This document shows, in pieces, positions 1-39,487 of a stretch of DNA of 39,487 bases (position 1 is the first letter of the stretch; each line of letters begins with the position of its first letter). The notes under the pieces are model-generated. The model was not told where the DNA came from and searched no databases. It worked only from the letters and a program-made list of their open reading frames with translations. The stretch comes from Pseudobdellovibrionaceae bacterium (GTDB lineage: Bacteria > Bdellovibrionota > FAC87 > UBA2466): NCBI GenBank assembly GCA_023250715.1, contig JAHFAF010000012.1, forward strand, positions 1 through 39,487, in the 5' to 3' direction. Position numbers and translations under genes: made by a program.

Positions 1-687
1 TACTTTGGGTGAAATGTTGCCGGGTTTTAGAGGGCGAATGATCTCCTCCACCCACTTCTGGCCTAACTCCGATTTCCCCCCCTCCATTTTTCTCATCACC
101 TCAGGAGGAGCGTTGGGAAGGATCCGAGTCCCCTCCTGTTTCTGCACGGGGCTTAAGCCCTCGGTGAGGCTCACCCAAAACTCGCCTACGGATCTTTTTT
201 GTTTTGCGGCGAGCGCTGAAAATGCTTTAGGGTCCGTTAATACCGTGTTCAAGAAAATCTGAGCAGCTTCTCGGCTCTCCTTGTGAATGGAAGGATCCTT
301 CGAAAAAAAATCGTAGAAAATAGTACGCTCAGCCAGAGTAGGGAAAACAAAATCTTTCAAATAGCTTTCCTTATCGTTTCCAAAAACCCCTTTGATTTTC
401 GCAAGCGAATCAGGAGCCGCAGTGTTCTTATCAATCCTCTGATCCTCCTTTTGTACAAGCTCTGGTGTAATCTCATGTCCATGATTCTTGAGAATCTGCG
501 CGTAGGTATAGGCGCGCACGAGCTGATCCAATCCCAAGTTTCGATTATCGTCGGGAAAGTAGATTTTAATGACAGCACTTCGGTAGGCAGCGTCCTTCTC
601 GCTAAGCGTGTAATCGCCGACTTTAGCAACGGGCGAATTTCGCGTGCAGGAAAAAAGAAATAGAAGAAGGGGCAAAAAACGGAGCAT
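1..687 (-). CDS. SurA/PpiC-like lipoprotein (parvulin-type peptidyl-prolyl isomerase), 3' end missing
   Basis: The frame is open for 229 codons from an ATG at 687 and runs off the left edge of the window, so the C-terminus is missing. The N-terminus MLRFLPLLLFLFSC is a short lipoprotein signal with Cys14 as the lipidated residue. The start of the mature part (VAKVGDYTLSEKD) resembles the SurA N-terminal segment. Near the edge, GEFWVSLTEGLSP and LKPGNISPKV resemble the parvulin fold (the family usually shows a GDLG..S.G-type segment and LKPGEIS..V). It would act on the periplasmic side of a membrane, isomerising X-Pro bonds or chaperoning exported proteins. It begins 15 nt after the stop of the giant IPT/TIG lipoprotein, so it is probably cotranscribed with it. 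There is no strong Shine-Dalgarno sequence. Family assignment is by motif reading only, and catalytic residues cannot be checked because the domain is truncated. Confidence 0.72.
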   Translation of the reverse strand, partial: MLRFLPLLLFLFSCTRNSPVAKVGDYTLSEKDAAYRSAVIKIYFPDDNRNLGLDQLVRAYTYAQILKNHGHEITPELVQKEDQRIDKNTAAPDSLAKIKGVFGNDKESYLKDFVFPTLAERTIFYDFFSKDPSIHKESREAAQIFLNTVLTDPKAFSALAAKQKRSVGEFWVSLTEGLSPVQKQEGTRILPNAPPEVMRKMEGGKSELGQKWVEEIIRPLKPGNISPKV

Positions 688-702
688 TCAAAGAAGTATA
701 CT

Positions 703-3700
703 TTAAGGGGTGTAAGAGTAACCAGTGTTTAGATTTCCATTACAGTTACCGCCCCAGAGAATAACCTGCCGGCCCGTAAAGACCCCACTATGACCCCGGC
801 GGTACGCAGTGGCGAAAGCTCCGTCGTACCAGGTGCCATTCGCACCGACGTTCGGATCGAAGAGCTTTGTTTGGCCTTGGTAAAGACTTCCGTCCGTCGC
901 TCCATAAATAAACAACTTCGATCCGGTCCAGACACTGGGAATGGTATTGACCGAATCGTAGAGGAGAACTCTTCCTACGGGCACGTTCGTATTGCTCATG
1001 GCGACCCACGAGCCCTGGCCGCTATAACCGCCGGAATAAGGATCGTACATCGCACCATCCGTTAACTTGTAACCACCGCCCCAGATGAGCATGCGACGGC
1101 CTGTCCAGACCGCAACGTGATTGGTTCTCGCGCTGGGAGCTCCTGTAGTGGTGGTCGTCACCCAGGTATCGGTGTCCGGGCTATACTTTCCACCCGTATT
1201 GCTTCCATTGGAAAATCCGCCACCCCAGATAATCATGTCTCTACCGGTCCACACCACGCTGGCTCCTCCATAGCGGCTCGTCGGAACGTTCGTCGTACTC
1301 ATGGTTGTCCAGGTTCCCACCCCACCCACGCTAAAACCGTTGTAAGGATCAAGACGCGCACCCGATACCTTCGCCTGTGTACTGGAATTGCTGACGGGGT
1401 CAAATTCATAATTTCCAGATCCGCCCCAAACGATAAATTCTCTGCCGGTCCAGACGCTTAAATGTCCAAAACGAGCTGAGGGGGCGCCCGTATTTTCAAT
1501 TGCTATCCAGGTGGAGGCGCCTGTGCCGACGGGATCAAACATCGCACCATCTCCAAGATAGCCGGCAGTGGAGGATCCTCCCCAAATGATCATGTGGCGC
1601 CCTGTCCACGCGTAGGAAAATCCATTTCGGGCGGTGGGGGCATTGATATCCGAAATATCCACAGCCGACCAAGAGTCTGTGGCCGGATCGTAAATGCCTC
1701 CCGTACCCAAATAAGTGCTGACATCCGTGTTGCCACCCCAAATGATCATCTTACTTCCTGTCCACACGGCTGCGTGCCCGTATCTTGCTTCAGGAGCGCC
1801 AGTGCCGTTTGTCGACGATATTTGTACCCAAGTATTGGAAAGATTCGTAATCGGAGGCGTGTAACGTGCGCCCGTACCGACAGCTCCGCCATTCCACCCG
1901 CCCCACATCAGAAATTCTTTTCCAGTCCACGCACTGGCGTAAGCAGCGCGCCCCACGACTTCGGCGGCGGGATTTACCATGGTAGTCCAAGCCGTCGTGG
2001 AGGTGCCGGCGGCATTATCCAACGACGGATCGTAAAGACCGCCAGTATTGGTCGCAGCTCCACCCGTGCCGTTATAGCCACCCCAGATAACTAATTGTTT
2101 ACCGGTCCATTGCGCTTGCACGCCGGCCCTGACCGTGGGAGCTCCCGAGACTGTCATCGGACTCCAGATATCATTGACAGGATCATAACGGCGCCCGTCG
2201 TTAAAGTACGTGGCACCAGGGCATCCTCCGCCTGTGTATCCGCTGATTCCGCCCCAAACCAAGACCTCACGGCCGGTCCACACCATCGAATGCCCCTGGC
2301 GTTTCGTGGGCGCGCCGGCCATGGTAGTTGAACGCCAAGTTCCATTCGGGCCGTCATAGGGATCGAATCTTCCGCCCACGTCCGTTCCGGCGAAGCAGGA
2401 TCCTCCGTCGCCACCCCAGACCACCAATTCCTTTCCTGTCCAAACTCCGATATTGCCGGCCCAGTATCCGATAGAGTACCCGGTGGGAGCATTGGTCGTG
2501 CTCATCGCCGTCCAGGCGTTCACACTATTTCCATTCGCATCCTTAGAGGGATCGTACATCCCGCCGGGTGCAGCGCTGCCAGAAGACCCGCCCCACACAA
2601 GCATGTGCTTTCCCGTCCACACCGCTACATGCATCATCTTGGGAGAGGGCGCACCAGTCGTCGTCGTTTTTATCCAAGTCTGGCTCACTGGATCGAATCG
2701 ACCGCCATTATTCACAGCCGGATAGGAACTGCCTTCATGCGCTTGCCCGCCCCACACGATCATCTCCCTGCCCGTCCAAACTGCAGTGTGATCCTGTCTC
2801 GGGGTAGGAGTATTCGCAGTGACCGGAGTGGAAGTCCAGCTATCAGTTATCGGATCGTACATCGCACCAACCTGAACACTCATCGTTCCGCCCCAGACGA
2901 TCATCTGGCTTCCGGTCCAAACCACAGAGCTTTGAATTTTAGACACTCCAGAAAGCGGCGAGGAAGACATCGTCACCCAGGCCTGGCCGTCATAAATGAA
3001 TTTCGGCGCGCTCGCGTGATTGGAGCTGACCTGATTATCCCCGTTTTTCACGATGACATCCGCTGGCCCGATGGCACCACTGGGAACCGTACAAATAATT
3101 TGCGTGCTGGTCGGAGTCCCCACTATCGGGCAGACAGTGCCGTTCACTGCCGGGCTGTCGCTTCCGCCGATAAGAACGGTGGGCGAGGAAAATTCAGCGC
3201 CCGTAAGTGTAATGGACGTTCCCGATTGTCCAAAGGCCGGTGTGAGGCTCGTAAGGGTCGGAGGGGGTGCGTAGGTAAAGGTGCCAATCGTCCTCAAATT
3301 CTGACTATTCGTCAAAACCAAACTGGCAGCACCCTTGACACCGGGGGGAGTGGTACACTGGACCTGATTGTAACTACTGCCAGTGATCTCGCAAATCTGT
3401 CCTCCGATCGTTACCGAGACTGCAGGAAAATTTGTTCCGGAAATCGTCAGAGGAGTTCCGCCCAACGTAGTCCCAGAGGGAGGACTGATGCTAGTAATCC
3501 CGGGCCGTTCGTGGAAATATCCCACGTAAGTCCTGGTGACGCTTTGTCCATCCCAGTTAGTCACAGTGACGCTCGCGTAATCGGCCGGAGGGTGCGGTGC
3601 GAGATTACATTGAATTTGAGTGGATGTCGCGGAGGTGACCGTGCAAGCAGAGGTGGTAATTGAACCATTCATGTTCTGGTAGGATACCGTCGGCAAGGCT

Positions 3701-6700
3701 GGGCTTGTCAGGAAATAATTGCCATTAATCGTTACCACCATGGGCGCTACACCATCGATCGTCCCGTCTGTCGAAAGCGCCCAAGGATCCACGGAACCCA
3801 CCGAAGGTGCATATTGATACTTGAACGTAGCGGAAAGTACCTTCGTTTGCCCATCCGAATTCTGCACTCTAGCGCCCACTAGCTCCTCGTACCAGAGACT
3901 ACTGGTGGTGCAAACGATCTGCGTATCATTGGAGAGGGCACCATTCACCGCACAAGGCTTATCTCCACTGGAGGTCACTAATGCCACTGTCGCTCCAGTG
4001 GAAAACTTAGACCCACTCAAGGTAATTTCCGTTCCGCCTTCAACCGCTCCCCCAGCCGGCGTGACACCTGAAATCACAGGAGCAAACCGGTAGGTAAAAG
4101 TAAGCGCCCCTGAAGTAGTCTGACCATCCGGATTCACCAAGGTGACAGCGACGGCTCCTTCCGTGTGCGCCGGCATGGATACGGTAAGTTTTCCGGAGTT
4201 GACGAAGGTAACAAAAGACGCTGCCAGCGCAGATCCATTCAACTTCACAGTGGGCTTAGTGATGAAATTCGATCCCAATACATCGATGCTGAACCCACCC
4301 GCTGGATCACCGGAAGTGACGCTGAGCGAACTCAATGCGGGGGCCAAATTGTAATCGTACGTTGTTGTTGCCGTTTTATTATCCGTGTTCTTCACTGTGA
4401 CGGTGACCGTGCCGCTTGCATGTGCGGGAATCTTAGCCGTGATTTGAGTGGACGTGATGGAAAGGTCGGAGGGCGCGACAAAGGCACCGCCGAAATCCAC
4501 CGTTAGCTTCGGCAAAAATCCCGTACCGTCAATCGTCATGCTAGCCCCCCCAGCGACAGGACCCGCGGTAGGCGTGCGTGAGATAATCGTCGGTGCTGGA
4601 GAGTTCACATAACTGTACTGGACATTATTCGAACTGGATTGAGTATCCCAGTTGGTGACGACTACTGGTGCACCGCCAACTGCGTGAGCACCCGTTTCGC
4701 AGGTAATCGATGTTCCGGAGCTCGACGTTACCGGACAATTCACCCCTCCGATCGAAACCGCTGGGCTAGGAAGGAAATCCGCTCCGCTAATCACTACACT
4801 CGTTCCACCCCCCGATGTGCCGGAGGTGGGGTTAGTTCCCGAGACCGTGGGAGCACGCTGATAGGTATAGCCATTCGACAATTGACCGGAGAGATCCAGT
4901 CCGAACGTCACTTTCACATGGGTGGCACCCGGGATAACTAATCCCGAAGGCGGCGGTGGCGTATCGGCGGTGATGGAATTTGCGCTCACCACTTGAACGT
5001 TTGTCGCCACGGCTTGCGCTCCCGTTCCCGGATTTACGAAGGTGACAGTCACGCCGGGGAAAAATCCTGATCCCGAAATCGTTACATGCGTGCCCCCCGC
5101 AATCGCCCCTCCACTAAGCGCAATTCCATCGACCGTGAAATTGCTTTTGTACGTGAAAAGTACGGCCCCATTCGTTGCCGTTTGCGGGCCAGGGTTTTTA
5201 ATTGCGACGGATGCGGGATTAACTCCCCCGGAAAAAGCCGGTGTCAAGCAGGTCATGCTCAAGGGCGGATTGGGAATGGGATTCGTGCAAGGCAATCCAT
5301 TGATTTCTGCGGTAGACGTATCCAGGATATTCGTTCCTGTAATTGTCACTAAACTGCCTCCCGCGCTATTTCCAATAGTCGGTGAAATGCTCGTGAGAGT
5401 CGGCGGAGGTGCGTAGAAATAAGAGGGTGACGTCGAATCCGATTGCCCTTCTTCGTTGATCACAACCACGTCCATTACGCCCGTGCCATTGGTCGGGCTC
5501 GCAGGAGTCCTGGCTGTAATCGTATTTTCATTCACAACGACAACACTCGTCGCCAAGGCTTCACTGTTTCCTAACTTAAACTTCACTTGAGCATTCGGAT
5601 AAAAACGCAGTCCCGTAATCGTTACAACGGCATTGCCGGCAACCGGGCCCGAGCCGGGATTTATTCCGGTGGCATCCGGAGCCATCCGATAAATAAATGC
5701 ACCGGTGCGTATGGTATTTTGATCGTCAAGATTGGTGATTTTCACGTCGGCAGGGAAAGGAGTCGTCCCGCTCAGTGCGTGGTTCGCTGCCGCGCAAGTG
5801 AGAATCGTGGCCGAGAAAGTGACAATCGGACAATCGACGTCCGCCACTTTTACCGAAACACCTGACAAGAAATTCGTACCAGTGATCGTCAGTATAGTCG
5901 GTACTACCGGGGCCGGGTTGCCCGCAACCGGCAATACAGTGGCGATCGAAGGAGCGGAGCTAATTTCGTATGTATACCCACCGCTCAACGTATCTGACTG
6001 GTTGTCGGAGTTTTGTATGAAAACGCCTTTCGCTCCGATGGCTGTATTTCGCGGAGTCACTGCAGTAATCGTGGTGTCATTGACTCGCACAACGCCAGTA
6101 ACCGCTTTTCCGTCAATCTGGACCGTGGGACTCGCCAAGAAGCCCGTGCCGGTAATCGTGATACTCGTACCACCGCCGGTGGAACCATGATTCGGGCTTA
6201 CCGATGTAACATGCGGCGGATTTCGATAGGTAAACTGCCCGGAGAGGCTCGCCGTCTGCCCATCTCCATTCGTCAAGACAATCGGGGGACTTGTGAGATC
6301 CGGCCCGGCCGGCGTTTTTCCCGTAACGGTCGTACCGTTTACCCTCACCACGGTTGTCGCACCGGCACCGCCGAATGCCACGGAAACCGTGCCGAAGAAA
6401 CCGGTGCCCGTCAGCGTGAAATCAGTCCCGCCCGCAGGCGGACCCGCTTGAATATTAATACCCGTGAGGGTAGGCGCCGCATTCAGATAGGTAAAGGCAC
6501 TGAGTTTAGTTCGAGCCTGTCCGAAAGCATCCGTCACGACGACATTCACAAGGCCTGCAGCATGGGCTCCGGTGAGACAGGTAATTTTCGTACTCGGCAC
6601 CACTACGTTCACCGGCCCGCAGGCCACACCAACCGTGTCGGTAGTGCTTTTCAAAATCACGGTATCCGACGATCGCAAACCGGAGCCATTGATGGTGAGG

Positions 6701-9700
6701 GCATCTCCTCCCCCGACGAGTCCAATTGCCGGAACAACCGTGTCCACCACCGGCGCATCCTTATAGACAAAGGGCAATGGATACTCGACGATTTGACCGT
6801 CTCCATTAGTGAGCTGAATTGTCGCGTTCCCTGCTGTGGTTGCCGCCGGAGTATGGAAACTCACATGGGTAGAATCGACGACGACGGGGTCCGTGGAGCT
6901 GATTCCACCCACCTTCACACTAGCCCCGGAGAGAAAACCTGTCCCCGTGAGCGTGACGAGAGTGCCTCCCGCCATCGGGCCTTCCAACACATCGGCGCCA
7001 CTCAAGGTGGGTGGCGGATTCGTGTAGGTGAAAGCATTTTGCTTCACGCGCGATTGGCCGTAGGAGTCGGTGACAACAACATTCACCTGGCCCGCGCCAT
7101 GCACGCTCGTCACGCAGGAAATTGTTGTATTCGTAGCAACCAAATTTACCGGCCCGCAGCTCGATCCACTTCCCAATTCCGCAGCGCCGATTAATTTCAC
7201 CGTATCGGAAGAGCGTAAACCAGTACCCACGATCGTAAGAACTGTTCCACCGAGCACGGTACCGGTGGCTGGCGCTACGGAATCCACCACCGGCGCGTCT
7301 TTATAAACAAAATTCTGAGGGTAGGTGACATTTTGTCCGTCTGAGTTCGTCAATTCAATGCTAGAGGAAGCCGCTGCCGTGGCAGGAGGAGTGTGGAACC
7401 TCACATGGGTGGAATCGACGACAACGGGGTCCGATGAGCTCACGCCGCCCACTTTCACGCTGGATCCGAGGAAGCCCGTTCCCGTAAGTGTTACCAGAGT
7501 GCCCCCGGCAAGAGGCCCTTCCAAAACGTCCGCGCCACTCAGGGTGGGGGCCGGGTTCACATATTGAAACGCGCTCAGCTTTACGCGCACCTGACCGTAG
7601 GAATCAGTCACCACTACGTTTACGACGCCGGCGGCATGACTACTCGTCACGCAGGAGATTGTTGTATTGGTAACAACCAAATTTACCGGGCCGCAGTTCG
7701 ATCCGCTTCCAATTTCCGCAGCACCGATTAATTTCACCGTATCGGTGGAGCGCAGTCCGGAGCCTACGATTGTAAGTACGCTGCCGCCACCTGAAAGACC
7801 CGTTGCAGGGGTAACCGAGTCAATAATCGGCGCATCCTTATAGATGAAGGGCTGCGGGTAAGTAACCACTTGAGCATCTGCATTGGTCAATTCAATGGTG
7901 GCGGAAACCGCTTGCGCAACACCCGGAGTGTGGAATCTCACATGGGTGGAATCCACAACAGTCGTGTCAGGAGCTGCGATCGCCCCAACTTTTACGGATG
8001 CACCCGTCACAAAATTTGCACCAGTCAGGGTGACTAAACTTCCGCCCGCAAGAGGCCCTTCCAAAATATCCGCCCCACTCAGAGTAGGGGGTGGGCTCGT
8101 GTAGCGAAAAGCTTGAGGTTTTGTCCTGGACTGATTGAAAGAATCGGTGACGACAAGATCAACCGCGGTCGCACTCGCTGTTCCCGTCGGGGCGACACAG
8201 GAAATCTTGGTATTCGTCTCTAAGACGGCAACCGAGGTACAGGGTCTACCGTCCACCTTCACGGTACTTAACTCATTCAAACCTACACCGGTGATGGTGA
8301 GAAGCGTATTCACATTTGCAAGGCCAGTCGCCGGAGTTACCGTGTCGAGGGTCGGTGCATCTTTATAAGTGAACGCTGAAGTGAGGGAGCGCTTTTGGCC
8401 GTCGCCGTTCGTCAACTCCACATCCACCCCACCCGCCACTTCCTGCGACGGAGTAATAATTGTGACTTTTGTTGAGTCGACGAAAGTTACATTCGAGACC
8501 GACTTATTGCCGAATTTGACGGAGACCGGGCTTCGAAATCCACCGCCATTTAAGTCAACAGAAGTTCCGCCAACAAGTGCTCCTTCGGAGACACTCAAAC
8601 TGGTAAGACTGGGCGGCGGGAAAACATAGGTGAATAACCCTGTTTTACTGGAGCTTTGCCCGTCCGGATTAACGACGGTAATCGTGTAAGAGCCTTCGTC
8701 CGTCTGGGAGGGTGAGGTACAACGCAGCTGCGATGCCGAATCGAATAAAACCGGCGTACAGGATTTGGAGCCCAGCTGAACCGTCGCCCCGTCCTTAAAA
8801 TCATTTCCCGTAATCGTGAGGGACTGCCCACCGCTCGTCGAACCAGAAGAAGGAGAAACTGATCCGACGTTCGGAGGGAGAATGAATGTGAATGCATTAG
8901 AAAGCGCGTGCTGTTGACCGTCGGAGTTAATCACGGCGACTTCCACGGCTCCGGCAATGTGGGACTTTGTTGCAAAAGTGAGGCTGGTATCGCTAGCGAG
9001 AACTACATTGCTAGCATCTTCTCCATCCAACGTAATGCGTACACCCGAAGTGAATCCCGTGCCGACGGCAGTTACGGCCGTTCCGCCATTAGAGGTTCCA
9101 TGATCTGGGGAAATGCTCGTCAAATGCGGGGCCGGAAAGAGGATATAAGTGTACGGTGAAGTGCCTGACTGCCCATCCGTATTCAACACGCGAACGTCTA
9201 CGCTTCCCGCCGCCTCATGCCGCGGAACTTGGCAAACCAATTGGGTAGAACTTACTCGGGTGGTGTCCGTACAGGGCAATCCCCCGACGAATATCTGAAT
9301 TCCCGATAGAAAGTTTGTTCCCGAAACGGTGATATTATTTCCACCGCCCGTAGAGCCAGAGGCCGGGACTACTGCGGAAATGGACGGGGCTGGAACGGTG
9401 ACAAATCGATAAGATCCCAACAAGGAGCCGACGTTCCCGTCCGTGTTCGTTACGGCAACATCTACGGTGCCCGTTGCGTGCTCCGGTGTCTTGCAAGAAA
9501 TTTGCGTATCACTATCGACCACCACGTTGGAAGCACTGTCATTTCCGAATTTGACCGTCGCCCCAAAAACAAACCCGGTTCCCGTAATCGTGACGATCGT
9601 TCCGCCTCCGATAGTTCCAGAAACCGGCGAAAGGGACGTAACGGAAGGAGCAGGAAGACTAACGTAATTGAATCCATCGGCTTTCGCGCCCGATCGAAGA

Positions 9701-11421
9701 TCCGTATTTGTTACTTTGACCTCCGCGATCCCAGCCGCGTGAGGCGAAGTAAGACAGCTCATCTGGGAAGAGGAAATCAAAATAGAGTGAGAACAGGGTT
9801 GCCCGCCAACCTGAATGTTCGCTCCATTCAAGAATCCGGATCCGTTCACGGTAATCGGAGTGCTGCCACCTGTCGTGCCTTGCGCAGGGATCACTTGGGT
9901 GACTGTCGGCGGATCGGAGTCGGAGTAGGTGAAGGCATTACTCAGCTCGGAAAATTGCCCGTCGGTATTGGTAACCCTCGCCGCAACAGCTCCCGCGGCA
10001 TGGTTCCGCGTAAGGCAGGTCAGCTTAATGGAAGATTCGACGACAACATCGTCGCAGATACTATTATCGAGTTTCGCAATAGCACCCGGAAGGAAGTTAA
10101 GACCATTAATAACGATCTGCGTTCTACCACCTGTCGTGCCTTGAGCAGGAACGACGGATAAGACAGCCGGCGCAGGAGGAGTGCCGTAGGTGAACCCACC
10201 GCTTAGAGTTCCGGATTGGAAATCACTGTTTGTGAAAACAACGGAAACCGGCCCTTCGGCGTGCGCTGGAGTAACACAACTTGCTTCCGTCGAAGAACGG
10301 ACGACTGCGGAGCCGCAGGGAGTGCCATCTAGAAAAATTGTTGCCGAGGGATAAAAATTCGATCCCCGCAGGGTAATACTGGTTCCGCCGCCCTTGGTTC
10401 CCGTATTCGGAACCACCTGACTGACCTGAGGAGGCGAAACGACGACATAGGTGAAGCCCGCACCCAATGTAGCTTTCTGTCCGTCGTCACTATTTGTGAC
10501 CTCGACGGCCACAGCACCAGCGGCATGCGTGGAAGAGTTGCAAAGAATTGTCGTGCTAGTGAGACTCGTAATCACGCAAGGGGATCCGCCAAAGGAAACG
10601 GAGGCTCCCGGCTTGAAGTTTTTACCGACGAGAGTCATCGGAGTTCCGCCGCCGGCAAGACCCGATGTTGGACTAACGCTGGAAAGAGTCGGCCCGGCTT
10701 GGTATCGATAACCTCCCACTAACAATGAAGTTTGATTATCGTCGCTAATGTATTCGACATCCACCGTAAGAGCTTCGCTCACGGCCGGAGTGGTACATCG
10801 TACTCGGGTTCCCGAATCCACGCTCACGGAAAGACAATCTTGGTTTCCGATTCGTACGGCACCCCCAGAAGAAAATCCTGATCCCGTAAGAGTGACTTCC
10901 GTTCCGCCCGAGATCCGGCCGGCTACGGGGCTCACGGAGGCCAACAGGGGAGAGGCACGCCCCGTAACGCTGACCTGAACCGACTGACTAGATAGCCCGT
11001 CGTTAAAGCCCAGAATCATTTGCGAAGAAAAAGACCCGCCGATTTCGGGGGAAAACTCGACGATAACGGTGCAGTGTTCATTTCCTTTCAAAGTCGATTC
11101 GCACGTACCGCCCTGGCCCGGAAAGGACCCGCCTACGAAATACCAGGGCGAGGCGACGCTGCCCTCGAGGTGCGTGGCCACCTTGTCCCCGTCGTTAGTG
11201 ATGACAAAAACTATGTTGGAAGATTGACCGACGTGAAGCGTGCCGAAGGGGAAAGAATGGGAATCCGTGGATTGAATCGAATTGCTACTGATTTTCAGAA
11301 GAGCAAGTTGAGTCTCGATTCCGGGACTGAACACACCGGCGTTCTTGAATCGCTGGCAGGAAGAAAAAGCCAGGACACAAATCAGCCCAAGCGCAAAAAT
11401 GTTACGAGTCGATGGCACCAC
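703..11421 (-). CDS. Giant surface lipoprotein: choice-of-anchor-D-like domain, 30 IPT/TIG domains, kelch-like C-terminus
   Basis: 3572 aa starting with GTG (a second GTG follows directly). The signal peptide ends in a lipobox, AFSSC, with Cys22 as the lipid anchor. Residues about 40-150 read as a choice-of-anchor D/ASH-like beta domain (FGTLHVGQ, CTVIVEFSP). Residues about 155-2805 hold 30 IPT/TIG immunoglobulin-like domains of about 88 aa, recognisable by P.SG...GGT.(V/I)T(I/L)TG.(G/N)F and ending in TN.DGQ....AF.Y. Residues about 2810-3572 hold 14 repeats around WTG..(M/L)(I/V)WGG....YDP..(D)(S)W, a kelch or galactose-oxidase-like pattern. The likely role is a long stalk with a propeller head for adhesion or surface recognition; no catalytic residues were recognised. 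A sigma70-type promoter lies upstream, and a SurA-like gene follows by 15 nt. Domain calls are firm by pattern; the function is inferred. Confidence 0.93.
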   Translation of the reverse strand: MVPSTRNIFALGLICVLAFSSCQRFKNAGVFSPGIETQLALLKISSNSIQSTDSHSFPFGTLHVGQSSNIVFVITNDGDKVATHLEGSVASPWYFVGGSFPGQGGTCESTLKGNEHCTVIVEFSPEIGGSFSSQMILGFNDGLSSQSVQVSVTGRASPLLASVSPVAGRISGGTEVTLTGSGFSSGGAVRIGNQDCLSVSVDSGTRVRCTTPAVSEALTVDVEYISDDNQTSLLVGGYRYQAGPTLSSVSPTSGLAGGGTPMTLVGKNFKPGASVSFGGSPCVITSLTSTTILCNSSTHAAGAVAVEVTNSDDGQKATLGAGFTYVVVSPPQVSQVVPNTGTKGGGTSITLRGSNFYPSATIFLDGTPCGSAVVRSSTEASCVTPAHAEGPVSVVFTNSDFQSGTLSGGFTYGTPPAPAVLSVVPAQGTTGGRTQIVINGLNFLPGAIAKLDNSICDDVVVESSIKLTCLTRNHAAGAVAARVTNTDGQFSELSNAFTYSDSDPPTVTQVIPAQGTTGGSTPITVNGSGFLNGANIQVGGQPCSHSILISSSQMSCLTSPHAAGIAEVKVTNTDLRSGAKADGFNYVSLPAPSVTSLSPVSGTIGGGTIVTITGTGFVFGATVKFGNDSASNVVVDSDTQISCKTPEHATGTVDVAVTNTDGNVGSLLGSYRFVTVPAPSISAVVPASGSTGGGNNITVSGTNFLSGIQIFVGGLPCTDTTRVSSTQLVCQVPRHEAAGSVDVRVLNTDGQSGTSPYTYILFPAPHLTSISPDHGTSNGGTAVTAVGTGFTSGVRITLDGEDASNVVLASDTSLTFATKSHIAGAVEVAVINSDGQQHALSNAFTFILPPNVGSVSPSSGSTSGGQSLTITGNDFKDGATVQLGSKSCTPVLFDSASQLRCTSPSQTDEGSYTITVVNPDGQSSSKTGLFTYVFPPPSLTSLSVSEGALVGGTSVDLNGGGFRSPVSVKFGNKSVSNVTFVDSTKVTIITPSQEVAGGVDVELTNGDGQKRSLTSAFTYKDAPTLDTVTPATGLANVNTLLTITGVGLNELSTVKVDGRPCTSVAVLETNTKISCVAPTGTASATAVDLVVTDSFNQSRTKPQAFRYTSPPPTLSGADILEGPLAGGSLVTLTGANFVTGASVKVGAIAAPDTTVVDSTHVRFHTPGVAQAVSATIELTNADAQVVTYPQPFIYKDAPIIDSVTPATGLSGGGSVLTIVGSGLRSTDTVKLIGAAEIGSGSNCGPVNLVVTNTTISCVTSSHAAGVVNVVVTDSYGQVRVKLSAFQYVNPAPTLSGADVLEGPLAGGTLVTLTGTGFLGSSVKVGGVSSSDPVVVDSTHVRFHTPPATAAASSSIELTNSDGQNVTYPQNFVYKDAPVVDSVAPATGTVLGGTVLTIVGTGLRSSDTVKLIGAAELGSGSSCGPVNLVATNTTISCVTSVHGAGQVNVVVTDSYGQSRVKQNAFTYTNPPPTLSGADVLEGPMAGGTLVTLTGTGFLSGASVKVGGISSTDPVVVDSTHVSFHTPAATTAGNATIQLTNGDGQIVEYPLPFVYKDAPVVDTVVPAIGLVGGGDALTINGSGLRSSDTVILKSTTDTVGVACGPVNVVVPSTKITCLTGAHAAGLVNVVVTDAFGQARTKLSAFTYLNAAPTLTGINIQAGPPAGGTDFTLTGTGFFGTVSVAFGGAGATTVVRVNGTTVTGKTPAGPDLTSPPIVLTNGDGQTASLSGQFTYRNPPHVTSVSPNHGSTGGGTSITITGTGFLASPTVQIDGKAVTGVVRVNDTTITAVTPRNTAIGAKGVFIQNSDNQSDTLSGGYTYEISSAPSIATVLPVAGNPAPVVPTILTITGTNFLSGVSVKVADVDCPIVTFSATILTCAAANHALSGTTPFPADVKITNLDDQNTIRTGAFIYRMAPDATGINPGSGPVAGNAVVTITGLRFYPNAQVKFKLGNSEALATSVVVVNENTITARTPASPTNGTGVMDVVVINEEGQSDSTSPSYFYAPPPTLTSISPTIGNSAGGSLVTITGTNILDTSTAEINGLPCTNPIPNPPLSMTCLTPAFSGGVNPASVAIKNPGPQTATNGAVLFTYKSNFTVDGIALSGGAIAGGTHVTISGSGFFPGVTVTFVNPGTGAQAVATNVQVVSANSITADTPPPPSGLVIPGATHVKVTFGLDLSGQLSNGYTYQRAPTVSGTNPTSGTSGGGTSVVISGADFLPSPAVSIGGVNCPVTSSSGTSITCETGAHAVGGAPVVVTNWDTQSSSNNVQYSYVNSPAPTIISRTPTAGPVAGGASMTIDGTGFLPKLTVDFGGAFVAPSDLSITSTQITAKIPAHASGTVTVTVKNTDNKTATTTYDYNLAPALSSLSVTSGDPAGGFSIDVLGSNFITKPTVKLNGSALAASFVTFVNSGKLTVSMPAHTEGAVAVTLVNPDGQTTSGALTFTYRFAPVISGVTPAGGAVEGGTEITLSGSKFSTGATVALVTSSGDKPCAVNGALSNDTQIVCTTSSLWYEELVGARVQNSDGQTKVLSATFKYQYAPSVGSVDPWALSTDGTIDGVAPMVVTINGNYFLTSPALPTVSYQNMNGSITTSACTVTSATSTQIQCNLAPHPPADYASVTVTNWDGQSVTRTYVGYFHERPGITSISPPSGTTLGGTPLTISGTNFPAVSVTIGGQICEITGSSYNQVQCTTPPGVKGAASLVLTNSQNLRTIGTFTYAPPPTLTSLTPAFGQSGTSITLTGAEFSSPTVLIGGSDSPAVNGTVCPIVGTPTSTQIICTVPSGAIGPADVIVKNGDNQVSSNHASAPKFIYDGQAWVTMSSSPLSGVSKIQSSVVWTGSQMIVWGGTMSVQVGAMYDPITDSWTSTPVTANTPTPRQDHTAVWTGREMIVWGGQAHEGSSYPAVNNGGRFDPVSQTWIKTTTTGAPSPKMMHVAVWTGKHMLVWGGSSGSAAPGGMYDPSKDANGNSVNAWTAMSTTNAPTGYSIGYWAGNIGVWTGKELVVWGGDGGSCFAGTDVGGRFDPYDGPNGTWRSTTMAGAPTKRQGHSMVWTGREVLVWGGISGYTGGGCPGATYFNDGRRYDPVNDIWSPMTVSGAPTVRAGVQAQWTGKQLVIWGGYNGTGGAATNTGGLYDPSLDNAAGTSTTAWTTMVNPAAEVVGRAAYASAWTGKEFLMWGGWNGGAVGTGARYTPPITNLSNTWVQISSTNGTGAPEARYGHAAVWTGSKMIIWGGNTDVSTYLGTGGIYDPATDSWSAVDISDINAPTARNGFSYAWTGRHMIIWGGSSTAGYLGDGAMFDPVGTGASTWIAIENTGAPSARFGHLSVWTGREFIVWGGSGNYEFDPVSNSSTQAKVSGARLDPYNGFSVGGVGTWTTMSTTNVPTSRYGGASVVWTGRDMIIWGGGFSNGSNTGGKYSPDTDTWVTTTTTGAPSARTNHVAVWTGRRMLIWGGGYKLTDGAMYDPYSGGYSGQGSWVAMSNTNVPVGRVLLYDSVNTIPSVWTGSKLFIYGATDGSLYQGQTKLFDPNVGANGTWYDGAFATAYRRGHSGVFTGRQVILWGGNCNGNLNTGYSYTP
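6760..7836 (-). repeat. Two tandem ~540-bp units, each encoding a pair of IPT/TIG domains
   Basis: Inside the giant lipoprotein gene, domains 13+14 (about 7300-7836) and 15+16 (about 6760-7299) are near-copies. Both contain KLIGAAE(I/L)GSGS.CGPVNLV and TLSGADVLEGP(L/M)AGGTL, and both keep the same frame and length. Weaker copies flank them (domains 11+12 at about 7837-8360 and 17+18 at about 6222-6759). This indicates recent expansion by duplication of a two-domain module rather than of single domains. Boundaries are approximate. Confidence 0.8.
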
Positions 11422-11531
11422 GCCCGTTAAGTCCCTTTTGAAATCGAGTCAATTTTGGAATGAATTCGGATGTAGCAGAAATGGGGAGCAGAACGATAAA
11501 CGCGCAACGAGGAACTTGCTACAGTAGCATT

Positions 11532-11560
11532 ATTATACGGGAATTGCCTTACTGCGTCAA
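11532..11560 (-). promoter_or_regulatory. Sigma70-type promoter of the giant lipoprotein gene
   Basis: On the minus strand, TTGACG (11555-11560) is followed after exactly 17 nt by TATAAT (11532-11537), close to the housekeeping consensus. The predicted transcription start is near 11525, giving a leader of about 105 nt before the GTG at 11421. A perfect short palindrome, GCTACAGTAGC (11518-11528), lies at the predicted start and could be an operator. Confidence 0.7.
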
Positions 11561-11617
11561 TGAAGCGATGACATTTAGTAGTGTATTTTCAGATGGTTAC
11601 AGTGGTCAATTATGAAG

Positions 11618-12628
11618 CTAAGGGGAAGAGAAGGTATAGAGTAGGCCTAGCCCTCCCCCTGCCCAAAATCTAGCTTGGTTCAGAATCGTGTTGCGCGTGA
11701 GTTGATAACTGTAGTGCCCGCCGATTTTGATCCAGACTTCGTCGGAGAGAGTGGCATAAGCGCTGATATCCACCCCATGTGCGTAACCGGAAAAAGAACT
11801 CACCTCGCTGGAAAGGGTGGAGAGAAAATAACTTCCGTATCCCATCACTCCTATCGTCAGCGCTTTGGAAAGAGGCTCTTCATAACTCAACCTCAAACCA
11901 ACAGAAGTTGCGGGCACATCGAAAATAGCCAAGTTGTCAGTGCTCACCTCGCGAACAAAGGGAAGTTCTTCGAGATCGAGCTTCAGTCCCAATCGGAAAC
12001 GGTGGCTTGAAAACGGATACCACCCGAGATCCAACTCACCGCCCACCAGATTGAGCTGATTCACAGGGAGCGCTTGCCCTTCCGGTGCGATCATTTCGTA
12101 ATGTTGGAGCCCGACACCCAAACGAAGATCAACTTTAGCGGAAAGAGGAACGAATCCCGCGATATCGACGCCATATATCGTCGGAGAATCCGATGCGGCC
12201 GCCCCTCCCCCCGTGGCGTTGTCTTGGAAGGAGGTATCACTCACCGCAAAATACGGATCGATGAGAATGCGCGTTTGCCGGGAGAACGAAGTTGTTAAAC
12301 TACTCTTGCCATTTACAGAAGCAATTTGCCGAACGATTAATTTCTCGCGCACGCGAGGATCCTTTACCTCGCCCTTGAGCTCTTTCAATACAGACTGGTC
12401 CGAAATTTTTAGGACCGTTCTCCGCACTTTCTCCAAAATTTGATCCTGCGCATTCGCGGGATAAAGCGGGAGCATCTTGTCCAAAAGAAGAAGGAGCTTG
12501 GGATAATCCTCGTTCTTCATCGCTGCTTTCGCATCTCGAATGAGCAGCGCTTTCTGGGAATCACTGGGATCGGCAAACGCCGGCGTCGCCAGAAAAAACA
12601 GGGTCAGAATGTGCGCCCAAGCTCCCAT
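11618..12628 (-). CDS. Exported protein, putative outer-membrane beta-barrel
   Basis: 336 aa. A Sec signal peptide (MGAWAHILTLFFLATPAFA) has a likely cleavage after AFA. Residues 20-110 look helical and charged (KAAMKNEDYPKLLLLLDKM, then KELKGEVKDPRVREKL). From about residue 125 the sequence alternates polar and aromatic residues in strands typical of outer-membrane barrels (FRLGLKLDLEELPF, GHYSYQL, GGGLGLLYTF), and the C-terminus ends just after YTF. I did not recognise a named family. The N-terminal part could be a periplasmic or TPR-like extension preceding a barrel of perhaps 10-12 strands. There is no good Shine-Dalgarno sequence before the ATG, and the frame remains open a short way upstream without another ATG. 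It stands alone on the minus strand; the next gene downstream has its own promoter. Confidence 0.75.
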   Translation of the reverse strand: MGAWAHILTLFFLATPAFADPSDSQKALLIRDAKAAMKNEDYPKLLLLLDKMLPLYPANAQDQILEKVRRTVLKISDQSVLKELKGEVKDPRVREKLIVRQIASVNGKSSLTTSFSRQTRILIDPYFAVSDTSFQDNATGGGAAASDSPTIYGVDIAGFVPLSAKVDLRLGVGLQHYEMIAPEGQALPVNQLNLVGGELDLGWYPFSSHRFRLGLKLDLEELPFVREVSTDNLAIFDVPATSVGLRLSYEEPLSKALTIGVMGYGSYFLSTLSSEVSSFSGYAHGVDISAYATLSDEVWIKIGGHYSYQLTRNTILNQARFWAGGGLGLLYTFSSP

Positions 12629-12673
12629 ACAATACGCGGACCCGCGCTTCTTCGTATCGGCAAAAAACGTAAC

Positions 12674-12697
12674 TTTCTTAAGGGCTTTCTTAAGGGC
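12674..12697. repeat. Perfect tandem 12-bp repeat in the spacer
   Basis: TTTCTTAAGGGC occurs twice in immediate succession (12674-12685 and 12686-12697). It lies in the 367-bp gene-free spacer between the barrel protein and the helicase, next to the left arm of a long inverted repeat. It may be a binding-site array or a replication-slippage product. Confidence 0.7.
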
Positions 12698-12715
12698 TTG
12701 GGATTACCGGGCGCC

Positions 12716-12857
12716 TTTTTCGGGGCGGCTCCAAACGGCGAGAGATAAAAGCGATTTAATGCTGAATGTCCTTGACGGTTTTTTGAGGATATCGACGAGT
12801 ATTTTGGAAAATAGCGTAAGAAGCCACTCTCTCGATGACAGGAGTCGCCCCGAAAAA
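12716..12857. repeat. Long imperfect inverted repeat in the barrel/helicase spacer
   Basis: The arm at 12716-12732 (TTTTTCGGGGCGGCTCC) is matched in reverse complement by 12841-12857 (GGAGTCGCCCCGAAAAA) with one mismatch. A second matched block follows in register, CGAGAGA at 12739-12745 and TCTCTCG at 12828-12834. About 80 nt separate the arms. The 367-bp spacer 12629-12995 contains no gene I can support. The element could be a structured RNA, a small mobile palindrome or a bidirectional terminator. T-runs and A-runs bound it, but no canonical hairpin plus U-tract is visible. Confidence 0.6.
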
Positions 12858-12995
12858 AGAGAAGGTCCAAAAACCATGAAAATCGACGAAGCAACCCCTA
12901 CCACCCAAAAGACTCGCCGATCCCCCCCAGCCTAAGCTAGTCTGCGACAGTGGTGACATTTTGTGTCCTAGCGCACGCTGTGTTAGCTTACGAAA

Positions 12996-14135
12996 ATGGA
13001 AATGGCTGACGAGACCTTTCAACGATTCTCCGAACTCGACCTCCCGGAGGCCCTTCACCGAGGCCTCGAAAAGATGAAATTTACGGAGCCAACGCCCGTA
13101 CAGGCCGCGACCATTCCAACGGCTCTAAAGGGCAAGGATGTGATGGGAATCGCGCAAACGGGAACGGGAAAGACGGCTGCTTTCGGAATTCCCATGTTGA
13201 CGAGGCTTCACGACGATCGTTACCCGATTGGCCTCGTATTGGCTCCCACTCGGGAGCTCGCGGCTCAGATTCATAAGGTGCTCGAGCAAATGGCGGGGCA
13301 AGGCCTGAAGATAAATGGCTCGCTCGTGGTAGGAGGGGAGTCCTTTCGAAAGCAGTCCAATCAATACGATAGAGGGATTGATTACATCGTAGCCACACCC
13401 GGCCGCCTCATCGATCATTTGCGACAAAAAAGTGTTTCATTGGAGAGAGCGGAAATTCTTGTCTTGGATGAAGTGGATAGAATTCTCGATATGGGGTTTG
13501 CTCCCCAGATTGAAGAAATCATGCGCCACGTTCCGAAAAAGCGCCAAACCATGCTCTTTTCGGCCACCCTCCCCCCGGAAATTCAAAACTTAGCGGCACG
13601 ATTTCTTCACCACCCCCTTCATGTAAGCATAGGTGGGCCCGTCGCAAAGCCCGTCGATCAGATCGAAGAACAGACGGTGGAAACGACAGCCGCGGCAAAA
13701 CAAGGTTTGTTGATCAAGCATCTGCAGGAAAAAAAGGGGAAGGTTCTTATTTTCGTAAAAACGAAGGATCGCTGCGAAATTCTATTCAAGGTTCTGAACC
13801 GCGAGGGATTCGGCTGCGTTCGCCTGCATGGGGATTGTTCTCAAGGCGAGAGAAAAAAGGCGCTCGAGGACTTCAAGCAGGGGCGCCCCGCCATTATGGT
13901 CGCCACCGATCTGGCCGGCCGCGGAATTGATATCGTCGATATCGAGCATGTGATCAATTACGATCTTCCCCATAGCCGCGAGGACTACATCCACCGCATC
14001 GGCCGAACAGCGCGGGCTGGAAGATCGGGAACGGCGCTAAATTTTCTCACCCCTGGCGATATCGACGGCTATTACGCTATCATGAACAAGAAAGCCCCCA
14101 AGCGAGTAGTATTCCGGTCCCATCGCAAGAGGTAA
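12996..14135 (+). CDS. DEAD-box ATP-dependent RNA helicase (RhlE/CshA-like core)
   Basis: 379 aa, consisting of the two RecA-like domains with almost no C-terminal extension. Visible motifs in order: Q-motif region (F.ELDL..., PTPVQAATI), motif I AQTGTGKT (53-60), Ia PTRELA (84-89), Ib TPGR, motif II DEVD (158-161; the usual third residue is Ala), III SAT (189-191), IV LIFVKT, V ATDLAGRGID and VI HRIGRTAR (333-340). It unwinds structured RNA in the cytosol, for example in ribosome assembly, mRNA turnover or cold adaptation. An ATG two codons downstream is an alternative start, and no clear Shine-Dalgarno sequence decides between them. msrB starts 3 nt after its stop, so the two are probably cotranscribed. 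A sequence close to an operator-like palindrome elsewhere in the window lies at 12954-12968 upstream. Confidence 0.95.
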   Translation: MEMADETFQRFSELDLPEALHRGLEKMKFTEPTPVQAATIPTALKGKDVMGIAQTGTGKTAAFGIPMLTRLHDDRYPIGLVLAPTRELAAQIHKVLEQMAGQGLKINGSLVVGGESFRKQSNQYDRGIDYIVATPGRLIDHLRQKSVSLERAEILVLDEVDRILDMGFAPQIEEIMRHVPKKRQTMLFSATLPPEIQNLAARFLHHPLHVSIGGPVAKPVDQIEEQTVETTAAAKQGLLIKHLQEKKGKVLIFVKTKDRCEILFKVLNREGFGCVRLHGDCSQGERKKALEDFKQGRPAIMVATDLAGRGIDIVDIEHVINYDLPHSREDYIHRIGRTARAGRSGTALNFLTPGDIDGYYAIMNKKAPKRVVFRSHRKR

Positions 14136-14138
14136 TGA

Positions 14139-14531
14139 ATGCCCGACGACAAAAAAGATGACAATTATTGGAAGGGTAAACTTTCCCCGGAAGAATTCCA
14201 GATCACACGAAAAAAGGGGACTGAGCGAGCCTTCACGGGGGAGTACAACGCTTGTAAAGATCCCGGAACCTACCTCTGCAAGTGTTGCGGTGAGCCTCTA
14301 TTTTCCTCCGATGCCAAATTCGATTCTGGGACCGGATGGCCGAGCTTCTTCAAGCCGTTGGAGAAACAGGTCGAGTCCGAAGATGATTCCAGTTTTTTCA
14401 TGAAACGCACCGAAGTGCATTGCCGCAAATGCGGCGCACACCTGGGCCACGTTTTCGACGATGGACCGGAGCCCACCGGAAAACGCTACTGTATCAATTC
14501 CCTTTCTTTGAAGCTCGAGAAGAAGACGTAG
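14139..14531 (+). CDS. msrB: Peptide-methionine (R)-S-oxide reductase MsrB, cytosolic
   Basis: 130 aa, typical MsrB length without a signal peptide. It reduces methionine-R-sulfoxide in oxidised proteins. The four zinc cysteines (Cys47, Cys50, Cys95, Cys98) and the catalytic Cys118 in GKRYCINS are present, as are the signatures [10 protein letters not shown] and [13 protein letters not shown]. The start ATG lies 3 nt after the helicase stop, with AAGAGG as Shine-Dalgarno inside the helicase end, so translation is likely coupled. Its last 38 bases overlap the 3' end of the convergent exonuclease gene. A second, exported MsrB is encoded at 30031-30477. Confidence 0.96.
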
Positions 14532-15156
14532 AAGGATCAAGAACCGATCTTTGAGTATCGACCATCTTTACATAGATCCGCGCCATATCGACCGCATCAC
14601 TGAGTGCCGTATGAAGCGCCCCTTCGCGGATTCCATAATGCTTGATGATTTTCGACGTCGAGGCGGTTCCCTGCGGCAGGACTCCGCAATCGATAAGAAA
14701 CCTTGCCGCTCCCGTCACGTCGATCGTGTGGTGATGGAATCTTTGATTCATAAATTCCCAGCCAAACGTTCGCGTCAATAATGGAATATCGAGTGCACTC
14801 AAACTTTTTCCAAGAAGAATGGGGCGTTCTCCACCGAAAAATTTCTTAATCTTCGGTGAATCGAGATAGTCCGCCACTTCCTGGCGCAGTTTGGATACTG
14901 CAATACCATCGGAATTAGCCCGGCGAATAAGCCCTTCATTGTGCTCGATCACCCAGGGGTTTAACCTGGGCTTCAACTCCTCGAAGGCGGGGCACTGCAC
15001 GAGCCACTCCACCCCGGATTCCTCGAGCACAAGGCCTTCTTGCACATCGATCGGAACAAATGCCAACTGAATCAGGAGGCAATCCTCGGTTAACCCAGTG
15101 GCTTCGGTATCAAGACTCAAGTAGCGATGAGTATTCGGATCGGCCATTTGAGCCAA
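14494..15156 (-). CDS. DEDDh 3'-5' exonuclease (RNase T/oligoribonuclease/DnaQ-like)
   Basis: 220 aa. The DEDDh exonuclease signature is complete: Asp16 and Glu18 in [10 protein letters not shown], Asp123 in SALDIPLL, and His182 with Asp187 in [14 protein letters not shown]. These residues bind two metal ions for 3'-to-5' hydrolysis of RNA or DNA. The overall layout is closest to oligoribonuclease/RNase T-like proteins, but the substrate cannot be read from the sequence. The reading frame begins with TTG at 15156; an in-frame ATG lies 9 nt downstream. AGGTGA sits too close to the TTG and rather far from the ATG, so the start is uncertain. The 3' end overlaps msrB by 38 bp in a tail-to-tail arrangement without room for a terminator. 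Confidence 0.85.
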
Positions 15157-15251
15157 TATTCACCTAATGCTCGTCAACCGGCAAGTTCTCTGGGATTCCG
15201 AGTCCATTTGGGGTGACGACGCGTTACCGGCCGCAGACTCCTCAAGAATGG

Positions 15252-16763
15252 TTACTTAAATCCCTCGAGAAAAAGTAAGAGCCCAGTCTCCTGAAACAAC
15301 TTTTCTTGGCGCTCGGAGTTTAAGCTTTTCAAGAATGGCCAATATTCCTTCAAGACCGCTTTCCTTTCCTTAGTTACTCTTTTCGGATCTCCCATTTCGA
15401 GTCGTGCGTCGCCAAGAGCATCCAACCTCTTCCTCATTTCCTCCAAAATCGGGACATCTTTTTCGTAGCTCATTTCGATCAAAGCGTCGGAGACGTTCCT
15501 CAGATTTCTGCGCGAGAGCCGAAACCTCTTTGGAAGTACTTTACCGAATGGCCGCACCCGTTGGAAAGATCCATTAGACTCCGGATCAAGACATTGAATT
15601 TCATCAAGTTTAGACGCGTAAGCGTTACAGATTTTTTCCGCCCACGCAAATAGGGGGCCGCCGCCTGAATAACTAGCGTAAGCGACCTTCTCGAGCCATT
15701 TACCGTCCTTGTCTTTAAAAATATAACAGTCCCAGTTATAGAGCTGCGTTGGAAAGCATACAGCGCTGCTTGTGGCTGCGGGTGTTCCGCTAGCTTCAAT
15801 CCATGCAAAAGGGTAATCCCACGCATCCTTCTTGGGGATGTATTGGTAGTCTTTATCATAAAGAGTTATCGTCCGCGCTCCGGCCGCGGTATCATCTACG
15901 ACGCGCTTTTCCACCGGTTTAGCCGCGTAAGCAGCCAAAAAATAGGATTGGAACCCTTTGAGCATGAATTCTCTTTTGATACGACAGTAGATTCCTTTTT
16001 TTCGTACCGACTGAACGTATGGTTTTTCTCGGCTCACTTTCACATACCTTTCGGTCACTGGAATGCTCGCCATAAAGCAATACCCCCCAAGCGCCTCGAA
16101 ATAAGTGGGCTCACCCAGAATATCTAAAGACCCGAAAAGAAGACCCTCTTCAATTTTCGAGTAATCACTCCCAATGATGGGTAACTTCCCCCACCAACCC
16201 AGGTCTTTTTCTTTCAAAGGAGATTGGTCGTCACCAAAGGGCGCTGGGAACCATTGGATTTCATATTCTCCCACACGATTTGTTTCCCGGAATTCAGATA
16301 TAGTGTTCCCCGTGGCTTTCAGATAATGCTTGTTATCGAAACGCCCTTGCAAAAGACTTTCTGGCAAAAGGGAGGGGGGATTTTCAGCATATTTAAGAGC
16401 ACGACAAAGGAACTTGTCTCCCAAAAGTCCGCAAACTTGATTATTTCCCAATGACAGAGAGTTCGCCTTGGCGAGTTCAGGATAGTACGAGACTCTTTTA
16501 TCCTTCCATGACCAGCAATAGAGCATGTTGTCATCTTGAGCACATTGCCCTTTTTCGGAGGAAACGATCTGAGAGATAGGTCCGATGTCGTAAAGAAAGT
16601 CTAAGGACTCCGTTTCTCCCGTTGGCCCAAGACAAAAAAGCTCCTTATCCTGGACTGCACAAAGATGCGTGAGTCCACCCGTGACGGAGGCGACGTGACC
16701 TGGCGCCGGTAAGCACATTAGAAAAAAGGCCAGGTACATCACTTTTTCATTCCAACTATTCAT
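15252..16763 (-). CDS. Exported RCC1-like beta-propeller protein A
   Basis: 503 aa from the ATG at 16763, chosen because GGGAGG precedes it and a signal peptide follows (MNSWNEKVMYLAFFLMCLPA); an in-frame ATG 48 nt upstream overlaps the previous gene. The N-terminal half has degenerate RCC1-like blades recognisable as C-(A/V/G)...(L/F).CW: HLCAVQDKELFC, GQCAQDDNMLYCW, QVCGLLGDKFLC, then a blade without Cys, then YC...YC, VCFPTQLYNWDC and ICNAYASKLDEIQC. The C-terminal 90 residues are helical and charged. It is a paralogue of the gene immediately upstream, 13 nt away, and is the last gene of the operon starting near 23387. It is probably periplasmic or on the surface. Function is unknown; propellers of this class bind proteins. 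Confidence 0.8.
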   Translation of the reverse strand: MNSWNEKVMYLAFFLMCLPAPGHVASVTGGLTHLCAVQDKELFCLGPTGETESLDFLYDIGPISQIVSSEKGQCAQDDNMLYCWSWKDKRVSYYPELAKANSLSLGNNQVCGLLGDKFLCRALKYAENPPSLLPESLLQGRFDNKHYLKATGNTISEFRETNRVGEYEIQWFPAPFGDDQSPLKEKDLGWWGKLPIIGSDYSKIEEGLLFGSLDILGEPTYFEALGGYCFMASIPVTERYVKVSREKPYVQSVRKKGIYCRIKREFMLKGFQSYFLAAYAAKPVEKRVVDDTAAGARTITLYDKDYQYIPKKDAWDYPFAWIEASGTPAATSSAVCFPTQLYNWDCYIFKDKDGKWLEKVAYASYSGGGPLFAWAEKICNAYASKLDEIQCLDPESNGSFQRVRPFGKVLPKRFRLSRRNLRNVSDALIEMSYEKDVPILEEMRKRLDALGDARLEMGDPKRVTKERKAVLKEYWPFLKSLNSERQEKLFQETGLLLFLEGFK

Positions 16764-16776
16764 TTTCGTTCCTCCC

Positions 16777-18318
16777 TTAACTCGATTCCAATGATAAATA
16801 AAATCCCACAATCAACCCCATCAGGCCCGGCGTTTTAGTCTTCGGATAAGCTGCCATCCGCTCGAAATATGTCTTATGACGCTTTAGCATGTTACCAACA
16901 GCGCTAATCTCCATCGGATGAGGATCGGCTGCGAACTCACCAAGCGCAGCAACGATAGTATCAAGGGTGGCCTTATCATCTTTGCGCGGTAGAAATTTCC
17001 TATGGGAGTTCAATGCGGTGATCAATAACAGCACAGACATCTCCGCCCTCTTTTCATCCGGTGAAAAATCTTGGAGTGATTTAATTCCATTAGCCAAATT
17101 CATAATGGTAAGTTGGCGCAAAAAATTCGTGGGAATATCGTTTCGAAAGTTTGGGATTTCTACATTTTCTAAAACTGGCCTAAGTAAATTAGCAAAAAAA
17201 AGTTCAGTCCCTGGCTGGCCCGCGAGAACCTCTTTCGCCTTGGCCAACACGGCTGCGTCTCGGTCATATAGCAATTCATCAATCCTTCCCAAGGTGTCTG
17301 CCAGAAAAAGGTCTGAGAAATCAAAATAGCTCATCAGTGTGATCGATCCCCTCACGCTAAACGGCTGGTTTGTCTCTCCAGCTTTCGTACATCGAATAGT
17401 TCCAGTATTTGTCACCAAACAGATCTCCTGTCCCACCATAACAGGCTTCGAGATGTCCGTTGGGGGTAGCGCAATAGTGGTGAGTGCGTTTTGACAAAGA
17501 GTTTCATTGGGATAACGACGAAAGCATTTTGAATCCGGGGCCCTTGCTGTCACCCCACATTGGATCGTCCGTTCATCCAAAGAACGAATACAAAAAGCTC
17601 CGTGAGTGTCCGAAAAGATCGGAGAAATATCCGCTGAGAGATTTCCTCTAAAAAAGGTGGAGAATTTCGGATGTTGAGGAAGGCCCTCCAGCCCCTCCTC
17701 CAGCCCAGTGAGATCGGAGCAGGAAAAATGGCCTGTAAAGACGGGCTTCTGTGGTTGAACGCAGAGCGAATTTCCAACAATTAAGGGTTTTACGTCTGGT
17801 GCCAGACCACTGACCGCGTAAGACGCCTTTTCTTTGCCGTTGATTCTCCCCGTACAAAGCAAGCGAGTTGCGGCTGCATCTTCAAAACGGCAGGTAAATG
17901 ACGCTCCCACCAAAGAATCGCTGGTTGCTAACCCCGTTATTGGTGCAAAAGTGTGTTCGACGCAGGAGACTCTCCCTGATTTTTTTCCGCAAGCGTGGTT
18001 TTCTGTGACGTGGATATTACTAATCTCTGTAAACTCCGGGTGGGAATCTAATATCTCGGGGGCTCCCCATTTCCAACAATGCAACGCAAGCGAATCGCGA
18101 ACACATTGAACCGAATCAGTTGAGAAGGTGGCTAGGGGAAGAGTGAACTGTGGAAGCCTTTCCTTCGCTAACGGAACTCCCTTTTCCCAGCATTTGAACC
18201 CATCGGCATCGATCGCACATACTCGATTGGTACCCCCCGTAAAGTGAAGCCACTTAGCGACGGCGCCATAAGCTCCGCTCGGCTGCAATATTAGAAACAC
18301 GGAAAAGAGCAACTTCAC
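16777..18318 (-). CDS. Exported RCC1-like beta-propeller protein B
   Basis: 513 aa, starting with GTG inside a GTGA overlap with the stop of the protease gene; AAGGTGG lies about 8 nt upstream, so translation is coupled. The signal peptide is MKLLFSVFLILQPSGAYG. Seven RCC1-like blades can be counted, each with a Cys pair: RVCAIDADGFKCW, VQCVRDSLALHCW, HACGKKSGRVSC, FTCRFEDAAATRLLC, SLCVQPQKPVFTGHFSC, AFCIRSLDERTIQC and EICLVTNTGTIRC. Seven is the number of blades in a closed RCC1 propeller, and the paired cysteines suggest a disulfide staple per blade in an oxidising compartment. A helical C-terminal domain of about 150 residues follows. It is a paralogue of the downstream gene. The function is not recognised. 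Confidence 0.82.
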   Translation of the reverse strand: MKLLFSVFLILQPSGAYGAVAKWLHFTGGTNRVCAIDADGFKCWEKGVPLAKERLPQFTLPLATFSTDSVQCVRDSLALHCWKWGAPEILDSHPEFTEISNIHVTENHACGKKSGRVSCVEHTFAPITGLATSDSLVGASFTCRFEDAAATRLLCTGRINGKEKASYAVSGLAPDVKPLIVGNSLCVQPQKPVFTGHFSCSDLTGLEEGLEGLPQHPKFSTFFRGNLSADISPIFSDTHGAFCIRSLDERTIQCGVTARAPDSKCFRRYPNETLCQNALTTIALPPTDISKPVMVGQEICLVTNTGTIRCTKAGETNQPFSVRGSITLMSYFDFSDLFLADTLGRIDELLYDRDAAVLAKAKEVLAGQPGTELFFANLLRPVLENVEIPNFRNDIPTNFLRQLTIMNLANGIKSLQDFSPDEKRAEMSVLLLITALNSHRKFLPRKDDKATLDTIVAALGEFAADPHPMEISAVGNMLKRHKTYFERMAAYPKTKTPGLMGLIVGFYLSLESS

Positions 18319-19805
18319 GGATATTCCACCTTCAGCTCGTCAATTCTGTTTTCCACCTGACGCAGTGTCTTTTTGAGCGCGATCGTTTTTTCTGAATCTA
18401 TATTAAGAAGAATCGCCCAGTCGTCCTTATAGGAACTACGTAAACGGGCGACATCCGAGGAATAGATCACTCGCCATTCGAGTTTCATTAATCTTGCAAG
18501 AAATCCCAGTTCCCGAAACAGCGACTTGGTGGATTCCTTCTTAATGAAGGGGGCCAGGGATAAGAGGCTAGCTTCCATAGTAGTCGCGTAAGCCTGAAAG
18601 TCGGCCGCGCTTTTCGAGTCCGGTTCATCGCCCATTGCGATCTCGACGCTAATCAGTTTAGGATCCTTGCGTTTTACGAAATAATCTTCGACGGAGTGAA
18701 TGGGCTCAGTACTCAACTTTCCCTTTCCCACCCTCTTGAAGAAGAAGGGAATCTTTATTGGGGTAAAACGGGTCCGGTTCTTCACGCCAGCGAACCATTC
18801 TTTGAGAGGGGAATGGTACAGTTTTGTTTTTCCCTCTGAATAATCATTGCGATCGATGGTCAATAAACAGTCCGTTTTCAAATCTAGAACCCCGCCTCCG
18901 ACACCGTCACCACCACCAACCCCATCGCCTCCGCCCACTCCATCTCCCCCGCCAATCTTGAAAGTCGCTTCTGTCCTTTTGCAATTTGAAACCTGGAATT
19001 GCAGACCTTGCGTATGGAAGATAGTTTCTCTTCTCGCCTGCTCCTCAGGATTCCACATGAAGTAAGGGCGATACTCTGAAGGCAGGAAGAAATATTCCGC
19101 AAGCCATTCTGAGACCACATGGCTAGGCAATAGAATAGGTTGGTTTTCGACCACCTTTGATTCCGGTGAAAAGAAGGCCACCTCCGATTCATCGATGGAA
19201 ACCAACTTTCTTAACTGACGCGTTAAGAACCCGTACACCAGGTCGCCTCCCGGTGAAAACACAGGCCCCCCGCTCATACCGAACTCCGCGAACCCCATTC
19301 CCAATAGAACTACCTTACTCAGAAGGGGAAAGCCGTGGAGAGACGTTTGTGGAATCAGAACATAACCCCTTTTGTTATGGATGAGTTCTGTTTCGGTAAA
19401 GGAGGCAAATCCCGTAATCACGACCTTCTCATTTTCTTCGAAGAGATGATCCTTCGCGAGCACTTCGAGAGTGGGAAGATCCGTCGACGGGTATCCCGGG
19501 GGGTCTACTTCGTATAGCGCGAGATCATTTCCCGCTTCCGCCGCCAAAAATCGCAGTTTCTTTCGCTCTAGGTTAATATCTGAAAATTCTGCGCAATAAT
19601 CGGTGTTCTCACGAAGTAAGACGGCGTGGCCTGCCCCCAATACGTATTCTTTGTTATCCCGTTGAAAGCGAAACCCACTTCCTTTCCACTTGAGATCGGA
19701 GGTCTCGCAAAGGCCTGAATGGGTCTTTACGATCGCAAGATCCGAAATAGGTACGGCAATCACCGGAAAGGCAACTATCAACGCGAATAAGGCGATATGT
19801 CTCAT
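18315..19805 (-). CDS. Exported trypsin-like serine protease with extended C-terminal region
   Basis: 496 aa from the ATG at 19805, which has GGAGG 7 nt upstream, overlaps the stop of the regulator gene by 4 nt (ATGA), and opens a signal peptide (MRHIALFALIVAFPVIAVP). A chymotrypsin-fold (S1/trypsin-like) triad is visible: His60 in LGAGHAV, Asp94 in AGNDLALY, and Ser178 in FGMSGGPVF. The protease domain ends near residue 240. A C-terminal region of about 250 residues follows that I do not recognise. It contains a low-complexity insert GGGDGV repeated three times (residues about 285-306) and a helical tail resembling in character those of the RCC1-like neighbours. It probably acts in the periplasm or outside the cell; the substrate is unknown. 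Its tight coupling to a regulator and two propeller proteins suggests they work together. Confidence 0.85.
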   Translation of the reverse strand: MRHIALFALIVAFPVIAVPISDLAIVKTHSGLCETSDLKWKGSGFRFQRDNKEYVLGAGHAVLLRENTDYCAEFSDINLERKKLRFLAAEAGNDLALYEVDPPGYPSTDLPTLEVLAKDHLFEENEKVVITGFASFTETELIHNKRGYVLIPQTSLHGFPLLSKVVLLGMGFAEFGMSGGPVFSPGGDLVYGFLTRQLRKLVSIDESEVAFFSPESKVVENQPILLPSHVVSEWLAEYFFLPSEYRPYFMWNPEEQARRETIFHTQGLQFQVSNCKRTEATFKIGGGDGVGGGDGVGGGDGVGGGVLDLKTDCLLTIDRNDYSEGKTKLYHSPLKEWFAGVKNRTRFTPIKIPFFFKRVGKGKLSTEPIHSVEDYFVKRKDPKLISVEIAMGDEPDSKSAADFQAYATTMEASLLSLAPFIKKESTKSLFRELGFLARLMKLEWRVIYSSDVARLRSSYKDDWAILLNIDSEKTIALKKTLRQVENRIDELKVEYP

Positions 19806-21712
19806 AATGAGGCCTCCAAGACTTTTGAATGATATCTGGTATGTCTTCCCTTTCCCTCGCGATCGACCAACCCCTTTTCGATCCAACTGGAAAGAATACG
19901 ATTCATGCTGCTTCGTGGTTTCTTGAATTTAAGTTCCAATTCATTACGACTTTGAAAGCCCTGCCAAACGGGCCGTGGAACCACCCCGGCCACCAAGCGC
20001 TCTGCAGATGAGCTAGAAACTAATTTTTTAGAATTTGGAAAGTATCCCGACATCTGCGCCTCATGCGGCCTTCGTTTAAAATCGCAGATACACCAATCAC
20101 CCTCTCCGATAACGAAACCCGCCTTCACACGAAACGTGAAAGTTTCCGGCATTATTTTCTTGAGGCGCGAAAGCAAATTAGAGACCTTGCCACCATGGTC
20201 CAAAAAATCGAACCGAGAAATGTCGAAGACATGCCTTGAAAATTCCTCCAAACTTACAGTGCCCCTTTTCTTTAGGAGGTCCAACGCAAGGACCGCGGAT
20301 TTGGAAATATGATTTCTTCCCTGCCTATCAGTAATTTGATGAAGCGTAAGATCAATGAGGATAATCCTAGCAGGAAAATTCGATGGGACTTTATCTATCA
20401 AAGAACGCAAGGACTCTACGAGAGAAGCAAGACACGTGGGCGCCACTTTGTTGGAGGAAAGAGCAGACTCTATCAATGAACGAAAGAGTAGCTCATCGGA
20501 ACTCCATAAGGGGCTACTCTTGAGATTAAAAAGATACTCGTCAGATTTTGCTATATCTCCGTCTCGCAATGCGACAAACAATTGGATAAAGAGATATTCG
20601 TACTGGAGCAAGGAGTAGCCGGGATTTTCCTTTGATTGGAATAGGGACAAGACTTCTTCGATCTTTGCCTCGCTTTTCGAATCGAAGAGACCAACCCAGC
20701 TGAGAGCATTTCGAATGAGATAATAGTCTTCCCAGGTGGTACGGTGGGACCAATCTAAGTCCAAGTTTTCCACTAGAACCGCGACTTTGAGAAACGGAAA
20801 CTGATTCGGAGCGCAAAGCCATTTCCAAACCCACGAGTAGAGGCGATCCACATGCTCAGATGGCTTGATAATCCTCAGATCATCGGGATGAAAAATACCC
20901 GCTAATGTTCGAAAACGGTAAGCACAGTAATCGATGGTACAACAAGCCCCCGCCAACTCACCCAGAAACTCCCCGCCTGTATCGGCACGATAGCCGGCGT
21001 GGTAAGGAAGCGACTGAAGCCATTCAACGTAATAGGTGGGCTGCTCGACGCCTGAGCCAGCCCCCTCCAAACCTATCTCGATCGCCTTTCTGATCTCGCC
21101 CTTACGAAAAAACAGCCTTTGCTTCAACGCCTTGAGCTGAGATAGGACTTTTGAAACTGTCTTCTTATCCTTTATACCCGATAGAAGGGTCTCGATCTCC
21201 TCTAGTTTGTCATTATAAGGAATCCCCAGGTTCTCTTTGCACAAAACAATGTTGGTCTTCGCGCAGAGTTTCTGAAAAATTGTGGGAGCTTGTCTCTCCC
21301 ATTGAACCAAACTCTCAAATGCCGAGTAGTACTCACCACGACCAAAATCCAACATTGCCTTTTCGTATGAGTAGTAACAATGACTCATCAAGTCTATTTG
21401 TCTTGAGTTTCTTTCGACCTTTTCGAGCATTTCTTTCGAGTAATGATGGGCTTTGTTCGACCTCGCTAAAGAGGAGCTGAGCAGAAGAAGATCAACAATA
21501 CTTTCTCGGTTTGGGGATTTTAGCAACAATTGCACTTCCGCCTCAGAGAGGCTTCCAAGCGGGATTTGTAGTTCCTGTTTGAGCTTCGACAAGAGAGGGA
21601 GACAAGTATCGAAGTCATGATTGATCTTTAGCTCCCATGCTCGATCAATTTCCGCCGCAAGCTTAAGGGACGATTTTTCCCGTGTGGGTGCCACTTCAAT
21701 TCTCGAACTCAA
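19802..21712 (-). CDS. Cytosolic helical-repeat protein with two C-terminal winged-helix-like segments (putative regulator)
   Basis: 636 aa without a signal peptide. Residues about 1-450 are helical with TPR-like spacing (for example HCYYSYEKAMLDFGRGEYYS and FRKGEIRKAIEIGLEGA). Residues about 468-537 resemble an OmpR/SARP-type winged helix (SAVLALDLLKKRGTVSLEEF, then KVSNLLSRLKKI). The last 52 residues look like a second winged helix of MarR/GntR type (SRNELELKFKKPRSSMNRI, then EKGLVDREGKGRHTRYH). This suggests a transcription factor sensing a protein partner through its helical repeats. The frame opens with TTG at 21712, overlapping the upstream gene by 17 nt; a GTG at 21694 is an alternative. 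Its stop overlaps the protease start by 4 nt. It probably controls this operon, but that is inference. Confidence 0.75.
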   Translation of the reverse strand: MSSRIEVAPTREKSSLKLAAEIDRAWELKINHDFDTCLPLLSKLKQELQIPLGSLSEAEVQLLLKSPNRESIVDLLLLSSSLARSNKAHHYSKEMLEKVERNSRQIDLMSHCYYSYEKAMLDFGRGEYYSAFESLVQWERQAPTIFQKLCAKTNIVLCKENLGIPYNDKLEEIETLLSGIKDKKTVSKVLSQLKALKQRLFFRKGEIRKAIEIGLEGAGSGVEQPTYYVEWLQSLPYHAGYRADTGGEFLGELAGACCTIDYCAYRFRTLAGIFHPDDLRIIKPSEHVDRLYSWVWKWLCAPNQFPFLKVAVLVENLDLDWSHRTTWEDYYLIRNALSWVGLFDSKSEAKIEEVLSLFQSKENPGYSLLQYEYLFIQLFVALRDGDIAKSDEYLFNLKSSPLWSSDELLFRSLIESALSSNKVAPTCLASLVESLRSLIDKVPSNFPARIILIDLTLHQITDRQGRNHISKSAVLALDLLKKRGTVSLEEFSRHVFDISRFDFLDHGGKVSNLLSRLKKIMPETFTFRVKAGFVIGEGDWCICDFKRRPHEAQMSGYFPNSKKLVSSSSAERLVAGVVPRPVWQGFQSRNELELKFKKPRSSMNRILSSWIEKGLVDREGKGRHTRYHSKVLEASL

Positions 21713-22472
21713 CGATTTTCTTGTTACCGAACTTGTCTAGGTAGATATCGTTCAGGCCCTCGATCTCCAGAACAATGATGTAGGGAACAGTAGCTGTGGA
21801 GGGGACTTTACGAAACTCCTCATAGAGCTCATTCCGGATCGCAACACTTACTGTAAGGGCTTCATCAAAGGTCTTGGGAACATCTCCTTCATTGGCCTCG
21901 GCGGCTGCGATCACGTCCGCCACTCTATTTTTTACTGATTCAATTTTATTCTGAAAACCTCGGGCGACATCGTGCCGTTCTAGGTCCATTAAAAGACTGA
22001 GAATATTGGTAAATGTCGATAGAGTGTGTTGAGTAATGTAGATTTTTTTCAGGCCTTGGTTTTGGGCAATTTTTTCGGTGAATCGGAGTAATTTATCTAG
22101 AAGAAAACCCGTTTTCCTTGAGGAGATTTCCGAAAAATAGGCTTTGTGAGCCCGGTAATTGTAAATGAGATTTTGAAATTCTTGGAAAGTCTCCGCATGA
22201 CCAATTCCTTTTTCCTTGTCCTCAATTAGATCGAAGACTCGTTTCGAGCTTCCTCTTAGTACGAGAAGCTTTGGCTGATCGGCTCGTTTTACAAAGCCAC
22301 GGACATAGTCAATGACCCTAATCTGCCGGGAAACACAATCCCGAGAATCCATGCACTGAAACTCGGAACTCCCTTCCTCTGGGGTTGGAGGGAGATCCAA
22401 TTTCAGCTCATCCCCAGAGGCCAAGCGAGAAAATAGAATCAGCCCCAACATCAAGAATGCTTGTGCTTTCAT
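21696..22472 (-). CDS. Exported helical protein of unknown function
   Basis: 258 aa from the ATG at 22472, which opens a plausible signal peptide (MKAQAFLMLGLILFSRLASG). A GTG 51 nt upstream is in frame but would put 17 extra residues before the signal. The mature protein begins with a short Pro-rich stretch and a Cys pair (FQCMDSRDCVSRQ), then is mostly charged alpha-helix (LLDKLLRFTEKIAQNQGLKK, FQNKIESVKNRVADVIAAA), ending in a short beta-rich tail (VPYIIVLEIEGLNDIYLD). I recognise no family. Its stop lies within the regulator gene (17-nt overlap), so the two are coupled. The region just upstream contains a TTGACA box, a 15-bp palindrome and phased direct repeats. Confidence 0.72.
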   Translation of the reverse strand: MKAQAFLMLGLILFSRLASGDELKLDLPPTPEEGSSEFQCMDSRDCVSRQIRVIDYVRGFVKRADQPKLLVLRGSSKRVFDLIEDKEKGIGHAETFQEFQNLIYNYRAHKAYFSEISSRKTGFLLDKLLRFTEKIAQNQGLKKIYITQHTLSTFTNILSLLMDLERHDVARGFQNKIESVKNRVADVIAAAEANEGDVPKTFDEALTVSVAIRNELYEEFRKVPSTATVPYIIVLEIEGLNDIYLDKFGNKKIVEFEN

Positions 22473-22492
22473 TACCAGATGCTTATGAAAAC

Positions 22493-22507
22493 TGACACTT
22501 TGTGTCA
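22493..22507. promoter_or_regulatory. Palindromic operator-like site overlapping a TTGACA box
   Basis: TGACACTTTGTGTCA is a perfect inverted repeat with 6-bp arms around a 3-bp centre. On the minus strand it overlaps a consensus -35 box (TTGACA). A weak -10 candidate (TAAGCA) lies 17 nt downstream, just before the ATG at 22472, which would make the transcript leaderless or nearly so. A 13/15 match occurs at 12954-12968 before the helicase gene. Confidence 0.5.
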
Positions 22508-22513
22508 ATTCAT

Positions 22514-22532
22514 TACTTCTCACTTCTTCTCA
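22514..22532 (-). promoter_or_regulatory. Direct repeats TGAGAAGAA / TGAGAAGTA, 10-bp period
   Basis: On the minus strand TGAGAAGAA (22524-22532) is followed by TGAGAAGTA (22514-22522), one helical turn apart and about 45 bp upstream of the ATG at 22472. The same 9-mer is duplicated at 23468-23487 upstream of the preceding gene. It is a candidate binding site for a regulator that recognises direct repeats. Confidence 0.5.
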
Positions 22533-22563
22533 CAACCGGTTCTTTTCTATCAAGAGCCCTGGA

Positions 22564-22589
22564 GGGGGAAAGGAAATGACCTCTCCCCC
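22564..22589 (-). terminator. Strong hairpin without U-tract between two operon genes
   Basis: On the minus strand GGGGGAGAGG pairs with CCTTTCCCCC (10-bp stem, one G-U) around the loop TCATTT. It begins 9 nt after the stop of the upstream gene (22599). No T-run follows, so it is more likely an attenuator or an RNA-processing/stability element than a full terminator. Confidence 0.5.
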
Positions 22590-22598
22590 GAGTTACAA

Positions 22599-23387
22599 CT
22601 ACTCCAATTCTTCTTTGATCGCATAGCGCAAAGCTAGAAGATCAATGGCCTTTCTATCGAGGAATTTTGTTCTCAACAGACGGTCAATGACCGGCCGACT
22701 GTAGTTAATCGCTTCCAGCACAGCCTTTAGTTGAACGCGGACTTCGTGCTTTTCACTTTGTCCAACCGATGCGGCGTACAAACTCGATGCTGCCATTTTT
22801 ACGGGCAGCATGTAGGGGACATACTCAAGCTTCACGTCGAGATGGGGCTCAATCTGCTCCACCTTCCTGATGACAGCTTCCGCTAGAGCGGAGATGATCT
22901 TCGAGTAGGCATGGTAACGAATCTCGTGCTTGTAAATATTTGGATCGAACGCATCATCGAGATCTTCTGCGATTTGCAGAGACTGAGTTACCTTAACATC
23001 GAGAACTCTCACCTCTCCACCGTCGACATGGCGAAATTCAAGGGAATGTACCACTTCATTGATCGCAACGGCATAACTTGGATCGCTGGCAGGTATTAGC
23101 AATGTTGGATGTTTACGATTTCCATTCACCCACACCTCAATTTTGGCCTGGCGATTTAACGCCTCTGCCTGAACGAACGCCGTCTTCACTTTTCGCCAAC
23201 CTTTTTCTAATTCAACTACCTTGACGCTACCCGGGGGCAGATTGAACTTTCCCGATGGCACAGTCACAGTCTCGAACTTCTCTCTCTCTGTGAAAGTCTC
23301 CTCCTCCGCGCTTGCAAAACCCGGTGTCAAAAGGAAAAGGAACGCGGTCAAAAAGACCAAATTTTTAGTTACCGTTTTGAACTTCAT
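22599..23387 (-). CDS. Exported protein of unknown function, first gene of the 15-23 kb gene set
   Basis: 262 aa from the ATG at 23387, which has AAGGAG at ideal spacing; an in-frame start 63 nt upstream lacks these features. The signal peptide is MKFKTVTKNLVFLTAFLFLL followed by TPGFASA. The first half of the mature protein is beta-rich (VTVPSGKFNLPPGSVKVVEL, KIEVWVNGNRKHPTLLIP). The second half is helical (YHAYSKIISALAEAVIRKVE, YSRPVIDRLLRTKFLDRKA). No cysteines or catalytic motifs stand out, and I recognise no family. A hairpin without a U-tract and operator-like repeats separate it from the next gene, so it could be a separately regulated first cistron of the same functional set. Confidence 0.73.
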   Translation of the reverse strand: MKFKTVTKNLVFLTAFLFLLTPGFASAEEETFTEREKFETVTVPSGKFNLPPGSVKVVELEKGWRKVKTAFVQAEALNRQAKIEVWVNGNRKHPTLLIPASDPSYAVAINEVVHSLEFRHVDGGEVRVLDVKVTQSLQIAEDLDDAFDPNIYKHEIRYHAYSKIISALAEAVIRKVEQIEPHLDVKLEYVPYMLPVKMAASSLYAASVGQSEKHEVRVQLKAVLEAINYSRPVIDRLLRTKFLDRKAIDLLALRYAIKEELE

Positions 23388-23467
23388 GGAACTCTCCTTA
23401 GTTAAAAGTTTTTCCGTTGCCAGAATGGGGGGGCGAGGAGGCAGACTCAAGCAGTAAGAATATTTCT

Positions 23468-23487
23468 TGAGAAGAACGTGAGAAGAA
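23468..23487 (+). promoter_or_regulatory. Direct repeats of TGAGAAGAA, 11-bp period
   Basis: TGAGAAGAA occurs at 23468-23476 and again at 23479-23487, one helical turn apart. The site lies in the 217-bp divergent spacer between the 23387 minus-strand gene and the M16 peptidase genes. It matches the repeats at 22514-22532. It could serve either divergent gene. The rest of the spacer shows no consensus promoter I trust; CATAAT at 23528-23533 is a weak -10 candidate for the plus strand. Confidence 0.5.
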
Positions 23488-23604
23488 AGAGGGAAAGTAG
23501 ATGGATCGGTTTATCCGTTTTAGAGCTCATAATGGCGTGGCGCGAAACATCATTAGTTGTTAACGGTTGAAGACGGGTAAGGAGAGCAGTAAATTCCCAG
23601 GAAT

Positions 23605-24942
23605 ATGAAAATATTTTTCGCATTTCTTCTAGTTAACTCGATCTCTAGCGCCGCTGCGCCGACATCGATCCTCTCATTACCGCATCGAGTCGAGATACTC
23701 CCGAACGGTTTGAGAGTTTTCATGGTGAACTACCCCAGCCCGGGAGCGGTGGCTTATCAACTTCCCGTTCATGCAGGCTCGCGAAACGAAATTGAAAAGG
23801 GAAAGACCGGCTTCGCCCACTTTTTCGAACACCTGATGTTTCGAGGGACGAAGAATTTAAGTGGAAAAGAGTTTGGAAATCTCTACGCAAGACTTGGCTG
23901 CGAGAATAATGCGTGGACCGCGTCCGACATGACCGACTACCACGGCGAAGTCGCGACGGCCTATCTACCGCAGATCCTCGCTGCAGAAGCCGATCGGTTT
24001 GCGAATCTTTCGTTCGATGAAAAAGCTCTAAAAGACGAAGCGGGGGCGGTATTGGGCGAGTACAACAAGGATATCGCTCAACCTGAATTCATGCTGGAAG
24101 AAACGCTACTCGCCGCCGCGTTCAAGCAACACCCCTACGGGCATACGACAATGGGTTACCGTGAGGACGTTCTAAAATTCACGGAAAGGTATAAAGACGT
24201 TTGGCCCTTTTTTCGCCGGTACTATCGACCGAGCAATGTCGCTGTCGTCCTAGTAGGAGACTTCGATTTTGAAAAAACACTTTCGGTAATTCGCGAAAAA
24301 TTTGGCGGCTGGAAAGATCCCGAGGTGGAAGAAGTAAAGATCCCCCAGGAGCCGACCCAAACAGAAGCACGCAATGCGAAAGTAATTTTGAAAAAACCGA
24401 CGCAAACACGATTGGTCGTCGCCTTCAAAACCCCCGCCTTTAGCACTAAGAATATCGATTCGATGACACTGGCCGTACTGGCGGAGATGACTTTTTCCAC
24501 CACTTCGGAATTTCAAAAGACCTATCGATTCGGGAAAAAATGGCTCGATGCCATCGACGCTGGCCCCAATGAGTCTTTCGACCCCGGGCTTTGGAGCATT
24601 TCGGTGCGGCTCGCGGAGGCGGGAGAAAAACACAGAGCGGAAATCTTGAAGGCTATCGACCAGGAAATAGAGAAGCTAAGAAGCCAACCACCCAAACCCG
24701 CACGCCTGAATGCTACAAAGAAGAGGTTTCGAAATGCCGCCCTCACGAGCTGGTTCTCTTCTCCGGAAGCCCTGGCGGGAAGAATCGCTTGGTACACGAC
24801 ACATGAATCAGATTTGGGCGTACTGGATCGTATCTTCGATCGGTTGGATCAGGTAACTCCCCTCGGAGTGCAAACCTACGCGAAGAAACATTTACTCGCG
24901 TCCGCAAAAACGACCGTCAGCTTGGAAGGAAGTGGCAAGTGA
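23605..24942 (+). CDS. Exported M16 (insulinase/pitrilysin-like) zinc peptidase, catalytic subunit
   Basis: 445 aa, the usual length for a two-domain bacterial M16B protein. The signal peptide is MKIFFAFLLVNSISSAAA. The inverted zinc motif HxxEH is intact (His72, Glu75, His76 in HFFEH), and the third ligand Glu152 (LGEYNKD) lies 75 residues further on, the spacing expected of the family. It degrades peptides in the periplasm, probably as a heterodimer with the next gene product, as known for two-subunit bacterial M16 enzymes. The downstream gene starts in a 4-nt GTGA overlap, so the subunits are cotranslated. The start ATG has only a weak AGGA nearby; AAGGAG lies about 25 nt upstream. Confidence 0.93.
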   Translation: MKIFFAFLLVNSISSAAAPTSILSLPHRVEILPNGLRVFMVNYPSPGAVAYQLPVHAGSRNEIEKGKTGFAHFFEHLMFRGTKNLSGKEFGNLYARLGCENNAWTASDMTDYHGEVATAYLPQILAAEADRFANLSFDEKALKDEAGAVLGEYNKDIAQPEFMLEETLLAAAFKQHPYGHTTMGYREDVLKFTERYKDVWPFFRRYYRPSNVAVVLVGDFDFEKTLSVIREKFGGWKDPEVEEVKIPQEPTQTEARNAKVILKKPTQTRLVVAFKTPAFSTKNIDSMTLAVLAEMTFSTTSEFQKTYRFGKKWLDAIDAGPNESFDPGLWSISVRLAEAGEKHRAEILKAIDQEIEKLRSQPPKPARLNATKKRFRNAALTSWFSSPEALAGRIAWYTTHESDLGVLDRIFDRLDQVTPLGVQTYAKKHLLASAKTTVSLEGSGK

Positions 24943-26438
24943 GGATCTCTCTCGTATTTTTCGGCCTGGTGAGCCTTTACGCCTACTCCGCTGTCGCCCC
25001 CACGCAGTTTCTGCCGAAAGGGGAAACGGGGCTTCCCATTACGACGATCAATCTCACCTTTCGCGTGGGATCGGCCGATGATCCCACCGATCAGGCGGGT
25101 GTTGCATTTCTCACGGGTAGAATGCTTCGCGAGGGGGGCGTCAAAAAAATGAAAGACTTGCCCGCACGCAATCGCGCTCAGATCGAGGACTTTCTCTATC
25201 CCTACTCTGCACACATCGATGTCTCCGTGGAAAAGGAACAAACTTCTTTCACGGTAACTATGTCCGCCAAAGAAGCGATGCCACTTTTCAAGGTGCTGGT
25301 CCAAATGCTCCAAACCCCGGCTTGGGACCCGAAGGAATTCGCTCGTATCAAGGCCGAAACGTTGGATGGCCTTACCCAAAGAATGCCCAGGGAAGATCAG
25401 GAGGAGCTCGGAAAGGCCGCACTTGATCAAGCAATCTATGGAAAGAATCACCCTTACGGACATGTGGATGAGGGTACTGTTGCTTCGGTAAAGGCGGTAA
25501 AGCTCGAGCAGGTAAAGAAGTTTTTCACACAGAGCTACACTCTGAATCGACTCAGCGTGGGGCTCGGCGGAGTCGTGGACGAAGACCTGAGAGCTTTTTC
25601 GAATGGCGCTTTTTCATTTCTCTCGGAATCGCCTTCGATAAAAACGGAGATTCCTTTCCCTGAACCGATGAAGGGAAGACAACTTACTATCGTCACCGGC
25701 CCCTTTGAATCCACGGGCATTCATTTGGGCCAAGCAGTTTCTTTCAATCGCGGAAATCCTGAGTTCGCATCAATGTATCTTGCGGCCACTGCGTTTGGAA
25801 AACACCGCTCCTTCGTAGGAAGGCTCATGAAGAGCGTACGCGAAGTCCGCGGGCTGAACTACGGGACCTATTCCTATGTAGAAGACTTTCCGAATGGCGG
25901 CCAGCAACTCGTCCCGCCGACGCAAAGCGCGCGCAGTCGTCAGGCATTTACCGTGTGGGCACGCCCCACGCCGGTTCCGAATGGCTGTTTTCTTTTGCGG
26001 CAAGTCTTGCGCGAAGTAGACAGCCTCACCACGGAAGGGCTTACTCAAGCAGAGTTCGAGTTAGGCCAAAGTCATCTCGTTGGAAGTCTTCCTCTTCTCT
26101 CGGCAAGCCTCGAGCGAAACTTGGGCGAGCAAATCGATAATGCGTTTTACGGAACCTCGGCACCTCTTGTTCCGCAACTCGAAGCACTAAAATTACGGGA
26201 TGTGAATTCCGCTCTAAAGCATCACCTCACACCCAATTCAATTCACATTGTGGTAGTCACACCCGATGCGGAAAAATTCAAGGAAGCGATTTCAAAACCG
26301 CGTTGCGATATTCAATACGCCGCCGGAATCGAAAAACCCGATGAAGTGAAAGCCGAGGACGAAAAGATCGCGACCTATCCTGTTCACATCGCACCAGCCA
26401 ACATCAAGGTAATCACCGCCGAATCCGTCTACCAATAG
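24939..26438 (+). CDS. Exported M16-like protein without HxxEH (partner subunit)
   Basis: 499 aa starting with GTG in the overlap with the stop of the catalytic subunit; GGAAGGAA lies upstream. It has a signal peptide (MRISLVFFGLVSLYAYSAVA) and the M16 fold pattern (NLTFRVGSADDPTDQAGVA, GKNHPYGH, TLNRLSVGLGG). Where the zinc motif should be it reads FLTGRMLREGG, so no HxxEH and no catalysis. In known two-chain M16 proteases the inactive subunit supplies substrate-binding residues; the RGLNYGTYSY segment resembles the conserved R...Y region of such partners. The last 50 residues form a tail rich in charged residues. The gene ends 30 nt before a convergent gene. Confidence 0.9.
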   Translation: MRISLVFFGLVSLYAYSAVAPTQFLPKGETGLPITTINLTFRVGSADDPTDQAGVAFLTGRMLREGGVKKMKDLPARNRAQIEDFLYPYSAHIDVSVEKEQTSFTVTMSAKEAMPLFKVLVQMLQTPAWDPKEFARIKAETLDGLTQRMPREDQEELGKAALDQAIYGKNHPYGHVDEGTVASVKAVKLEQVKKFFTQSYTLNRLSVGLGGVVDEDLRAFSNGAFSFLSESPSIKTEIPFPEPMKGRQLTIVTGPFESTGIHLGQAVSFNRGNPEFASMYLAATAFGKHRSFVGRLMKSVREVRGLNYGTYSYVEDFPNGGQQLVPPTQSARSRQAFTVWARPTPVPNGCFLLRQVLREVDSLTTEGLTQAEFELGQSHLVGSLPLLSASLERNLGEQIDNAFYGTSAPLVPQLEALKLRDVNSALKHHLTPNSIHIVVVTPDAEKFKEAISKPRCDIQYAAGIEKPDEVKAEDEKIATYPVHIAPANIKVITAESVYQ

Positions 26439-26446
26439 GTACGGCA

Positions 26447-26462
26447 TACCTTTGTGAAGGTA
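26447..26462. terminator. Weak bidirectional hairpin between convergent genes
   Basis: TACCTT-TGTG-AAGGTA is a perfect 6-bp stem followed on the plus strand by AAATTTT. It lies in the 30-bp gap between the M16 partner gene and the convergent gene at 26469. An alternative hairpin, AGGTA-CGGCA-TACCT (26437-26451), shares its left arm, so only one can form at a time. Confidence 0.45.
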
Positions 26463-26468
26463 AAATTT

Positions 26469-26816
26469 TCACGGCCCGGACTGAACCTCTGCAGACAATC
26501 CATTTTCAACGGAGAATTTTACCAACACTTTAGATTCTCTTTGGCCGCTTCCAGAGCTAGCGAATAGCGGAATCATGAAAATCCTTTTCCACACCTCTTC
26601 GTTTTTCACGGAGCCGACTATTTCAAATGCCATTTTCACTGAGCGGGGCGCGGCAACGCTTGTCTTCTTGTACGGAGTGATGAAATAGGGACTGTAGGCG
26701 ATTCTTCGTACCGGAAAAACACGAGCTCTGAAAGCATCCGAAGGGGGGATACGAAGAACTACGTCGCTCGGATTACTCTCGTAAATGTTGCCTTGGACGG
26801 TGGCATTTAACTCCAA
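26469..26816 (-). CDS. Hypothetical protein, possibly the 3' part of a frameshifted secreted protein
   Basis: 115 codons open from a TTG at 26816. There is no ATG or GTG near the start, and the AAGGAG in front is only 2 nt from the TTG, too close for normal initiation. There is no signal peptide. The sequence is beta-rich (SDVVLRIPPSDAFRARVFPV, ESKVLVKFSVENGLSAEVQ). It overlaps the end of the preceding small signal-peptide-bearing gene by 10 nt in the -1 frame. The simplest reading is one exported protein of about 185 aa interrupted by a one-base change, or a second cistron translated by re-initiation. I do not recognise the family. Confidence 0.5.
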   Translation of the reverse strand: MELNATVQGNIYESNPSDVVLRIPPSDAFRARVFPVRRIAYSPYFITPYKKTSVAAPRSVKMAFEIVGSVKNEEVWKRIFMIPLFASSGSGQRESKVLVKFSVENGLSAEVQSGP

Positions 26817-27034
26817 GACTCCTTAAAATTCGTAACGTTTTGCAGGGCCCCCTGCTTTCTTTCAATTTGAGACTTCGTAATATTCACCGATGTGATCTCC
26901 CAGACTTCGATGGGGTCCTCAGCGATCGGAACAATGGTAAACCCCTCGGGTAATTCATTAGAAAAACCTGGCCGGGGAACGAACGACAAAAATAACAACC
27001 AGATAATCGTCCTTTTAATATTCTTAGTTTTCAT
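26807..27034 (-). CDS. Small exported protein, possibly the 5' part of a frameshifted gene
   Basis: 75 aa from the ATG at 27034, which has GGAGAGG at good spacing; a TTG six codons upstream is less likely. The signal peptide starts MKTKNIKRTIIWLLFLSFVP with cleavage probably after GFS. Only about 50 mature residues follow (EGFTIVPIAEDPIEVWEITS) before TAA at 26807. The next frame (26469-26816) continues immediately in the -1 register. An imperfect palindrome (27043-27061, arms ACCTC/GAGGT) overlaps the ribosome binding site and could mask it. No family recognised. Confidence 0.55.
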   Translation of the reverse strand: MKTKNIKRTIIWLLFLSFVPRPGFSNELPEGFTIVPIAEDPIEVWEITSVNITKSQIERKQGALQNVTNFKESWS

Positions 27035-27071
27035 ACGGGCTGACCTCTCCAATTGGGAGGTGACTTAACAA

Positions 27072-27137
27072 GTTTCAAGGCCTCAATCCACAATTCTCAA
27101 GAATTCCCCATGAGGTTCTGGTTGCGCACCTTGAAAC
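27072..27137. repeat. Nested inverted repeats in the spacer downstream of the SprT-like gene
   Basis: An outer perfect 9-bp inverted repeat, GTTTCAAGG (27072-27080) with CCTTGAAAC (27129-27137), encloses an inner palindrome AATTCT-CA-AGAATT (27092-27105). The whole 107-bp spacer could fold as one structured RNA leader of the small exported gene or as a processing/termination structure. There is no U-tract. Confidence 0.5.
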
Positions 27138-27141
27138 CAGG

Positions 27142-28227
27142 CTAGGAATTCCTTGAAAGGAGGCGGCCCAGAAAACCGTCAGACTTCCCTACTCCCCGAT
27201 ACAAGGTCAGGCGCTTGCCCTCCTGCTGGCCGGCTTTGAAAGACTCGCGATCGCGGTACATTCCGCTCCTGCCGAAAGAAGCGAGCCGGGGATAACGGTC
27301 GCGCACGAAAGACGTCAACCGAGGATCTTCTTTGATCTGAAGTGCAAGAGAGTCGGACTCTACCGCGGGCACCTCCAATTTTTTTCGAAACTCGGTAAGA
27401 AGGCCCAAGAAATAGGACGATTTCCCCCGGACAGAAGCTCCCGTCTCAGAGCGGAAAAGCTTCCAGCGTAATTGAATTTGATTCCACAGAAAATGATAGA
27501 CATACTCAGCCATATCTACATTCGTTCGAGTCCCGAGAATCTCTATCATTTTGAACGTGGTATTAGCTTTCGCATCGAACCGACTCGCATGGATCACGCG
27601 CACAAAAAAATAATCATTCAAAATGGAGGCAATCAAGAAGTGATGCCGCTCCATTCTCTTTTTTCCAGAAGAGATCTCCCGGCTCACATAATCCCGTCTG
27701 ATTCCACTCTCTAGAGTTTCCAAATTATGGCGCGCATAAAGTTCCTGAACTTTTTTCATCGCAGCGGTCGCTTCATGTTGGTTCGAGGAGCCCGCCAAGG
27801 CCAACAACTTTTCCACCCTGCCCTGCAATCGCGCTCTTTCGGGATCGGCAAAGGCCTCTCGCCAGGCCTCAAGCGGAAGGGAAGGATCGGTAACCGACTG
27901 ACACGCCCAATCGGCAACTCCAAATCGCTGGCAAGCCAAGCGAAATAGCGGGCCGTGGCCTTCGTCGGAAAGGTCTTTCTCAGTCACCCACTGATGAGCC
28001 ATCTCATGCTTTAAAATCTCGAGCACCACTGCCCAGGGTTGGGTCTCGATAAGGCGCTGAGAAAGAGTCAGGGTGCGGGTCACCGGGTCCCATTGCCCCC
28101 ACCTACTTTTTTCATTATTCACGCGAATGACAGGACGCCGCAGTTTGGAGCGATAGGCGAAGCAGAAATGCTCGTATTCCCTTTCAAGTTGGGTAACCCA
28201 GGCGCGAATTTGTTCAGGGGCATTCAT
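27142..28227 (-). CDS. SprT-like zinc metallopeptidase fused to a DUF2786 domain
   Basis: 361 aa from the ATG at 28227. Longer versions reading into the divergent gene are unlikely. Residues about 1-115 form a SprT-like domain: the zinc motif HEMAH (74-78) with a third His in EGHGPLF (His91), preceded by NEKSRWGQWDP and TLTLSQRLI as in this family. Residues about 136-175 match DUF2786 (KLLALAGSSNQHEATAAMKK, ELYARHNL), and the C-terminal 190 residues continue in the same family style. It is cytosolic with no signal peptide. Family knowledge: SprT/Spartan domains cleave proteins, in eukaryotes DNA-protein crosslinks; the bacterial role is poorly known. A TATAAC box lies 6 nt upstream of the ATG, suggesting a leaderless mRNA. 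Confidence 0.85.
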   Translation of the reverse strand: MNAPEQIRAWVTQLEREYEHFCFAYRSKLRRPVIRVNNEKSRWGQWDPVTRTLTLSQRLIETQPWAVVLEILKHEMAHQWVTEKDLSDEGHGPLFRLACQRFGVADWACQSVTDPSLPLEAWREAFADPERARLQGRVEKLLALAGSSNQHEATAAMKKVQELYARHNLETLESGIRRDYVSREISSGKKRMERHHFLIASILNDYFFVRVIHASRFDAKANTTFKMIEILGTRTNVDMAEYVYHFLWNQIQLRWKLFRSETGASVRGKSSYFLGLLTEFRKKLEVPAVESDSLALQIKEDPRLTSFVRDRYPRLASFGRSGMYRDRESFKAGQQEGKRLTLYRGVGKSDGFLGRLLSRNS

Positions 28228-28230
28228 GAG

Positions 28231-28240
28231 AATGTTATAG
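28231..28240. promoter_or_regulatory. Divergent overlapping -10 boxes, AATGTTATAG
   Basis: The 35-bp divergent spacer contains AATGTTATAG. It reads TATAAC on the minus strand (28234-28239), 6 nt before the SprT-like ATG, and TATAGT on the plus strand (28236-28241), with TAGGAGG and the hydrolase ATG downstream. The identical 10-mer lies in the divergent spacer at 37186-37195. No -35 box is evident. Confidence 0.5.
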
Positions 28241-28262
28241 TTTGTCCTGAATAGGAGGGCGG

Positions 28263-29255
28263 ATGTCAAAATTTGTTTGGTTTCCAGTAGGGCTGCTCCT
28301 TGCACTTCCCTCTTTTGCAGAAGTCCATGCAAAAGGCCTCCTTTTTCGAAAACACACCGCACCGGAAGTGGTAGCAATTCCGGGAAACCTCGACATCCAT
28401 GACTTTAGACTTATCGATAAGAGTCGAGGAGACCGAGAGATTCCGGTACGCGCCTACGTCCCCAAGGGAAAGGGCCCCTTCCCTACGGTTCTTTTTTCTC
28501 CTGGACTCGGAGGATCTCGAGAGACATATGTTTATCTCGCGATCGCCTGGGCAGCGGCCGGTTATTTAGTTTTGATCCCCACCCACGCCGGCAGCGCCAC
28601 GGACGATATGAATACACTGGGAGGAAATCTCATCGGAAAAGGCATCAAGGCCGTTCGGATCGTTTCTGATCAACGAAACTGGACGAACCGGGTGCAGGAC
28701 ATGCAATACCTTCTCGCCCACACTCAAGAAGTGGAATTTCTCGCGGGAAAAATAGACAAGGAGAAAATTGCCTTGGCCGGCCATTCCTTTGGAGCGCAAA
28801 CCGCCTTAGCGGGAACAGGCGCTAAAATTCATCTCTCTGGAAAAGAAAATCCCTCGCTACTGATTCCAGAAGCTAAAATTGCCATCGCAATTTCTCCCCA
28901 AGGCGAAGGGAGAATGGGATTTAAAGATGATTCTTGGAGTGAGCTCTCTAAACCCACGCTCTTTATCCGAGGAGAAAGGGATGCGGGGATCTTCGGAGAC
29001 GCCCCGGAAACACGAGATCACCCTTTCCAACATGCGCCCTCCAACGGAAAAATGTACCATGCGCTGATCCCAGGGGAACACGCGACCCACATGTTCTTCG
29101 TCGGAGACGGGGTAACAGCAAAAGCGAAAGAGTCGGTGAAAGACGTGGAGGAGCTAACCCTTACCTTTCTGAACAAGTTCCTGAAAAAGAACTCTCCCAC
29201 CGAAATCGCGACAGAGGGAACCCGCGAAGGCCGCGTCGTTCTTAAAACAAAGTAA
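28263..29255 (+). CDS. Exported alpha/beta hydrolase (PAF-acetylhydrolase/dienelactone-hydrolase-like)
   Basis: 330 aa with a strong ribosome binding site (TAGGAGG) and a signal peptide (MSKFVWFPVGLLLALPSFA). The alpha/beta-hydrolase core is clear: FPTVLFSPGLGGSRETY (oxyanion strand), GHSFGA with nucleophile Ser175, GERDAG with Asp240, and GEHATH with His273. The layout and the opening REIPVRAYVP resemble platelet-activating-factor acetylhydrolase or dienelactone-hydrolase-like esterases. It would hydrolyse an ester or related bond in the periplasm; the substrate is not predictable. The last 25 residues are a polar tail. Confidence 0.88.
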   Translation: MSKFVWFPVGLLLALPSFAEVHAKGLLFRKHTAPEVVAIPGNLDIHDFRLIDKSRGDREIPVRAYVPKGKGPFPTVLFSPGLGGSRETYVYLAIAWAAAGYLVLIPTHAGSATDDMNTLGGNLIGKGIKAVRIVSDQRNWTNRVQDMQYLLAHTQEVEFLAGKIDKEKIALAGHSFGAQTALAGTGAKIHLSGKENPSLLIPEAKIAIAISPQGEGRMGFKDDSWSELSKPTLFIRGERDAGIFGDAPETRDHPFQHAPSNGKMYHALIPGEHATHMFFVGDGVTAKAKESVKDVEELTLTFLNKFLKKNSPTEIATEGTREGRVVLKTK

Positions 29256-29357
29256 CACCCGCCTGCCAAAATACGGCTGTATTCCAGTAGTCATCAGCGA
29301 ATCCACTGAGAAAAACCCCTGGCCTGCCGGCTGCACTGAAAGGCCGCGGAGGTCCGC

Positions 29358-29939
29358 ATGAGTAAGCTCATTTCTTGCCTGATTCTTTTTGTTGCGTTAA
29401 GCGCCTTCGCCGAAGACATTCAGATTTTGAAAATGACAACCCACGGACGAAAGTGTCGGGGTCAGGATGTTCAACTCCTCCAAAATGGTAACGCTTTTTC
29501 TCTGCTCTTTAATCGCTTCGCAATTGAACTAAACGCAGGCGAAAGCACGAACGGATACGCGGAAGTGGAAACTTGCGTTGTCACCTTGGATATCAGACTT
29601 CCCGCGGATCGCTGCCTCGAGCAGGTCGATCAAGTCTTTAGTGGCGGAATTTTGAAAAGCTCTCGCTCTCGCGGAAGCCTTCTCATCGCCTACAATATTC
29701 ACGGAGTTTACGGGCAGGCCCTAAAACAGTGGCGCTTGAATAACCCTATTAACCCCGAGGATGCGGACTCGATCTTCTCAATCAATTTCTCAAAACGCCC
29801 ACGGCCATCCTGTATTAAAGGCCGGGTCCGGTACACGGCTTTAATCATCATGGAAGCATTCCGATATTCTTTGGCAAACGATCACTTTCTCTCCCAAATC
29901 GACTCAAATGATGCCGAGCTGTTCCTGCGGCTACGCTAA
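29358..29939 (+). CDS. Small exported protein, DUF4360-like
   Basis: 193 aa with a signal peptide (MSKLISCLILFVALSAFA). The mature sequence (MTTHGRKCRGQDVQLLQNG, AFSLLFNRFAIELNAGES, TCVVTLDIRLPADRCLEQV) follows the pattern of DUF4360 proteins: a GC.G..V...NG start, an F..F...... GE segment, then (K/T)C...LD...P. It is probably a beta-sandwich with disulfides (five mature cysteines) in the periplasm or at the surface. GGAGG just before the ATG sits inside the palindrome GCGGAGGTCCGC (29346-29357), which could tune initiation. The family call is by memory of the pattern; the function is unknown. It lies 102 bp after the hydrolase gene. Confidence 0.72.
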   Translation: MSKLISCLILFVALSAFAEDIQILKMTTHGRKCRGQDVQLLQNGNAFSLLFNRFAIELNAGESTNGYAEVETCVVTLDIRLPADRCLEQVDQVFSGGILKSSRSRGSLLIAYNIHGVYGQALKQWRLNNPINPEDADSIFSINFSKRPRPSCIKGRVRYTALIIMEAFRYSLANDHFLSQIDSNDAELFLRLR

Positions 29940-29948
29940 CCCTGAATC

Positions 29949-30021
29949 TGCGAGCGCAAGCGAAGCAGTCTCACTGTCCTAAGATCGAATGCACATGATT
30001 GCTTCGGGCTTCGCCCTCGCA
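29949..30021. terminator. Bidirectional stem-loop between convergent genes
   Basis: TGCGAG (29949-29954) and CGAAGCA (29961-29967) pair with CTCGCA (30016-30021) and TGCTTCG (30000-30006), forming an interrupted stem around a loop of about 32 nt. The right arm contains its own mini-hairpin GGGCTTCGCCC. It fills the 91-bp gap between two convergent genes. No U-tract is visible; it may be a dispersed palindromic repeat used as a terminator. Confidence 0.5.
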
Positions 30022-30030
30022 AGTACGGAA

Positions 30031-30477
30031 TTATTTCTTCTTCGCAGCGGGAGTAAATCGCAGACAAACCGAATTGATGCAATACCTCTTCCCCGTCGGC
30101 TTAGGTCCATCATCGAAAACGTGGCCTAGGTGGGCGCCACAGCGGCTGCATTTCACTTCCGTACGGTGCATCCCGTACGCATTATCATCGGTAAGAGTGA
30201 CCTTATCGACGGCAACGGCTTGAAAGAAGCTGGGCCATCCAGTGCCGGAGTCGAATTTTGCCTCCGAAGAAAAAAGTTCCTGGCCGCACGAAGAGCAAAC
30301 AAATGTGCCCTTCTCGGTGAAGTGAGCATACTTACCCGTAAAAGGACGCTCGGTCCCGGCCTCGCGGCAGACGGATATTTCTTCCGGCGTCAGTTTTGTT
30401 TTCCAATACTCGAGAGGTTTTGTTTTCAGATCTTCTGCTGCAAAAGCGGAAACAAAAAATAATATAAGAAAGGTCAT
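30031..30477 (-). CDS. msrB: Exported peptide-methionine (R)-S-oxide reductase (periplasmic MsrB)
   Basis: 148 aa with a short signal peptide (MTFLILFFVSAFA, cleavage before AED; it lacks the usual basic N-terminus). Zinc cysteines are Cys61, Cys64, Cys110 and Cys113; the catalytic Cys133 is in [19 protein letters not shown] and [13 protein letters not shown] are intact. Extra cysteines (Cys37 and Cys137) could act as resolving residues. It repairs oxidised methionines in envelope proteins. The ATG overlaps the stop of the response regulator by 4 nt (ATGA), so it is translationally coupled to a regulatory gene. That suggests the two-component system responds to envelope oxidative stress, as HprSR does for MsrPQ in Escherichia coli (analogy only). 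Confidence 0.93.
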   Translation of the reverse strand: MTFLILFFVSAFAAEDLKTKPLEYWKTKLTPEEISVCREAGTERPFTGKYAHFTEKGTFVCSSCGQELFSSEAKFDSGTGWPSFFQAVAVDKVTLTDDNAYGMHRTEVKCSRCGAHLGHVFDDGPKPTGKRYCINSVCLRFTPAAKKK

Positions 30478-31166
30478 TTGCGTACTTTATACCCGATTCC
30501 ACGCACCGTCACGATGCGGCCTCCTTCTTCTCCCAATTTTTTTCTCAGCGTCATCACATGCACATCAATATTTCGTTTTACTAGCTCACTTTCATTTCTC
30601 TCTAATCGTTTTAAGAGCTCTTCTCGTGAAAAGGCCTTACCGGCATCCCTTGCCAATTCCCAAAGAAGATCGAATTCAGTCGCGGTAAAAGGAACCACTT
30701 CTCCGTGCACCCTTACTTCGCGGGTTCGTAAGTCCATCCGAATGCCGCCCACATGCAGATCATTCAAAACGGGATCATTCAAATTAGGCCCAGACCGCCG
30801 AAGGACCGCGCGAATACGGGCAATCAATGTGCGGACGCTAAAAGGCTTCGCCACATAATCGTCGGCGCCGAGCTCAAGCCCAAGAGTAACATCGGCCTCC
30901 TCCGAATGAGCCGTCACCATGATGATCGGAATCGCTTTGGTTTTGTCTTCTTCACGCAGCCGCTTACAGACTTCAATCCCATTCATTTGAGGCATCGTAA
31001 TATCGAGAAGCACCAACGAAGGTTGAAAGGAATGCACGGCATCCAGACCCGCCTTCCCATCGGCGGCCCACTTCACCCGAAAGCCCTCCCTCTCCAGCCG
31101 TGCTTGAACCATCTCAGCTATCGCGACATCATCTTCGACGATTAGAATTTTCTCAGCGGCGGCCAT
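30474..31166 (-). CDS. OmpR/PhoB-family response regulator
   Basis: 230 aa. The receiver domain has the acidic pocket (EDD, 11-13), phospho-acceptor Asp55 in LLDITMP, Thr85 in MVTAH, and Lys107 in AKPF. A linker (about 120-135) leads to an OmpR-type winged helix with FTATEFDLLWELARDAGKAF and the recognition region RNIDVHVMTLRKKLG, ending in VRGIGYKV. It is a DNA-binding transcription factor, normally dimeric on direct repeats. The gene is divergent from a histidine kinase gene 93 bp away, which is the probable partner, and is coupled to the exported msrB. The spacer carries both inverted and tandem direct repeats that may be its sites. Confidence 0.95.
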   Translation of the reverse strand: MAAAEKILIVEDDVAIAEMVQARLEREGFRVKWAADGKAGLDAVHSFQPSLVLLDITMPQMNGIEVCKRLREEDKTKAIPIIMVTAHSEEADVTLGLELGADDYVAKPFSVRTLIARIRAVLRRSGPNLNDPVLNDLHVGGIRMDLRTREVRVHGEVVPFTATEFDLLWELARDAGKAFSREELLKRLERNESELVKRNIDVHVMTLRKKLGEEGGRIVTVRGIGYKVRK

Positions 31167-31198
31167 AAACTAAAATTTGTTCCTTGAAATGAGAAGTC

Positions 31199-31255
31199 AC
31201 CGATCTCTTATCGGTTGGAAATTCCGAAAGAAATAGACGAAATAGACCGATAAGA
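31199..31255. promoter_or_regulatory. Operator-like repeats in the response regulator/kinase divergent spacer
   Basis: ACCGAT (31199-31204) faces ATCGGT (31210-31215). The extended half-site TCTTATCGGT (31206-31215) is perfectly inverted as ACCGATAAGA (31246-31255) 30 bp away. Between them is a perfect tandem 9-bp repeat, GAAATAGAC at 31230-31238 and 31239-31247. The spacer is 93 bp, so one regulator could control both divergent genes. Confidence 0.55.
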
Positions 31256-31259
31256 AAAC

Positions 31260-32741
31260 ATGGCCGCCCGCCCTGCACTACCAGCCCTTTTGCCGTTGAC
31301 CAAACGCGTCGCTTCTATCGCGGGTGGAGCCCTAATTCTGCTCAGTTGCTCGGCTCGGCCCTTGTTCGCAATGAACGTAAAGGACGCCTTTTCTTTATTC
31401 CTCTTAGGCATCGCTATCTTGAGTTTGCATTGGCCCATGGCCAAGTATCATCAGTTTCTGGGACGCAGCATTGGAATCAGTCTTTTATTAATTAGTGGAG
31501 GAACTCCTTGGGCCATTCGTTTGCTGGACGCGAGCCTTCTCTTTCTCCCCAGTCCCTCTTCGAAAAAATATTGGCTGGGACAGCTTCTGATTTTGACCGC
31601 GGGAAGCATGGGTTTCTATCAAGCACTAAACTATTCGCTCGAAATGAAAGGCGAGTCCGTCTTTCAACCCCACATGCCGCTAGCAACTCTCTCCGGAGTT
31701 CTCCTCTCCGTGATTGGCTTATTCTGTCTCAATCCCCACCGTGGAATTATCGGGCTTCTTACAAAATCTAGCGCCGGGGGCATGCTGGCGAGAAGGCTTC
31801 TTCCCTGGGCACTTGGAATTCCTCTACTTCTCTGGTGGTTTCGAATTTACGGTCAGGCCCATCACTTTTATTCGGAAGAGCAAGGCTTCGCGCTTTTCTT
31901 CACGCTCACCCTGGTGACCCTCGTGATCCTGATCACACGGACTGCGCTGCGATTACACGACATGGATTCTCAGCGCGCAAAATCTGCCGAAGTAATCGAG
32001 ACCCATCGAAAGGCGCTCCTTTACTCCTCGAAGATGTCGGCCCTCGGAGAGATGGCGAGCGGAATTGCACACGAAATCAATAATCCTCTTTCTGTCATTT
32101 ATGGCGAAGCCGAAGGCCTGCGCGAGCTTGCGACCGCTAAAAAACTCAACTTCGAAGAAGTAGCGCGGCTTGCGACAAAGATTGAAGCGACGACCGAGCG
32201 TATCTCGCGAATCGTGAAGGGTTTGAGAACTTTCGCTCGCGATTCCCGCGAGGAGCCTTTTGTATTCGTGCCCCTCTATCAAATTCTCGAAGATACACTG
32301 GCTTTCTGTCGTGAACGTTTCAAAATTCACAAGACCCAGCTGGAAGTCGCTAAAATTCCCCTTTCCTTGCAGATTGAGTGTAGGCGGGTCCAACTCTCCC
32401 AAGTTTTTCTGAACCTTCTCAACAACGCTTTCGATGCCGTTCACAATCAAGAAGATCGTCAAGTTCGAATTGATTGGAAAGAGATCGGCCCCGACATCGA
32501 ACTTCAAGTTAGTGACAATGGCCCCGGCATCCCTGAAAAAATTCGAGACAAAATATTTCAGCCTTTCTTTACGACGAAGGAAGTGGGAAAGGGTACGGGC
32601 CTTGGTCTCTCAATAGCAAATGGAATTATCGAGGCCCACCAGGGGTCACTCCGGGTCGAAACCCCACCGACGGGAAATGGATCGGTCTTTAAGGTACTCC
32701 TGCCCCGAGTACAGGCGAAAGATCAGAAGAAAGCGGCCTAA
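31260..32741 (+). CDS. Membrane-bound sensor histidine kinase (ZraS/NtrB-type core)
   Basis: 493 aa. Roughly six or seven hydrophobic helices span residues about 17-230, with no large periplasmic domain, so it may sense within or near the membrane. The cytosolic part has a dimerisation/phospho-acceptor helix EMASGIAHEINNPL with His271, an N box LLNNAFDAV, G1 DNGPGI, F box PFFTTK and G2 GKGTGLGLSI, in the order of an HATPase_c domain. It autophosphorylates and passes phosphate to a response regulator, probably the divergent PhoB-like one. Its stop codon overlaps the stop of the convergent gene by 3 bases. There is no clear ribosome binding site before the ATG. Confidence 0.94.
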   Translation: MAARPALPALLPLTKRVASIAGGALILLSCSARPLFAMNVKDAFSLFLLGIAILSLHWPMAKYHQFLGRSIGISLLLISGGTPWAIRLLDASLLFLPSPSSKKYWLGQLLILTAGSMGFYQALNYSLEMKGESVFQPHMPLATLSGVLLSVIGLFCLNPHRGIIGLLTKSSAGGMLARRLLPWALGIPLLLWWFRIYGQAHHFYSEEQGFALFFTLTLVTLVILITRTALRLHDMDSQRAKSAEVIETHRKALLYSSKMSALGEMASGIAHEINNPLSVIYGEAEGLRELATAKKLNFEEVARLATKIEATTERISRIVKGLRTFARDSREEPFVFVPLYQILEDTLAFCRERFKIHKTQLEVAKIPLSLQIECRRVQLSQVFLNLLNNAFDAVHNQEDRQVRIDWKEIGPDIELQVSDNGPGIPEKIRDKIFQPFFTTKEVGKGTGLGLSIANGIIEAHQGSLRVETPPTGNGSVFKVLLPRVQAKDQKKAA

Positions 32742-33694
32742 TCCGCCCTTTCAGCCATATTAATCACCGTATCTAGCATGATATTTCTGGACTGCTCTTC
32801 GATATACTTCAGCTCAGCCCGGAAGTCTCCGGCGGTAAAATACCGGATGTAGCCATCCGAATTTAAAAACCACTGCGAAATTACCCCCCCTGCGACCCTG
32901 GATACGCTCACGTTTACCGTACGCCCACTGGCCAGAACGTCCTCGACATTCACTGGAAACTTAATGGTGGAGGGAGTAGGAATTGTCCCTCCTTCAAGAA
33001 AAAATTCTTCAAGGCCGTCTTTTTCACGCGTTTCAAACTTCTGTTCCGCGTAGTACCCGAAGCCCGTTAGAAACCCCAAAAGTTCCGGACCCCGTACCGA
33101 GATTAGTCCTCGCATGGGGGAACTCTCAATTTCATCCTCCTCCGGCAAGGGTTTGTCCGTCTTTATATCGTAAGGAATGAGATCAAGAATGAAGTAAAAG
33201 CCCCCATGCTTATTCGCATACTGTTTCGCATGAAGGATGGAGCTCCGTAACTTTTCAAACGTAGATTTGAGTTTGCTTGAACTTTTTTCGGCCACCTGAC
33301 AAGAGCCATTCGATATATACCAAACCTCCTTCGCGGCCGTGCCCTGAATTACCCGCTTCTCGGTCTTTTGAGCGGTACAAGGACCGCAAAGAGAAACAGC
33401 GTCAATCCACGAGCTGCGCGCCGAGATCGTATGCTTCTCCTGCGCCTCAACGGCGGATGCCTCCCCCTCTTGCTGGAGAGTTTTTAACTTCTGCTTTTCC
33501 GCATCCAAAGCGACCCGTTTTTCCTCCAGGGTCTTTCGGCATTCCGGATTCTCCATCCGGGCCGCAAAAAACTCGCGAGAGGTTTTTCCACCGGTAAGAA
33601 CCAGATCCACACCGGGTTCCGGAATTTTCGGCTTGTCCAAAGCGGTGGCGGAAGTTGAAACCAATACCCAACCCAAAACTACAAATAAACGCAT
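32738..33694 (-). CDS. Exported protein of unknown function with an N-terminal coiled coil
   Basis: 318 aa from the ATG at 33694, which opens a signal peptide (MRLFVVLGWVLVSTSATA); an upstream ATG would extend it by 12 residues into the SDR gene. After cleavage the sequence has a heptad-like coiled coil (TLEEKRVALDAEKQKLKTLQ), a Cys cluster (LCGPCTAQK), then a mixed alpha/beta region with FYFILDLIPYD and GPELLGFLTGFGYYAEQKF. No family is recognised. It starts 8 nt after the SDR gene and may be the last gene of that operon, though its exported nature sets it apart from the cytosolic enzymes. Its stop codon overlaps that of the histidine kinase tail to tail. Confidence 0.72.
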   Translation of the reverse strand: MRLFVVLGWVLVSTSATALDKPKIPEPGVDLVLTGGKTSREFFAARMENPECRKTLEEKRVALDAEKQKLKTLQQEGEASAVEAQEKHTISARSSWIDAVSLCGPCTAQKTEKRVIQGTAAKEVWYISNGSCQVAEKSSSKLKSTFEKLRSSILHAKQYANKHGGFYFILDLIPYDIKTDKPLPEEDEIESSPMRGLISVRGPELLGFLTGFGYYAEQKFETREKDGLEEFFLEGGTIPTPSTIKFPVNVEDVLASGRTVNVSVSRVAGGVISQWFLNSDGYIRYFTAGDFRAELKYIEEQSRNIMLDTVINMAERAD

Positions 33695-33702
33695 CTTTCG
33701 GC

Positions 33703-34527
33703 TTATAAAGGGTAGTGGTTTAGAAGCCAATCTTTAAAGCTACGCGCTAATAACACCTTAGATCCTCGAATCGTGGTACGTGGAAAAAGCCGGTACATTC
33801 GAAGCATTAGCCGTCCATTCCAGGTGGGGAAAACCTCGGCCTCCCCCCGGGCAAGTGCAGCCAAAATCTCCCGGGCGACAGTATTCGGAGAAACGAGTGC
33901 CCACTCGAGCCATTTGGGAAAACCAAGAGTCTGCCCCTTTGCCAAAATCGACGTATTTACGAATCCAGGAGAGACGAGACTAAGTTTCACGGAGGAACCC
34001 GAAAGACGGAGCTCTTCTCTCAAAGCGCGAGTGAAACCTACTACCGCATGTTTGGTGGCTACATAGGCAGACATGAAAGGGGGGGCCAAATGCCCTGCAA
34101 CGGAAGCAACATTTACAATTCTTCCCTTCCCACGACTCTCCATATCTTTGAGAGCAAGACGAGTTCCCTTCACCACGGCTTGCAAATTAATTTCAATCAC
34201 GCGATCAAATTGCTCCCCGGTAAGTTTCTTGAATTCCCCAAGCCCAGAGACACCGGCATTATTGATCCAAACATCCACCGGAGAGGCCTCTCTAAGAGCT
34301 CTTTCCAAGGTAGTCTCCTCGGAAACATCTCCGACGACAGGATGAACTTTTTGCCCAAGCTTGCGAGCTTCTCTTTCCCACGCAACAAGGCCGATTTCAT
34401 CGAGGTCCACCGCCCAGACCTCCGCACCCGCTTCCAATAGCTTTTCCCCGAGCGCTCGCCCTATCCCGCCGGCCGCTCCGGTGATGACGACTCGCCGTCT
34501 TTGAAAGGCCTTACCAATTTTGCTCAT
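33703..34527 (-). CDS. Short-chain dehydrogenase/reductase (SDR)
   Basis: 274 aa, classical SDR length. NAD(P)-binding TGAAGGIG (16-23), the stabilising NNAG (89-92), and catalytic Ser142 with Tyr155-x3-Lys159 (SAYVATK) are all present. Asp41/Asp43 at the end of beta-2 (VDLDE) favours NAD over NADP. It oxidises an alcohol or reduces a ketone; the substrate is unknown. The C-terminal 80 residues, rich in aromatic and hydrophobic residues (FPKWLEWALVSP, LMLRMYRLFPRTT), suggest a lipophilic substrate or membrane association. The start overlaps the M24 gene stop by 17 nt. Confidence 0.94.
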   Translation of the reverse strand: MSKIGKAFQRRRVVITGAAGGIGRALGEKLLEAGAEVWAVDLDEIGLVAWEREARKLGQKVHPVVGDVSEETTLERALREASPVDVWINNAGVSGLGEFKKLTGEQFDRVIEINLQAVVKGTRLALKDMESRGKGRIVNVASVAGHLAPPFMSAYVATKHAVVGFTRALREELRLSGSSVKLSLVSPGFVNTSILAKGQTLGFPKWLEWALVSPNTVAREILAALARGEAEVFPTWNGRLMLRMYRLFPRTTIRGSKVLLARSFKDWLLNHYPL

Positions 34528-35350
34528 CGATCCACTCCGCCCCCTTTGGGGTCACAAGTAAAATCTCTTCGAACTTCGCCCCGAAATATTGGGTTCCCAA
34601 ATGAGGTTCGATCGCCCAAAGCCCTACCCAATCCCCTTCGAACTGCGGACCAAGAAGTTGGCCGAAAAGGCCCCGCGACGTCAGCTCCCAATAAGATTGC
34701 CACCCGAAATTCCAAAATTTGAAACGCCTGGCCTTTTCAGAAGTCCGGTGCACCCGATGGCCCAATACGGAAAACGGGTATTTCTGGTGGATATTCTCGT
34801 AACCCTTTTCTTTGATTTTATCGTCGATAATACGCCAGAGATCCCCACCCAGAATCCATTCGGGAATTCCCGCTCGAAGTTCCTCTAAAAAAGCCCGCGC
34901 GCGTTGAAACTCCGGATTCGAGCCCAAGCTCGCCGTGTAGCCGATATCGCAGATAAAACCTTTGAAGACCGGCGCAACATCCAAAATGAAAACTTCGCCT
35001 GGCAGAATAATTCTCTTGGAAGGCGAGTACTCGGCATAGGTCCGAATTCCGTAGAACCGCGTTCTTTCCCCGAACCAGGCAAATGGGTGATGGAAAAATC
35101 CGTTTACTCCGTGGTCGCCCAGGTAGGTGCCGACGAGCTCGGCCGCCTGCTTCTCTGTCCAGCCTTCGCGGATCATCGCCCCCACTTCTTTTACCGCTTC
35201 CTGCGCTAACCGCTGTGCCGAGCGAAACCCAGCGACGGTCTCGGCGTCGGGGACCGAATTCACGGGAGGAGCATATCTTCGGAAAAGGGGAAGAGCGGTG
35301 ACTCGTGAAGCTCTACGAAGAAAGGGCTCCAATCTCAGATCTGTTCTCAA
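34511..35350 (-). CDS. M24-family (creatinase/aminopeptidase P-like) metallohydrolase
   Basis: 279 aa. The pita-bread metallopeptidase ligands are all in order: Asp124 (ILDVAP), Asp135 (CDIGYT), His198 (LGHRVH), Glu248 (AIEPH) and Glu262 (KFEEILLV). A preceding HHPFAWFGERTRF supplies the substrate-binding His. The N-terminal creatinase domain is absent, so this is a single-domain form. Such enzymes cleave Xaa-Pro bonds or related amide/guanidino substrates with two metal ions. The frame opens with TTG at 35350, with GGGGAG 4 nt before it, overlapping the hydrolase gene by 38 nt; a GTG at codon 30 is an alternative. It is cytosolic and part of the overlapping enzyme operon. Confidence 0.88.
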   Translation of the reverse strand: MRTDLRLEPFLRRASRVTALPLFRRYAPPVNSVPDAETVAGFRSAQRLAQEAVKEVGAMIREGWTEKQAAELVGTYLGDHGVNGFFHHPFAWFGERTRFYGIRTYAEYSPSKRIILPGEVFILDVAPVFKGFICDIGYTASLGSNPEFQRARAFLEELRAGIPEWILGGDLWRIIDDKIKEKGYENIHQKYPFSVLGHRVHRTSEKARRFKFWNFGWQSYWELTSRGLFGQLLGPQFEGDWVGLWAIEPHLGTQYFGAKFEEILLVTPKGAEWIDEQNW

Positions 35351-36182
35351 AAAACTCCCCTAGAAGCCGGTTCACCCGTTGAGGGTCAACCCGGTGCAGC
35401 CAATGATTACCTGGGAGTATACGGCAGGTAAAGTGCGCGGCGAAAGGTCGAAACTCTTCGTAATTGGGAGGAGCCAGAAAGGCGTCCTTTTCCCCCCATA
35501 AGACAAGAACCGGGCAATTTACCGATGGAACGGGATTGCGAAGTGCCCGAGGCAACTCTTTCGCAAATTCACGGTACTGCTGGAGCGGAGCTTCAAGACA
35601 CTCCTGGACCTGTTCCTTCTGCAAAGCAATCGATTCCGGAATCTCGCCCAATTGATGGGCTACTCGTAAGAGTGTCTTTGGAAAAAATTTTACGGCGAGC
35701 TCAGGAACCCGTGGCATCTGGAAAAAATAGATGTACCAGGATTTGAAAAGTTGATGGGGCCGATTGATCCGCCGGGCCATCACAGGAAGTGGAAGGCCGT
35801 TCATCAATACGAGCCCTTTCAATCTATCGCCGAGATAAAGCGCCAGATTCGACGCATGCACGGCCCCCAGATCGTGGCCTACGCAATAGATCGGCCGCTT
35901 TCCCTCAGGATCGACTCGATTTAGGACCTGCAATAGATCGAGCGCCGAGGCCTTAAGACCAAAGCGGTCTTTCTTGGAGCTATTTTCCGAGGGGCCGGCC
36001 CCGCGCGTGTAGGGGCAAATCACCTCATAGCGGGACTGAAAATGTTCGGCCTGAAATTGCCAGGTCTCCGGGGAATCGGGAAAGCCGTGAAGAAAAAGAA
36101 GAATGGGATGGGAAGAATTCCCGGATCGCCACCAAGCGGTACGAAGGCCCCGTAGACGCGCTATTTCCAAATGCCCCGTCAT
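35313..36182 (-). CDS. Alpha/beta hydrolase with Asp nucleophile (epoxide hydrolase/haloalkane dehalogenase class)
   Basis: 289 aa. The oxyanion motif HGFPDS (32-37), nucleophile elbow GHDLG (Asp104 in place of Ser), acid Asp233 in GEKDAF and His260 in GNHWLHRVDP define the Asp-nucleophile branch. Two cap-domain tyrosines in SWYIYFFQMP (Tyr150, Tyr152) point to epoxide hydrolase rather than dehalogenase, because such tyrosines activate the epoxide oxygen. It is cytosolic with no signal peptide. Its ATG overlaps the stop of the diiron gene by 4 nt, so it is translationally coupled. It may open an epoxide made by the neighbouring oxygenase; that link is inference. Confidence 0.92.
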   Translation of the reverse strand: MTGHLEIARLRGLRTAWWRSGNSSHPILLFLHGFPDSPETWQFQAEHFQSRYEVICPYTRGAGPSENSSKKDRFGLKASALDLLQVLNRVDPEGKRPIYCVGHDLGAVHASNLALYLGDRLKGLVLMNGLPLPVMARRINRPHQLFKSWYIYFFQMPRVPELAVKFFPKTLLRVAHQLGEIPESIALQKEQVQECLEAPLQQYREFAKELPRALRNPVPSVNCPVLVLWGEKDAFLAPPNYEEFRPFAAHFTCRILPGNHWLHRVDPQRVNRLLGEFFENRSEIGALSS

Positions 36183-37180
36183 ACGGCGGTTAGAGTCAAG
36201 GAAGGTTGCGGGTAGGGAATGCCGAAAACGCCGAGGCGCTGTGCCTCAAGGAGAGTTTGCGTGTGGTGACGCGTATTCAGAAGAACACTCAAATAAGGCG
36301 CTGAAACGAATAATCGATGAATCACGCTGGGCCAGGATAGGGAATCAAAGAGAGGAATACAACTGGCAAGCGTTTCGAAGAACGGGTGCACTCCCCTCAA
36401 CTCACGCACCCTAAAAAATTTCTGAAGCTCAGCCAAAACCCACCCCGATGTAAAACATTGCGCTGTCAGGAGATCGGTTTTTGCCAGCAGTGCCTGCTTC
36501 ATCCCTCCTCGTGCGCGGCCCATGAGCTCCAGCATAAGAAAGGCATAATTTCTATGGCGCGATTCTTCCTCGAGATGCCTTAAGTGAAGTTCATGATAAA
36601 GCGGATCCACCAATTCCTTTGAGCGGTGGAGCTCTTTGTAAAGTTGAATAGAAACTTCCTCGACGGTGGCTACCGTCCACCAAAACGCTCCTCCGCCTGC
36701 TTCGGAGTTTTTCAAAATCGTATGCAAGTACCAAGAACCCCAGGTTTTGGGTAACAGCTTCTCTACTAAATCTGGACTGAGCCCCATTTGCTCGCAAAAG
36801 AGATCATTGAACCTGCGAAAAGCGAGAGAATGCTTTTCCTCTTCTTCAAAGAAGAGAACACCTAGCTCCTCCATTTCGGGATTAATGGGATAGGAGCGAA
36901 GGACTCTCGCCCACGCGGGATCTCGCATTTTATTAATGACCGATTCGGTTTCGGCAATCATGGAATTAATGACGAGTCCCAACCACTGCGAGAGAGCCAG
37001 GCGTTGCTCGCCGCTTGCGCCGGGAAAAGCTATCGCGTCCGCATCGAGCGGAAGAAAGGAGCGAGTAAGATCAATACCGCCACCCCAGGAAATACTATCC
37101 TCTAAGTGCCATGCATGCCTTCGCTGGCTCTTGACCTGAGATTGCAGCTTTTGTTCGTCGAACGGGTTCCATCCCGCCAT
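36179..37180 (-). CDS. AurF-like diiron protein (putative oxygenase)
   Basis: 333 aa of ferritin-like helices. The metal-ligand pattern of AurF-type diiron oxygenases can be traced: Glu77, E114-x2-H117 (EEKHSLAF), Glu174 or Glu175 (VATVEEVSIQLY), and H202-x3-E206-x2-H209 (HLEEESRH). AurF oxidises an arylamine to a nitroarene; relatives N-oxygenate or hydroxylate diverse substrates. Some predicted metal-dependent hydrolases share a similar fold, so the activity is not certain. It is cytosolic. The ATG lies 8 nt after a TATAAC box with no Shine-Dalgarno sequence, so the mRNA may be leaderless. It is the first gene of a four-enzyme overlapping operon and is divergent from a PLP decarboxylase. 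Confidence 0.8.
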   Translation of the reverse strand: MAGWNPFDEQKLQSQVKSQRRHAWHLEDSISWGGGIDLTRSFLPLDADAIAFPGASGEQRLALSQWLGLVINSMIAETESVINKMRDPAWARVLRSYPINPEMEELGVLFFEEEEKHSLAFRRFNDLFCEQMGLSPDLVEKLLPKTWGSWYLHTILKNSEAGGGAFWWTVATVEEVSIQLYKELHRSKELVDPLYHELHLRHLEEESRHRNYAFLMLELMGRARGGMKQALLAKTDLLTAQCFTSGWVLAELQKFFRVRELRGVHPFFETLASCIPLFDSLSWPSVIHRLFVSAPYLSVLLNTRHHTQTLLEAQRLGVFGIPYPQPSLTLTAV

Positions 37181-37185
37181 GTCTT

Positions 37186-37195
37186 AATGTTATAG
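37186..37195. promoter_or_regulatory. Divergent overlapping -10 boxes, AATGTTATAG
   Basis: The 25-bp divergent spacer contains AATGTTATAG. It reads TATAAC on the minus strand (37189-37194), 8 nt before the diiron gene ATG, and TATAGC on the plus strand (37191-37196), 9 nt before the decarboxylase ATG. Neither gene has a ribosome binding site, so both mRNAs would be leaderless or nearly so. The same 10-mer lies at 28231-28240. Confidence 0.5.
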
Positions 37196-37205
37196 CTACC
37201 GCATC

Positions 37206-38591
37206 ATGGACGAACTACGCACCGCATTCGATCCCGAACAATTCCGACGGCACGGCCACAAACTAGTGGACCACTTGGCCGACTACTTGAATGGAGTCCT
37301 AGAGGGCAAGGGCCCGGTACACCCTTGGATAGAACCGGAAAAGAGACTGGCAAATTGGCCCAAGATCGAAACTCCAGCACCGAACTTGAGCCAAATTTTT
37401 TCCGATCTCATCGAGCAAAGCCAGCATTTGCATCACCCCTCCTACGTGGGACACCAAATGGCAGTGCCCCTTCCCCTAACGGCTCTAGCCGATCTCGCCA
37501 CATCGGTTTTGAACAATAGTAGCGCCATTTACGAGATGGGCCCCTCAGGCGTTCTCATCGAAAAGAGATGCCTCGAATGGATGGCGAAAACTCTGGGTTA
37601 CAGTCCCGAAGCGGACGGCGTCTTTACTTCCGGTGGGACATTGGGAAATCTCACGGCCCTCTTGGCCGCCCGCCAAAAAAAGGGCGGGGGAAATTGTTTC
37701 CTCGTTTCCGATCAAGCGCATTACTCCATTGATCGGGCGGTAAAAATCATGGGGTGGGGTGAAGAGGGGCTGGAAAAAGTCCCGGTCGATGAGAAATTCA
37801 AGATGCGGGTCGAAGCACTCGAGCCGACACTTCGCAAAGCTCGCGATGCGGGAAAGAGAGTCATCGGCATTAGCGCCAATGCCTGTTCGACTTCGACCGG
37901 ATCGTTTGATCCGCTGCCCGAAATAGCAGCCTTCGCAAAAAAACAGGGCCTTTGGTTTCACGCGGACGGTGCGCACGGGGCGGCCACTTGTTTGAGTGAA
38001 AAATACCGCTCCCTAGTAAAGGGAATCGAGCAGGCCGATTCCGTTGTGTGGGACGCCCACAAAATGCTCATGGTCCCGGCCCTCACTACAGCGGTACTCT
38101 TCAAGGACGGAACGGACTCCTTCGAGACGTTTTCCCAGGAAGCCTCTTACCTATTTCAGAAAAGCGCCCGAGAGGAATGGTACAACCCCTGCCATCGTAC
38201 TTTAGAATGTACGAAGAGAGACTTTGCCTTTCGCCTCTACCTAGTATTGCGCGCATATGGGCAAGGCCTGTTCGCCGATTACGTGACCCGGCAATATGAT
38301 CTGGCCCGAGCCTTCGCGAGAAAGCTCGAGGATACGGATGACTTCGAAATAGCCATTAAGCCAGAGTCCAATATCGTGTGCTTTAGATATACGGCAATGA
38401 AAAGTGCGGACTTGGATAGCTTTCACACCCAAGTCCGTAAGAAAATAATTGCGTCAGGAAAAACTTATCTGGTGCAGGCACAACTCCCCAAGGGAGTTTA
38501 TCTGCGCACCACAATAATGAACCCCTTCACGACGGAAGAGGTTCTTGAAAATGTGATCCAGGAAGTGCGAGCTGAATTCGAGAAGCTCTAG
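37206..38591 (+). CDS. PLP-dependent group II amino-acid decarboxylase
   Basis: 461 aa, close to the usual length of aromatic-amino-acid decarboxylases. PLP contacts: TSGGTLGN (141-148) for phosphate, His172 (DQAHYS) stacking on the ring, Asp254 in HADGAHG pairing with the pyridine nitrogen, and Lys286 in WDAHKM forming the Schiff base. HPSYVGHQM and the SSAIYEMGP active-site segment are as in this family. It decarboxylates an amino acid (aromatic amino acid, glutamate, aspartate or diaminobutyrate are all possible) to the amine. No Shine-Dalgarno sequence precedes the ATG. Divergent pairing with the AurF-like operon suggests the amine product might feed those enzymes. Confidence 0.94.
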   Translation: MDELRTAFDPEQFRRHGHKLVDHLADYLNGVLEGKGPVHPWIEPEKRLANWPKIETPAPNLSQIFSDLIEQSQHLHHPSYVGHQMAVPLPLTALADLATSVLNNSSAIYEMGPSGVLIEKRCLEWMAKTLGYSPEADGVFTSGGTLGNLTALLAARQKKGGGNCFLVSDQAHYSIDRAVKIMGWGEEGLEKVPVDEKFKMRVEALEPTLRKARDAGKRVIGISANACSTSTGSFDPLPEIAAFAKKQGLWFHADGAHGAATCLSEKYRSLVKGIEQADSVVWDAHKMLMVPALTTAVLFKDGTDSFETFSQEASYLFQKSAREEWYNPCHRTLECTKRDFAFRLYLVLRAYGQGLFADYVTRQYDLARAFARKLEDTDDFEIAIKPESNIVCFRYTAMKSADLDSFHTQVRKKIIASGKTYLVQAQLPKGVYLRTTIMNPFTTEEVLENVIQEVRAEFEKL

Positions 38592-38594
38592 GGT

Positions 38595-38924
38595 CTACCA
38601 CCAGTAAGGGCGACCAAAGAGAACTCTGCCCGTGAAGCGAACCGCTCTGAAGCCAGCCCAAAATGCCCGGCGACCGAGTCCGAAGGCCAAGCGGCCCGCG
38701 AACCAGCCCGCTCTGCGAACAGGGGCGAAGCATCCGGGTCCCACTCCACCAATGGGGCAAACGGGACGGTAAGGATAAAACGGGCGAGGCCCATAGAATC
38801 CACCGGAGCGAATCGAAAGATTCAGGTTAAAACTGGAAGCGTGGCCACCAGCCCGCGCTTCAGTCGGCAAGACCGCGCTTACCATAAAAAGAGCCAAGAG
38901 GAAGGACACTACCAACTTTTTCAC
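38595..38924 (-). CDS. Small secreted Gly/Arg/aromatic-rich protein
   Basis: 109 aa starting with GTG at 38924, chosen because GGAGG lies 8 nt upstream and a textbook signal peptide follows (MKKLVVSFLLALFMVSAV, with cleavage near ARA). The mature part is low in charge except arginine and rich in Gly, Phe, Tyr, Trp and Pro (GFYGPRPFYPYRPVCPIGG, RRAFWAGFRAVRFTGRVLFG), with a C-terminus of PYWW. Two cysteines are close together (VCPIGGVGPGC). It is probably envelope-associated or extracellular; no family recognised. It ends 3 nt from the convergent decarboxylase stop. The 260-bp region upstream (38925-39184) holds no other gene I can support. Confidence 0.72.
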   Translation of the reverse strand: MKKLVVSFLLALFMVSAVLPTEARAGGHASSFNLNLSIRSGGFYGPRPFYPYRPVCPIGGVGPGCFAPVRRAGWFAGRLAFGLGRRAFWAGFRAVRFTGRVLFGRPYWW

Positions 38925-39184
38925 GACAAGAACCTCCGCAATTACAGCACACAAATCCATCAAGTGCCTGAAGACAATCTCCAGACAACCATGTCCCAAG
39001 CTCAACAAAAATTAGAGCAAGCTGTGTGCCAGGAATTTAAGCAGTACGATTCAACGTAATGGGGTGCGAAGTGCCAAAAAACGCCACGACAGTTGTTTAG
39101 GGATAAGTCGTATTCATTCGGGCTACTTAATCCCGACAATTCTCTCACTATGGGAAACTTCTTTACCGGGACAGAATGAATCAC

Positions 39185-39487
39185 ATGAAACACCTCTCTC
39201 TACTTATGATCCTCTGGTCTTTGACCACAAACGCAAACTCATATGGCGAGTTCTCCACCCAATACACGCTTGGCTCGGGGAAGACGGCGAAGATCCTAAT
39301 TTTCTCCCCGACAAGCTCCTCAGCGCACCTGCCAATTTTCATTTGGGTTCACGGGACCAATTGCAAATACGACGATTCCATTTCGAGGGGAATTTTGGCC
39401 TCCTTTGCCGAGCGCGGTCTCGTTTCGGCGAGCATCGAGTACGCGGATGGCTATCTCGCGGGAAACAGCTGCAACGTCGTTCAGCCG
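39185..39487 (+). CDS. Exported alpha/beta hydrolase, N-terminal part (cut by the window edge)
   Basis: 101 codons from the ATG at 39185 to the right edge, still open. An in-frame ATG at 39176 is an alternative; no convincing Shine-Dalgarno sequence separates them. The signal peptide is MKHLSLLMILWSLTTNANS. The mature sequence contains LPIFIWVHGTNCKYDD, the oxyanion-strand HG motif of alpha/beta hydrolases of the carboxylesterase/BD-FAE type, then a helix and the next strand (RGLVSASIEYADGYLAG). Two cysteines may form a disulfide. The nucleophile elbow lies beyond the window, so the class is tentative. Confidence 0.7.
   Translation, partial: MKHLSLLMILWSLTTNANSYGEFSTQYTLGSGKTAKILIFSPTSSSAHLPIFIWVHGTNCKYDDSISRGILASFAERGLVSASIEYADGYLAGNSCNVVQP

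Follow-up and report, generated by a model that had tools for sequence, protein, structure and literature searches.

The DNA analyzed here is a 39,487-nt stretch from a Pseudobdellovibrionaceae bacterium (hereafter the window). It makes up one entire contig of an assembly that is fragmented into 542 contigs, with 97.5% completeness and 8.6% contamination. A preliminary description had proposed that four overlapping minus-strand enzyme genes, encoding an AurF-like diiron protein, an alpha/beta hydrolase (ABH), an M24-fold protein, and a short-chain dehydrogenase/reductase (SDR), form a cluster with a divergently transcribed PLP decarboxylase. All five ORFs were re-found intact at the positions given earlier (Table 1), together with the overlaps of 17 nt (SDR/M24), 38 nt (M24/ABH, presupposing a TTG start of the M24 gene that is uncertain), and 4 nt (ABH/AurF-like) and the 25-bp spacer between the AurF-like gene and the decarboxylase (37181–37205).

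Table 1. Genes of the operon and its flanks in the window, with family assignments
Feature	Position	Strand	Basis of assignment
Uncharacterized protein downstream of SDR	32738–33730	−	ORF
SDR (short-chain dehydrogenase/reductase)	33703–34527	−	Pfam adh_short 1e-49
M24 (pita-bread) metalloenzyme, distinct subfamily	34511–35350	−	Pfam Peptidase_M24 5e-17
ABH, epoxide-hydrolase type	35313–36182	−	Pfam Abhydrolase_1 4e-24
AurF-like ferritin-fold diiron oxygenase (predicted), first gene of the operon	36179–37180	−	Pfam AurF 9e-9
PLP-dependent group II decarboxylase, divergent neighbor	37206–38591	+	Pfam Pyridoxal_deC 3e-58

Among the subset of window ORFs that were scanned, none encodes an NRPS, PKS, or transporter, bearing out what had been said of the neighborhood. 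The window operon has no gene for a reductase, carrier protein, or CoA ligase beside it and, except for a two-component pair farther downstream, none for a transporter or regulator either. A scan for promoters and terminators returned nothing exceeding chance. In the ORF downstream of SDR, an ATG at 33694 opens a signal-peptide-like stretch; if this start is used, the gene begins ~8 bp past the SDR stop, and it is possibly co-transcribed with the operon. Its product has no Pfam match and is unmatched at the other operon loci; it is lineage-specific and not conserved with the four-gene module.

Elsewhere in the window, a 3572-aa ORF (703–11421, −) has 28 matches to TIG domains along with several Kelch/beta-propeller stretches; its product is probably a giant surface protein. 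Three consecutive proteins of ~520 aa (15252–19886, −), of which one has a trypsin-like domain and the other two lack a Pfam match, are possibly a secreted set. The contig also carries two MsrB (SelR) methionine sulfoxide reductase genes (14139–14531, +, and 30031–30477, −), the latter with a signal-peptide-like start.

The order AurF-ABH-M24-SDR on one strand was found at 19 loci including the window, spread over several families of the Bdellovibrionota, which are kin of predatory bacteria (the window, genomes G003, G004, G007, G009, G011, G013, G096, G162, G163, G207, G234, G312, G331, and G366 and loci L034, L035, L036, and L037; L035 and the G312 locus are cut by contig ends). Four further genomes (G002, G012, G354, and G355), in which contig ends split the operon, have an arrangement consistent with this order. 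Its recurrence with the same order and orientation at 18 other loci puts the four-gene run far beyond chance. Pairwise distances of the four proteins correlate across 15 loci (Mantel r 0.85–0.92, partly raised by shared species ancestry), and their trees are largely congruent, with the main groups in agreement. The distance correlation shows that the four genes are inherited together, with a contribution from species ancestry. The scattering in relatives that would have spoken against the cluster is not seen for these four genes, and their linkage as one conserved unit is nearly certain. The proposed cluster thus stands for these four enzymes, which very likely act jointly on a small molecule, and the decarboxylase is not a member.

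A search of the open-access literature returned no description of the four-enzyme module, and the operon is apparently undescribed. Its M24 subfamily is patchy, occurring in about 30 of 369 Bdellovibrionota genomes. The pattern with which named records were searched for relatives was strict, and divergent members will have been missed by it. Of 274 genomes sampled from the gammaproteobacterial class, only 42_54_T18 carries the module, and carriers in Burkholderia and actinobacteria turned up in a plasmid collection; the true distribution of the module is under-sampled. In G035, the operon's AurF-like gene is split between two ORFs (L025:7800-8776, −). A class-I glutamine amidotransferase gene lies immediately upstream of AurF in 6/6 sampled genomes of genus g5 (L015–L020; L017:7484-8149, +) and was seen at no operon locus outside that genus. 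An apparent ABH-M24 fusion in G331 (L080) was ruled out by a separate ABH ORF at 8207–9055.

No relative of the decarboxylase lies beside any other operon copy. Its best relative (51% identity) is on contig C62 of G003, where the operon is on C43, and the relatives in G004, G007, and G011, which are only 36–39% identical and may be non-orthologous, are likewise on contigs other than that of the operon and by eye adjoin a glycerol-3-phosphate-dehydrogenase-like gene. The decarboxylase was therefore rejected as a module member, being absent at the other loci and on a different contig in all four traced genomes. Since it is not part of the operon, the amine formation proposed earlier has no basis.

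The AurF-like protein matches Pfam PF11583 at 35.3 bits (gathering score 29.6). Across 29 aligned sequences, the seven iron ligands (E79, E114, H117, E174, H202, E206, and H209) are invariant, giving a pattern of three histidines and four carboxylates (Glu) spaced as in DnfA (PMC9478400). Foldseek comparison of its AlphaFold2 model (pLDDT 92.4) returned CmlI (TMt 0.61) and AurF (0.55) as well as ribonucleotide reductase R2 and R2lox, all with weak E-values (best 2.7e-3), and phmmer found no match in the PDB.

The ABH has the residues expected of an epoxide hydrolase. A pentad of Asp104 (nucleophile), lid tyrosines Tyr150 and Tyr203, Asp233, and His260 is conserved in 22 sequences, the protein carries an HGxP oxyanion motif, and its relatives in the PDB are epoxide hydrolases (5ng7, 1e-24). 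The ring opening suggested in the preliminary description is supported, for an epoxide, by this intact pentad. In the SDR, S142, Y155, K159, and D41 are invariant in the alignment and a TGxxxGIG motif is present; D41 suggests NAD as the cofactor. The SDR also matches the SDR half of the EphD-type family PRK05855 (3.5e-44, below cut-off). In the window, ABH and SDR are separate genes, not the fusion that this NCBIfam model describes, and the scores against it are 119.8 and 151.3 bits relative to a cut-off of 455.

Pfam, alignments, and Foldseek all place the third enzyme on the M24 fold with the five metal ligands of M24 peptidases. These ligands (D124, D135, H198, E248, and E261) are invariant, as are H87, W92, and R96 in the subfamily, and the AlphaFold2 model (pLDDT 90.6) matches X-Pro peptidases with TMq about 0.6. 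The columns of the catalytic histidines H79 and H178 of E. coli MetAP (107 and 201/205), matched by sequence in a remote alignment of distant homologs, are variable. The subfamily therefore likely lacks both catalytic histidines of M24 peptidases, which leaves the amide cleavage assigned to this enzyme doubtful even though the metal ligands are kept.

The module exists in further forms. Beside the same M24, ABH, and SDR, another ferritin family, PF10118, stands in for AurF. Its residues E44, E74, H77, E127, H157, E161, and H164 are invariant in 16 rows and repeat the three-His/four-Glu pattern of the AurF-like protein, from which we infer that they are diiron ligands. The family, with L125:2711-3604 (+) as an example, carries the annotation "metal-dependent hydrolase". 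Gammaproteobacterium 42_54_T18 has two copies of an M24-ABH-SDR-PF10118 arrangement, which lies there in islands with a flavin monooxygenase, an esterase, and an AraC regulator; a TGA interrupts the second M24 copy (L040:7968-8831, +). In further genomes, PF10118-M24 is divergent from ABH-SDR. Burkholderia, Embleya, and Dietzia combine M24 and PF10118 with an EphD-type ABH-SDR fusion gene. The Dietzia fusion scores 710 bits against PRK05855, above the cut-off of 455, and the epoxide-hydrolase pentad is kept in four fusions of the EphD type, with one replacement of Asp233 by Glu. Dietzia and Embleya add a reductase, which in Dietzia has PaaE of the phenylacetyl-CoA epoxidase as its best match (below cut-off), and Dietzia also has a TetR regulator with the module. 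In Dietzia, Embleya, and Rhodococcus, PF10118 has a PDR/VanB reductase in its vicinity; elsewhere, the genes close to PF10118 are those for acyl-CoA ligase, thioesterase, or mycolates.

Desaturases are a second kind of partner. In one Bdellovibrionota family, the place of M24 and SDR after AurF-ABH is taken by one or two membrane desaturases whose histidine boxes are intact, and G003 has a DesA-type desaturase after SDR; most AurF-ABH-M24-SDR loci have none. G108 carries PF10118-M24 without ABH-SDR (L101:7046-8832, −), with a chalcone-synthase-like gene nearby by eye, as well as a separate AurF-ABH-desaturase operon.

We hypothesize that the four genes form an oxidative module whose substrate is hydrophobic and probably derived from a lipid, a reading that we consider about evenly balanced between right and wrong. 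The AurF-like diiron enzyme would activate O2 and oxygenate the substrate, most likely by epoxidizing a C=C bond, which in some relatives could be provided by the desaturases encoded in the same run. The ABH would then use its Asp nucleophile and the two tyrosines of its lid to open the epoxide to a vicinal diol, and the SDR would oxidize an alcohol of this product, probably with NAD+. The M24-fold metalloenzyme may add a further metal-dependent reaction, probably other than classical peptide hydrolysis.

The main argument against epoxidation is the diiron site itself. Sites with three histidines and four carboxylates are, according to PMC12101540, largely confined to N-oxygenases, which would favor N- over C-oxygenation, and the AurF-like protein has all seven ligands. 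The lack of a reductase, carrier protein, or CoA ligase gene by the window operon and of desaturases at most AurF-ABH-M24-SDR loci also speaks against epoxidation. If the module is instead one for N-oxygenation, the AurF-like enzyme could convert an amine to a hydroxylamine, nitroso, or nitro product. M24 would free or trim the amine by cleaving a C–N bond, and ABH and SDR would process the carbon skeleton. Most M24 enzymes hydrolyze C–N bonds, which would suit such a role; however, the catalytic histidines are not conserved in this subfamily, no amine-forming gene is linked, the ABH pentad is intact, and the partners include desaturases and, in Dietzia, the PaaE-like reductase. We regard N-oxygenation as rather unlikely, and oxygenation of a C=C bond followed by epoxide opening on a lipid-like molecule is favored by the pentad, the desaturases, the PaaE-like reductase, and the kinship with EphD.

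A module of this composition could also serve scavenging or detoxification, breaking down foreign or damaged lipids or xenobiotics (e.g., oxidized prey or host lipids) and making no product. Its patchy spread through the phylum, the 42_54_T18 islands, and the Dietzia TetR regulator would fit this role, whereas stable inheritance within families and a window operon that no transporter or regulator adjoins (bar the two-component pair) speak against it, and we judge it improbable. The five-gene pathway first proposed, from decarboxylation to an amine through oxygenation, ring opening, and amide cleavage to alcohol oxidation, has in its favor only that the decarboxylase is divergent from the operon across 25 bp in the window. 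It is largely refuted by the absence of the decarboxylase at all other operon loci and its lack of linkage where relatives were traced, and we consider it highly improbable.

Known systems resemble parts of the proposed epoxidation module. Mycobacterium tuberculosis EphD, an ABH-SDR fusion, hydrolyzes 9,10-epoxystearic acid and affects mycolates (PMC7998700). Like EphD, the module pairs an epoxide-hydrolase-type ABH with an SDR, and its Dietzia form has a true PRK05855 fusion; the window proteins differ in being separate, far under the PRK05855 cut-off, and joined by AurF-like and M24 enzymes. With AurF, CmlI, and DnfA (PF11583), the window protein shares the fold and the seven-ligand pattern and spacing, but its Pfam match is only 9e-9, it lacks a PDB sequence match, and it keeps other gene company. 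CylC dimetal halogenases are ferritin-like relatives of AurF, and fatty acyl chains are substrates for some of them (PMC8406957, PMC12101540); they are set apart by their description with six primary ligands (three His/three Glu), and the window operon has no carrier protein near it. The M24-fold DMSP lyase DddP (PMC4108388) is a precedent for non-peptidase chemistry on this fold, but the window M24 family lacks an N-terminal domain.

In the PaaABCE and BoxB systems, diiron epoxidation is followed by epoxide opening. The module would follow the same logic, and its Dietzia version has the PaaE-like reductase; its gene set is otherwise different, genes for CoA substrates are absent, and the PaaE match is under cut-off.

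Extending the epoxidation reading across phyla, we tentatively propose, at somewhat less than even confidence, a pathway that starts from a lipid-like substrate and its epoxidation by a three-His/four-Glu diiron enzyme of the N-oxygenase type, for which AurF-like and PF10118 proteins are interchangeable. The epoxide would be handled by an EphD-type hydrolase/dehydrogenase pair, and an M24-fold protein with a repurposed active site would perform a new non-peptidase reaction. If this pathway is true, the "metal-dependent hydrolase" family PF10118 is a misnamed oxygenase family, and its members are predicted to be diiron oxygenases. Four poorly annotated enzyme families would be joined in one pathway open to testing, in which the M24 subfamily may have left peptidase chemistry. 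The module would also suggest a functional context in which EphD-type epoxide hydrolase-dehydrogenases, including the mycobacterial cell-wall lipid enzyme, may operate.
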